Shown here: piece after piece, positions 1 to 64,000 of the stretch
Layout of the letters: the number at the start of each line of letters is the position of its first letter
Numbering within the stretch: position 1 is the stretch's first letter
Source of the DNA: Pholiota molesta
Taxonomy: Eukaryota; Basidiomycota; Agaricomycetes; Agaricales; Strophariaceae
Assembly (NCBI GenBank): GCA_014925825.1
Contig: JACGCK010000060.1
Location: 124,001 to 188,000 of the forward strand
DNA: 64,000 nt
Direction of reading: 5' to 3'
The notes under the pieces: model-generated
Database searches by the model: none
The model's input: only the letters and a program-made list of their open reading frames with translations
What the model was told of the DNA's origin: nothing
Made by a program: the position numbers and the translations under genes

Positions 1-2010
1 TTGAGATGTCCAGGGCCTGATTTGAAGAGCGATGGAGATAACTTCGGGGAGTAAGTGGAAGAAGCGCAGAGGTACGCGCTCCTAAGGGGCCCGCCCAGTT
101 GAATATGTCTACCACGTTGTTCGCCGAGCTGAATATCTCCTGCAAAAGGCGGGAAAATGCACGTTCGGAACCCTCCCCGTAGGCGATCAGGATGCTGACG
201 TCGAAAATACCCATTAGAGAGTATGCACTGTCCTCCTCGCGTGTGACTTGGCGTCTTGCCGCCATTTCCATTCTGCGCGATATAGAACTGTCTGGGATCC
301 ACCTCAGCTCAGACGCTGTGATTGTCGTCGCTTGTTCGATTTGGTCTTGAATAATTGAGTTTCTTTTATCGGTTTCCACGGATTCTACCAGTTTGTTCCA
401 TTTAGCGTTGTAGAATTTGATAAGGGACGGCGCGACTAGCTCCTGTAATGTCCACCCTCGTGTAAACCAAGGGTCTTTAAACATATCCGAAAGCTCCATG
501 GTGTCCGCGAGATATGTGATGCAGACATGAGCACCGCGATACCATTTGTACATGGAGCGGATCGATTCATCGAGTTCTGCACTGCTATCTTTGTTGATAC
601 AGACGGTATCCATCCAACCGAAAGCAACTCTGTGATCTTCCCATGCAGCTTTACAGAAATTGACAAGTTTTTGATATCCTGGTTGCTGAGCGTCGAATTC
701 TCCTTGATTCCAAGAACCGTAGGTGATTTCGCCTGGTGCCTCGCGAAGCCAAGTATGGGACAAGATAGCATACCTAGAATATCTTTTTATAAGTTGTTTA
801 ATTACTTTCTCTTCTGCTTTTCGCTCGGAGGCCAATTCCAGGCGGGTAATTTCGTGGAACACATCTGCGAAGTCGATGTTGTTGTCGAGGTGTGATTCAA
901 TATGGGAATAGATTTCTCCTCTCTCGATAAGTCTGATTCGGAGCTTGGAGGCTTGTGGCGTGAAACATAACAAGCGAATAGGCATGATGTTAAATACATG
1001 TTCTCGCAGTGCCTCCAGTAGATTTTGCAGAAACTGGGACTTCCGTAACTCGAACGTAACTCAACACATATCTAAGCACAACCGCCGCCGGTGAAAAAAA
1101 GTCAACCGCACCTCCAATGTCCGCTAAGCCTATATCGCTAATCGCGCTTCCAATAGGCGAACCTGAGTCCGGAAACGGTGGATTTGCTGTATTACAAGAA
1201 ACTTCGTCATTCACTGCACCAAGTTAGGCCGAATGTCCCGTACATACCTTCACTCAGCTCAAAATCTTCATGATCTTGGCGACTCTCCGACTCCGACGGT
1301 AAATTCGCGTCGTCACTGTGTAAAGGGCTATTTGGTGCAAGCTCGTCGTTGGCCGTAGCCTCTATTTCAGAAGAGTCGTCATAAAAATCGTTGTAGTCAT
1401 CACGCGGAGACGATATTTCTGATTCCCATTCTATCAAAGAATGGTCAGTACCATAAGTTTAGCGCGCAGCAATCCAATAACTGAAAATGCACCATTGACT
1501 TCAACCTCGATCGTAACAGAGCCCCGCTGAGAACGTAGGAACGACGACATGAATTTCTGTAGCGCAGTAATAAACTCTTCTCCATCGGGCCCCAACGAGT
1601 CTTTATCCAGATCTACAGAACAAGTTATGAGACGCGTTTGGATATGTCGAGTAACATCAACAGAATCACTGACCATGTTCGTTAGCTAGTCGCACCAGCG
1701 GAGTGATGACATTCCGCAACGCCCTTAGCAACGTTTCCGCATCGGTTCGCAGAGGAGCTGTATGAGCGCAATGTCTTTGTATGAAGGAATCATTCGACTA
1801 ATGCGACTGATAGTGACTCACTTGCTTTCTCAGATTCATCAGCCATAGGGCTACTCTGCGTTGCTGCATCATTGAACATGGGATTCCAATTCGGTGAAAC
1901 CTCCTCGTTGATATACAGATTGGTTGGCAAAGAAGGTTGATCTGCTATATAAGTTAGTAGGATTGGTCGAAGTGGCAAGTGAGCTTACCTGGAAATCCCG
2001 GAGTCGCCAT
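1..2010 (-). CDS. HET-domain protein, copy 1 (3' end beyond window)
   Basis: A heterokaryon-incompatibility (HET) domain protein, cut off by the window start. HET-domain proteins are fungal self/non-self and cell-death factors; the trigger for this one is unknown. The main exon begins near 1065 and runs open to base 2, containing MPIRLLCF, YAILSHTWL, GWMDTVCINKD, ELDESIRSMYKWY, WFTRGWTLQEL and REEDSAYSLMGIFDVSI. Upstream exons read from GT-AG signals are 1989..2010 (start MATPGFPG), 1822..1941, 1674..1757, 1493..1612 and 1248..1430; all junctions stay in phase 1. Exons 3 and 4 carry the shared N-terminal module (DAETLLRALRNVI, then GPDGEEF and SFLRSQRG). Exon 5 encodes an acidic linker. The acceptor of the main exon is an unusual GAG near 1066, so that junction is the least certain; the gene may be damaged there. 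Confidence 0.75.
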
Positions 2011-3600
2011 TATGCAAGAAGTTAGTAAGCCCAATGGTGTCTACGATGAGAGAAACTCGGTGAAAGCCACCTTGACAGGCATGCTTGAAGACTTCCCACA
2101 GACATCACCGCTTCTTGTTCGTATGATGGCGGCCGTGGCACATGTCAGTTCTAATTCAGGGTGCGAATCCAGTTCCAACATATGTGATAAGACGCCCACA
2201 AAGGGTTGCGGAATAGTGCTATTTTCAACTGATTGAAGCAAGGGCACATGATAAATACACGGTAGACTAGGAAACAGGCGAAGGAAACACGATGACGAGT
2301 GGACATGGGAGGACCATACCCTGCAAAATCTGACGAGATGACACTCCTTCAGGCAGGTAGATCCCACATATTTTGTGTCGCACTTCTGACCGGAATATGG
2401 GATCCACGAAATCGCGCTATTTCCAGTACTTAGGTCCGATTACGAAATGTCAACGAACGCCACCTGCGAGCGCCGAGCAGCAACATGTACACGTACATTG
2501 CAAAAAAAAACATGCGAAAATCAACAGGCGAAACAAGAGACCCGGAATCTTAGAAAGACAATCGAAATATTCGTTAATCCGATCAACAGGAATTATAGCA
2601 CTGAGGTTAATGGGCCTGGCCGTGAGCACGAGCTATGAAATGGTGCTCCATGGACAAGTAGCGGTTTAGCGCTGACGATTGTACGAGAAAATGCGTGACT
2701 ATTTGAGGCCAGTGCATGAATGGCGTCGATAGAAAAAGTTATGCAAGGCATTGGGATCCTGGCGCCTTCATCAGAAAGCAAGACATAAATCAAGATCGCC
2801 CAAGACCGTCCAGAAAAACGGAGGTGTTAATTCCGACTGGAATCACGATATGCAGAGGAGACGAGTTGAGAGTATGCACGGGCGAAGATCATGTGCGCGG
2901 GTTTGGCCGAGAGATTAGTGGGGAACGTTGCAACGTTGAACGGTCGGGCGTTTCTTCAACGTTCGAAATGTCCAACGTCAACCACAACAGGATCTACCGC
3001 AAGACCAAGGTCTAGGATCAGGAGGCGCATGCCCTCTGCCTTCCGTCGCCCTTGTTACGGTTCAAGCACGTATCCGAGGCGATGTTCCATCTCGCTGTTC
3101 GTGTCCTACGCCCGAACAAAAATATGAATACTCTGATATTGAAATACTCCTCGAGCATTTCTTCCCTGGTGCTTCGCAATTTCACGAGCGTCCTGCTCCA
3201 CAGCGACCATAGATCAAGACAAGGCACGAAGCGAAACTCGGAAGGACAAAAGGTTCATAATCAGACCATAGGCCACAAAGTAATCCTAAACGAGTCGAGA
3301 TTATCCCGCGCGCACCGTGCATCAGCGGGATCCAACAGAAAAAAGAAGAACGCAGCCTCTCCACAGGACAGAGAAGGAGCGCTGTGCATACGCAGGGCAG
3401 AAACGCCTCCGAGGAGCAGAGAGATTGAAAAGAAGATAGCAAAACAGCGTGACTTTAACCACAATCCAGGATCGGGCGGGCAGCAGGTGAATGCGGCGAG
3501 GGCGACAATGAGCAGAACGGCGATGGTGAAGCAGCAATTGAGACCGAACACAAGGAATTGAAAGAGAGAGAAATAATGAAAGTAGAGAAAAAAAGACACG
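2011..3600. other. 5' flank of HET copy 1, no convincing gene
   Basis: I see no gene here. Bases 3260-3600 read on the minus strand resemble 28850-29280 on the plus strand. In both places this sequence lies between a PWWP-gene relic and a HET gene, so it is flanking DNA of a duplicated block. The ORFs in it are low-complexity, pyrimidine-rich readings without conserved motifs. Confidence 0.45.
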
Positions 3601-3720
3601 AATGCGTGAAAGATGTTGAATGTCGACCATACCTGTGATTTGAACGACGATGTGGGGTAAGAAACGTCGTCTGGAATTTATGGCGCCAATCACGGATTTT
3701 GATGACCTAAAGAGCTTTCG
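3600..3720 (-). pseudogene. Relic of the PWWP/TFIIS-N gene (one exon)
   Basis: Bases 3655-3710 on the minus strand match the exon at 14018..14115 of the intact PWWP gene, the part encoding the residues around KVRDWRHKLQKTFL. The copy has substitutions and no longer reads through. It lies upstream of HET copy 1 on the same strand, the same order as the intact PWWP and HET pair at 8-15 kb. Confidence 0.6.
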
Positions 3721-3839
3721 CTACACATCCCTATAACGCATCACCAGAATACCTGATGTCAAAACAAAAACAAAAAAACACCGCTACCTTATTCGTCCTT
3801 CATATCGTGGTGGCCTACAATTTGGAACTGGTGGTGTTG

Positions 3840-4060
3840 GACAAAGTGCCTCCTGAAAGCTTGTATACTTGGCATTCGTGCTTCATAATCCCATCTCCTC
3901 GCGCGCCGTTAATGATCAGGAAGCTTCCGAGCCATAGCGTAGAAGTAGCTGGATCAACGCTGGAGGGTAGATTGTGGATCAAAGTGCAGCTAGAGAATAT
4001 AGCCTATCCAGAAAGAGCTGAGAAAGGTTTCGTAGAGCGCTCAAGACCTTCCTTGCGCAT
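3840..4060 (-). pseudogene. Relic of an F-box gene
   Basis: The minus-strand sequence resembles the segment of the F-box genes after the F-box itself, and is closest to the relic at 27770-28030. Reading frames are broken. With the PWWP relic and HET copy 1 it forms an F-box / PWWP / HET order that is also seen at 27.7-32.4 kb in the opposite orientation. Confidence 0.45.
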
Positions 4061-4391
4061 GCGAGCAGCCAGAGAAAGAGAGGCCTCCAGGGAGGTTGGA
4101 GGGAGGCGAACACCTATGCCCGGGCCGAGATCATGTGTTCGGGCCTAGCCGAAGGAGGTCCTCGGAGTCTCTATCGCTCGACGCTTCAAGGCACACATTC
4201 TTCCCATCGACAACCACAGCTGGCCAGGACGCGTCATTAATGTATGCTGCTGCACCCCCTTGCTGTCGATAAACCCAGCCCGACGAACACCCAGCCCAGA
4301 CATCCGAAGCCATGCTTACCCTGCTATCGCGTTCCCGCCTCTATCGGGCCTTCCGCCAGCTCAATCTTCGTCCTGCACCAGAGCTGAATCC

Positions 4392-5508
4392 ATGGCGTTT
4401 CATACCATGTGCACGTACTATGCCGCTACCGACGTCAGCCTTAGGGCAGAGGATGTTTGCGGTGCGTTTTCACTACAAATTAAGAACATTCTCTACGGTT
4501 TGTTGATCCCACCCAAGACTTCGACAGACACAGACAAGACCCGCAAAGCAGCAGGACCCCGACGCTCTGTTACTTATTCTTCTTACAAGCTGCGCACTCT
4601 ACGGCCTGAACGGCTGTCAATATCCCGCCAAGGCATTATTGATTTGTCGGGGAAGGGGCAGCCAAAAGTGCCCACTCTCATCGACCCGCAGCCGACGCGA
4701 TGTATATATGATATCAGCTATAAAAGCGGCACTCGGACATACCCGCGCTTTCCCAAGAATACTAGAGGCGTCTTTTATTATCATAATCCCACTGCTGGGC
4801 ACGAATTCAACGCAGGTGTCCGTTTCAGGCTCTGCGAAAGCGTGGCAGAGTTCGAACATGGTCGGGACTTGCTGGACCGAGAGGCGACGTTTGGGGCCCC
4901 GGAATTCTGGATCTGGTCAAGCTCAAAAGGTGCAAAGGATTCTTGTCGTTATTGCGTGCCGAGAATCTGATTGACGAGGCGCTCGTCAACGATATCCACA
5001 AAATTGACGGCATCGTGAAAAAAGTGCGACAATGCCACTATTTGCTCTCTGACCCGTTCTATTTGGATATCGCTCACACAAAGAGGACGCTCGCATATAT
5101 CACGCGCACAAAGGCGTTCCACCTGCAGTTCCCACAGAAAATATTCGCTGCATGGGCCGGTACATCTCACGTATATCCATTGACTGGTCAGACGGCTCAT
5201 CCACGGATCCGCGCTCTCGTGCTGACATTGCTTTATGCAGGATCTATCAAGGTCCAGTTCGAATTATCCGACCTTGCGGAGCACAGAGAGCTGGGCCCAC
5301 GCTCGTTATTCGCGTTCTCGAGGTCATCGACCCTATTGTTGTGGATCCACTCTACACCGGGGATCGTATCCCCCCGATTCCTGTTCCAGGAACGCTCTTA
5401 CTTCGAAATGCTTATGAAAGGAGCAACGTTGTGCATATCCCGCTGAAGCGCCAGCCGATGGCCGATGACCTTCTTGAGCTCATGAAAGTTTCGTGGCCCG
5501 GGGCGTGA
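4392..5508 (+). pseudogene. Broken copy of the unknown gene at 17448-18566
   Basis: An inverted duplicate of the intact 372-residue ORF on the minus strand at 17448..18566. It starts in the same place (MAFHTMC) and ends in the same place (LLELMKVSWPGA then stop), but has two single-base deletions relative to the intact copy. The first is near 4878 (GGACCGAGAGG against GGACCTGAGAGG). The second is near 5292 (GAGAGCTGGG against GAGAGCTTGG). The protein is therefore split over three frames: to 4970, 4943 to about 5290, and about 5290 to 5508. Apart from these two lesions it is very close to the intact copy, which suggests recent inactivation. Confidence 0.85.
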
Positions 5509-6050
5509 TAAATGGTGAGCATTTAATCTTCAAACTGGCTGATAACACGCTTTATTGATCTTTCGTCAGCGGTCTCCAGATCAAGCCCAGCGCCTCCGGC
5601 ACATTATCTTGCTTGGCATCTCCCATGACCCACAACGAGAGCTATTTGACCCCAGTACGCTTTAGAAGCAATATATCCCTTTATCTGCTCGTCCAGATCC
5701 ATCCCTCCCCGCGTAGATCAACAGTAGATCAACGAGACGAATTCATCCACAAGCGATCTCTCGAAGTTTCCGTTGGCGGCTTCGATTTCCACACGAGCGT
5801 CCACGCCAGCCATCCACCTCCAGCTGTTTAGGCCTGTGCGCGCGCGTTCCGCGCAGATGGCAGGCGTGTTGGTAATGCGCCCGAGCCTCGGAGGGACAAG
5901 GTTACCTTGGGCTGGTTTGAAGCGAATCAAATTTCGAGGGACGCCAGGGGAGGGACAGGGATGTGGTGGGTCGGATGTGTAGGAGAAGGAGTTTGTGAAG
6001 AAAGCGCGTTGTTCTTTTTACTGAGAGCCTGTTGTTTTTGATTCCGTGGT
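5509..6050. repeat. Flank of the duplicated unknown gene
   Basis: Continues the inverted duplication with 16905-17447. Both copies carry an opposite-strand open frame containing RITNTPAICAERARTG and ERSLVDEFVSLI (minus strand here at 5716-5990, plus strand at about 17020-17222). This may be an exon of a convergent gene that I do not recognise. The duplication ends at about 6045, where the sequence becomes an F-box fragment. Confidence 0.4.
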
Positions 6051-6089
6051 GCAGCGGCATTTTAGATTCTCGCGTTCATGCAAATTGCC

Positions 6090-6508
6090 TTTCGTGGCCC
6101 TGTTAACAAAAGCACCTCTTACGAGTTCCCATGCTTTGCGACATCCAGGTTTCACATCGAGAGAGCTATATCCCAACTTCAGGCTGGACGTTAACGATGA
6201 CCAAGCTTCGCGATGGCGCAGAAGGCGCTGGACGCGTTCAGAGTAGGGCATCGACGTTCCAGCGTCCTTCAAGCCGTCGAGGTGCAGCTGTATAATATAC
6301 AGCAATTGAGATGAGCTTTGGAAGGTTTCGTACATGGGTTTACACGTCTGGATTGGATGTATAAACTCACTCGATTTCGGGTTCATTGAAGATTCAGTTC
6401 AAACTTGAATGATTCTCTTACCATAGCGCAATGGGCCAAGGATATTGCATCCAAAATGACAAAAATTCGAACCCATAGCTCTCGCGGTAGAGTGAAGAAA
6501 TGTTCGGG
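6090..6508 (-). pseudogene. 5' fragment of an F-box gene
   Basis: Minus-strand sequence homologous to the first two exons of the F-box gene at 24257. It encodes an F-box start (LPRELWVRI, then LDAISLAHCAM), an intron, then TCKPMYETFQSSSQLLYIIQ and the following helical segment to WELVRGAFVNRA. The reading breaks off at about 6090 and the rest of the gene is absent. The next sequence is the edge of the 4.1-6.05 kb duplication, so the gene was probably cut by that rearrangement. Confidence 0.7.
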
Positions 6509-6691
6509 CATTCTTGAGCAGATGCGTTAGAGCGGTTCAAAGTTACGAGCTGTTGAGAGTGCTAGTGAGCACCAAGCCGAGATCATGTCACATGTGCGCG
6601 GTCCGTCCAGCCGACTGGGCCCAGAGCGCGTTGTTGAACAATGAACGTTGAGTGTTTCTTTTCAACCAAACTTCAACTTGACTTCAATACA

Positions 6692-6974
6692 ATGAGTAGC
6701 ACAAAGAAAGCGGCGTCCAAACTCGCAAAGGAGGTCTGCCAGTACACCCCAGGCGACGTCGTCCTTGGCAAGATGCCCGGTTGGCCGTCCTGGCCTGGCG
6801 TCGTACGTTCCCGATGTCCCATGTACACGAACATTCCTATTTGACGCTGTCCTTTTCCTTTTCTTGAATGCAGATTGTCGACCGTGAGCATATACCGCCG
6901 GCTGTGCGGCAGCAGCAGCCCCCGAATACAACATTGCATTGCATCCGCTGCTTCCCCATGGGCGACTAGTACTA
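6692..6974 (+). pseudogene. 5' fragment of the PWWP gene
   Basis: Exon 1 (6692..6802, 111 nt, exactly the length of exon 1 in the intact gene) encodes MSSTKKAASKLAKEV and then GKMPGWPSWPGV, a PWWP-type motif. Exon 2 from 6874 encodes IVDREHIPPAV, QQQPPN and CFPMGD, then hits an in-frame TAG where the intact gene has a Tyr codon at its exon end. No later PWWP-gene exon follows. This is a truncated copy divergent from the F-box fragment at 6.1-6.5 kb. Confidence 0.75.
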
Positions 6975-7613
6975 GTAAGCCTCCATACCCGACGAAGTTT
7001 CGCGCGAGGAACGAATCACAGTCATCGAAGCAGCCGAATCGTCGCATTTGCCAGCGAAGCTGCTACAAGACGAGCACGAGGGACAACATCATACAGTGGG
7101 CCACGGCGGGGATACACGAGCGTAGCGCTGGTAAGCATCCCATCACCGCATGTCGCCATTTCCTCAATCCTCATACAGCCATCAACACCACCTCGCCCCG
7201 TCAGCACGCGGTGGATAACGAGGCCCGGCCAACGATCGGAGATACTACGACGCCCAGCCTCATCGACTGCCGTGGATTTCTATGATTTCATCCGACTGGA
7301 TTAGTGAGCTTCTTGAGGTACACGGCGTTAGATGCAGATGGGTGAGGACTCGCTCAGGTCTTGGGATAAAGTACGCATAGGTAGAATGCAAACTGTGCCA
7401 TATACTGTGCGCTAATACAGGATCATCTTTACTAAGGTTTTCAAAACTATTAGGGACCAGCGGGGGCGGAGCGATGCCTGATCTGAGTACCCATTCAATG
7501 AAGGGGGATGTGATTTAGTGCTACAAAATCTGCAGTCAAGGTGCAACGACAGTACATAGTTGGTACATAGCGACCGCAGATATATTTCCCTCACCAGTAA
7601 GCTTATTTCATGC
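6975..7613. other. Unassigned stretch after the PWWP fragment
   Basis: A plus-strand open segment around 6998-7130 reads DEVSREERITVIEAAESS and looks codon-like rather than random, followed by a possible GTAAGC donor. It has no counterpart in the other PWWP copies and I cannot assign it. I see nothing else. Confidence 0.25.
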
Positions 7614-7990
7614 TGAGTTGACCTCTTCCACGCAGGCTGCCATGCACGAAAAGCTCTCTTGGGCCGTTCATTTTCGAGTACGTTGCGAGCCCGCGTATCT
7701 TCTGCACACGATACCTAACACTTTTCCCATGCGTATTATCTCCTTCCCTCAGTTGGCCGCCCTTCCTGATTATTCTCGGTCTCTGGGATGATTTCAGTGT
7801 GGCCAGAAACGGCTCAAATATATTGACGATATTTAGAAAGGAACATATTTGTTATGATGCCATTGTTGCCGCAGTTCCTGCGCGTCGCCTGGTGAGTATG
7901 TGGGTCCTACCACCTACGCTGCTGAAGGTTACAGAGTTTGTATTCTGCTCACGATGGTTGTTCATCTAGATAATTTGGCACGAAATAATG
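7614..7990 (+). pseudogene. Relic of the gene convergent to HET copies
   Basis: Homologous to 32463-32800 on the minus strand, the 3' part of the unrecognised gene that faces HET copy 3. Here it faces the 3' end of HET copy 2, so the HET gene and its convergent neighbour were duplicated together. Frames are interrupted and the 5' part is missing. Confidence 0.55.
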
Positions 7991-8047
7991 AAGATTTTGA
8001 ATCGTAAACGGATGCGCTTGGGATTTCAAAATATATTGTCTACAAAA

Positions 8048-10434
8048 TCAAAATGTATTTAATTTCATTCCATGGCTTTCCAGCTTACTTCGTCTGATAA
8101 AATAATAATGACCATACGTTTTATGACGTATATTGTTAAGGGGGAAAGTCACGGGTGCTTTTGTACCAACCTTTATATTGGGGAAGTAAGTTGACAATAC
8201 CATTGCAAGGCAATGGCGCGGAACCAGTATCCTTCTATCGGCTTCCATTCCGGCAATAATGTTCAAAACACCAAGCACCAATTGTTTCCTCTCGTCCCAT
8301 TTATTGTCGTCGGAGATCTTGTCGGTTCTGGCGTCTAATATACTGTAACTTCCTGTGTGGGCGCACAAGATGGGTGTTACAGGAGAGATAAAGGAGAGAT
8401 CGGCTATAGCATGATAATCTTTCCGTGGTGACCGAGTGGCATTTTCAATTGGTATTGCGGGCATAAGCAGGATGGTGATGCGCAATCCGAGGTGGGTGAG
8501 CATCATGGGTTCGACAGGGTTTACCCCAATGATGTTCGGACCCAAGCTTGTAGAGCGATCCAGATAACCTTGTAGACTCGACGGAAGAAGGGCTGAGAGT
8601 CGTGAATGGTTGGAACCTGCCCAGTTGAATATGTCTGCAATGCCTTTGGACGTCGAGTCTAGTACCGCTTGCAGAAGGCGAGAAAATGCGCGTTCACCGC
8701 CCTCGCCATAAGCAGTCGCAATGCTGACATCGAAAATACCCATGAGAGAGTACGCGCTGTCCTCTTCACGGGTCACTTGACGCTTGGCGGCGATTTGCAT
8801 CCTGCGCGAAATAGGAATATTGAACATGTCTTGCTTCAGCTCACGCGCTGTAATTGTTGTCGCCTCTTCGATTTTGTCCGTGATAATCAAGTTGTATTTA
8901 TCGCTCTCCAACGATTCTACGAGCTTATCCCACTCGGTGTTGTAAAATTTGATGTGGGACGGAGCGATTAACTCCTGCAGTGTCCATCCACGCGTAAACC
9001 AGGTGTCCTTGGGCATATCCGAAAGCGCGGCGGTCTCCGCAAGATACGTGATGCAGACATCCGCCTTGCTGTACCATTTATACATGGAGCGGATCGATTC
9101 GTCGAGCTCTGCACTGCTTTCCTTGTTGATACAGACAGTGTCCATCCAACCGAAAGCGACACCATAGTCTTTCCAGGCGGTTCTGCAAAAATTAACGAGT
9201 TTTCGATAACCTGGCTGCTGAGGGTCGAATTCGCTCCGGATCCAATCGCCATAGGTGACTTCGCGTGAGTTTCCACGGAGCCAGGTATGCGACAGGATTG
9301 CGTATCCGGCATGTTTGTGTATCAAATGCTCCAGCACCATCTGCTCTGCTTCTTCCGAGCCGCTGTCGATGGCATTGGCATTGGTGGTCTGCGTTGCGTC
9401 TGTGGAGTAGAACTGCTTGCGGTGTGTAACTTGTATTCTAAGCGCGCGTTCCTTGTCGGCGATCTCCTCGGACACGCGTATGAAGTCGATGCCGTGGACG
9501 AGAGTTGAAGCGATGTGGGCGAAAATCTCGCCTCGTTCGATGAGGGTGATTTGGAACTTGGAGCGGACGGGTTTGAAGCATAGCAGGCGAATAGGCATGG
9601 TGTTGAAGACATGTTCGCGGAGTGCGTTCAGAGCCTTGTCGATGAAGCTAGACTTTCGTTGCTCGAATCCATCTGCGCATTGAAGTGAATACCATCGTAA
9701 TTCAGGGAGAGAAAGGGCGAGAAGAAGTTACCTGTATGCAAAATGATCGGTGACCCAATGGAAATCACAGTTCTACCTGGAGTTCCTTCGTGAGGGACTA
9801 CAGAAAAATTATTACGGAGCGCTGAGCGAGGGAACAATTTAATCAAATATTCGTATCTACCCTTCACCAACGCAAGACGTTCCTGACTCGTATTTTCCTC
9901 AAGCGCAGAGCTATCGGGTGCTGGCTCCGCTCCCAAAGCCGTATCCACGACATCTTTTGGGCTGAGATCGTCGAATGAAGCTGCCTGAGACCCTGCGGCG
10001 GGTGTGTCGGTTCCTTTCTCTGGTTCAGAAGGCGTGAGATGAGTGCCAGCATAATGATGCGGAAGAAGTGGAGACAACATCAATGTTGTCGATACGCACC
10101 TTCCAATTCCAACTCGATGCCGCCCATCGGACCCCGTTGAGAGCGTAGAAACGACGACATGAATTTCTGTAGGGCGATCACAAACTGTTCACCGTCGGGC
10201 CCCAAAGCGTTTCGATTCGTATCTACGATAATCCGTTAAGTTGAATTTCAGAATACAGATGTACAGAGTCCCAACCATCTATATCTTCTCCGTCGGATGG
10301 ACGTACAAGGGTACTGATTATGTTTCGCAAGGCCTTGACCAACATTTCGGCGTCGGTGGTCGGAGAACCTATGAAAGTTCAATGGCAGGTCACCTAGATG
10401 ATAGATGTAGCTTACCAGGCAGAGTCGTCGCCAT
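8048..10434 (-). CDS. HET-domain protein, copy 2 (intact)
   Basis: An intact HET-domain protein, predicted 679 residues. Exons are 10416..10434, 10276..10368, 10100..10222, 9861..10019, 9777..9797 and 8048..9672; they sum to 2040 nt with all junctions in phase. Start is MATTLPG. Residues about 8-75 form the shared N-terminal module (DAEMLVKALRNII, then GPDGEQF, KFMSSFLRSQRG, GGIELELEG). Next is one acidic segment (DLSPKDVVDTA, PAPDSS). The HET core begins at MPIRLLCFKP near residue 164, with YAILSHTWLRG near 260, GWMDTVCINKE near 313, WFTRGWTLQEL near 360 and REEDSAYSLMGIFDVSI beyond. The C-terminus is LESHGMKLNTF. Unlike copies 1 and 3 it has no exon 2: only an intron of about 47 bp separates the start exon from the DAE exon. 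HET domains are known from fungal incompatibility and cell death; a self/non-self role here is inferred. Confidence 0.9.
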
Positions 10435-10690
10435 TGTGCGAGAGGATAGCAGACACAATGATATCGCGAGGAGAGAAACACTGCTTTGTTGGCCTCACGT
10501 TAACCAGATCTCACAGCGTCTTGTTCACATGATTGCCCTTGAGGCCGTGAAACATGCTGCCTGTTCTAAATTCAATCCCAATACCGAGGTTTCCGATATG
10601 GGACGCCCACAATAGCCTGTGAGATAATGTTATTTTTAACCAATCTGTCTTTGAAATCCTGACGACGTAAAGGCCGTGTAGGTGTTATTA
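10435..10690 (-). promoter_or_regulatory. Shared 5' flank of the HET genes
   Basis: About 250 bp upstream of HET copy 2 is clearly homologous to 19400-19626 (upstream of the chimeric gene), to 15600-15780 (upstream of a HET relic) and less closely to the flanks of copies 3 and 4. The shared stretch holds blocks such as GTGAACAAGACGCTGTGA and TGAGGCCAACAAAGC. Conservation outside the coding region shows that promoters were copied with the genes. Confidence 0.5.
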
Positions 10691-11139
10691 GCATTTTCAT
10701 GAAATGCGGCGGGGAATGAACGACCAACCAACAAAGAGCAGACGAGAAAAAAAAATGCCAAGATACTTATTAGTCGAGGTACAATCGAGGTACGTAGGTG
10801 TTACAGTGCAGTGGCAGTGACTATCGAGCTCTCAATCATTCATATACACCGTTCCTGAAATTGGCCTGGTTCCGCTCATCCCGTTCGACGCAGGGCTGAA
10901 CGACTTCTGTGCCAACCTCAACTGAATTGGCAATACGTAGAGCTGGAAAAAATCCTAATCACTACGCAATGAGGCCGTTGCCAAATGTAACTAGTTTTCG
11001 CCTTCCCACCAGAGATGCGGGCCATTCGTCCTGACGCGGTACACGAAGGACGGCTGCAACAGATTAGTTGTATATAATATATTACGGTGGGTAGAAAGCG
11101 AGGCTACAAATCTGCAACGGCGAGATCCACATATCTATG
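10691..11139. other. Intergenic, no gene seen
   Basis: Between the promoter of HET copy 2 and the 3' flank of the PWWP gene. No ORF with recognisable motifs and no clear repeat. Confidence 0.4.
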
Positions 11140-11677
11140 TACATGCTTTCAAGGTTCGAGGTTCAACGTTCAAGAACGACGGGATAAATACAGAGCGGAA
11201 TAGCATACACTATGGTGCTTACGAAACAGCGCGCGTAGCGGACGGATCAGTAAAACATAGTGGGTAGGTGAGTGTGGAAAGACAACTGGAATTCAAATTC
11301 GGGACAAAAAAAAAGAGTCAAGTATGTAATAGATAATTAGCATCAAAAAAAAAAAGGGAAAAAAGAAAGGGAGAGACGAGGCAACTCGACCAAGGAACTA
11401 TAGCACATTCGTTCAAAGTAAATTGAAAGTAGGTTGAAGGAAGAGCGAAAAGAAAAAGATTAACATGAGAGCAGAACAGGCTACAGAACACCGGAAGGAG
11501 GGCAGACGATTGTCGGATAGCACAAGAAGCGCATGGTGCGTGATATAAGACAAAGAATAGGATAGGATAGGGACGACGGAGAGCAAAGAGTCCTCAACTC
11601 GTCTGTCGATTTTAAGCATTTCACATCACCCAGACCCAACAACCGCACGTCCCTCCAGCCTGACGCACGCACGCGCC
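11140..11677 (-). repeat. 3' flank of the PWWP gene, duplicated at 23228-23780
   Basis: The sequence after the PWWP stop codon is shared, inverted, with that after the chimeric gene. It includes the stretch around CTTAAAATCGACAGACGAG and the block reading GCATGTACATAGATATGTGG in the gene direction. The duplication therefore covers the 3' untranslated region and ends near 11140 / 23780. Confidence 0.6.
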
Positions 11678-14600
11678 TCAAGCCTCCGCCATGACCACGT
11701 CCTCCACATGCGTCGACGCGTCCTCCGCCTCCGCATTCGCGTCCTGGTCGTGCTCGCCCTCCGCATCCGCGCCACCAGCCGGCGCTGCGGCGGGCTCGGC
11801 TATCGCGGGGGACACCGGAGATTCCCCACCGCGCGCGGGAGACTCGGCGCCTACGAACAGAAACAAAAGCGCATCAGCAAACCCGGCCCAACAAGTGAAC
11901 GACACGACGGCCGCCCGCAGCGCCCTCCCAAAACGCAGTGGCAAACGCCCCGGCAATGATCCCGAAAGAAAACAAACAGCAACGGGACTCCTACCCACCT
12001 TTTCCATTGAGATCCACACCCGCCACACCCGCCTCCACGCCCTTCACGCCCTTCCCGCCGCCATTCACCCTCTCCTCTTTCCTTTCCTCTTTCCTCTCCT
12101 CCTTGCCCTCCTTGCGGTCCCTCTCCTTTTCCCGCGACTCCTCCGCACCCGCCCCGCCCGGCTTGTTCGCGTTCAGGATCCGCTGCCACTTGTCCACGAG
12201 CCCCTTCGCGCGCGCGCGGAACGCGTACTCCGCATCGCGCGGCGGGATCTTCTCGTCCTGCAGCGCCGCGATGTGCCGCATGACCTTGCCGATCTTCGAG
12301 AACTGGGAGGAGAAAAAAGAATGATCGAGTTAGTGGCGAGGTACGTGGAATAGAGGTCGGAAGCGGGATATCGGGAGAAGGAGGGAAGAAGCGATGGCGC
12401 GGTGGATGACGCGCACGGGTAGGTAGGAACACCCACGACGCGCCACCCAGCGACGCGGAATCATCGATCGACGACAGCCCCCCAGACTCGCAATCCAGAC
12501 CCATAAAGGAAAACGCACCTGCAGCTGCTCAATCGTGATCTCATCATACTGTTCCACCGTCGTAAACAGCGCATCGAACTCCGCCATCGCCTAAAAGACC
12601 ACAAAAAAGAGCGTCAGCACACGTCCTCGCGCAAATTTCAAGGCAGGAGAGCGACAGAAACAAGGGTGGGTTATCGTGGCCACAACTATATAAAAGACAT
12701 GAAGAGAAAGGAGAAAGCAAAGAAAAGGGGCAACACCAGAACGCAGGCAACACGTAACCCCGGATATCGGGCGCAAGACAGCAAGCAGCGCCGCGGAACA
12801 AGGCATCTCCAACAGGTCGCCACCCACATGGAAGGAGGAAAGATCGAAAGAACTGAAACAACTGAGAACGAGCCCAGCAGCCAAGGCACCAGCAGAAAAC
12901 CCATTCCAGCAAACAGCATTGGGCACCCGAAACCCAGCTGCCGGCCAATCCACCTGAGTCATTCCACTCCGCTCCAACAGCCACTCAGGCCGAAAATCAC
13001 AGCAAAGCAAGCACCGAGCACCACCAAAAACCCAAAAACACCAAGACCCAAAGCGCGGAATGCACCTCCGCATTCAGAACTCACAAAACGAGCAAAAAAG
13101 ACATCAAACAGGGCAAATAACCAGAAGGAACATCCCATGAGGGATAGCCGAGGCGAGCCCCACCAAAGAAAGGGATGAAATCAAAGGGATGGAGCGACTG
13201 AACGAGAAATAGGATGCAGGAGGGAACAAATCCGAAGCATAGCGAGCGGAAATCGCAAGAAAATGGATTTTTTTTGCAAACATGGATGAAAAGACATCCA
13301 GATGTGACCTGAGCATCGCGCCAGAGGGGCCATCGCATGCAGATGAGGCAGAAAAAGTCGGAAATGGAACGAAGAGATGCGAAAAGACACGACTGGGCGA
13401 CCCATACACCCAAGAAAACAGCAGGAGATCAAAGCACAACGGAAACATTCACCGACACCATCCCACCAGCACCCCACACACCCCCAACTCGCAGCAGCAG
13501 CACCACACCTCGAATCCAAAAACAGCCAGAATCCGAGCGCGAAAAACAAGATGCCCTCCGCACTCAAATCTCGAGAGAAAAAGGGCAAAGAAACATGGAA
13601 TGCAGGGATAGACGATCCGCAGGTATCCAACAAAACGAATACAAGGACCAGAAACGAAACAACGAAACAACGAAGAAAAAAATTGAACAGGTCACGCATG
13701 AGGGAGCACATCCGAAACACAGCAACCAAGGATCGCACGAAAACCGAAAAATTCGAAAAATTAAATGGACAGACAGAGAACAGGGATGGCGCTGGGGTCT
13801 GGGGTAGCTTGCCCGGCATCGAAGATGCGAATGAAGCAAAAAGGGCGAAAATGGGATGGACATCGCGAATGATGGGCGAAGAAAGCATAAATGGAGCGCA
13901 GAAATGTGAAAACGGGCGACCCATACACCCAAGAAAACAGCAAAAGAAGTCAAAGCACAACGGAAAAACAAAGGAGATGCAGGCAAAAGAGCAGACATCA
14001 ATGGAGGGCGAACATACCTCTGGTTTGGGCGGCGACTTGGTGCTGAGGAACGTCTTCTGGAGTTTATGGCGCCAGTCGCGGACCTTGATGGACTGTGGGT
14101 CGCCCGGTGTTTTCCCTAGCGAGCACAGTCAGTATACCCTCGACAACGAACGAACAAAGGAACACAGACCATCTTCGTCGTCGTCTTTCGTATCCCGGCG
14201 CGCCTTCTTCGCGGGCGGGGGCGACGCGGCGCCCATCTTATGCGACGCGGGGGGCGCGGTGAGCGGGCCCATGTCGTCCTCCTCCTCAGCGGCGGCCCCC
14301 GCGCCCGCCTCGTCCTCGCTCTCGACCATGGCGCGGCTCTTCGCGCTGCTCTTCCTGGGCTTTTTCTCCGCTGCTGCCGCAGCCTTCTTGGGCTTGGGCT
14401 CCGCCGAGCCCTTCTTCGCGCGGGGCTTCGGCGGGGGCTTCTCCTTCTTGTGTTTCCCCCCCTCCCCTCCCGCCTCCCCAGCCTCGCGTTTGCGCTTCCG
14501 GCTCTTCTTCGCCTTCTCCCCTTCCTCGCCCTCGGGGGACGGGGCGCCGGCAGAGGGCTCCGCGTCGGACGGCGCGAGCTGGTCGACCTGCGCCTCGTCC

Positions 14601-15127
14601 TCCGCGTCCTGCGCCGCGGCGTCGGCGGCGATGCGCGCGGCGAGCCACGGCTGCGGGTCGAGCGCGATGCGGTAGCCCTCGCGCAGCTCGCCGTTGCGCT
14701 TCTTCGCGTCGTCCGCGAGGAAGGCCTCGATCTCGTGCCGCTGGAGGAAGGAGAGCTCTTTCGGGTTGAGCCAGCCGCTGGAAGAAGGGGGTGGGGGTTA
14801 GTGAGTGGGGGTGATGGAAGGGGGAGGGGGAGGGGGGAGGCTTACTAGTCGCCCATGGGGAAGAAGAGGATGCAGTACGCGCTGGCCTTCTTGTTCGGCG
14901 GCTGCTGCTGCTGCACCGCGGGCGGTGCGTCCGCCGGGTCGACGATCTGCGCGAAAAACCGTCACAAGTCAGCGCAACCCAGTCAAACCCGAGCGATGGG
15001 TGGGGCAGGAACGTACGATGCCGGGCCAGGGCGGGTAGCCGCGCATCTTGCCGAGGACGGGGTCGCCCGTAGTGTACTTGCGGAGCTCCTTCGCGGGTTT
15101 GGCGGCGGCTTTCTTGGTGCTGCTCAT
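11678..15127 (-). CDS. PWWP and TFIIS-N domain chromatin protein (LEDGF/HDGF-like)
   Basis: Predicted 488-residue nuclear protein. Exons 15017..15127, 14846..14946, 14170..14777, 14018..14115, 12519..12590, 11999..12302 and 11678..11850 sum to 1467 nt in frame. Residues 1-90 are a PWWP domain (GKMRGYPPWPGI, then AYCILFFPMGDYGWL); this fold typically binds methylated histone H3 and DNA. Residues 90-270 are a Lys/Glu/Ala-rich linker with nuclear-localisation-like clusters (KSRKRKR, KKPRKSS). Residues about 274-400 form a helical domain (KVRDWRHKLQKTFL, VEQYDEITIEQLQ, SKIGKVMRHIAAL, RARAKGLVDKWQRIL) that resembles the TFIIS N-terminal / LEDGF integrase-binding fold; this match is by eye. The tail is acidic and Glu/Arg-repeat-rich. 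The intron between exons 4 and 5 is about 1.43 kb, more than ten times the local norm. It sits head-to-tail with HET copy 2. Confidence 0.88.
12591..14017 (-). other. Giant intron of the PWWP gene
   Basis: Bounded by a GTATGT donor and a TTTTAG acceptor in the gene direction. The sense strand is strongly pyrimidine-rich with many TTTTC and CTTTT runs and has no long convincing ORF. It contains an internal duplication of about 520 bp: the block reading GGGCGACCCATACACCCAAG on the plus strand occurs near 13395 and again near 13916, each followed by AAAACAGCA and CAAAGCACAACGG. The homologous intron in the chimeric gene (20992-22467) has this block only once. Confidence 0.7.
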
Positions 15128-15600
15128 CGGGTGGTGTGGTGTGGTGGAGGGTCAAAGACACGCGAAGCCACATTTGTCCCAACCGTCCCCCTCGGCTAGT
15201 CCCGCGCACGTGACCTTGGCCCGTGCGTACGCTCAACAAAATTTGACACTTTGTGCTCACCCTCCAGTCGCGTGAGTCGGGAGAGAACGCCACCGCAGCC
15301 AAATCTGACTGCATACCTACACCGAGTCCCTTTGTCTGCTTTCTGCTCGCTCAGTCCAAGGCCCGGCATCTGCTTTCCAACTAAAAAGTCAATCACAGGA
15401 CTGTTGCGGACCTACCTCACTCTCTCGTTCGTCTTTTCTGTCCTTCGTCTTTTCGTTGTATAGGTTTTCTTCTTTTCCTGAGACCCGCACAACAGTGGTG
15501 GATATCAGATGGATGTACACACCCTTGACCGTCATGATTTCATTCCGGGTTGACGTGTATTTCAAAGTCGTCAGTGTTTGTAAATTGATAGATCAGTTAA
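15128..15600. promoter_or_regulatory. 5' flank of the PWWP gene
   Basis: Holds GCGCACGTGACCTTGGCCCG at 15193-15212, which includes a CACGTG E-box core. Related sequence recurs beside PWWP relics at about 27680-27700 (GCGCACGTGATCCCGGCCCG) and at 37555-37580 in decayed form. No coding region seen. Confidence 0.45.
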
Positions 15601-16030
15601 ATGCCGCGATCTCGCTGTCCATTGTGGGCATCTTATCATGAGCCTCGGGATAAGGATTAGATCCTGGACCATGTGAACAAGAAGCTGCGGAAGCGGCAAT
15701 ATCTCGTTTAGCGCCCAGCAAAGCTTCTTCATAGATACCGTTGTGTTTGCTATCCTCTGCTATCCTACTCATGCAACGAACGAGACTTCCTAGTAAGCTA
15801 GACAACATTCTATTGACTTCCTGGACGTCGGCACATCAGCGCCGTTTCTCATCGCAGGCCAATTCGGACCCTGACACGACGATCTCCATGTTGGATCATA
15901 AATGACATGCGATTGCGAGTGAACAGGGCTCATGTCGCCGTTTTCACGCTCTCACCGGGGCCCTATACGTAGGGCGGTGTCGAAGTGGATTTAAAAAGCG
16001 CGTGATGCTCATGCCAACTTGAATGCTGAT
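15600..16030 (+). pseudogene. Relic of the 5' end of a HET gene
   Basis: The promoter block (15600-15770) is followed by a decayed start exon at about 15770 (ATGCAACGAACGAGACTTCC before GTAAGC). At 15930-16005 lies a degenerate copy of the module exon, recognisable by the DNA behind SxFxRSxRGP and by the end encoding EVE-like residues. The exon between them that would carry the DAE helix is not visible. No HET domain follows; the sequence passes into an F-box fragment. Confidence 0.6.
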
Positions 16031-16198
16031 GTTGACCATTGGATTTGCATAGAGTAGCAATTTCCATTTTAATTCTACGCTTTCTGGAATAGAGAAATAA
16101 GAAGACGCACTCTACGATATCCACGGTCGACTACAAAATATACCGAGTCCCATTGCCTGCTTTATAACCTGTTACTGCTATGTTCCGCTGCGCCGAAG

Positions 16199-16591
16199 AT
16201 GCTGACGCTGTCGAGCACCGTCAGGGACTCCTTCCTGCGGGAGGCGGCGACGACGTTCCTTCCGCATGTCGCCGCGAGGCTGACGTGCCCGCGCTTTTAT
16301 CGCGAGTATGTGATTTACAAGGATGGGTTTGCGGGTATAGATGTATGTGTGCATGCCTTTCTTTTCGTTTCTTTTCGTCCCTTTGGTGTGCTTTCGCGTG
16401 GGTGGAGCGGCGGTTTTAGATCTGACTGGCCACCGTTGTGTTGCTGCTTAATCCGTTTTGTATTGACGCTCAGTTTTTTTTTGTTTTCGCAGCCGAAATG
16501 CTACGACGACATTACGTTCAAGTTGGACGTATATCCTGCCTTGCAAGAGCAAACAGATCCGGAAACGTTGGTATTTTTGAACCGCTCATGA
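16199..16591 (+). pseudogene. 3' fragment of an F-box gene
   Basis: Two exons (to 16342, then 16493..16591) encode FLREAATTFLPHV, REYVIYKDGFAGID, then a last exon with VYPALQEQTDPETL and a stop. They align with the last two exons of the F-box gene at 34 kb (FLEDVRTYLSYV, HMIYEDGIVGVT; VYPVLQEQTHTETL). Upstream F-box exons are absent, so this is an orphan 3' end beside a HET relic. Confidence 0.65.
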
Positions 16592-16904
16592 TTCGCAGTG
16601 TACTATGTCCTATTCCCCCATTTCTAGACACGCTAGCCAATATTAAATGTGTTAACGGTAGAGTACAATGCGCACTGTAATATCGGTTACAACCTGGGTA
16701 CAACCCATAGAAACGATCCATCATATGTTGTCCATTTTCTGTTCAACATCGTATGAATCATGCCGACACGAGAGGTTGCGAATTTTAGACGGTGAGATAC
16801 ATAAGTAGTCAATTGCGAATCTACTAAGAAATATTGACCTTCAAATTCAATCAAACGTCAATCTCATCAACTCGAAATCACGCAGGAAAGACAATTTGCA
16901 CGAT
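16592..16904. other. Intergenic, no gene seen
   Basis: AT-rich spacer between the F-box fragment and the edge of the inverted duplication at 16905. No motifs seen. Confidence 0.4.
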
Positions 16905-18870
16905 ATCAAAAACAACAGGCTCTCAGTAAAAAGAACACCATGCTTTCTCCACAAACTCCTTCTCCTACACATCCGACCCACCGCATCCTTGTCCCTCCCA
17001 TGGTGTCCCTCAAAATCTTATTCGCTTCAAAGCGGCCCAAGGTAACCTTGTCCGTCCGAGGCTCCGGCGCATTACCAACACGCCTGCCATCTGCGCGGAA
17101 CGCGCACGCACAGGCCCAAACAGCTGGAGGTGGATGGCTACCGTAAACGCTCGTGTCGCAATCGAAGCCGCCAACGGAAGCTCTGAGAGATCGCTTGTGG
17201 ATGAGTTTGTCTCGTTGATCTAATGTTGATCTATGCGGGGAGGGATGGAGCTGGAAGAGGAGATACATGGATATATATTGCTTCTAAAGCGTACTGGGGT
17301 CAGATAGCTCTCGTTGTGGGTCATGGGAGATGCCAAGCAAGATGATGTGCCGGAGAGCGCTGGGCTTGACCTGGAGACAGCTGACGAAAGATCAATAAAG
17401 CGTGTTATCAGCCAGTTTGAACTTGAAGATTGAATGCGCACAATTTATCACGCTTCAGGCCATGAGGCCTTCATGAGCTCGAGAAGGTCAGCGGCCATCG
17501 GCTGGCGCTTCAGCGGGATATGCACAGCGTGGCTCCTTTCGTAAGCATTTCGAAGTAAGAGCGTGCCTGGAACAGGAATCGGGGGGATACGATCCCCTGT
17601 GTAGAGTGGATCCACAACAATAGGGTCAATGACCTCGAGAACGCGAATAACGAGCGTGGGTCCAAGCTCTCTGTGCTCCGCAAGGTCGGATACTTCGAAC
17701 TGGACCTTGATAGATCCTACATAAAGCAATATCAGCACGAGAGCGCGGATCCGTGGATGAACCGTCTGACCAGTCAATGGATATACGTGAGATGCACCGG
17801 CCCATGCAGCGAATATTTTCTGTGGGAACTGTAGGTGGAACGCCTTTGTGCGCGTGATATATGCGATCGTCCTCTTTGTGTGAGCGATATCCAGATAGAA
17901 CGGGTCAGAGAGCAGATAGTGGCATTGTCGCACTTTTTTCAAGATGCCATCAATTTTGTGGATATCGTTGACGAGGGCCTCGTCAATCAGATTCTCGGCA
18001 CGCAATAACGACAAGAATCCTTTGCACCTTTTGAGCTTGACCAGATCCAGAATTCCGGGGCCCCAGACGTCGCCTCTCAGGTCCAGCAAGTCCCGCCCAT
18101 GTTCGAACTCTGCCACGCTTTCGCAGAGCCTGAAACGGACACCTGCGTTGAATTCGTGCCCAGCAGTGGGATTGTGATAATAAAAGACGCCTCTAGTATT
18201 CTCGGGAAAGCGCGGATATATCCGAGTGCCTCCGTTATAGCTGATATCATATATACATCGCGTCGGCTGCGGGTCGATGAGAGTGGGCACTTTTGGCTGC
18301 CCCTTGCCCGACAAATCAATAATGCCTTGGCCCGCTATTGACAGCCGTTCAGGTCGTAGAGTGCGCAGCTTACAAGAAGAATAAGTAACAGAGCGTCGGG
18401 GTCCTGCTGCTTTGCGGGTCTTGTCTGTGTCTGTCGAAGTCTTGGGTGGGATCAACAAACCGTAGAGAATGTTCTTGATTTGTAGCGAAAACGCACCGCA
18501 AACATCCTCTGTCCTAAGGCTGACGTCGGTAGCGGCATAGTACTCGCACATGGTATGAAACGCCATGGATTCAGCTCTGGTGCAGGATGAAGATTGAGCT
18601 GGCGGAACGACCGATAGAGGCGGGAACACAATAGCAGGCTAAGCATGGCTTCGGATGTCTGGGCTGGGTGTTCGTTGGGCTGGGTTTATCGACAGCAAGT
18701 GGGTGCAGCAGCATACATAAATGACGCGTCCTGGCCGGCTGCGGTTGTCGCAGGATGGGAAGAACGTATGCCTTGAAGCGTTCGAGCGATAGAGAGCGAT
18801 AGAGTCGTTGAGCTTGTTGAGAACGAGGGCGAACGAGTAACACCTTGTGACCGTGATGGTTACACACGTG
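16905..18870 (-). repeat. Inverted segmental duplication, partner of 4130-6050
   Basis: The minus strand here matches the plus strand at 4130-6050 over nearly 2 kb, covering the unknown gene, its 3' flank and part of its 5' flank. The junction at 16905 and that at 6045 share the stretch AACAACAGGCTCTCAGTAAA. The copies differ by scattered substitutions and small indels, so this is genuine duplicated sequence rather than an assembly echo. Confidence 0.8.
17448..18566 (-). CDS. Conserved hypothetical protein (intact copy)
   Basis: An uninterrupted frame of 372 residues if started at MAFHTMCEYY. The frame is open to 18629 without an earlier ATG, so an upstream exon is possible. I do not recognise the family. 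Visible features are a basic N-terminal part, VPTLIDPQPTRCIYDISY, GVFYYHNPTAGHEFNAGVRF, a Leu-rich helical stretch (LLRAENLIDEALVNDIHK), YLLSDPFYLDIAHTKRT, and a hydrophobic C-terminal third (LVIRVLEVIDPIVVDPLYTG). There is no signal peptide and no transmembrane segment. The inverted copy at 4392-5508 matches it closely but carries two frameshifts; this suggests the frame here is the original one. Confidence 0.7.
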   Translation of the reverse strand: MAFHTMCEYYAATDVSLRTEDVCGAFSLQIKNILYGLLIPPKTSTDTDKTRKAAGPRRSVTYSSCKLRTLRPERLSIAGQGIIDLSGKGQPKVPTLIDPQPTRCIYDISYNGGTRIYPRFPENTRGVFYYHNPTAGHEFNAGVRFRLCESVAEFEHGRDLLDLRGDVWGPGILDLVKLKRCKGFLSLLRAENLIDEALVNDIHKIDGILKKVRQCHYLLSDPFYLDIAHTKRTIAYITRTKAFHLQFPQKIFAAWAGASHVYPLTGQTVHPRIRALVLILLYVGSIKVQFEVSDLAEHRELGPTLVIRVLEVIDPIVVDPLYTGDRIPPIPVPGTLLLRNAYERSHAVHIPLKRQPMAADLLELMKASWPEA

Positions 18871-19400
18871 ATAATCTCATGCTCTCGACGCGCCGCGGCC
18901 ACGCTTTTCTTGCGCTTTTCAGTCAGGTATTTTGCAGGTATTGTCAGGTATGTTCTATGAATTGAGTATGAATCCAATTCTTTCCATCTCGATGACATGT
19001 CCCTCTCAAATAGACCATACATGTAAACTTATGTATGACATGTCAGACCGGCCGAGGCCTATTCCGACCGTCATATATTTTTAGCGGCACCCAAGCTGCA
19101 GTGACCCAAGCGGCACCTCGACGTTTTGAATGTTGAATATCTATATCTACTTGCAATTAAAGTTACTACCCACTCTGCGCTCACCTGTTGCCTTCTGTAT
19201 CTTCGAAAGCCTGGCTGAGGCCCATCCATTATTATTAATCAATATTGGCGCTCAACAGTCACTTCAGACCTACGTAGCTCGTAAGTATCTCATTCAAATA
19301 GTTCATCGTTTTGGCATTTTAGTTTTGTCATATAATACAGGTATAGCGGTGGTGGTCAAGCTATTTACTTCTCCGCAATTTATGAAGCGCTAATAAAATC
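18871..19400. other. Intergenic, no gene seen
   Basis: Spacer between the unknown gene (minus) and the chimeric gene (plus), which are divergent. No convincing ORF. Confidence 0.4.
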
Positions 19401-19626
19401 TACATAGCCTTTACGTCGTCGATCGGTTAAAAATACCATTATCTCACAGCCAGTTCAATATTGTGGGCGTCTCATCATAAGCATTGGTATCAAAACAGGC
19501 AGCACGGCCTCAAGGCCTCATGGGCAATCGTGTGAACAAAAAGCTGTGAGAGCTGGTAAACATGAGGCCAACAAAGCGGCGTTTCTCTCCTCACCTATAT
19601 CATTGCGTCTGATATTCTGTCGCACA
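19400..19626 (+). promoter_or_regulatory. HET-type promoter driving the chimeric gene
   Basis: Homologous in order and orientation to the flank of HET copy 2 (10435-10690, opposite strand). It ends CTGTCGCACAATG, where copy 2 has CCTCTCGCACAATG. The chimeric gene is therefore expected to have the expression pattern of a HET gene rather than of the PWWP gene; that is inference. Confidence 0.5.
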
Positions 19627-22600
19627 ATGACAACGACTCTTCCTGGTGAGTTAGCATCTACCACCATAGATAATGTCGTATTGACTTTCTGGACGTCGCA
19701 GATCATCTTTCATCGCCAGCCAATCCGGGTGTCGACGAGAAGGACCTACCAAATACAGGTTCCATGTTCGCTGATGCTAGAACACAAACTGGTCCCATCC
19801 CCACAGAATCCGGGGAGGAAGGTGAGTGGCTGTAAACTATTCTGGCTGAAGAGTTAAACAATATTGAACTCTCGCAGGTTCTCCGAGCACCGACGCCGAA
19901 ATGTTAGTCAAGGCCTTGCGAAATGTAATCAGCACCCACGCACGTCGATCAGAGTCCGATGGAGAAGTTAAACATGGTCAGGACTCAGTAAATTCAGATC
20001 TTGTAACTCAACTTAATGGATTACCTAGATGCGAATCAAGATGGTATGGGGCCCGACGGTGACCAGTTTGTGATCACTCTAAGGAAATTCATGTCGTCGT
20101 TTCTACGCTCTCAACGGGGTCCTGTGGGTGGTATTGAGGTGGAATTGAAAAGTGCGTTTGATCGTTGTTCGCTCCTTCCGCATAATTATCATGTATTAAT
20201 TCCATACATTGACAAGCAGAGGAAGAAATCGACATGTTCAATGCAGAGTCTCAGGCAACTTCAGACGGTGATCTGAGCCCAAAAGATGTCGCCGACACGG
20301 CTTCGGAAACGAAGCCAGCACCCGATAGCTCTGTGTCCGCGAATCGAAACACTTTGGCGCCCGATGGAGAACAGTTTGTGATTGCTCTACAGAAATTTGA
20401 GTCGTCGTCTATACGCTCTCAACAGGGTGGCGTGGAAGGTATCAAGGTGGAATTGGGAGGTGCGTATCAACAATTTTGATGTTGTCCAATTCTTCCGCAT
20501 CATTATTCTGGCACTGCGGGATGTAGGAGAGGGAGCGGAGGGCGGGAAACAGAAGAAGGAGAAGCCCCCGCCGAAGCCGCGCGCGAAGAAGGGCTCCGCC
20601 GAGCCCAAGCCCAAGAAGGCTGCCGCCGCGGGGACGGAGAAGAAGCCCCGGAAGAGCAGCGCGAAGAGCCGCGCCATGGTCGAGAGCGAGGACGAGGCGG
20701 GGGCCGGGGCCGCCGCAGAGGAGGAGGACGACATGGGCCCGCTCACCGCGCCCCCCGCGTCGCATAAGATGGGCGCCGCGTCGCCCCCGCCCGCAAAGAA
20801 GGCGCGCCGGGATACGAAAGACGACGACGAAGATGGTTTGTGGTCCTTTGTTCGCTGTCGAGTGCCTGCTGGCTGATTGACGGCGCTTGCTAGGGAAAAC
20901 ACCAGGCGACCCACAGTCCATCAAGGTCCGCGACTGGCGCCATAAGCTCCAGAAGACGTTCCTCAGCACCAAATCGCCGCCCAAACCAGAGGTGTGTTTG
21001 CCCTCCTACCCTGTCTGCTCTTTCTTCCTGCGTTTCTTTGGCTTTTCCGTTGTGCTTTGACCTCTTTTGCTGTTTATGACCGCTTTTGCTGTTTTCTTGG
21101 GCGTATGGCTCGCCCAATCGTGTCTTTTCGCCTTCCTTCGTTCCATTCATCACATCATTCGTGCTGTCCATCCCATTTCCGACTTTCTCTGCCTCGTCCG
21201 CATGCGATGGCCCGCTGGCGCCATGCCCAGGTCGCATCTGGATGTTTTTTCATGCACGTTGTTAAATTCTCCTTCTTGCGATCCCTGTATGACTTGCATT
21301 CGTGTTTTGGGTGCCGTTCGCTTCGTTTGGCCCTTATATCGATGTTCCTTTGCCTTGTGTGGCCTGTTTCGTTTTCGTTTTCTTCTCGTTCCGAGTTTGC
21401 AGTGCGGAAAGTGGAAGAGCGCAAAGAACACTGTTCTTTGTGTTTTGGGCTTTTTGTGGTACTTCGTGGTTTGCGTTTGCGTTTGCTGTGGTTCCGAGGT
21501 TGGGTGGTGTGTTGGTTGGAGCGGGGATCGGGCCAAATTGCACCCCTACTCTCTGTCTTGTCGTGCATGTTTTCCAAAAATTTCCGTTTTCGTGCGATCC
21601 CTGCGCGCTGTAGTATCAGAGTGGTGGCTCTTGCCTTCTGTTTTGCGTTTCTTTTGCTTCATTCATATCTGTGCCTGCATCCGTTTTTTGAGCGTCGCTA
21701 AGCCTTCGGCATCACCTCGTTTCGACGTTCAAAAATTTCGCTTCTTGTCCCTGCTTTTGGCTGTTTGAGGTATTTTGGTGGTGGTGCTGTGTCTGGGTGT
21801 GCAGTGGTTGCGGGATGGCAGGGCGAAATGCTTGACTTGGGTGGATTGGCGGGTGGTCGATGGCTGGGTGGTCGGGTGTTCGTGGCGGTGGGTTGGTTGG
21901 TTGGTGGATAGGCTTGTGCTGCTGGCTGGTGCGGCTTGGGGCTGGGTTCCTGTGGTTTCCCATTTCCGATGCTTCATTTTCATGCACGATCGGAGCCCGC
22001 CGCATGCTGCGGGCAAGTCATCCCAGGCCCACGTCGCAAACACCTGCTAGTCGTTCTTGTTCATTGCATGTTTTCGGAAAATATTCCGTTTTGATTTGAT
22101 TTCCCTGCAAGCTGTGGTTCGTCCCTGTTCTGCTGGTGGGCTTGTGTTTGATGGTCTTTTTTTTGGTTTTTTGTTTTGGATTATTCGATTATCCCTCCGT
22201 CTGTTGTGTGTGGCGCTCTGTTGAAAATGACGTGTTTCGTGGCGCTGCTGCTGCCTTGCGCTCGGTATTGGGGCTTTGGTGTTTTTTTTTTGTTCGCTTG
22301 CATTCTGCTGGTGTTACCACTTTTCTTTTCTTTTCTCCTTTCACTCCATGCCATATCGTGATTTGTGATAACAATTACCATCTTCCTTTCAATTTTCGCT
22401 CTCCTGCCTTGGTATTTCCGCGAGAATGTTGTACTAATGCTCATTTTTTTTTTGGTGCGGTGTTTAGGCAATGGCGGAGTTCGATGCCCTGTTTACGACG
22501 GTGGAGCAGTATGATGAGATCACGATTGAGCAGCTGCAGGTGAGTTAGCTCCAGCACACCCTCTGCACCCCCATCCCACCTCCCGCGCCGCTCCCTAACA

Positions 22601-23227
22601 CCCCCTCCTCCCAGTTCTCGAAGATCGGCAAGGTCATGCGGCACATCGCGGCGCTGCAGGACGAGAAGATCCCGCCGCGCGATGCGGAGTACGTGTTCCG
22701 CGCGCGCGCGAAGGGGCTCGTGGACAAGTGGCAGCGGATCCTGAACGCGAACAAGCCGGGCGGGGCGGGCACGGACGAGCAGCCGCGGGAGAAGGAGCGG
22801 AAGGAAGAGCGGAAGGAGGAAAGGAAGGAGGAGAGGAGGGAGGAGAAGGTGAATGGGGGCGGGAAGGGGGGCATGAAGGGCGTGGAGGCGGGCGTGGCGG
22901 GTGTGGATCTGAATGGAAAAGGTGGGTAGGAGTCGCGTTGTTTGTTTTCCCACTGCGTGGGCTGCTTTTTGGGAGGCGCTAGGACCGTCGCGTCGTGTCG
23001 TTCATTTGTTGGGCTGGGTTTGCTGATGCGCTTTTGTTTCTTTTCTGTTCGCAGGCGCCGAGTCTCCCGCGCGCGGTGGGGAATCTCCGGTGTCCCCCGC
23101 GGTCGCCGAGCCCGCCGCAGCGCCGGCTGGCGGTGCGGATGCGGAGGGCGAGCACGACCAGGACGCGAATGCGGAGGCGGAGGACGCGTCGACGCATGTG
23201 GAGGACGCGGTCATGGCGGAGGCTTGA
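19627..23227 (+). CDS. Chimeric gene: HET N-terminal module fused to TFIIS-N half of the PWWP protein
   Basis: Exons 19627..19645, 19702..19821, 19878..19976, 20029..20151, 20220..20459, 20527..20835, 20894..20991, 22468..22539, 22615..22921 and 23055..23227 sum to 1560 nt, giving 519 residues with every junction in phase. Residues 1-200 match HET N-termini: MTTTLPG, an SSPAN segment, DAEMLVKALRNVI, then the GPDGDQF / SFLRSQRG module, an acidic DLSPKDVADTA segment and a second, diverged module copy (APDGEQF, ESSSIRSQQG). At 20459/20527 this joins in frame to the PWWP gene inside its exon 3. Residues 201-303 are its Lys-rich linker and 304-519 its TFIIS-N-like domain and acidic tail. The HET core and PWWP domain are both absent. 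The phase-1 codon is completed across the new intron. It could code a nuclear protein with a HET-type N-terminus; expression is not shown. Confidence 0.8.
20992..22467 (+). other. Giant intron of the chimeric gene
   Basis: 1.48 kb, starting GTGTGT and ending GTTTAG, homologous at its 5' part to the 1.43 kb intron of the intact PWWP gene. It is pyrimidine-rich on the sense strand. The middle section (about 21750-22050) is TGG-repeat-rich (GGTTGGTTGGTTGGTGG) and differs from the intact gene. No ORF I would accept as a gene. Confidence 0.65.
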
Positions 23228-24120
23228 GGCGCGTGCGTGCGTCAGGCTGGAGGGATGTGCAGTTGTTGGGTCTGGGGGTGTGGGTGGTGATGTGAAATGC
23301 TTAAAATCGACAGACGAGTTGAGGACTATTGCTCGCCGTCTTCCCTATCCTATCCTATTCTTTGTCTTATATCACGCACCGTGCGCTTCTTGTGCTATCC
23401 GACAATCGCCTGCCCTCCTTCTGGTGTTCTGTAGCCTGTCCTGCTTTCACGTTAATCTTTTTTCTTTTCGGTCTTCCTTCAACCTACTTTCAAGTTACTT
23501 TGAACGAATGTGCTATAGTTCCTTGGTCGAGTTGCCTCGTCTCTCCCTTTCTTTTTTCCTCTTTTTTTGATGCTAATTATCTATTACATACTTGACTCTT
23601 TTTTGTCCCGAATTTGAATTCCAGTTGTCTTTCCACACTCACCTACCCACTATGTTTTATTGATCCACTACGCATGCTGTTTCATATGCACCATAGTGTA
23701 TGCTATTCCGCTCTGTATTTATCCCGTCGTTCTTGAAGCTTGAGCCTTGAAAGCATGTACATAGATATGTGGATCTGGCCGTTGCAGACCACTATGCGTT
23801 TACTTAGTCACCCGTAGGCAGACTCTAAAATTGTGGTTGCTGGCAAGTCAATCAACTTGTAGAATTGAATTCATGAAATATATTGCGTTGTCATTGCATC
23901 AGATTACCCTCTGCCAATGCAAATTTGTACCGTCAAAATGGCCAAAGGCGCCCGTCCTCTCCAGAGTGATACTCTGCGAATTTCGAAATCTTGGTTACAT
24001 TGTCCGCCGCACTAAACTGCACCACGAAATCTACCGCTGCCTTACCAGTTGACAGGTCTGAATGTTGAATCTAGAGGAGGCCCCCAACCCCCCTCTTCCA
24101 AATTTTGAAACGTTGCGAGT
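23228..24120. other. 3' flank of the chimeric gene
   Basis: Homologous to 11140-11677 as far as about 23780, then unique. No gene seen up to the F-box gene. Confidence 0.5.
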
Positions 24121-24256
24121 TGCCCGGGCCCGTTACAGTCCGGGCCGTCTCACTGCCTTGATGGATGGCACGGTCACGTTTGCACGATGTTCCAACGTTT
24201 CTTGAGGACAGTCATTGTCAAGCCGCAAGCGCGACTCCAACCGCGTCTGCTGAAGA

Positions 24257-26463
24257 ATGCCCAAAGATTTCTTCGATCTACCGCGAGAGCTATGGGTCCG
24301 AATTCTTTTCAATTTGGATGCAATATCCCTTGCCCATTGCGCCATGGTAAGCGAACGTTCAAGCTCGAAGAAATCTTCAATGACTCGACTGAATTTATAA
24401 ATCCACAGACATGTAAACCCATGTACGAAACCTTCCAAAGCTCATCGCAATTGCTGTATATCATACAGCTGCACCTCGATGGCTTGAAGGACGCTGGAAC
24501 GGCAATGCCCTACTCTGAACGCGTCCAGCGCCTTCTGCGCCAACGCGAAGCCTGGTCATCGTTAATGTCCAGCAAGAAGTTGAGATACAGTCCTCTCGAT
24601 GTAGAACCTGGATACCACCAAGTATGGGAACTCGTAGGAGGCACTTTTGCTAACAGGGCCAAGCAACACTTTGGAATTGTGTGGCTGCCCACCTTCGGCG
24701 ACGGCGAGACTCCTACACGACAACGATTCTCGACCGGAATGCAAGGGGTGTGCACCGGCAAATTCCGGCATATGACGTGGGGAGGGGGGGTACCCCTTGG
24801 ATGGCTTAATCAAACTTTTTTTGGCAGTGATTTTTATACCTCAGAAAGTATTATTATATTGATATACATCTTTTATAGCTTTAATACAATGTTTTACAAC
24901 CAATTTACAACCCTTGCAGCCATATACAGACTCCTAGAGGGTATAACTTGGGTATAAGTTTAACTAGCATTTAGGACTAGGTTGGAACACCCACTGGACA
25001 GTCTCATCACTCAGCAATTGCTCAGCTTCACTCAGTGTATCCCAAAACAGTGTGTATTAGCAATATTCTAATAATTCTATAATATCATATTGCTTGATGG
25101 GCACTTACTAGCCTTCTCAAGAGCCTTCTTATAGGTTAAATTAATAATATTGGTTGAAATATCACTAGAGATTCACATCAAGGCTGTCAAAAGTGAAAGA
25201 CTATTCTGGAATCAAATAATACAATCCTTGACAGTGATGATATGTGCTACTAAGCTAATAGGTGTGGCCATCTGTTACTGAGAATGATCTTCTTTGGTGC
25301 AAGGGACCAGTGATGATGATTGTAAGGTGAATGCTACAGGCACAGGTATTTGAAAACGGTAGTGAAAAGAAGAATTAGTGCTGGGAGGACTGGGTGCTCA
25401 CTATTTTTAGTGCATTAGTAATCAGAATTGCATGAGAAACACGTGACAAATTTCTTTTTTTGGACGATAAAGGGGGGGAGGGGGGGAAATTTTTGCCTTA
25501 AACAAACTTTTTGACCCTATATATTTGATTTTTTTTTTGCATACCCCTTGCCGGAATGCCAATCCGTGAATACGCGATGGATCCAACACAGGATCTGTTA
25601 GTGTTTCTTGAAGATGATACAACGTAATTACTACATAGTGCATCACCATTCACACCTATGCTAATCTCAAAGCCAATGTGTGCAGCCCGTCCGCGTCATC
25701 ACCAACGACCACCTGCAATTTTCGCGTCCATATTCGCGCCATGTCCACCGGCGCCGTCCATCCACTAGCGCATCAAAGCCCCTTGTGCTTGGCTGACCCC
25801 ATGCACGACAACCCCTACAAGAGGGTCAGGCTCCATCTCGCGCACAACACGTTGGCACTGTCCATTCGCTGTGTATCACTGGTCGAGCCCTGGGTTCATA
25901 TATGGGATTGGACTACATCACATATCTTAGCAGTATGTCGAAATTATCCTCCTAACTCTCCATTATATGATGTGACGACCCCCCAGAATTCATCTGCGCT
26001 ATTTGGCCCATCGCCGCCATTGTCGCGGCAGGAGTACGCCTTTGGCCTACTCGATTCCAGCCACTGCTTCGTCACCTCTGCCGCCGAGGCTGGGTCTATT
26101 CGCCTGTACCAGCTCGTTCACACCCTCTCCGACGCCAGCAACGCCATCCACCTCGCGACTCTCCATCTTCCACCAACCTCCCCCGGGACCCAAATCTGTG
26201 GAATGGCAGCCCATGCCGGCCCCATCGAGGCGAATCCATTACCACAAATGCCATTCGTGATGAACGACGAGGATCATTTGCATGTGTTTGAAGTGGCGTA
26301 CTTGAATAAGTCTTGTCGCGGCGGATCATTGAACCTGTTCGTGCACCAGCGGGTGTTCACAAAATACTGCACCCAAGGAACACAGAACCGCCATGGCTTA
26401 CCGGTACCACTGGCCCAGCAATACATACGCACTGGCCGGGCGGGGGCGCAGCGCGGAGAATGA
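24257..26463 (+). pseudogene. F-box gene split by a hAT-type insertion
   Basis: Exon 1 (24257..24346) encodes an intact F-box start: MPKDFFDLPRELWVRI, then LDAISLAHCAM. Exon 2 from 24409 continues TCKPMYETFQSSSQLLYIIQ to RFSTGM, where a transposable element sits (24742-25550). The frame resumes after the 8-bp duplication with PIREYAMDPTQDLLVF, which aligns with VRDFAMDPTQDLIVL in the other copy. Further exons follow from about 25689 (FRVHIRAMSTGAVHPLA, VHIWDWTTS, then FGLLDSSHCFVTS, HAGPIEANPLPQMPF, VHQRVFTKYC). The 3' end departs from the paralogue near 26390 and stops at 26463, so the last two exons are missing. F-box proteins are substrate adaptors of SCF ubiquitin ligases. Confidence 0.8.
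24742..25550. mobile_element. Non-autonomous hAT-type element, 809 bp
   Basis: Flanked by a perfect 8-bp target duplication CCGGAATG (24734-24741 and 25551-25558). The terminal inverted repeats begin CAAGGGGTGTGC at the left and, reverse-complemented, CAAGGGGTATGC at the right. An 8-bp duplication and ends of this type fit the hAT superfamily. The interior is AT-rich, has no transposase-like ORF and includes poly-T and poly-G runs. Removing the element and one duplication copy restores the F-box reading frame. Confidence 0.88.
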
Positions 26464-27100
26464 ACGACTTATTGTCGATGGATGGGTAGCTAACGTCCTT
26501 ATGATGAGTCACAAGCGCGCTCAATTTTTTTTAAAAAAATTTACCAGGACCGCCTGCATTGGGCGCGTGGGGTTTTGGGAGCACAGACGACGACGCGACC
26601 AGCTGTTCACCGCCCACAGCCCGTACGGATCCCAGCAACCCAAACAGAATAAGTACGAGATGAGCATCGCTCACATACAGCCGCTCAGTGGGATTCGTAA
26701 CCTCATACACATCCATCAAGCGTCAACACGGAATTGGCACCAAAAAACGCAGGTGCGGAAAAGGCACCCGCCCAAACCCATATCACCTCAAACCGATATC
26801 ACCTCGAAACAGCCGTGCAACACAGGGCAGAAGCGGGACCGCGGGATAGGCGCATATTTTCGGCATGATGACTTGGATCCCAGCCAGACAGCCGGGGCGA
26901 AAACGCAAGTCAATATCGAAAAATCGAGCGTATCCCGCGCGCTGCTTCCGCACGGGCCTTGGCAATTCTAAGGAACGGGAACGGAGCATATGATGGAACA
27001 GCGCACGGAAGCGCGGGATTCAGGGAACGTCAAATAGGAGGGAGACAGGCGAGGTGAATGAGGGCGAATGCCAAAAAAAACCTGATAAGTTCGCGGAAAT
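26464..27100. other. Unassigned stretch
   Basis: Follows the truncated F-box gene. ORFs here show no recognisable motifs; I see nothing I can support. Confidence 0.35.
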
Positions 27101-27620
27101 GGATCAGAAGGACACGGGAAGGGATGACATCGGCCCTCAAGGAAATCTAGCATGTCCTCAGCTAGGCGGTGGACGGACGTCATTTCTCCGGCCGTCAGGG
27201 TGCGGATAGCCCACAGTCGCGTCGGCGCCCTCAACAATGGCCACGTTCTTCGCGCCGCTCTTGCGGGGCTTCTTGTCTCCGCCACCGCTTCCTTAGGTCG
27301 AGGATGGGCGCTGGGTGGCGCGTCCTGCTGCGCGGCCTCGGCGACGATGTGGGTAAGGCAGTGTTGAGGACGAGCGCGATTTGCGTGGGCTGTGAGAATG
27401 GCTGCGATGGGCTGCGATGGGCTGCGATGGGCTGCGATGGGCTGCGATCCTGTCTTGTTGGAGGGAGAGCTGGTGCAGGATGCGCCAGGCTCTGGGGAGC
27501 AGATTAAGTGGGGCGCACATGAGATTCGATAGGATTCTTACTATTCTAGTTGCCTATGGGAAAGAAAGACGAGTGGATGCAGTCGCGCTGGCTTGTGCAG
27601 TTGCCAGTGCATTCGCGGGA
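27100..27620 (-). pseudogene. Decayed PWWP gene relic
   Basis: On the minus strand, about 27240-27290 reads KKPRKSGAKNVAIVEGAD, matching KKPRKSSAKSRAMVESED of the intact protein. Bases 27551-27610 match the exon end encoding YCILFFPMGD. Stops and frameshifts lie between them. The CACGTG-containing flank at 27680 matches the PWWP promoter, in the correct place for a 5' end. Confidence 0.6.
27398..27450 (+). repeat. 10-bp tandem repeat
   Basis: About five perfect head-to-tail copies of GGCTGCGATG inside the PWWP relic. Confidence 0.9.
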
Positions 27621-27769
27621 TCGATAGTCTGAAATGAAAAACGGGCAGTGGCACAGCGGACAACGTCTTCGTCGGCTAAACCCGCGCACGTGATCCCGGC
27701 CCGTGTCACGTACATAGACTCGGTATGCACGACGGACACTACCTGGTTGCTCGCATGCGCGAGCACGGT

Positions 27770-28030
27770 CTTGAACGCCTCTACGAACCCTTTCTCAGGT
27801 CTCAGCTCTTTCTGGGGCGTATATTCCCTAGCTGCACCTCGATAGTTTCAAAGACGCCGAGATGTCCACAACCCACTCCGCCGAAGTCTTCTGACAATGC
27901 GCCATCGCGAAGCATTAAGGCTTTGCAAGGACATGCGATATGCCACTCATTACTCATTATGAAGTACGAATGTCGAGTACGCAAGCTCGTAGGAGGCGCT
28001 TTCCCCAACATGACCGCCAGTTCGACTCGC
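27770..28030 (+). pseudogene. Relic of an F-box gene
   Basis: Decayed match to exon 2 of the F-box genes, including the DNA behind QLHLDGLKDAG and a better preserved end reading KLVGGAF. It is closest to the relic at 3840-4060 on the other strand. Confidence 0.45.
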
Positions 28031-28399
28031 AGGGCTGCCGAGGCCCGTACACTTCGAAGTTCGAAGAGGCTCTGATTATGACGCCCACAGGATCGGGTAG
28101 CTGTTTCTAAAGGATAGTAGTGCGATGTAGGTGCTACTTACTGATTCATTGTTCGTACACACGACTAACTCAACCGCTAGTGTAGCCCACTACCTTCAAC
28201 GGCTCCTCGAACTGTGCGCGTTCGAACTCATTCTCGCTATTACCACCATCGGCGATATCCTCCCGTACTATTTGTGGCCGCATATTCTCCAAGAGCGCAC
28301 ATCCACGAGCACGAGGGTGCCTCTTTCTCGGGAATACTATCCATCGCCGCCGTGGCCACGCAGCAGGACGTGGAGGTTAACGTTCAGCTCGATCAACCG

Positions 28400-28840
28400 C
28401 GCCAGCCACTACTTAGAAGGGCAAGAGCGGGAAGGATACGAGCTGACTGAAAGCGAACCAAAGAACGGAAGGGCGCATGCGACGCTGCGAGTGAAGGAGG
28501 GCTCTGGAGAGACGAAGCGGCCGCGGATGCGAAGAAGCCCGTAGCAGTAGTGCAGCAGACGTGGTACGGGCCCGGTCAGCGCTATCTCGCGTTCGACAGA
28601 GGGTTGGAGTGGCGTCGCGTCTCCTCGTTTGTGCAGAAGAAGAAGGCGCGCTGGATACAAAGGACGAAGCGGTAGATGGTGGGTGTTGAGACGCTGTTGA
28701 GACGCTGCTTATTCGGCTGATCTGTTCGACTTTTTTTGGGATGCGTAGCGAAAACTCCTGACGATCGCCATCCGTGATTGGCACCACAAAGCCCAGGAGA
28801 GTTTCTGAGCGCCAATCGCCGTCCAAACCAGAGGTACCAC
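28400..28840 (+). pseudogene. Relic of the PWWP gene
   Basis: Bases 28567-28680 match the linker exon (the region behind DMGPLTAPPASHK and KKARRDTKDD). After an intron, 28745-28832 match the exon behind PGDPQSIKVRDWRHKLQ and end CCAAACCAGAG before a GTACCA donor, as in the intact gene. Several substitutions and stops make it non-functional. It lies upstream of HET copy 3 on the same strand. Confidence 0.65.
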
Positions 28841-29716
28841 CAACATTTTTGTAATTTCTCATACATACATCCACGTCCTTTTTCTCTTCTTTCGTCCTTC
28901 TCGGTATTTCGCTTACTTGTGTTCGGTCCATTTTTGAGTGACTTCATTTTCATCCTTTATTTGCAGCATCGGACCACTTTCCGAGTTCGCAATTGCCGCA
29001 TCGCCCTCGCAATTCTGTTCATTCATTACATCGCCGCATTCACCTTCTGCCCGCCCGTTCTTGGATCGTGTGGCTCAAGCTATGGTGGTGCGATATCTTC
29101 CTGCTCTCGGAGCCGTTTCTGCTCTGCAGATCTACTGCGCTCCTTCTCTGCCCGCGCGAGAGGTCGCGTTCTGCCTTTTTTCTGCTCGAAGCCCACTGAT
29201 GCATGGCGCTTGCTGATTTTCTCGACTCGTTCGGGATCACTTGCTGGCTTAGACCTTGGCCCTACTTCTCATAGCTGATCGCGCTCCGTACCAAACTCAA
29301 CCTCCGTCGCCCGCGGGAAGTCGTGAAGGGACCCGGATGTTTGTCGCATAATCCGTGCCCAGGATGTCGAATTGACATCTCATTCGTAACACAGGCCAAG
29401 TACGATAGCTAGCGTGCATGGTCATTAGCTGAGGATATGGTTACCGCTTTTTTTTTGGTATATTTTCAACGTGTAATTCAGAAGGCCGATTACTTGTCTA
29501 CAGGATTAATATATTGACTTTCGAAATACCGCTATCTAATGGGTTGTGGCTTATCAGTGTCACGCGTGTTGAAACTGTATTCTCACTTTTATTTAAAATA
29601 AACAATCAACACGGCCTTCATCATTGATCGAAAAGCTGTGATATCTGTGGGAATCCGCCGAACATTCCAAATATCTTGCATCGGAGGCATCGTTGCTTTC
29701 GCAATTCTCTACCACA
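28841..29716. other. 5' flank of HET copy 3
   Basis: Part (28850-29280) is homologous to 3260-3600 upstream of HET copy 1. Bases 29590-29716 resemble the HET promoter block. No gene seen. Confidence 0.45.
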
Positions 29717-32365
29717 ATGGCAAGGAGACCTCCCAGTGAGCCAGACTTGTCCCAATGTATAACTTCTATTGATTTTATGGGGGTTGCAGGTCAGCATTCA
29801 TCGCCAGCCAATCCCAATAGTGACGAGAAGATCGCATCGAGTGGATCCATCCCCATCCCCCAAGGACATGCGAAAATGGGTGAGTAATGATCGCCGTGAA
29901 CAATAAAATTTACATTATTCAAATGGCGTCAATGGCGTCGCACGCATACAGGTTCTCCGCGCGCGGACGCTGAAACGTTGCTCAGGGCTTTGCGGAATGT
30001 GATTATTCCCTTTGTGCGTCCAGCCAACGGGGACCATAAACACGGTCAATGATTCTTTTGATATCTCGAAGCTACAAGTATCTAACCGTATCGATTACTG
30101 TAGATGCAAATCAAGATGTCCTGGGCGCCGATGGAGAGGAATTTGTTACCGCCCTGCAGAAATTCATGTTGTCGTTCTTTCGCTCTCAACAGGGCCCGGT
30201 GGGCGGTATTGAGGTGGAAATGGAAGGTGAACTTTGACGTTTTTCTCCGCATAAATTATTCTTTATCATTTCATACTCTACGTTCTCAAGTAGAGGAAGG
30301 CATCAACATATCCGACGCAGAGGCTGAGGAGACCGCAGAGGACGATCTCAGCCTCCACGACGTCGCGGATGTGGCTTCGGAGATGGAATCATCGCCCGAT
30401 AGATCTGTGCCAGAGGAAAATGCCAGTAGTGAAGGTCTTCGGTCGATACTATCGTGTATGTGCGAATACCCTGATCTGACTATCTCGCTCAGCGCTCACT
30501 AATAATTTTATGCAGTCCAAAACGAAGAGTTTCCAATTGGCATATCCAATGCCGACTCGGAGGTGACTTTGGACGACAATTTCAGCCTTAAAGACGCCGT
30601 GGACGTGGCTCCGAGCACGGAGTCACCGCCTGATAGATCTGTCGTCGAGGAGAACATAAGACTATTTCCAAGTCCAGCTCCCCTTGGAAGCGTGGTTTCC
30701 TTCGACGCTTCACCGAGCAGTTCAGATACAGGTAATTATTTCTATCCCGCTATGCTCCAGCCACGATGGTATTTAACTAGATGTGCAGGGATAACTGAGC
30801 AACTAAAGTTACCATCCATCGAAATGGCTCTGAACGCACTACGCAAACATGTCTTTAAGACAATGCCTATTCGTCTGTTATGCTTCAAGCCGGACGGCTC
30901 CAAGCTCCAAATCACACTCATCGAACGAGGCGAGATATATGCTCACATCGCTTCAAATATCGTAAATAGCATGGATTTCCTTAAGTTTTTCGTGGAACCT
31001 TCCCAGGATCTCCTAGAACGATTGCACCACTTTGGGCGCACGCTGGAAGAAACGCAGCAGGGTGCGATGGAATTATTGATAAGTGAATATTGCGAATATG
31101 CGATTTTATCTCATACTTGGCTCCGTGGGGAATCTCGCGAAGTCACCTATGACGATTGGTTACGGAGAGAATTCGACCCGCAGCAACCAGGATATCGAAA
31201 ACTTGTGAATTTCTGCAGAACCGCCTGGAAAGACTATGGAGTCGCCTTCGGCTGGATGGACACGATCTGTATCAATAAAGACAGCAGTGCTGAGCTCGAC
31301 GAATCGATCCGCTCCATGTATAAATGGTATCAAGGTGCCCATGTCTGCATCACGTATCTCGCGGAGACCAAAACACTTTCGGATATGCCTAAAGATACCT
31401 GGTTTACGCGTGGATGGACACTGCAGGAGTTTCTCGCGCCATCCCACCTCAAATTTTACAATACCGACTGGGATAAACTGGTAGAATCCTTGGAGAGCGA
31501 CAAAAACAACTCGATTATCACAAAAAAAATCGAAGAGGCGACAACAATTACAGCGGATGAGCTGAAGCAGCACATGTCCAATATTCCTATATCTCGTAGA
31601 ATGCAAATGGCCGCAAAGCGTCAAGTGACCCGTGAAGAGGACAGCGCGTACTCTCTCATGGGTATTCTTGATGTCAGTATTGCTACTGCATACGGAGAGG
31701 GCGCTGAACGCGCATTTTCCCGCCTCCTGCAGGCGGTACTGAACTCGACATCTCACGGCATTGCAGACATATTCAACTGGCCAGGTCGCAACCATTCACA
31801 GCTCTCAGCCCTTCTTCCTTCTAGTCTACAAGATTATCTGGATCGCTCTTCAAGTTTAGATCCGAAGAATATCATGGAAATACCTATCGAACCCATGATG
31901 CTTACCCACCTGGGATTGCGCATCACCATCCTGCTTATGCCCGCAATATCAATCGAAAATGGTAGTCATTTGCCCTGGAAAAATTATCATGCAATAGCTG
32001 ATATCTCCCAACATCTTCGTCCGAGCATCTTTCCCGATCGTCCAGATTTCAGTGGAAGTTACAGTGTACTAGACGCCAGGACCAACAGGATCTCCAAGAA
32101 CAATACTTGGAAAAACACGAAACAATTGGCGCTTGGGGTTTTGAACGTCGGAGGCCAACACGAAACGATACAGGTTCCGCGCCACTGCCTTGCAGTGGTA
32201 TTTAAATCTATTTTCGACAGGCTTGACAAACTTGCTACAAAATCACCCGTCGCTTTCCACCTGAACAACATACGTGATCCCGAAACAAGCTCGAATGATT
32301 ATTATTATATCGAACGAAGTGAGCTGGAAAGCCATGGAATGAAATTAGATACGTTGATTTTGTAG
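29717..32365 (+). CDS. HET-domain protein, copy 3 (intact)
   Basis: Predicted 759 residues. Exons 29717..29735, 29790..29879, 29952..30044, 30104..30226, 30294..30455, 30516..30731 and 30789..32365 sum to 2280 nt in frame. The intron 30732-30788 is 57 bp without a stop, so retention would only add 19 residues. Start is MARRPP. Exon 2 carries HSSPANPNSDEK, exon 3 DAETLLRALRNVI, exon 4 the GADGEEF / SFFRSQQGPVGGIEVE module. Exons 5 and 6 each carry one acidic segment (DLSLHDVADVA with SSPDRS; NFSLKDAVDVA with SPPDRS). The HET core starts at MPIRLLCFKPDG and contains YAILSHTWLRG, GWMDTICINKDS, WFTRGWTLQEF and REEDSAYSLMGILDVSI; the end is LESHGMKLDTLIL. Function as an incompatibility or cell-death factor is inferred from the family. 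Confidence 0.9.
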
Positions 32366-32462
32366 ACAAAATATTTTGAAATCCCAAGCGCATCCGATTA
32401 TGATTTAAAACCTTCATTATTTCGTGACCATTATGTAGATGAACAATCGTCGTAAGCGAAAA

Positions 32463-33726
32463 TTAAATACAAACTTGATTTCCTATAACCTTCAATAGCG
32501 TAGACGATAGGGCCCTTATGCTCACCATAGGAACGGCGGCAACAATGGTATCATCCCAAATCAACGTCGTCAAAGCATTTGAGCCATTTCTGACCATACT
32601 GAAATCATCCCAGGACCCGAGGATAACGAGTAAGAGCGGTGATGATGTAAGAGGACGCAAACGTGAGACTGGCGGTCGTTGAAGGAACACTAAGATATTA
32701 CGCATAAGAAAATCGTTAGGTATCGTGTGCGGAAGTTACGCGAAGTCGCAACGTACTCGAGCCCAAGAGCCTACAGAGCTTCTCATGCATCGCAGCCTGC
32801 GTGGAAGAGGTCTTCGCGTAGGGACTGAATGCCGCCCTTCCCCGCATCGACCACACCCAGCTCCACTTCCGCACCAGCGCCGAGTCTCCGCTCCGTGCCG
32901 CGGCATGAAGGTATGCACGCATCGCTTGAGATATGCACGCTCGATATCCGGGAGGACATCGCGCACATGTGCTAACACCCTCGGGGTGATGGATGCTTCG
33001 GAATCCGCGGCAACAGCTGCAGCGTCGGCGGCTACAGGAGCAGGCGCAGGCGCCGGTTGCGCTGGTGGTTGATGTTGAGCGGGGTTACTGCGGCGGGAAT
33101 AGGCGCGGGATACGGAACGGGAGCGCGAGTTGGAACGACAGCAGGTGGTGTGACGGGGAGCGACGCGGGCTATAGGTTGTACGGGCGCAGGCGGCGGAAC
33201 GGGCGTCCGCCGCCGTGACGATGACAGCTGCGGCCGACTGTACTGGACAGCAGGCGCGGCGGGCGGGGGTGGCGCAGCAGGTGGCATGACCGCATTGGCA
33301 GCGACAGGGCCGGCAAGGAGGCTATGGGCCCCGCCTGCTCGTCCGCCTCGAGCTGGACGCGCTGGGGGTACTCGTCGAGGTCGGCAAGCAGGCGAGGTGT
33401 GGCCTTGGCTAGGGTGTGGGGGAGCGCCTTCTGGCTAGCAGATATGAAGGCTTCGTCGAACGGGTTTGCAGCGAATTCCGGATCTTAATTTGCCACCTGT
33501 ACCTCGCTCCCTTGATCCACTGAGTCGGAATGATATGTCCAGATCTTGACGCGACGGTGTTGACGTTGCCCAGCGAGGGCTTGGGAGCGAACCGCATCGG
33601 TAACTCAGCATCTTCATCGTCTTCCGAGTCCGTGAGTTCGATAACCGGGTCCAAGATCCGTCCCTTCGTCCAACTACACGCAGTCGTGGGTGCCGCCTTG
33701 CGCTTGTAAGTACTTATCTGTGCCAT
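32463..33726 (-). CDS. Hypothetical gene convergent to HET copy 3
   Basis: No single clean model. The start region (minus strand from 33726) reads MAQISTYKRKAAPTTACSW, then an acidic ELTDSEDDEDAELPMRFAPK. A Pro-rich middle (about 33287-32990) leads to ITPRVLAHVRDVLPDIERAY. The 3' part reads MRAYLHAAARSGDSALVRKW, QAAMHEKLCRLLG and, after a break, VFLQRPPVSRLRPL to SWDDFSMVRNGSNA. These segments lie in different frames, joined by introns or frameshifts I cannot resolve. I do not recognise the family; VRDVLPDIERAY faintly resembles N-termini of some RING ubiquitin ligases, which is weak. The 3' part is duplicated at 7614-7990. Confidence 0.4.
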
Positions 33727-33736
33727 GCTTGACCCT

Positions 33737-33860
33737 GTGTATACGGACTAGTGCTCGTCTTCTTGTAGCAATTACAAGGACAAGTCCCGCCTGGTTGGGG
33801 GCAGATGCGTTGGTCGTCGTTATCATCGTCAAATATCGTCAGGTTCGGGGTTGGCACAAG
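33737..33860. repeat. Short direct repeat, partner of 36630-36760
   Basis: Both copies contain CTCGTCTTCTTGTAGCAATT and the following GGACAAGTCCCGCCTG and GTCGTC..TCGTC blocks. In both cases the sequence lies upstream of a minus-strand ATGGCRCAG, so it is the promoter of the hypothetical gene above, with a decayed second copy at 36.4-36.8 kb. Confidence 0.6.
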
Positions 33861-34018
33861 TTTGGCAAGGAAGTGATTGGGTGGCTGGACCGGGCCGGGA
33901 CGGCTCCGTGCCTTGACGAACATTGGATGCAATCAAGCAACAATCAAGCTCAAGTTCGTTTCATCTCTTTACTCTTCGCCAGAATGACCAAAGATCTCTT
34001 CGATCTACCGCGAGAGCT

Positions 34019-35933
34019 ATGGATGCAGATTTTTCAAATCTCGACGCTATATCCCTGGTCCAATGCGCTATGGTAAGAACATCATCCTCGATCTCGATTC
34101 CTCGAAGGTATCGTCAGCGTATCGACTGAATGAATTCCATCTGTAGACATGCAAACACATATACGAAACCTTCAAAAATTCTTCCCAACTGCTGTATATT
34201 GTTCAGCTACACCTCGACGGTTTAAAAGACGCCGGAAACTCCATGCCTCACTCCGAACTCATCCAACATCTTCTGCGCCATCGCAACGCCTGGTTATCGC
34301 TAACGCCGCGCGCGAGACTAGAATACGTCGCTCTCGAGATGAAACACTCGTGTAGAGCATATGAATTTGTGGGAGGTGTCTTTGCTGACACAGACAGGCG
34401 ACACTTGGAAATCGCATGGCTGCCCACCAGCAACAGCGGCCCCCGAACTCTTCGAAGAACCTTGATTGGGATGTCAGTTCGCGACTTTGCAATGGACCCT
34501 ACGCAGGATCTAATAGTGCTCTTAGAGGACAAAGCCATGTACGTACTACATAGCGCATGGCCATCCACACCTATACTAACGTGTATCTCAATGCCGATGC
34601 ATGTAGCCCATCCCTACTAATGCCCACCCGCACTCTTCGCGTCCATATCCGCACCTTATCCACCAATGTCATTCATCCGCTAGCGCGTCAGAGCCCATTA
34701 TGCTTCACTCTCCCTCCCGACCCTGTTAATTCAATCGTTATTTACTCGGCCGTTGTCCAAATCGCGCGCAACATATTGACGCTGTACTTTTGCACTCAAC
34801 CGCGGATCCAACCCTGCGTGCATATATGGGACTGGACTACATCATCTCTCCTAGTAGTGCGCCGAATTTAGCTTCAGCTTGACTCACGTTTTTTTGACGA
34901 ACCCCACAGGATTGCTCCACTCCTTTCGATCCCTTACTCTCGTCTTTGCCGTATGACTTTGGTCTCCTCGATTCCACCTTCTGCTTTACCACTCGTCAGG
35001 CCGGCTCGGGATCCATCCGGCTGTACGAGCTCGTTCGACCCCCGGTCGCCCATGGCCCCATCCACCTCGCCACACTGCGTCTCCCGCCAACACGTAGCGG
35101 CAATTATATCTATGTGATCACTGCTCATGCTGGGCCCATCGAAGCGAACCCGTTACCGCACACGCCATTCATGATGAACGACGAAGATCGCCTGCATGTT
35201 TTCACGATCGTGTACCCGCAGAGCGAAAACACATCGTTGAATATGTTCGTGCACCAGCGCGTGTTCACGAAGTACTGCATGCAAGGGAAGCAGCGGCGCC
35301 ACGTCGACCCCGCAGCACCCCCGCTCGACATCCCATGGGCCGAATGGGGCCCGCCGAACACGCACCTCATCTCGCCCTTCATCACACACCCACATTGGCT
35401 AAGGTGCGTAGTACTTATCCCGATCCGCACTTCCCTTCGCCACGATGCGCACATTCACCGCGTTCTGTTGTGCGCAGGTATGTCCACGGCCAGCGCGTTA
35501 TCTACGCACCCGATACCGAAACCGTGGACGAACACGACGGCATGCCCAATCAGCGGCGGGTACACATCCTTGACTTCTCCCGCGCAGCCGTATTATCCGC
35601 GACTGACGATGGAGCTGTACATGATGAGTCCAGGAGATTGGTGCTATCGAGCGACATTCGTACTTGGGAAATCCCCTTCCTTGAGGATGTGAGGACATAC
35701 CTTTCGTATGTATCCTCGACAGTGGGCTGCCATGATGTATATTCGGCGCATATGATTTATGAGGATGGGATCGTTGGTGTAACTGTACGTTTTTACAACT
35801 TTATTTTTTCATTTCATCACTCTATATTAAACTCGGTCTTTTTGTTTCGTAGAGGAACGATGACGACAGTGTTCTCTTACATGTATACCCTGTTTTACAA
35901 GAGCAAACACACACAGAAACGTTGGCTGAATGA
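34019..35933 (+). CDS. F-box family protein, N-terminally shortened
   Basis: Exons 34019..34072, 34147..34538, 34607..34856, 34910..35403, 35478..35784 and 35853..35933 sum to 1578 nt, 525 residues. The DNA upstream (33984: MTKDLFDLPRELWMQI) once encoded a full F-box. A single-base deletion in the run of T near 34031, relative to the copies at 24.3 and 6.5 kb, throws that start into a frame that ends at the first splice. An ATG at 34019 restores the frame as MDADFSNLDAISLVQCAM, keeping only the second half of the F-box. The rest is intact: TCKHIYETFKNSSQLLYIVQ, MDPTQDLIVLLED, VHIWDWTTS, GLLDSTFCFTTR, HAGPIEANPLPHTPF, VHQRVFTKYC, a C-terminal VHILDFSRAAV and VYPVLQEQTHTETL. It may no longer bind Skp1, or may be a pseudogene in progress. 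Confidence 0.7.
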
Positions 35934-37390
35934 GATATCGTTACGTTGGTTGTTTTCGAGTCACTTATCACCTAATAACTGTGTTTCTAATGACAAATTT
36001 AACACGGTTCATGTAGGATACAAAGCGTACCGTCGAGTGATAGCAAAAACTCAGAGTCAAGTATAGCATGACCCACCGGTTACCAGCCCAAGACCCACGC
36101 CAGACCCAGTCCCAAGAGTTCCTACAGCTTTGATTAAGCTGGTAATCCCTGCTCGCTAAAGCGTACCCGTCTGTGCGGCCTATGTTGCAGTAGCTACATA
36201 TTTTCTCTGGCGCTCGTCCACCGAAGTCTGGACGCCATGCTCATTAGCGTAGATCGTATTTCCCCCCCAGGAGAGTAGTAATTCAGAATTAGGCGTCGCT
36301 CCGCTCTGTTGGCCTTGACGATCACTTCCAATAGATGCATAGTAGAAATGATCATGTATTAGCGCACTGGTTACGGTACAGTTTGCCTTCCATAAATTTT
36401 ATACGTACTCTACCCAAAGGCATGAACGAATTCCACCTCCGTCTGCCCATGCGCGCTGCGTATCCCTTCCAGCCCACCAACACGGTCGGATGGAATTATA
36501 ATCCATTATGGGTCGACGGGGTTGTCCATCGTAATATCGAGCTGGATGGACCGCGTTTTCCGCTACATACTGATGGGGCAGGGACAATGACGGCGACAAA
36601 GAAGCAATAGGTACTTACCTGCGCCATGTTCGAGCCTGTGTATACGCACTGGTACTCGTCTTCTTGTAGCAATTACAAGGACAAGTCCCGCCTGATTGGG
36701 GGCGGATGGGTTCGTCGTCCTTATTACCGTCGAATATTGTCGGGTTCGGTGTCGATGACTTCATGTCTGCGAGGATTCTGGTAAAGGTAGATGTTGATGC
36801 GGGGGGTCTTGACTCCGATGAAGTGGTAGAATTCCCTCCCCTTTCGCCTAGTTCGTTCCTGGGACGAAACGCAGGGGGTGAAAAAAATAATTCTAAATCC
36901 TAAGTTCTTGCGCGCCGCCATCGGGCCGTTGTCGTCCACCGTTGGCCGCCTTTGTCTGTCGTGGCCATCGTCTGCCGTCATCAGGTTTCTGTTGTCCTCG
37001 TCAGTCACGCTGTACATGTCAGGCATCGTCGACAGATGTCGTCGTCAACTGGATCATCAGCTGTGATATTGCGGATGTTCATATGGGCAAAGTCGCGTCG
37101 ATGCTTCAGTAGATAGATTTTCCGCAGTTCTAGACATTGACATTGCCGTTAGTTAGCCGCGAATCTCCTAAGGAATATGGATGAACCTGCACGAAAGAAA
37201 GGTCGTCAACGCGCCTTGCCTTGTCGATCTATCGCAAGGCCATGCTGCGATCAACCATCGTTTTCTCTGAGTCGTGTTGTCGCCATTAATTAGCTGCAGA
37301 CCTCCCAAGAAGAATGAACTCACCTGCGTGGAAGGTAAGGCGTCGACGCGTCCAACGCGTCCTGGGAAGTCGGCCAGCACAGAGGATCTC
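35934..37390. other. Mixed relics between F-box gene and HET copy 4
   Basis: Contains the promoter repeat at 36630-36760 with a minus-strand ATGGCGCAGGTAAGT at about 36628, a decayed start of the hypothetical gene seen at 33.7 kb. No intact gene. Confidence 0.4.
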
Positions 37391-37394
37391 CCTG

Positions 37395-37600
37395 CCTATG
37401 TAAGCCAACGGGCTAAACTATCCATTGTCAGATGACGGGGTTGCTGGCAGCGTACTGATGGACCTGCTTTGCGGGTTTGGAGGTTGCTCATCGTGTGTGG
37501 GTGTCAATGACAAGAATGATAATGTCGATGATTTGGCATTCAACAAACGGTACCTGCTCACATGATCTCGGCCCTTGCGTGCCACTGCGTATGCCTGGCG
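37395..37600 (-). pseudogene. Relic of the PWWP gene start
   Basis: The minus strand from about 37490 reads ATGAGCAACCTCCAAACCCG, aligning with the start exon of the intact PWWP gene. The flank at 37555-37580 (CACATGATCTCGGCCC) matches its promoter block. Decayed after about 30 codons. Confidence 0.5.
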
Positions 37601-38337
37601 TACGCTGTTTGTCCGCTGTACTTAACGTCGCCGTTGCCTCTGACTCGCTGCTTGCTTGTATGCCCGATAACGGTCCTGATCTTGCTATTCAGAAATCTTC
37701 GAATATATTGAGTCTCATTCGGTGCTTTATTGCTTACACACCTCTCTTGTCCTCAAGTACGGGTACAGCGGTGTTCGAAGTGGGAGACGGGAGAACCTCC
37801 TGAGCCGGCGCAGGAAGTGGGTTCGTGGGTTCATCCGCGGTCAAGGGGCTATTGCGGGATTTACAATCTGAATCGACATATCCAACGGGAGTGTCCTAGT
37901 TGCTGTGTCTAATGTTGTAAGAAAGATGGCACCTTGATCTAGAACGAACAGCCTTCACCGAGCACGGCCTCCATGAGAACAAGAGGTTGACACAAGGTTG
38001 ACATATCTGTTTAGCGTGCCTGATAAGAGTGGGTTTCCCTCGTCGCAGCCTTCATTATACGATATCTTCTCGCACAATAACAACGAGACTTTCTGGTGAG
38101 CTAGCCTTACCATTATCGATGACAATCATACCACCTACACAATTCTTTCGCATCCAGACAGCCTACGATCTTCATCGCCCGCTAACATGGATACTAACGA
38201 GAAGGCTTCATCAAATGATAACGCCACGTTCGATAAAGATCGAACACAGACAGCTGGCCGCCCCATCCTCAGAGAATCTCGGAACGCAGGTGAGTCGCTA
38301 CGAATGGCATTGGTCGAAATTGCATTCATGTATATAG

Positions 38338-39154
38338 CAAGGGGGTGCACGAACTCTAATTTTGGACCGGTACCTGGTTAGTTAGTCCAGCCCATGGGCT
38401 GGAAAAAAAAAATTCTGACCCCTCCACAGACCCTCATTTTTCTTATATTTTAAGTTGTTTTTCAACATATTGACCAAGTTGTGAGGCCTATTTAAGCACT
38501 TTTTAAACCATTAATGGGGTTTTGGCTGGTTTACTGTACTTTTTCAATTGATTTGGCCACCCTGTGTCCCAAGGGAAGTGTCTATGGCTGAAATCAGCAC
38601 TTGTTTCAGCTGAAAAGCCAAATTTCTTTTGACATTTTGTACCTGTGTAAAGAAATTAGGGTAGCTAATAAAGATTTCAGCCACCATGTCCCATGTTCTA
38701 TCCCCAGGTGAATCAAAATTGTACAGCACCTGCTAGCATACACCATCCTACCCCTTCCCCACAGACAATGTGGAGAAGTACACAAAGGAGATCCAGGAGT
38801 GGCAGACCTATGTACCAAATGTATGGACTGTGCCTCTATTCTCATCCTAGCTTATCCTTTTGTTACCCTTCCTGAATTCCCCCTCCCCAACAGCTCAATT
38901 CAGTAATAACTGAGTATTAGCTTACTTATTTATTTGGATATAACATTTGCAATTGCACAGACAAGTATATAGTGCTTGCCAGAGGGCTGGGGAGGTTTGG
39001 AGAAGGCAGGAGGACATAAATGATTAAAGAAAATGATGTCATATTACCATATATAGGCGTGAGAACTGATTATGTAGTTAGTTAGTCCATGTCCATGACC
39101 TCTTAACAGAAAAACCGACCCTAGGTCTGTTTTTTTGGTACGTGCACCCCCTTG
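38338..39154. mobile_element. Non-autonomous hAT-type element, 817 bp
   Basis: Perfect 8-bp target duplication GTATATAG (38330-38337 and 39155-39162). A perfect 14-bp terminal inverted repeat CAAGGGGGTGCACG lies at both ends. The ends closely resemble those of the element at 24742-25550, so the two belong to one family. The interior is AT-rich, with no transposase ORF. It lies inside an intron of HET copy 4. Confidence 0.92.
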
Positions 39155-39477
39155 GTATATAGTAAGCTTACTTCCGTATACTAGGTTCCCGAAGCATTGA
39201 AGCTGAAGCATTGCTCCAGGCCTTGAGGGTGTGATCATTCCCCTCGTGCGTCCAGCGGACGGCGAATACAAACGTGGTTAGTGATAATAGTGAATCGACT
39301 GAGACTCAAAATGGCTTACAATTGATTACTTCAGACGTCAAAGAAATCGCATCGGGGCCCGATGGAAATCAATTCATCATCGCTCTACAGAAAGTCATGA
39401 CATCGTTTCTGCAAACTCAACGGGGCCCTGTAGGTGGAGTCGAGGTTGACTTGAATGGTACGTAGCTTTACCTGGTC

Positions 39478-40500
39478 TGATTTACGCGGTGACCGTAAAT
39501 CAGCCAGGGTCGCATAAATCGAGTGCGGCATCGCTTACCGGCATGCGTCGGGCATTGAAGCCTTTTGATGCGCTCGAGTTCTGTGCAAGACGCGTACATG
39601 GGCAAGCAGAAAGACTCTGAAAGAGTGTATGGGCCACTGAATTTGACCCGTAGACACTGTTGCATACAGTGTAGACATTTCCGAATGAAAATAACACAGT
39701 GATGAGGTGATAATATTACTGGAAATGCGAAATTAGGTGTACCAAGGAGTTTTCAGGGTTCCTGGATGAAATTGACTGAGCATTTATGTGTGTGAAGAGG
39801 TAAAAATGCGCCGCAGGCGCTGAAAATTATTCATAGTGTACCGAAACTAATTTATTGGCCTATACATCACCTATGCGCCCGTTGATGACAGGGGAGACGA
39901 AAGCGCACAGAAGCGCGCATAGGTGGCAAGGTGAATGTCGCGCGGCAGAGAAGATGATGCGCCGCGGCACGCAAATGACAGCGCGGGAACCATGGCGTGT
40001 AAATCAAGGCTAGCGAACAGCAGCAGCCGGGGGCCAGGGCCCCGCATGCGAGCCAGCTAGCTCAATTGCGTAAATCAGGCTGTAAATCAAGCGTAAATCA
40101 GGCGTTCGTTTCTGTAAATCTTACGACGGTAAGTACTTACTCTGCCAAAATGTCTACTTACCTGCACTTACCGAACTGAACTGGCCGCGCCCGCCGTGAA
40201 CTAGTCACTTCTCTCTTCATTTATTTCGGTATTCCGCGCAGTTCTCCGCATTTTTGGCCCTTAGAGTGCGTACACAAGCTAAATACATTAGAGAAAGAGC
40301 TAAATTACTTTGACTGGTGTCCTCCCCCATAATAGCGGCCCCCCAGGACAGGCTGCGCGCGCATGCGCGCCGCGAAAAATGCCAGCAAGGTGCCCACGCA
40401 CCCTGAATTTTAGCGCGCGCCGACCGCGGCGTGATCCGAGACACGGCGATCATGCACGTGCACGCGGCATCGCGGCATTCCCAATCGAGCGTAAATCATC
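39478..40500. mobile_element. Probable insertion with GTAAATC repeats
   Basis: Starts with a hairpin (CTGATTTACG, then CGTAAATCAG at 39479-39505) and ends near 40498 with GCGTAAATCA. In between are at least six GTAAATC copies, clustered at 40070-40125 (GTAAATCAAGCGTAAATCAG). It interrupts the intron after the module exon of HET copy 4, which is only about 60 bp in the paralogues. I find no clear target duplication and no transposase ORF, so the class is open. The GC-rich segment 39880-40060 differs in composition from the flanks. Confidence 0.5.
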
Positions 40501-42455
40501 CGGGATAAGTATGAATTATTTTGGTGTGGCACATACATCGACACAGCTGAGCTGAAACCAAAACTAGAAATATCGGCGATGCCTGTTAAATATGACGAAG
40601 ACTCTTCTGAACCGGAGTCGATATTCAACGCAGACCCTCCAGCGAGTAGCCCTTCAAGTTCGTACAACGCTCACAGCCCCGTCTATGTAACACAACCCGA
40701 GTCGGAAAGGAGTCAAGATCAGGAAGGTGTGGATCCGAAGAATAGTATGTACAAAACTTCCCGCCTGACATCATCGTGCAGAAACTGACAAAGGTATGAT
40801 ATAGAAAGCCTTGGAGGTGCAGTTCATTCGTTTCTATCAGCGCCCAAGGTACTAAGCTATGTGTTCAGGTACTCTTGAGCAACTAAGGCCGCGATTGATC
40901 GAAAAGGCATTGAAGGCGCTGCGAGAACACGTTTTCAACGCCATGCCCATTCGTCTCCTATATTTCAAACCACACCACTCCAAGCTTCAGATCACACTTA
41001 TTGAAAGAGGCGAAATCTACGCACATATCGCGTCCGAGCTCCAGCGCCGCATCAACGTCGCAGACGTGTCCCGCAAAATCAGCCGCCTGGAAAAAGATAA
41101 GCTTTTACCCAAACAGAGAGCAGAGGACGCCGCGATTGCGCAGATCATAAGCGAATATTCGAGATATGCGATTCTGTCGCATACTTGGCTCCGCGGCGCA
41201 GCTGGCGAAGTCACCTACGGCGATTGGAACGGGGGAGATTTCGACGAGCGCCAGCCAGGTTACCGCAAGCTGCTGAATTTCTGCAAAGCCTCATGGGAAG
41301 ACCACAGAGTCGCTTTTGGCTGGATGGACACCGTCTGCATCAACAAAGAAAGCAGCTCCGAGCTCGATGAATCCATTCGCTCCATGTACGCGTGGTATCG
41401 CCGTGCGCATGTTTGCGTCACCTATCTCGCGGAGACTGTGACGCTAACGGATATGGTTAACGACACCTGGTTTACACGCGGATGGACGTTGCAGGAGCTA
41501 CTCGCGCCCTCTCAGATGAAATTCTACAACGCCGATTGGAAGAAACTCGTCGAATCCTTGGAGAACGACAAAGAAGATTTCGGCGTTCTAAAACAAATCG
41601 AACGCGCGACGACGATTACAGAGAATGAGCTGAAATAGGCTGAAATGGCATATTCTGGCGTTGCCTATCTCGCGCAGAATGCAAATGGCAGCAACTCGCC
41701 AGGTCACACGCGAAGAAGACAGCGCATACTCTCTGATGGGTATTTTCGGTGTCAGCATGTCGACTGCCTACGGGGAGGGTTCCGGACGCGCGTTCCGCCG
41801 CCTTCTCCAGGAGATCCTCAATACCACGTCATTTAGCGTGGTGGACATATTCAACTGGGGAGGTGACGACAGATCCCTTATCTCGGCCCTTCTTCCGTCT
41901 GGTCCACGCCTCTATCTGCGTCGCCCTACCTATCAACTGCTGGATATCTCAATGAATCCCATCGAACCCCTAATGCTCACCCACCTCGGATTGCGTGTAA
42001 CCGTCGTGCTTATGTCTGCGATATCAATTCAGAATCCCGCGTTGCGATACGACTCGATCGGAGATTATCATGCTGTAACTAATGTTGTCGCCCATACTCA
42101 TTACGTTTCGGCCAACAAAATCATCCCAGGAAGTTACAGCGTGTTAGACGCCAGGATCTCTCTGGATGATGGCTGGAAAGAGGGGCAAAACTGGTATCAA
42201 CTGCCGCTTGGGATTTTGAACATTGGAGGTATGGACGATTCCGTAATATTGGTTCCGACCCACTGCCTTGCAGTAGGTGATATGGGTCGTCCTTGCAAAC
42301 TCCCTACCGAAGCACCTATTATCTTCACTCTCAACAAACGACCACGTTCGAATGGAAATAAAGCCGAAAACTCTAACAAATGGAATGGTTATTATCGTAT
42401 CGAACGAAGTGAGTTGGCAAGCCACGGGATGAAGTTAGTTACATTGCATTTGTAG

Positions 42456-43115
42456 AAAGTATATTGTGCAGTGCAGGCTCATCTATGTATCACAGGGGTA
42501 GACGCCCGTCCGATTCCAGCGCATGTGAGTGAGCGAGAGGTTAAGTGAGGGTGGAGTAGGGCAGGCATACCCTTGCTCTAGGGGGTACATGCCCGTCCGA
42601 TTTCAGCGCAGACGCTGGTTGCCATCGGCTCTTGTGTTAGCGAATTATTGAATATACGAAGATTGCGAACCATCGTAGACCATCGTCAGGCGATACGGTG
42701 TCTATAAGATGTGTACTCACAAAAGACAACATTCTCGGCGATTACAGCATCAAATACTGAGGGGTTGAGAAGCCCCACCAACTGAGCTCGAGCGGAATGG
42801 ACAGTACTAAACATTTAAGTTTGGTACCAATCGTGCAACAATATTTTCATGAGGAGAGAAAATGAGAACAGATATTTGGCGGCGAGAGTGTATGTAGGCT
42901 CAGCAGCATGACTAGACCTACGCACAGGGCCCGTAATCAGAGTAAATCATTCCTTCGCTCGTTGATTCGTTTCACGGCTCTATAAGCCCGGTCAATGCTT
43001 GAGTGCACTACCGGGGAATCTGATTGGAAATTAGGATCGGCGGGTACGTTCTTACCGTGCAGATACGTAGGGATACGTCTTGACACATACCCTCTTCTGC
43101 TTGATGCTGGATCGC
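42456..43115. other. Intergenic, no gene seen
   Basis: A short direct repeat (GGGTAGACGCCCGTCCGATT at about 42497 and a variant at 42583) is the only structure seen. Confidence 0.4.
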
Positions 43116-43121
43116 TATAAA
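43116..43121 (+). promoter_or_regulatory. TATA box of the secreted protein gene
   Basis: TATAAA within ATCGCTATAAA, about 265 bp before the ATG. The paralogue at 60.3-60.9 kb has the same ATCGCTATAAA context at 61149-61154 (minus). A 5'-UTR intron is likely in both: a GCTGCAGGTGAGT-like donor follows at about 43185 and a related site lies near 61095. Confidence 0.55.
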
Positions 43122-43381
43122 GGCGGCAACGATGCAAAGGAAACAGCAACATCGTTTGATACGATTTCACTCCCATACACAGCAGCTGCAGGTGAGTAGC
43201 TTCACATTGTCATGAGAGTTGCGAGCTCACCCATCTTCGAAGGCCGGCCTCTGTATTCGAGCATTTCACCGCTGCAAGACAGTCTCCTAGCCCTTGACAA
43301 TATTCACCGTAAGTGGGCGTTATGTCCTCTGAATTCTATATTCATCATTCAGTCTAGCGATATTCCAAACCTTTCTTCGCC

Positions 43382-43906
43382 ATGCGTTTCTCCGCACCAT
43401 TCATTGTCTGCATTACGCTGCTTATCGGAAGCTCGCTCGCCGCCCCCGTCTTCACAGAGCCGAGCGACGAACTCGTCGCGCGCATAACCCACGCAGAAGA
43501 AGCCGCCGCAGTCCACGCGCAAATCCACCAGCATGTCAACCCCAAAAAGAACACCTCCGTCTTCTGGTCGGGAGAATACCGCGACGCCAACGGGAAAATG
43601 GTCTCCGCCGGCGACCACGCCCGACAAGCCGCGATGGCGTCAGGAAGGGAGACGCTCGAGGACCATTTGCACAGTAAAGGCATCCATATCCCGGATCGCA
43701 ACCCCGAAAGCCGGAAGCTTTGGCTCACCGCCTCGACGGTGTACGCGGAGCGCTCGAAGGGCGAGGTGCATACGTATCTCGGGACTCACCAGTCGCCGCA
43801 CAGCGTCTATAATACTCTGGAGAAGCCGGCGCTGATGAACAACCCGCACGTCAAGAAAGTTACGGAACATCAGTTGCCTCATGGTGCGAAAACGATCGTG
43901 AAGTGA
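43382..43906 (+). CDS. Secreted protein with ADP-ribosyl cyclase/CD38-like motif layout
   Basis: 174 residues. The N-terminus MRFSAPFIVCITLLIGSSLA is a signal peptide with cleavage expected after Ala-20 or 21. The mature part has conserved blocks shared with the paralogues: VFWSG, DHARQAAMASGRETLEDHL, an LW-x(5-9)-YAER segment, GEVHTYLG, SVYNTLEKP and VKKVTEH. In order these give W, E (in TLED), W and E (in TLEKP). This is the order of the active-site residues of ADP-ribosyl cyclase/CD38 enzymes, which also have a TLED motif and an E in an SxFxxVE-type strand. Those enzymes cleave or cyclise NAD. There are almost no cysteines, unlike animal CD38 but like bacterial members. The assignment is by motif reading only. 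A mitochondrial-type gene lies convergent 300 bp downstream. Confidence 0.55.
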   Translation: MRFSAPFIVCITLLIGSSLAAPVFTEPSDELVARITHAEEAAAVHAQIHQHVNPKKNTSVFWSGEYRDANGKMVSAGDHARQAAMASGRETLEDHLHSKGIHIPDRNPESRKLWLTASTVYAERSKGEVHTYLGTHQSPHSVYNTLEKPALMNNPHVKKVTEHQLPHGAKTIVK

Positions 43907-44223
43907 GTTCTGCAGATTGTTAGCGGTGTCGATTGGAACTGACATGAGTTTTAGAGGTCACAGGAGGCGTTGAAGGATGTAGGCGCGTGGCCGTCGAGAA
44001 ATGAAATATGAACGGGTTTTCGATATGTTAAGTCGATTTAGCTGGAAATTGATGTCAGGCATGGGTGATACCTCGACCAGTTCTCATTTGATGAATAGTT
44101 CCAACTTGAAGCTAAGAGTCAGATTTGAAGTCAAGGTCATTGACACATGGTATTGCTACATTTCCAAGCTGTCGCGAGAGTCGTCAAATTAGGTCAGACA
44201 ACCTGACATCGCTGCGCACCTTC

Positions 44224-44617
44224 CTATACATCTTTAATGTCTTTTCCGCCACTTTTTGCCTTCTGTTCAGCCATCTCCTTGATATACTCCTCAACATCCG
44301 ATACAGAGTTCCAATACTCCCTGGCACCAGGTATACGGAGAATTTCCTCAGAGGTCGCACCCTCCGGCGTATACCACGTCTGTTCACCTGTCTTCGGGTT
44401 CACAAAGTCTTTATCCCTTCCACCGGGGCTGGTCTTGATGATCCGCCAGTCTTCTGGTACGAACGATTTCGGCTGCGCATAAGAGATCATAGGAACGCAT
44501 GGACAGCAGCGAGCACTTTAACAAGGAGCGCACCATCCGGATAGCTGTCGTGGTGTGCAAATGCCGTGTGGGGAAAGCTCGAAGAGCAGCCGTGTTGCGG
44601 GTAATCAGGCGGAACAT
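44224..44617 (-). CDS. Small mitochondrial-type protein with WW-like motif, copy 1
   Basis: Exons 44534..44617 and 44224..44472 give 110 residues. Exon 1 is an Arg/Thr-rich, acid-free leader (MFRLITRNTAALRAFPTRHL, then HTTTAIRM) typical of mitochondrial import. Exon 2 starts PKSFVPEDWRIIKTSPGG and continues DKDFVNPKTGEQTWYTPEGA. The W ... NPxTGxxTW spacing resembles a WW domain, though the substrate-binding aromatic pattern is incomplete. The C-terminal helix is Lys/Glu-rich (EEYIKEMAEQKAKSGGKD). The paralogue at 58135-58536 has the same exon lengths for exon 2 (249 nt) and the same intron position. Function unknown. Confidence 0.75.
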
Positions 44618-45430
44618 GGGAGGTGAAGACCGTTGCGGGAGGATGATAGTGTTGTAAAGAGAGAGGTTGAACGTTGAATGTGGTACGACCAGCTGTGTTG
44701 CAGGCGACTTCAAGACGTAATTTGTATATCGTAACAAATAGCACTGCCTACTCGTATCATTTGATTGACGGGTATAAGTATGTATGATGCGAATCCGCAA
44801 CGAATCCAAGTCTCTCTCTATGTTTTCGATTCGTTATTTCGCAATGTTAACCCTGCTGGAGCTCATGTTCAAATGTTCAATACCAATTGTGAGTACTCAA
44901 GTAGCCAAGTATCAAATGCTCAGCTTTCGCTGGATGAAGTTGGGATGAAGCGTCGAAGGGTTTATTAATAGTCGCGTGTCGGCCCGAGCTGACTAATCTT
45001 CGTTGAATGGCAAGTGCAACGACGACGACACCCGTAATCGATTGAATCGATTAATCCTCGACCACCTTCCATCATAAGCATCCCATTAGGCCCTGATTAT
45101 TGCCACTGGTGACTGCAGGGAACTCTTGTGGCTGATATATTCACGCAAACAGGTACGCAATCGATCCAAAGTTACCGTTGTTCAAGTCAGGTCATTGATA
45201 CACATAATCAGCAACAGCAACAACTTACACCTGGCATAAAACCAGACAACGAATCATTTCCAGTCCGTATAAAGGTCAGCGCATGTGTTCATAGACACCC
45301 GTAATGAAGCTATTAGCGTGTAAAGGGAAGAATGAAATACGCTAATGACAGTAGGTCCCGTTATTCCACTTCCACTGGTCTACGATGCGTTGAATTGTCT
45401 TCCAGCATCGCGGCGAAGAATAGCGACACA
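44618..45430. other. Intergenic, no gene seen
   Basis: Promoter side of the gene above, then unstructured sequence. No motifs. Confidence 0.4.
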
Positions 45431-45829
45431 TTATGACGCTAGGCGCACTCATGGCTCTTCTTGGAAAACTATTGCGTTGGTTTTGCAAAGGAAAGGGCTT
45501 CTATGAGGACACCTCTGGGCACCGCACATCGTCATACATGATACCAGGCGCCCCAGGCTTCGCGGCTCCTTGGCTTTTGTGGATTATGCGGAATGTCGCG
45601 TTTGATCCTATGGCATGAATCGTGCGGACTGCCGCACCGACAAGGAATCTCGTCATCCCAATCATCACCCTGTCGCTCTCCCTCAGGTTTCTCGGAGGTA
45701 AGTGCAAAGGTGCATCATCCTATATACACGATGTTTCAACGATGCGCTTTTACGATCCATTTTGTGTCCGCTCCATGCCCTATGTTCGGGCCCTCTGTGC
45801 ATCACCCACTTGAACGATCAGTCGAACGT

Positions 45830-46190
45830 ACCGATCCATCGAGGCCATGCAGGATGGATCAAACACTTCTTTGGACTTTCAAATTTGCGCACCTATCTGG
45901 ACTTGGCTGTACAGGATACGTGGCTCTGGCTGTTTGAAGCGATAACCGCTATGTGGATCGTCAGTACCTTTGAACTGTCGGAAGGGTCTCAATATGACAT
46001 TCCTTATTGTGCGCAGTATGCTTGCTACCATTTCCCTTCGTGCTTTACCTCTCGCTCTTGGTATTATCAAACAGACAAATTTGATCACGAATATCTTAGC
46101 TATGTACAATTGTGTGGCCAAGATCCTGCTTTCGAATCAGACTCTGCAATGAAATATCTTGTAACCTCCAAGCTACACGGATGTGATTGA
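45830..46190 (+). pseudogene. Possible cytochrome P450 C-terminal relic
   Basis: An open frame contains LAVQDTWLWLFEAITAM and WIVSTFELSEG. This resembles the helix after the haem-binding Cys of fungal P450s (A-D-x-x-LW-x(5)-T-x-LATF-x-I-x-K). The Cys loop itself is not readable in frame, so the gene would be broken. Weak evidence; a chance match is possible. Confidence 0.25.
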
Positions 46191-48206
46191 TCGGTTCTTC
46201 AAACGTTTCTCATTTGCAAAACACGACTCGTGGATTATACAACAATGGAAAATGCGATCAGCTCCCGGATCAGGCAGGTCCAACGAACGACACGGTCAGG
46301 CCTATACGATACACGAAGCGGCGTCCCGGGAGCTCATCCGCGCCGTACGACATTTTTGGCAGACGACAATCCCGCTGGTCCCATGCGCGCCGTGACGAGC
46401 GATCTCCGGCGGCGACCATTATTCAAATTCCAGCGTGTAAAATCTCATCATAAGTAGTTTTATCATTCTGCTAAACCAATCGATAACAGTCCGGATAGAT
46501 GATCCTCAAATTGACCCCACCATGAGTTCCACCGAAGTATGGTTCCACACCGTTCAACCGGAGACGCGATCTGCGCATTGGAAAAGGACCAACGAGATCG
46601 CTGGTGGGGGGTGAGCTTTCGTTGAGCATGGAAGCGATCTGGTGCGATCTTCTCGCATCATACCCACCCATCGACGAGATTGCCGGCATTATGAAGCTCC
46701 TGGTGGTCAGGGAGGGAGGTTATTCTACTACGAATGGCTGAGGCAGGTCAAGGATCGAGGAACACGCCCCGAGTATGCGATCGGAAATGCTTTGCAGCGC
46801 TGCGAGTTGGCGATCTGTGATGCATTATATTTTATTTTCGATGCAGCTGACAGTGACGGCCGATAGCGATGCCATTGAAGAATGGAAAAGTGAGTTCCGC
46901 AGTAATACCATCGTTCAATAGAATGCTCATCGGGATTATGGGATGCTAGTGCTTCATCGAGAGCAGGTTAATCTGGCAGCAAACCGAGTTGATGGGACTT
47001 GACAAGAGCGTGTTGAGAGCGTGGATGGTGCTATGGATGGGTACGATGTGAGATCTCCGCAATGTTATCTTATCTGAATCTCTTTTCTTAATCCGCAATA
47101 CCTCTTTTGCAAGAGGTTAAGTTCGAGTTAAGTACTTGTACATCTCATCTCGTATACGGCAGTTATAAAAGGCTGCCTTATTTATTATCTATGATCTACA
47201 TAGCCCGCGAGGTGAGTTGATGTTCAATCATGTTAAGAGTCAACGTGCACCGCACCCATCTACCATCCATCCAAGATAGGCCAAACTGCCGCTTCCGCGA
47301 ATACTCAAAACGGGACATTGCTGAAGGCTCTGATACAGGTTTACATCCTTCCTCTCATAAGGACAGTAAACGAGACGAAAGAGATCGGTATGATATCCGG
47401 CGATTATTTGCAACGCAGCATTATCTGACCACTGGCTCTAGATGTTCTCATGAAGTTCGATGTTTCAGAATTAGAGAGCATAGCAAAAAGCTAGGATAAC
47501 ACCACATTTTTTTTTTTGCGGCTGATCTGAGTACGACTTGACGAGATTTAGTATTTCGCGCCCGTCCGAATTGGATCCTATTCTTGAAAAAGATGCGCAT
47601 GGTTATAACTGAGCACTCCAAGTATATATGTACTAGAAAGCTCATCTTTTGCAGTTACTCGGGATTTTTAGCACCACCCCTGGGCCTGGGATGGGAATTA
47701 ATTAAAGCTGAAGCGCTGAAGCGCCGAGGATGGGCCGACAGCGCCAAGAGAGCGCTGAAGCGACGAAGAAGCGACTAGGTTTGCGTGGGAATGCTTACGT
47801 GTCCCTGATCGCCATTGCTTGTCTCCTCGCCTGTGTCTTTCACACAACCCGGCCACCTATCCTGCTTCCGCCCCCTATCTCGTACGTCCCATGCTGCTAC
47901 CATTTCCTAAGACTCGCAAACTGATACGGTGTGATACGGTGTGCTTCAGGTCGACCCTGGACCAAGCATTGCGGGATCACTACAGCGAAGACGGGAAGCG
48001 GGATGTTGAGCCTGTTCTCGTGCTGTTGCCACCGCCGACAGCCCTCGTCGGACGACGTTGTGCGTATTCAATCGTTTATGAGCCTCTTTAACAACTCACA
48101 ACTTTGTTTCTCCTTGTATCTCCCTCGTTGTTTGCAAATGCAACGTCACCATTGTGGCAAACTGCTTTGACTATAACCGTTAACTGCACGGAATCATGTC
48201 TACGCT
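46191..48206. other. Long stretch without a supported gene
   Basis: A plus-strand segment at 46600-46730 reads LSLSMEAIWCDLLASYPPID and then IAGIMKLLVVREGGY; it looks protein-like but has no start, end or known family. A short duplication TGATACGGTG occurs at 47920-47941. Nothing else seen. Confidence 0.3.
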
Positions 48207-49449
48207 ATGAAAATACTCTCCGGTGACACATATATACTGCAGAACAGTCCGGACGAGCGTTCGCACCTCATTCCTGCCACCTCTGAAGACCTCATTAGCC
48301 CGTAAGTTGGCTCCTTTTTCTGCAGTTTGTTTTTTATTGGCACTGTGTGTACTTATCTATGAATCCACGGAGACATTCCCACTGTCGAAGCCATCGCCTC
48401 CATATCCTGAACTGATGCTAATATTTCTATGTCTTATATTAGGACCTCGCTCGGTCTTCCAAGAACATACGTCGACGACAACCAACGGATGAAAGAACGG
48501 ATGAGCGACATAGTGCGCGCAAAAGAGGGGTGCGTCCTTTCCCCCCCCCCCCATTCCGCCCTTCCCACCCATCCTAACCCCCCACAGGAAAATGGTCAAC
48601 GTCAACGCGCGCCTCCCCTTCAACCTCCACAACCAGCCCTCCGGCTCCGGCTCCGGCTCGACGCACGCCGCGCACCACCCCTCGTCCTCGTCCTCCCTCT
48701 CCCTCTCCTCGTCCTCCCGCTCGCCCTCCGCCGCGCGCCCGCCCGCGCTCTCCCAGACCCCCGGCACGCCGCACACCCACGCGCAGGTGCAGGTGCACGT
48801 CGGCGCCCCGCTCCCCACCGGGCCCGCCGCGCACGCGCCGCACCATCACCACCACCACCACCGCGATGATGCCGCCGCCGGGGACATGTCGCGCTCGTCC
48901 TCGACCGCGTCGCGCGACACCGGCGCGAGCGAGGGTTCGCCCGCGCGGCGGCGGGCCGCGCCGATCCTTGGGCTGCGGCTCGTGCGCGTGCCCCTGCCCG
49001 GCGGGAGCGTGGGGCGGCGGGGGCGGCGGAAGCGGAAGGCCGGGGGCGGCGGCGGCGCGGAGGAGGGCGGGTCGCCGCAGGGGCGCCGCGCTGCGGCGGA
49101 CGGCAGCGTGGGTGTCGTCGGTGCGGAAGGAGGGATGTCGGTGGATGTGGGCGCGGAGGGGCTAGGCACGCCGCGCGCGCGGCGCACGTCGTCCCACCGT
49201 GTTTCTGGGGGCGCGGGTGAGGCGGGTGCGGTGCATGGGCGGGAGGACGCGAACGTGTCGCCGCCGTCGATGTCGAGTTCGGAGGCGGAGATGACGCCGC
49301 GGGTGGAGCACCCGAAGGCGTGGGCGATCTCGGTGTCGCCTGCGTCTGAGGACTCTGGGCGCGAGGTGGGCGAGGGGAAGGGCGTTGATGGCGCAGGGGC
49401 CTTCGTGCTCAAGGACGAAGGGCCGCTGACTGTGAGCTGGGGCGATTGA
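48207..49449 (+). CDS. Low-complexity protein, function unknown
   Basis: Exons 48207..48301, 48443..48529 and 48588..49449 sum to 1044 nt, 347 residues, all in phase. The first 80 residues look ordered and conserved-like: MKILSGDTYILQNSPDERSH, LIPATSEDL, then RMKERMSDIVRAKEGKMVNV and RLPFNLHN. The DERSHLIP patch followed by a short amphipathic helix faintly recalls LAMTOR1/p18-type lysosome anchors, but there is no N-terminal Gly-Cys acylation site; I do not assign it. The rest is disordered: Ser-rich, an H-x-H tract of eight His, a basic RRGRRKRK nuclear-localisation-like patch and an acidic Ser/Pro tail. GC content rises sharply in exon 3 (48600-49300), above its flanks. Confidence 0.65.
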
Positions 49450-50815
49450 TGGGGCGATGTGATTTCTTTGTTTTCCGATTTTATTTTTTGGCGTTGGTTG
49501 TTTCTTTTTTGCTTTCGCCGTTTTCCTGCACGTCGTCTGCTACCCGCTCGCCACCCGCGTCGTGTCTTTCCCTGCGTATGTTGAATACCTTGCCCCCACT
49601 TCTAATTCTTTCGATCACATTCTATCTCACATCATGGCGACGGCTTTGGGTTTTCACTGCGTTGCGCATTCATCCTCCGCCGTTATCCACCACTGCCACT
49701 CCGCTCCCTCCCTTCCAGGCACCTGCCCTTCCTACTCTACATTTCGCTCAGGCCATCATCACGCATGTCCTCAGGTTGAATTCATGCGCTCTGCGTCAGC
49801 CCGAAGCCTGGTTCCTCGCATCGCACAAGTTCCCTTTGCACTCCTGCATCGATGTATCCATCGTTGTCCCACCCTCGCTGCTGAAGCGTTCCTGTTAGGA
49901 TCACCATCGGCCGTCAACCCACCACGCACGTGGGCTCTTTCTACTACCCCTACCCCTTGCCCTGTGTCTTCGCCGGAAAAGCGAAACAAAGAAGCCCCAC
50001 TTCATTAATATCTTCCTTTCTTGGGGCGTGTCGTTTCGCGGACCCTGGTTTGCTGATGACTTCTTCCTTTCATGTCGTGTTTCGCTTATTTCCGGTCTTC
50101 TTCTTTTTAATCTCCTTTCCGGTTTCTCACATCCAACGCATCTTCGTTTCTTTCATTTCGTTTTCGTTCTGCTCTCACGTTTGTTCATTTATGTTTTTCT
50201 TCTTTGCTTAATTCTAAAAATGCGCCCCAGACGCAGACACGTGTGACGTGCCTACATACGCACGAACTTCCTACTCATCCATACATCCACTTACCTCGCT
50301 ACCTGTCCCCGCATCTATCCACTCAGTATTCTATGGCGAATCCTAGTCTGCCTCTCTGCATTTACTGTACGTCGCCGATTCCTAACGCATTCGATGATGG
50401 CCGTGGCCTTCTTGTTGCCCTCAAATAGGTAGAAGGCGGGGGGGACATAAGTGCTCAGTGATGCAGGCGGCGGCCTGGTGTTGGCCTATGGCCAATTTCC
50501 CTCTTCCCCGCAGTTTCGGGAAATCGCACTTCGCGTGGAGTGTGTTGCTTGATCTACGCGGGGTAGTGGAAGGATTGATGATGCCAGTGAATGATGGAAC
50601 CAGTCTTCTCATGATCAAGAGCAACGAAAAGAAAGTCGTATTGACAGAAGGAAGTAGACTACGTATACGGCCCACATAAATAGATCTTATCTATGAGGTA
50701 CGCTGGATCTAATAGGCACGGAAATGTATGTTCGAAACGATGACTTCGACGACTTATGGTGATCTCCGCGATCACAGGCTGTTCTCGTTTCTTTGATTTC
50801 AATGACGCATCTTCT
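49450..50815. other. Intergenic, no gene seen
   Basis: TTC-rich 3' flank of the preceding gene, then spacer to the convergent laccase. Only short ORFs without motifs. Confidence 0.4.
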
Positions 50816-53179
50816 TCAATCGAATGTCTGCGGGGGCAGCGCATCGAAAGTCGGGCAGAGGTTGTCCCAAGCAGCTGCAAGAAAAAAGCGATAAGAGGGC
50901 TGCGCCCGGGGATCAATGAAATCGTTTTAGGCTTACCTGGATGATGCTCTGCTGCGATGCCGGTCGTGTTCTCGGCCAGGACGATAGCGAGGCCACTATT
51001 AAAGGCAGGATATGTCAATGTGCGCCCTCGGAGGCTCTGCGCAGGTCAGACTCACCGATCGAGATGCCAGTCAATGTGGCTGCGGAGAATCGTCATTAGA
51101 CCGAGAGACAAGCCATTGAGCCAGAGAGACATGAAGCTCACCAATGCATGATCCACGGACCGGCGTTGTTCGTCTCAAACCGGATAGTGACGAGATCTGA
51201 GGTGTTCGCACCACTGTTGACGACGTCGCGCCGCGGTGGGTTGTTGTAGTTGTACGTGGGGTTTCCTGCGGAGCGGACAACCGAGAAAGCATGCTACGCA
51301 TCGCAGAATGTAGTCAGCTCTGTGTACGCTTTACAGACCACTGGAAGACCTACTCCGTGAAGATGGATGGGATGCTGTGGCACATCAAGGGACCAGATCA
51401 GTCAAACATTTGAAACTCCATATGTTGGGTAAACTTACGGGGGCGCCTATCGAGCCACCGGGGATACTGATTTCGATCACACTGTTGGGCGGCAAAGTGT
51501 ACACCGAGCCCTTGGGGAGGAGGTCCTGCGCCGACGCCCCGTTGAAGATCTGCAGCAAGACCGGGACGCTAGGGGGCACGAATGAGAAGTTGTTGACCTC
51601 GAAGGACCCCCCGACGAGGCTGATGTTGAAGGGCAGCACGACGTCCGCGCCGCCGACATGCGGCGCGCCAGGTGCGGCGGGGTTGGTGAGCGGCTGGAGG
51701 TTCCATTCCTGGAGCGGCCGGGTGCTGACAGGCACTTGCGTGGCGGTGGGATCGGCGATGGCTGCCCCTACGTAGCGGAGGATCGCAGAGTTGATGCCGC
51801 CCGCGAATGGTGCACTTGCGTTGCTGCTGGGGAGGGCGATATTCGGAAGCGCGCGAACCCAGTAATTGGCTGTCTGCTGGTTGGCTTGGAGGATGAACGA
51901 GTAACGCTGGCCGGCAAATATTTGAATGGAATCGACGCTAAGAGGCTGAGTGTTTTGGCCGTCCACTTCAATGATTATCTAGGAGGGGAGATTCTTGATT
52001 AGTCCAGGCCATAGAAAATATGTGGTTATTCGAACTAACCAGAGTATGACCATCGATGGAAAACGTGAAGTTCGGATCGCAAGACAGCGAAACGAGACGG
52101 AAACGATAGCGTTTGTTTGGCTGAACGGTGATGACTGCAAGATCAGAGGCAGGGCCGGTGGGATAGCGCCCTAAGCCGTTGATAAGCGTGGAATTGGAGG
52201 TAGGAGGAGTACCAGAGGCGCTAAGCACTGGCGCAACGACATGGTACCTATCAGATATTCAATAAATTAAATGTTGCCAATACTACTCGACGAAGAGAAA
52301 ATGTGTTACCAATCTGCTAGAGTGATGACAGTGGAATCTGAGGCGATATTAGCGTTGGGTGGAATAGAAATTTCTTCCGTTTACTCACCATCGTCGAAAT
52401 CATATCTTCAAGGAGTCGCATCTTGAGTTTTGCAGTTTTCAAGCGATTTTAGTCAGAGCGACTTACTGAGATTTGTACGGGTCATTTGGGTCGTACAAAA
52501 CAAATGCGCCGCGAAGGCCATCGCAGTATTGCGTAGCTATAAATATACATCAGCAGTGCAAGCTGGTACATGCACAAGGAATACCCACAATAATGCGAGT
52601 GATACCAGTACGTTCCTGTTTGATTGACTGCCGTGAATTCGTAGAGGAACGAATGGTCAGGTGTGATGGGGCACTGTGTAACGCCAACAGGACCATCTGC
52701 CCAGGCAGTTCCTCCTTGGAAGAGACCATGCCAATGCTATGGTGATATGAAATGTATCATATGAGTAAGGTTTCCATAACGAGAAGTGAATTCGCGTACG
52801 ATACTTGTACTCAACAACATGCTATTGTCGGTGAGCTCATTCACAACATTGAGATTAAACGTATTTCCCTGAATGAATAGCAAGGTTTCAATCCCTGGCC
52901 GCCAAAATACGCGACGAAGTTTCTTCTATATACCTTCTTTCCAGTGATAAGAGGCCCGGGGAAGGTTGCTGTAGTTTGCCCGCTGCCCGCGAGAACAGCT
53001 CTAAAGCATTGAAAGGTCAGAATTGGTACTTATGGTGCGTAGGATGAATGTACCCACGAGCGATTAAAACCATCCGGGTGTATAAATTTATTCTGGATGT
53101 AGAGATTTGCTGAAGGCCCTATAGACCCATAGGCCACCGCAGCAAGATGCAATCCCAAGACGATTAAAAACGAGCGCAT
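50816..53179 (-). CDS. Laccase (multicopper oxidase)
   Basis: A many-intron secreted laccase, which oxidises phenols using O2 at a T1 copper and a trinuclear copper cluster. The start [18 protein letters not shown] at 53179 is a signal peptide, followed by [20 protein letters not shown]. All four copper motifs are readable on the minus strand: HWHG ([16 protein letters not shown], about 52735), HSH (GTYWYHSHY then TQYCDGLRG across an intron, about 52510-52600), HPIHLHG (about 51375) and, across an intron, MHC|HIDWHL (about 51140-51070). Other family landmarks are [47 protein letters not shown] and GPWIMH. The last exon reads [18 protein letters not shown] with stop at 50816. I see no frameshift. 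The genomic context suggests no cluster. Confidence 0.93.
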
Positions 53180-53239
53180 CTTTTGGACGGACTGGAATGC
53201 AAGGGGTTTGATACATCATAAAGTTTACAGGGCAGAGAT

Positions 53240-53245
53240 TATATA
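53240..53245 (-). promoter_or_regulatory. TATA box of the laccase gene
   Basis: TATATA (in CACTATATAATC on the gene strand) about 60 bp upstream of the ATG, at a distance typical of fungal TATA promoters. Confidence 0.5.
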
Positions 53246-53299
53246 GTGTCCAAATGTACCCATTTGGGCTAAAATATTGGCTCTTTGGCGGTATTGAAA

Positions 53300-56200
53300 C
53301 TTCACTGCGCACGAATACAAATCTCGTAAATCAACAAAACCGCTCACAGTTCAGAGAACGGAGGAAACCGTTTAGCTGCGAGGCTTGCATTCCAGAAAAA
53401 AATAGATCTCTATCATTATGACTACATGGTAGCGTATGAAGCTTACATACAACCCCAGTCTAAAAACTTTGAAACACATTTCCATGACAAGATACATACC
53501 TTACTCTCTGTTTTGGTAGACGGCGAACATGAAGGGCCTGTCTATTTTTATCGAAGCGAGTTATTTTTACAGTCGATTAATTTACAGTACGTCACGAGCA
53601 GTGACCCTCGTCTTCTAGTGGGGCTTCATTTCTCTCTGCAAGGGATCGCAGTGGCTGGATATCGAGGTTAACCTAATTCAACGCCTCCCATATCTCTTCG
53701 ATCCGCAAAGGGAGAGAGAGACATAAATTACTATCAGCATAGGCCGCGTTGGTGTCGGCGAACATGTAAGCATCCAGTCATCTCGATGTTGTCTCGATGT
53801 GTATAATCTGATACGCACAAATGTCTCGGGGTATCGCCAGTGATCCCAACTTTTTATCAACAGGGCTTTAACGACCTGATAAGGATATTAAACCTTGTTC
53901 AATGAGCATTTGTTGACATATCTGCCCGAGACAAGCGCTGTTCGGTTAAGTTCGGCGCTCATTGACATATTACCCACAAGAGCATCTAATTAATTCACTT
54001 CCAACAGAAAAGATGTCTGGTATATCGAAGAAGATTAATTTTCAATGGAAATGGGCAAAGTTCTTTCGTATTTAGACACCATAAGGACCATGATATAGCT
54101 GATTACCCAGCAGCACGATTCGACGAATGGAACCCGTCAACTAGGACTATCTGTTAATTTCAAATATCTGGAATACACCAGAGGATTACTTGTTGTAGTA
54201 GGTCGTTATCCGTTCTGGGCGGACATTCTGTGAGCGGCAACTTTGACCAGAACCTGCGTCAGATACAAGTACTATTTCTGTGCACCTCTCTTCTACATCG
54301 CGAATATGACGCAAATGCGCTTATCAGATTTCCGGTAATATGATATTGATTCTTTTGCATCTATAAGCAATCCGTAAGGAACTGTGCCCATGTCTATCGC
54401 ATGATGATTAGTTTCGAGCCATTTCCATCGCCGATCGGTGTACCTAAGTAGCTTACAGGGAATCTTGAAGGGCAATCAGTTTGCTCTGTAGATCATAATT
54501 TGAAGGCACCAGGTCTGCATACAGACGCGTTCTATTTTTTCGTGTCATATCTTGTCGCAGGGGTATTAATTTATATTCGGATTAATAGCTTAATCAGGGT
54601 TTTATTCTTGGAAAGGTCATCTATCTCCAAAGTCGTTATTCCAGTGAGGAACACATGGAACAAACAATCTAATGTAGTCCCGAGTCTCTGGTTAACTGCT
54701 GCATATGTTTCCCAGTGACGGTGGCAGATTCCGTACTCGGGTAGCAGGTAATGAAACAAGCGCCGCTGACTATGCACCTCCTACAATAGCCCCTCCGCCA
54801 CATGCGATTTTGATTGCTCGCTGTTCTGCGTATTCCTCTTTTAGAGATACATTGGTCAGTATCCACCGTTCCAGTCGTAAATGAGAGAAGTTCCCAATAC
54901 CCAAAGGAAGAGACCCATATGGGACAAGTACCGCACAGGTTGCGAAGCGTACCATGTTCGACATTGGGAACGGAACAGTATAGTCAATGTAAGCACGAAT
55001 GACGTGGTCGAGCAGTCGGATCCTAGTTATCCTAGAGAGTAGGCAATAAGCAGGTCGAGACAACATGCCTAGACAGCAGGAACTGGTTTTCGAGGTCGAT
55101 CTAGGCAAGTGACCATAATTTGAGAGACACAGCGCTGGGCGTCTGCATTGTCCATCCATCGCTCTTTCAGTGCCACCGCCGCTACAAGTGCGTGAGTGAG
55201 TCGGCGGCGGTCTGAAACAGAAATGACAATCAGTTAGAGAGAGAAATACGCCGAATGTCAAAAGGACACACCTGGCTGATTCAATAAACTACGACACAAT
55301 GTCTTGATCTACCGCGTTCTCTTCCACCATATCAAACGGAGATTCGGGGACTCACGGAAGAGTTGAAAGTCGCATGGAAGTATGAACGAGCGGCACGCCT
55401 TTAATTGCTTGAAACTCAAATCCCGATTCCCCATACAGCCCCGAGGTCGGATGGAAGGTATCGATGTTCTGGTGAGTCCTTGGTGCGTCCTAATCGATTG
55501 AACATCCTGATCTTGAAAGTAAATCAGCGGAATTTTGACAAATGGAATAGAAAGAAAGGTAAAGATATCGTTTGGATGTGGTCAAATTTCAAATGGAGAC
55601 GCGCATCCCGCAACTCACGTGTCTCATGTGATGGTGACGCGTGACGAATCACGACCTTGACGGATTTCTTCACTCCGTCTGACTCTCATGTTCACTCATT
55701 CTGCTTCCTTCAGCTTGCCGTCCTGGGGTCTATACAAGTCTACATCCATCTTAGAGCTTAGATCTTAGAGCTTGATCGACGCAACGACGGTCCTTCTCAT
55801 TGCTGGTCGCGTATCAACGTTTCACCCACAGTGGCGCGATAGTTTTTTGAAATTTCTAGGGTGTCGACAAAGGATGTCAATGACTTTCTTTCCGAATCTT
55901 GTTGCCACTTGTAGGAGAGGAAGAGCGCCTTGAATTCTCGATACTGGTGGGAGGACTCCCCATCATGGTCCCGATTCAACGCCTAACAATGTACGTGTCC
56001 TCAGTTCAGCTCTATTTTCATCGGAGTTTGCTTTCCAACAGTGCGACGCCCCATTTATTTTTTCAAGTGCCCATGTTTTGTTATTCTTCTGCTTTCTTCT
56101 GCTTCCTCGTCCTGTATCATACTAATTTGAATTACTTTCTTAAACATGCAGGATTTTGGACGATTTGCCTCAATCGTATTGCAGCTTCACGTTTCAAGGG

Positions 56201-56590
56201 TCAGTTCGAGCTCAAACTTGACCCTCTGAATTCTTGAACACAATTATATTTTATCAGATCCAAGGCCGTACACGATAGATCTCCTAACTCGATTGGAAAC
56301 ACGAAATCGATGGTTGCGAACGCTAAAATTTTGCGTAGTCAAAGTTTAAAACTTAAATATCGTGTATCTATGTCGCGATGACGTTCCGCGTCATACTGAG
56401 ACTTCACCAAATGGCTTCCAGACGTCAAAGTAGATGTGAGCGCTATATTTTCTGAATTCTCATATCCTTCGGCTCACCAGCCTTTGCGCCTTCTTTTTTC
56501 TCCTAGTGCAGCCTACAACGCTGAAGGACATGCCCCTTGATGAGAAAACACCCAGTCCATCGATACCTATCCGGCCTCAATACACATCGT
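53300..56590. other. Long gene-poor stretch
   Basis: AT-rich with scattered short ORFs. The largest (54770-55261, minus, 163 residues) has no recognisable motif, an odd Cys/Ser-rich composition and no matching copy; I do not support it as a gene. Possible small exons around 55900-56235 (plus) are likewise unsupported. Confidence 0.4.
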
Positions 56591-56604
56591 TATGATTCCT
56601 TCCA

Positions 56605-58018
56605 ATGCTCTCTGCTCAAAAGCAGACCATACATTTAGGATCTGGATCTTTTACGGTCTTGAATTGCTTGACATCATCCTCGCAGCATCCGTCGATGTGC
56701 AGTTCTATAGCGCTGAATCGTACAAGTGCAAAAATGCTCCGGTCTACACCGACGTCCCCCAGCACCGACGACGACTTTTCCTACTCGCCACTCTCGCCAC
56801 TTGCGCATACTACGACCCCGTTTGATCCGAACCTCATCGACAACCTGGTTTCGGACCCACCGATAGCGACCGAGATGGAAACGTATGTTATCGAGCCTAA
56901 GTCTGATGTTATCTATATCATTCGCCCGTCAGCCATCTGCTGGAGTGCTTCCCATTCTCCATGGCCGAGCTTCTCAAATTAGCCCCGTTCACTGCGGATG
57001 TCGGAGAGCACGACGACAACGTGTTCGTCCTGTTCAAATGTTGTCTCAAATCTGGTAGAGTCGGATATCCGCTTGACGAAATGGTACCAAATTCAACGTT
57101 AATCGCCCGGGATGAGCGCTATGGAAATAAGATGCCTATATCTTCAGCGACCGCGGTATACATCACGCACTTGTAAGCTTACTTTTGCGCTCAATTGACT
57201 CGTCTCCCAATCGACTAATTTTTTCCTTGTTCTTTGCATTGTATAACTGTAGACTGCCATATCTCCGTCTATATGAAACTATGCCAAGAACTCGCATCCC
57301 CCGCGATCGCATTCCAGGAGTTCTTGTTCTCGACCTCTGGCCAAGCGACAACAGGAACCTACAGGCCGCCCCTGACGGAGAGGTCATTACTTTCAGTATG
57401 AAAGCGCTTCCAACCCTACGCAGCCCGAGAACACGGCAAAGAGGGCGCCCAGGCCCGTTCGTTTTCAAGTGCAATGTACGCGGGCATATCCTCTCTATCA
57501 ATCGTGTCATTCTTTTGACGAGGATTGTTCTAGCATCGCAAGCATAGACGACCTTCAGCCTCATGAAGCCTGTTCGCTTTACCAGTCCTGTTCGTCCTCC
57601 ATCGTACTTCATCGCTACCCCTCCGCCCTGCTGAAGCCTCAACTTGAACCTATCTTTGGTGCGATCTTCTCTGCGTGCTCTGAGACCGCTTACATGAGTA
57701 CCGTTGAGGAGACGGAGAGCTTGTTTCTCCTGACTTGGCGATACTTCCGATGGTTTCAATCTTATTCCTATATCCATTCAGCGATGCTGAAGATACTCAA
57801 AAGCACTATCGATCATCTGACCATGATGAATAGGACGATGAGTAGTATATGGCCCTGGCACTCACTCCTTCGTGATACGCAGTCGCTGGTCATTGATCAT
57901 ATGCATAGGTCATCCCACAGTCCCCCAACGTCGTGTCTACTTCTACGCACTGGTGTTACCAGAAAGATGTCGCTCCAGTACATTTTGAACATTGGAGTAT
58001 TGAAGGAACAAGATTGAA
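56605..58018 (+). CDS. Hypothetical multi-exon gene
   Basis: Frame and splice signals suggest a gene starting MLSAQKQTIHLGSGSFTVL. It continues FDPNLIDNLVSDPPIATEME, then across an intron (donor near 56882) HLLECFPFSMAELLKLAPF and DDNVFVLFKCCLKSG. A further exon reads CHISVYMKLCQELASPAIAF. The last exon from about 57396 holds YESASNPTQPENTAKRAPRP, PLYQSCHSFDEDCSSIASID, then SETAYMSTVEETESLFLLTW, and ends VLKEQD at 58018. Internal junctions are approximate. The family is unrecognised; there is no signal peptide or membrane segment. Confidence 0.45.
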
Positions 58019-58134
58019 AAGAGAAAGAGAGAGACGGCCCCTATGCGCCGTAACAGATTAGTCAGCTGTCGGTGAGCCGCTCGGACCCGCAAACGGCCAT
58101 TTATATCCTCCAGCGTTGCCATCAGCACCTACGT

Positions 58135-58536
58135 ATGTTTCGTGACTTTCGTCCCCTCATACGCAACGCAACTACCTTGCGATCTCTCTCATCGCGCAAC
58201 TTCCATACTACACCACTGCTCAGGATGGTGCGCATTATGTTGCTAGGACTCGTGTGTATGGTTCTGATTCGAACCTCTCGCGCGCAGCCAGGACCATTCG
58301 TACCCGAAGATTGGCAGATCATCGAGACCAGCCCAGGTGGCGTCGATAAGGACTTCGTCAACCCGAAGACGGGAGAACAGACGTGGTACACGCCGGAAGG
58401 TGCGACCGCCGAAGAGATCCTCCGTGTGCCCGGTGCCACGAAGTATTTCAGCTCGGCATCGGATGTCGAGGCGTACATCAAGAAGATGGCTAAACAGAAG
58501 GCAGATAATGGTGGAAAGGACATCAAAGACTCTTAG
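58135..58536 (+). CDS. Small mitochondrial-type protein with WW-like motif, copy 2
   Basis: Exons 58135..58227 and 58288..58536 give 113 residues. Exon 1 is a basic import-like leader (MFRDFRPLIRNATTLRSLSS, then RNFHTTPLLRM). The second exon carries FVPEDWQIIETSPGGVDKDF, NPKTGEQTWYTPEGATAEEI and a Lys-rich C-terminal helix (EAYIKKMAKQKADNGGKDIK). The intron is readable in frame, so an unspliced product is possible but would insert a hydrophobic stretch into the leader. The intron lies at the same place as in the copy at 44224-44617. It is convergent with the broken secreted-protein gene at 58879-59783. Confidence 0.78.
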   Translation: MFRDFRPLIRNATTLRSLSSRNFHTTPLLRMVRIMLLGLVCMVLIRTSRAQPGPFVPEDWQIIETSPGGVDKDFVNPKTGEQTWYTPEGATAEEILRVPGATKYFSSASDVEAYIKKMAKQKADNGGKDIKDS

Positions 58537-58878
58537 AGGAGTGAGTTCTCAAGCGGATTCGAGCATTGGGAGCAGGCATCACTAAAGGTATGAGAACAAT
58601 ACGAGGTCACATATTCTTCGCTTTTACTAATGCTTAATACCAACGCCACGCAGCGCAATTATACTCATCGTACTGTGGCAATGGAATATCCTTTTTTCAA
58701 ATATGTACTGAAATTTCACGCTCAACCTAAACTCCGTACTCGAAACGCTAGCTGAACTGCAGCGCCAGGCCGCCAGCTAAGAGGATTACAAACGACTAAT
58801 ATCATTTCATAGCCAAATTGACTACCTGTAAAGGAAAACTTGTTATGAGGGTCACAAGAATGAGAATGCACGATTCCT

Positions 58879-59783
58879 TCAAGGCGTCCTCTGAGGCGTG
58901 GGTGACCTACCACGAGCAGGCGAATTGGACCTCGGGCGAGCGGGAGAGGGCGATCGCCCGCTCGGCGTAGATCCACTACGAACTGGTGATCTACCGCGGG
59001 TAATTAACCTGCCACTAGAGGGTGCCCCGTTGCGCGACGGTGACCTACTACGAGATGGACATTCTCCACGGGAGGTCGATCTACCACGAGACGGGGAACC
59101 CGCTCGAGCGGGAGATCTGCCGCAGGATGCAGACCTGCTAGGAGAAGGAGATTTCTGCCCTCTGATATTCAAATCAGCATCGACCGATATGGCGGATAAG
59201 TTTTGGAAAACCCACTTAACAACCTTGCTCGTTCCGTGGTAAACATCATGCTCCGTGATTTTTGTGATGCGCCTGCTCTTCATGAGGATCGGCTTTTCCA
59301 TGTTCGTATACACGCTCTGTGGGCGTATATAAGTCCCGAGGTACGCATGCGTCTCGCCACTCGCACGCTGCGCGAACGTCTTCGACGCGATATCCCACAC
59401 CTTCTCTTCTTACTGTGTCTGTTCTGCTGCGGGATTTGGATATTGTGTTTATCAAGGTGGTCTTCGAAAGTCGACTTGCCCTGCGATGCGTCGGGCGTCG
59501 TGCTCCAGAGAGACCCATGTTGTTTGGGTGGTCGGCCGGCGAGATGGCTACGTCTTTTTTGGGCTTGAACTTGGCCTTGATTTTGACCACTTTTCACGGC
59601 TGTTACGGCTTGGGCGAATATGGGCCTTGCATGAAACTCCAGCGGCCCAGTATAATCCTTGCTAAGAAATAAGAAACGTAGGTATCTAGCGCTTTGTATT
59701 ATGGCTGTGAACCTGGGTACGAGCAACCCTGCAATCGAAATCATTGAACATGTCAAGGCTGAGCGCTGAGCGCTGATAGGCAC
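58879..59783 (-). pseudogene. Broken secreted ADP-ribosyl cyclase-like gene with Arg/Ser-rich tail
   Basis: Paralogue of the secreted genes at 43.4 and 60.3-60.9 kb. A signal peptide is not readable. The first conserved block has lost its Trp (SPADHP where the others have FWAG or FWSG). The TFEDHLDKHNIQIPQQN block and the MWDIASKTFAQRASGETHAY block lie in different frames, so at least two frameshifts are present. The last part is intact: YLGTYIRPQSVYTNMEKP and ITEHDVYHGTSKVVK. Where the paralogues stop (AAGTAA), this copy has AAGTGG and runs on for about 110 residues of Arg/Ser/Pro repeats (SPSRSASCGRSPARAGSPSR and similar) to 58879. A splice of the repeat region is possible. Confidence 0.65.
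58890..59160. repeat. Degenerate minisatellite encoding Arg/Ser/Pro repeats
   Basis: Tandem units of roughly 18 to 36 bp built on variants of GATCTACCGCGAG and CTACYACGAGA, open on both strands. On the minus strand it gives RSPSR-type repeats, on the plus strand GDLPR-type repeats. Confidence 0.6.
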
Positions 59784-60323
59784 TGATCAATCATGTCTGC
59801 GAGTCAAAGATGCGCATTTGCACGTTTGAAGTCGGGGCACGAAGCTTACATTAGTGTCTAGATATATGGCCCTTGTCGTCTATGTAGATAAGAATAGCTT
59901 GAGGGGGTTGTGAGTCAATGTGAGAGGATTTCAAAAGGATTCATCCATGCGTATTGCTTCCCATCGGAGTCAGATGATCTTCGGGTACAATGTGTGCACT
60001 TGCGCGCTAATCATGCCGAGTGATCCGGTGGGCGCTCTGTGTCCTTGTCAAAGAGATCAATATCGAAACAGGTACGACAATAGCCATCAAGCCAACATCA
60101 AGCGAACATGTCATATAATTTTCTAGTGCGACAACATGCAGTAAATCACTCATGAAGACAGAATCCTGAGAGTGGGACTATGCGAGAATGCGTGAGGGGT
60201 ACAGATACTTTAGAACCTTTCACAGAAAGAGTGCGAACTACGAAATGTGATTTAGTGACGCCCGGAGTGCCCGCCTCTATATAGTTAACGTCAACATCGA
60301 TAGCAGGTACGAGTTTCCGAGAC

Positions 60324-60881
60324 TTACTTGACAACGTGGCTCGTTCCATGGTGGACATTATGTTCAGTGAGTTTCGTGATACGATCGTTGGCCATGAGTA
60401 TCGGCTTCTCTTCATTCGTATACACACTCTGCGGGCGAATGTGGGTTCCAAGGTAAGCGTGAGTCGTACCATGCGCACGTTCCGCATACGTCTTCGAGGC
60501 GTGATCCCATAGATGCTTGCTGTTGGGATTCTCGTGGGCGGGAGGGATAGTGATTTTGTGCTTGTGCAGAGTGTCTTCAAGAGTCGACTTTCCGTGTTTC
60601 TGGGCGATTCTGTGTGCGTCGTGCTCAAGGGAGAGCTGCTCTCCATGGGGGCCAGGACGTCTCCCAGCCCAGAAGACCGCTTCGTGTTTCTTGGGTTGAA
60701 ATGCGTGGTCGATTTTCTTCGCCGTGTTCAAAGCATGAACAACCTGGCCAAGGCTACCAATAGCCTTGGGTGGATGAACACGAGCGACGAGCTCGTTATC
60801 TTGGTCGACGAGAATAGGAGCTGCGATCGAATGACCGACGAGAAGGGCGACGGAAAAGAAGAGAATTCCAGAGAAATGCAT
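60324..60881 (-). CDS. Secreted protein with ADP-ribosyl cyclase/CD38-like motif layout, intact paralogue
   Basis: 185 residues. The signal peptide is MHFSGILFFSVALLVGHSIA. The mature part has the same ordered blocks as the copy at 43382: VFWAGRRPG, AHRIAQKHGKSTLEDTLHKH, HLWDHASKTYAERAHG, TTHAYLG, SVYTNEEKP and ITKLTEHNVHHG. The W, E, W, E order fits the ADP-ribosyl cyclase active-site layout, and the TLEDTL block is a particularly close match to that family. Substrate would be NAD if the assignment holds; secretion suggests action outside the cell or on competitors or a host, which is inference. A TATA box lies at 61149-61154. Confidence 0.55.
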   Translation of the reverse strand: MHFSGILFFSVALLVGHSIAAPILVDQDNELVARVHPPKAIGSLGQVVHALNTAKKIDHAFQPKKHEAVFWAGRRPGPHGEQLSLEHDAHRIAQKHGKSTLEDTLHKHKITIPPAHENPNSKHLWDHASKTYAERAHGTTHAYLGTHIRPQSVYTNEEKPILMANDRITKLTEHNVHHGTSHVVK

Positions 60882-62064
60882 GGCGAGAAGATAATATGCT
60901 CTGAGGTTGCATATCGATCCGATGAGTAGGTGAATAAGCTGTGAACGTTGGCACTTACTTGGAAAGTTGGAAATAAAAGTCTTCGGCGGGAGAATTCAAT
61001 TGGATAAGTTACTTAGGCCGACCTTCGAAGCTAGGATTAGCGCGTCGACTCCATTGGTTCATGCTAAAACTGTGAGGCTTACCAGCAGCTACAGGTGTGA
61101 GGGATCGTATCAAACGATGCTGGAGAATTGTAGGTATTCAGGCAGCATTTTATAGCGATTTACTGGTGCCTCAGTTGGGGTAACATCAGGGTAACATACA
61201 TAGTGGGACAAAGAACAATTCTAGACAGTTCCAGACAGTACGTGCGAGTTATCGCCCGACATTGATATGAATCGAGAAAGCGTTAACGTCTCAACACTTA
61301 CGTTGGCTGCCGGCTTTCTGAAATCACCTCTACGGTGGTGTGAGGTAATTCATTTTTCAAAGCGTAGCGACGTCAAGTAAACCACCCTTCGCTCGTCACT
61401 ACTGGTACCTATAGGCTATGAAATTAGGACTTTGCCATCCTACAGAGCTTGCAATAAAACTCGAAAGTAATTTGAAAGGTTGGTACTGAGGTTATACTCC
61501 AATTTGGACGCTATAATTGGGTGTGAAAGAGGAAGGAACCCTGGAAACAAACGTACATATGTAAGTAACATCCTGTCAATCCTATCAAGAATTCAAACCT
61601 TATCTGACTGGATCATGATGTAAAGGTTTTAAATTTACAGCGCTCGCGTTCCAGCGCTCAGATACAATAACTTGAAGTGGCAAGTGTCTAGAACTACCAT
61701 CGCCTTGGCAGAATTGATTCCATATGACAGCGTGTTACGCACTGCGTTTCTTACAAACCTTGCCAAAATCAAGAACAGTCACCCTGTCTGGGCATTCTCA
61801 TTATTACTCACCAGCCCCAAAAATGTTGATTCAGTATTGTTTGTTTCGGAAAATACGACATGAATTTTCCGAAATAACAAGTTGTATTGACTAATTATAA
61901 GTATGCATCAGATGAAAAAGGCCAAGTATTTTTGGGCGCGATACAAATAGTGATACGGTGGGCGGCAAATGCCATTTGGAGCCACTCGTTGTCCTTGAGG
62001 CGCTCCTTCTAAAGCCCTTTCCAGTCAAATCAGAAAAAAATATGACGCTCAGAATAAAATTGTC
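60882..62064. other. Promoter of the secreted gene, then gene-free sequence
   Basis: 60882-61154 is homologous in part to 43116-43381 (same TATA context, GCAGCT-C-CAGGTG donor block). From 61160 to 62064 I see nothing. Confidence 0.45.
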
Positions 62065-63225
62065 CTATTTTAACAGGCATAATGTGACTATTTGCATTCC
62101 ATGGTTTGCCAGCTGACTTTTTTCGAATTCGTAATGGTGTCCGTAGTCGTCAAATTGTTTCTTTTCGATGGTGGGTTTTCCAGATGTTACGTTCTTCTTG
62201 TTAATATGGAAAACAATTGGTTGGGCCGTGGCGACTTTGCGGACGTCTCCAGATGTCGTTACACTCCCGGCACTCTCGAGACACTTGAGAGCGACCGCGA
62301 AGCAGGTCTTCCGGATCCGAATGCAGGTTTTGCTCCCTCCAAAGTTTGAGACCCCAAATGTCAGCTGAAAACCGGAACGATCCCTCGTCCAACCATCTTG
62401 GCACCACGGTTTCAGACATTTGGCTAGTTGATTGTATGTGGTAGGGATCTCCTCCACAAATTCATAGTATCCGACCGGAGCAATGGTAACAGCGGCGTAG
62501 TAGTTGCCGAGAGAGTTATACCGCGCGGTGGGTCTACGTATTGAGATCGCTGGCATTGAGCAAGATTATTATCATGCACAGTCCAAGATGAGTGAGAGTG
62601 AGAGGCTCAATAGGCTGCATCCTACCAACTTGCGTGTTCGATGATTGGTAAAGGTAGTCATGTGGACGGAAGAACCGAAGAAATACGTGTCGAAGCAAGG
62701 TCGCCTGCCCAATTGAAAACGTCGAAGACAAACTTATTGGCGCTCAAGATTTCCTTTAAGAGTCGGAAGAATGATTGTTCTACGCCCGCTCCATATGCAA
62801 TTGCTATACTGACGTCGAATATGCCCATGGGGGAATAGACGATGTCCTCCTCGCAAGTAACTTCGCGTTTGGACACCAACTGCATCCTGCGCCAAATTGG
62901 AACGTTGCGGATATAGCGAAGTTCGTACTGACTAATCGTCTATTCGTCGTAGCGAGTTCGATTTGCCGATGGATCGTGTAGTCGTTCTTGTCATTATCTG
63001 CAGATTCAATAAGTTGCCTTCCAGTAGGCGTCATAGAACTTGATGCGCCCATGCGCTAGCAGTTCCTGCAACGTCCATCCGCGAGTAAACCAGTGGTCCA
63101 TAAGCATGTCGTGGACAGCGGTAATTCCTGCGAGGTAAGTTAGACACAAATTGCAGAATCGCGATACCACTTGTACATCGAGCGGATGGATTCATTCGAG
63201 TTCAGAGCTGATTTCGACGTGGCAG
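62065..63225 (-). pseudogene. HET-domain gene, copy 5, decayed fragment
   Basis: On the minus strand the remains begin with NESIRSMYKWY (about 63200), then GWTLQELLAHGRIKFYDAYW in pieces, MQLVSKREVTCEEDIVYSPM with GIFDVSIAIAYGAG (62885-62658), LTHLG (about 62590), and a last frame ending LANHGMQIVTLCLLK at 62065. At least three frame changes and stops separate these. The N-terminal module and first half of the HET core are missing. It is the most diverged HET copy in the window. Confidence 0.75.
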
Positions 63226-64000
63226 CCCTAGACATTCAAAACTTTAGCTTCGAAATTTGTTTTCAGTCGGAGCACCGAAGGTTCACAGTAAATGTTATGA
63301 CGGATCACTGAAGACGAAAAACCCGTGTAGGTTAGACATCAATGCATTACACATGTCTTATCATACAGGAAATACGAAGACATAGAGTGCACGGCAGGCG
63401 AAGACAAGATCGATTCCTGAACATCCCATTCAGATAAACCGGAGAAACAAAGATACAGTTGGAAAACGTACTTCATTCCTCACTAAAGCCGACCCCTCTT
63501 CCCACGTCGCCATTCTCACAAGGCGCCATCAGACAGGATCTACGAGTTCCGGAGGTCATAAAATCCACGTTGGCCGGCGGCTACAGGCTCGATGCACGCC
63601 TCATCAATTCTGAGGTTGTCATATATCCTCTCGGGCAGTTTGTTTCGTTTCACGAGAGATCAAAGGCATTCGGTGAGAGCCCTGATCCAGAATGTGGGCT
63701 TAATTCGTTGAATTCGTACATACATGTCGCAGGCCCATCAGCCAAATTCGTCCTTAGTAGGAACTACTTTGCCTGCGATAACGGGATGACCACTAGACGA
63801 AGAATAGAGGAATGAGCAAGAGAAAGCAAGGCCGCAAGAAAAAAGACCGACATAATTACCAGTGCACCGCATCAACAAATCAAGGTGCTGAGGTGGTCGC
63901 CATTAGTTAAATGACAATAACTTCGAGTTAATGACAAAATGTGCAAGACGGTCAGACGAGTTGCAGCGCATTGTCATTCAAATATTCAAGTGCGACGTGG
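63226..64000. other. Unassigned stretch
   Basis: One plus-strand ORF (63459-63815, 118 residues) has no recognised motif. No other feature seen. Confidence 0.35.

Follow-up and report, generated by a model that had tools for sequence, protein, structure and literature searches.

Chimeric genes formed by duplication and fusion have been catalogued in Oryza, with expression and purifying selection for many of them, in the outline given by PMC9199173. HET genes, as characterised briefly in PMC10197012, belong to families of high variability, with just a minute fraction of members taking part in allorecognition, and in Podospora the hnwd/HET-NLR genes are summarised as diversifying through rearrangement and gene conversion (PMC2873952). 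Here we describe a gene fusion in the agaric Pholiota molesta that joins HET-type exons to the 3′ part of a chromatin gene. It lies in a window (the whole stretch of 64,000 nucleotides that was analysed) corresponding to C556:124001-188000, in an assembly of 65.6 Mb and 625 contigs. As in the Oryza fusions outlined in PMC9199173, partial gene copies share one frame and a duplicated parent is retained; in contrast to them, HET-type exons make up one half and part of a LEDGF-like gene the other, and the fusion is known from sequence alone. From HET-domain genes (PF06985), as sketched in PMC10197012, it has the 5′ exons, the upstream region and the location in a cluster, but it lacks the HET domain. 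Compared with LEDGF/p75-HDGF-like proteins with PWWP and TFIIS-N domains, it has the TFIIS-N bundle and the charged linker and has lost the PWWP nucleosome reader. As outlined for Podospora, rearrangement and conversion occur at non-self-recognition genes; there WD40 repeats are involved and conversion takes place inside one family, whereas here it involves the fusion and the chromatin gene (PMC2873952). In the titles and opening lines of abstracts that were searched, a fusion of HET exons with a PWWP/TFIIS-N gene was not found.

The fusion is real, in frame and mosaic, and is present on both haplotypes. We propose, with slightly better than even confidence, that it is a young chimeric open reading frame which arose by partial duplication in a rearranging HET cluster, and which is most likely a by-product without a selected function so far. 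It would represent a chimeric gene near its birth, seen on both haplotypes, with the chromatin parent still intact and decayed partial duplicates within the same 64 kb. It also provides a case, open to testing, in which a HET cluster has taken up part of the chromatin gene next to it.

Structure and mosaic origin of the gene fusion

Rebuilt from the sequence, the fusion comprises ten predicted exons, 1560 nt or 520 codons including the stop, with GT..AG at all nine introns and a single, terminal stop codon (0 internal). The initial annotation had described this frame, a junction from donor 20460 to acceptor 20526 whose joint codon (20459/20527) is in phase 1, the inherited introns of an in-frame fusion, and the loss of both the HET core and the PWWP domain; all of these were borne out by the rebuilt model and by domain searches. 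The features discussed below are as follows.

19420-19626 (+): upstream region common to HET genes, promoter presumed; 19420-19673 is 83% identical to the HET-gene stretch C46:54355-54609
19627-23227 (+): gene fusion; exons 19627-19645, 19702-19821, 19878-19976, 20029-20151, 20220-20459, 20527-20835, 20894-20991, 22468-22539, 22615-22921 and 23055-23227
19627-20151 (+): fusion exons 1-4, HET N-terminal exons by gene models and similarity to HET paralogues; 20029-20151 is the first copy of HET exon 4
20220-20332 (+): first part of exon 5, HET exon 5 by alignment with HET genes
20336-20515 (+): second part of exon 5 (20336-20459) and the first 56 nt of the intron, a second copy of HET exon 4 with its intron, from HET matches and alignment
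20460-20526 (+): new intron 5, with the breakpoint at about 20515/20516 and the acceptor ATGTAG in what was coding exon 3 of the chromatin gene, as seen on aligning the two parental alleles with HET introns
20527-23227 (+): fusion exons 6-10, from the 3′ portion of the PWWP-TFIIS-N gene, keeping that gene's introns and covering the charged linker, the TFIIS-N domain and the acidic tail
21211-22614 (+): ectopic gene-conversion block that takes in exon 8, intron 8 and the greater part of intron 7, from the swapped-column count
23228-23788 (+): 3′ flank copied along with the chromatin gene; 22132-23788 matches C46 30322-28621
11678-15127 (−): intact chromatin parent, 7 exons, 488 aa, PWWP (PF00855) and TFIIS-N
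8048-10434 (−): HET paralogue with PF06985, matching NCBI protein BJ912DRAFT_881843; 77% identical to the HET half of the fusion and not its direct parent

In a Pfam profile search the 519-aa product matched neither PF06985 (E up to 0.1) nor PWWP, a domain that the chromatin parent shows at E 3.5e-19 (PF00855) and the fusion has lost. The only match was a sub-threshold Med26/TFIIS helical bundle (E 0.0022; 18.2 against a cut-off of 20.6 bits). All 41 conserved TFIIS-N columns (41/41) are retained, and the predicted bundle is present and intact. PF06985 was found in 4/4 HET-like proteins or frames tested; the HET-family features of the fusion are its N-terminal exons and the upstream sequence that it has in common with HET genes, the HET domain itself being absent. 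A conserved block of the HET N-terminal exons, GPDGEQFVIALQKFMSSFLRSQRGPVGGIE (for example at 20029-20151 and 10100-10222), has no Pfam match, and protein searches located it in two Pholiota molesta proteins and one 123-aa JGI-sourced fragment.

The 5′ part had been read as the first five exons of a HET gene. Its exons do derive from HET genes, but as a HET-by-HET mosaic: exon 5 starts as HET exon 5 and from about 20333 continues as a second HET exon 4 followed by 56 nt of intron. Six HET matches span 20336-20515 at 80-85% identity, and four shorter ones stand at 72-80%. HET homology ends at 20515, beyond which the sequence matches coding exon 3 of the chromatin gene, the C46 allele being the closest, so that the acceptor TAG lies in former coding sequence. 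In trees of short sequences, on which we do not rely, exons 1-5a group with HET3/C46_5 (support 0.84) and next with C46_14 (0.96), exon 4b with HET2 (0.80) and exon 4a with HET3 (0.60). The idea that the chromatin copy had inserted into a HET gene, leaving the 3′ part of that gene downstream, was considered and rejected, as a 516-aa HET frame gave nothing below E 1.1 in 20300-29700.

Both parents were also thought to lie intact 5-10 kb away. This holds for the chromatin parent, but the HET gene 10 kb off is the 77% paralogue listed above. The HET sequences closest to the fusion's HET half reach 79% identity (C83, over 726 query bases) or 81% (C46, over 473); with the nearest this distant, there is no recent HET parent left, unlike the chromatin parent, which is recent and encodes a LEDGF-like product with PWWP and TFIIS-N. 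The repeat arms carrying the chromatin parent and the fusion copy are 88-98% identical, the copy is inverted relative to the parent, and 5.4 kb separate the parental start codon from fusion exon 6. Remnants of the same gene, decayed, in both orientations and 71-87% identical to the parent, lie at 2865-3704, 6692-6971, 27220-27705 and 28342-28836; the search of the window gave 9 hits against 0 in each of 10 letter-shuffled controls. These four decayed partial copies suggest that partial duplication followed by decay has been common in the window. A further gene, with no Pfam match (393-aa open frame, 17448-18629, −), is present as an inverted duplicate at 4208-6048 and 16899-18750 with arms 90-98% identical; in the 4208-6048 copy one open frame ends near 4970.

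We suggest that the fusion arose from an inverted copy of about 3.3 kb of the LEDGF-like gene, running from the middle of exon 3 to about 560 nt beyond the stop codon. This copy would have become attached to the intron that follows a duplicated HET exon 4, the latter with another HET fragment as its 5′ neighbour. The break would be of the end-joining type, with little or no microhomology. A TAG within the old coding exon would have been usable as splice acceptor, giving phase 1 by chance (1 in 3); the frame would be open mainly because the copy is young, and exon 8 with its flanking introns has also been replaced through conversion with the parental lineage. As a probable by-product, the fusion would be akin to the decayed partial copies at the four other places.

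The allelic contig and gene conversion

Contig C46, from the same assembly, is the allelic partner of the window, with main collinear blocks 87-95% identical, and the two contigs probably represent the two nuclei of a dikaryon. It carries the identical fusion junction, at 99% identity over 555 nt, with GT..AG at 9/9 intron boundaries. Because the locus sits within inverted repeats of 88-98% identity, and because 21211-22614 appears swapped between haplotypes, one might suppose that inverted repeats were collapsed or switched during assembly. We consider this extremely improbable: an allelic contig bearing the same junction and splice sites argues that the fusion is no artefact, and the sequences paired by the swap share only some 70-95% identity from segment to segment, whereas a haplotype switch should leave about 99.5%, as in the 5′ part of the fusion. 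An assembly swap of introns was likewise rejected, given the identity between the matched introns.

In the assembly, one G of a 5-G run in exon 9 is missing from the C46 fusion, which brings a stop at codon 447, C-terminal to the TFIIS-N domain; the C46 chromatin parent (C46:31643-32243) is likewise one C short in a 5-C run, and its shifted frame meets a first stop at codon 371. Each of these losses may be a consensus error. Of 66 one-base indels in the larger collinear blocks, 14 fall in runs of 4 or more, so that on C46 consensus error and real lesion are not separable.

Within 21211-22614 the grouping is swapped at 123 columns, which pair the window fusion with the parent on C46 and the C46 fusion with the parent in the window, against 13 columns that group by copy and 6 by haplotype; gapped columns, 986 of them in this interval, were set aside. 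The corresponding counts are 1 swapped and 22 by-copy columns in 20992-21210, and 0 and 9 in fusion exons 6, 9 and 10. Gap runs that sequences have in common within intron 7 are less clear (18 swapped, 16 by-copy, 2 by-haplotype). The pattern marks 21211-22614 as exchanged with the parental lineage by ectopic gene conversion and not as a switched assembly, since the matched introns are only about 70-95% alike. The block was at first drawn as exons 7-8 with their introns; the finer count narrowed it to 21211-22614, which weakened the neutrality result described below and lowered our confidence in the by-product reading.

Several further features of haplotype divergence were noted. Directly after exon 6, in 20836-21210, the fusion alleles differ by 7-15%, against 0.5-1.5% upstream, without a clear swapped pattern. 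A selective sweep was considered for the 5′ part of the fusion, which differs by about 0.5% between haplotypes, and was rejected, as 1-1200, 7201-8400 and 10001-10800 are nearly as similar. In the long intron of the PWWP gene (12591-14017 versus C46:29967-31490) about half of the bases in the middle differ between haplotypes, and most exon windows are more than 90% identical. The segment 24242-26391 has no allelic counterpart at the corresponding place of C46 among the best 80 rows of the comparison; its first 420 bases resemble a segment that is also found at 6090-6526.

Splicing, constraint and possible function

Intron 5 is the only new intron. In 6/6 parental introns a CTRAY branch motif stands 13-27 nt from the exon; intron 5 has no CTRAY, and its sole YTNAY, TTGAT, stands 47 nt away from it. 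CTCAT and CTCAC sites do occur in the corresponding HET2 intron, both 3′ of the point at which the fusion departs, and an unspliced product would end after 206 residues (KVELGGAYQQF-stop). These features would fit inefficient splicing of intron 5, such that the locus would yield no more than a HET N-terminal fragment of 206 aa, the chromatin half being dead. We regard this as very unlikely. HET introns are generally weak in branch motifs, with CTRAY in 0/3 introns of the HET paralogue and 0/4 of those inherited by the fusion, yet the NCBI model P0109 has all three introns of the paralogue spliced; the missing motif in intron 5 is for that reason only a caution.

The initial annotation held that preservation of the frame would be unlikely in a dead rearrangement. 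This argument does not stand, as the chromatin half is a recent copy: in 2000 simulated runs of random substitution, with no indels, the frame was open in 68%, 53% and 30% after 12, 20 and 40 changes. With 68% of copies open after 12 changes and a prior of one in three for the phase match at the join, the open frame in so young a copy is weak evidence of function. The case illustrates that an open frame carries little information when a fusion is young, and that tests of selection can be obscured by conversion with a parental copy in inverted orientation.

Ka/Ks, proposed at the outset as a check, is 0.33, 0.47 or 1.10 between the two fusion alleles depending on the exons set aside. All exons together show 9 nonsynonymous to 10 synonymous changes (dN/dS 0.33, exact interval 0.12-0.90; P 0.015 of so few nonsynonymous changes under neutrality). 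Without exon 8 the ratio is 9:7 (0.47, 0.16-1.49; P 0.11), and without exons 7-8 it is 9:3 (1.10, 0.28-6.3), exon 7 having been set aside post hoc and solely for the divergence jump after 20835, not for a swapped pattern. By part, the HET half has 4:0, exon 6 1:2, exons 7-8 0:7 (four synonymous changes in exon 7, three in exon 8) and exons 9-10 4:1. The PWWP part of the parent alleles, absent in the fusion, has 1:8, and Fisher p against it is 0.0075 for 9:3, 0.040 for 9:7 and 0.098 for 9:10; against all parental changes (30:38) it is 0.063 for 9:3 and 0.80 for 9:10. Changes common to both fusion alleles versus both parents are eight synonymous and no nonsynonymous, with a probability of 2.7e-5 if neutral in the fusion. 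Because the parental alleles are themselves separated by a dS of 0.11, these eight may predate the fusion, as donor-allele differences. Private changes are 5:2 in the window fusion and 0:4 in the C46 fusion, with 6 complex codons and the gapped codons unclassed. In HET exon 4, dN/dS is 0.22-0.80 between the fusion and 8 paralogue sequences and 0.12-0.58 between paralogues (7/9 comparisons where defined). The tree stem of the fusion's HET half is 0.24, against 0.08-0.13 for four other HET branches, and that of HET3/C46_5 is longer, at 0.36. Overall, selection is undecided, and relaxed constraint shows more clearly in the HET half than in its chromatin counterpart.

A functional new gene, in which a HET-type promoter and N-terminus would drive a PWWP-less, TFIIS-N (LEDGF IBD-like) protein, seems to us rather unlikely. 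Such a protein could compete for short-motif partners (IWS1/Spn1-type elongation factors) against the parent and so tune or poison chromatin-coupled transcription, possibly upon HET-type signals; with the TFIIS-N domain intact, a PWWP-less decoy is possible. In its fullest form, the locus would be an expressed nascent regulator, a HET-promoter-driven decoy against the LEDGF-like parent through which chromatin-coupled transcription is tied to HET-type control; the shared changes, all of them synonymous, would then already reveal purifying selection in the TFIIS-N half. This we consider quite unlikely. Several observations speak against a functional gene: changes in the HET half and in exons 9-10 are almost all nonsynonymous, the C46 allele is frameshifted as assembled, and the sole new intron has a weak branch site. 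The same counts, with the 9:3 ratio outside exons 7-8, favour a by-product, as do the four PWWP-gene remnants, the C46 frameshift, the simulated survival of the frame and the long stem of the HET half. What opposes a by-product is the all-exon ratio and that without exon 8, the full set of TFIIS-N columns, the synonymous-only changes both shared and private to C46, and the position of both C46 frameshifts in 5-base runs, where they could be consensus errors.

The fusion protein was not found in protein searches, none of the best 120 of 138 matches covering more than 67% of it, though the intact parent is also absent among the matches listed; for that reason this absence was not used as evidence against a gene. 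A search with the HET N-terminus gave two matches, both from Pholiota molesta. Two Pholiota molesta proteins in the database, BJ912DRAFT_881843 and BJ912DRAFT_110456, probably lie on the window contig and on C46, respectively. Many PWWP orthologues in mushroom-forming fungi are among the matches listed, and in the PWWP protein P0002 of Gymnopilus dilepis a second TFIIS-N-like stretch can be seen by eye near the C-terminus, as if the domain had been duplicated.
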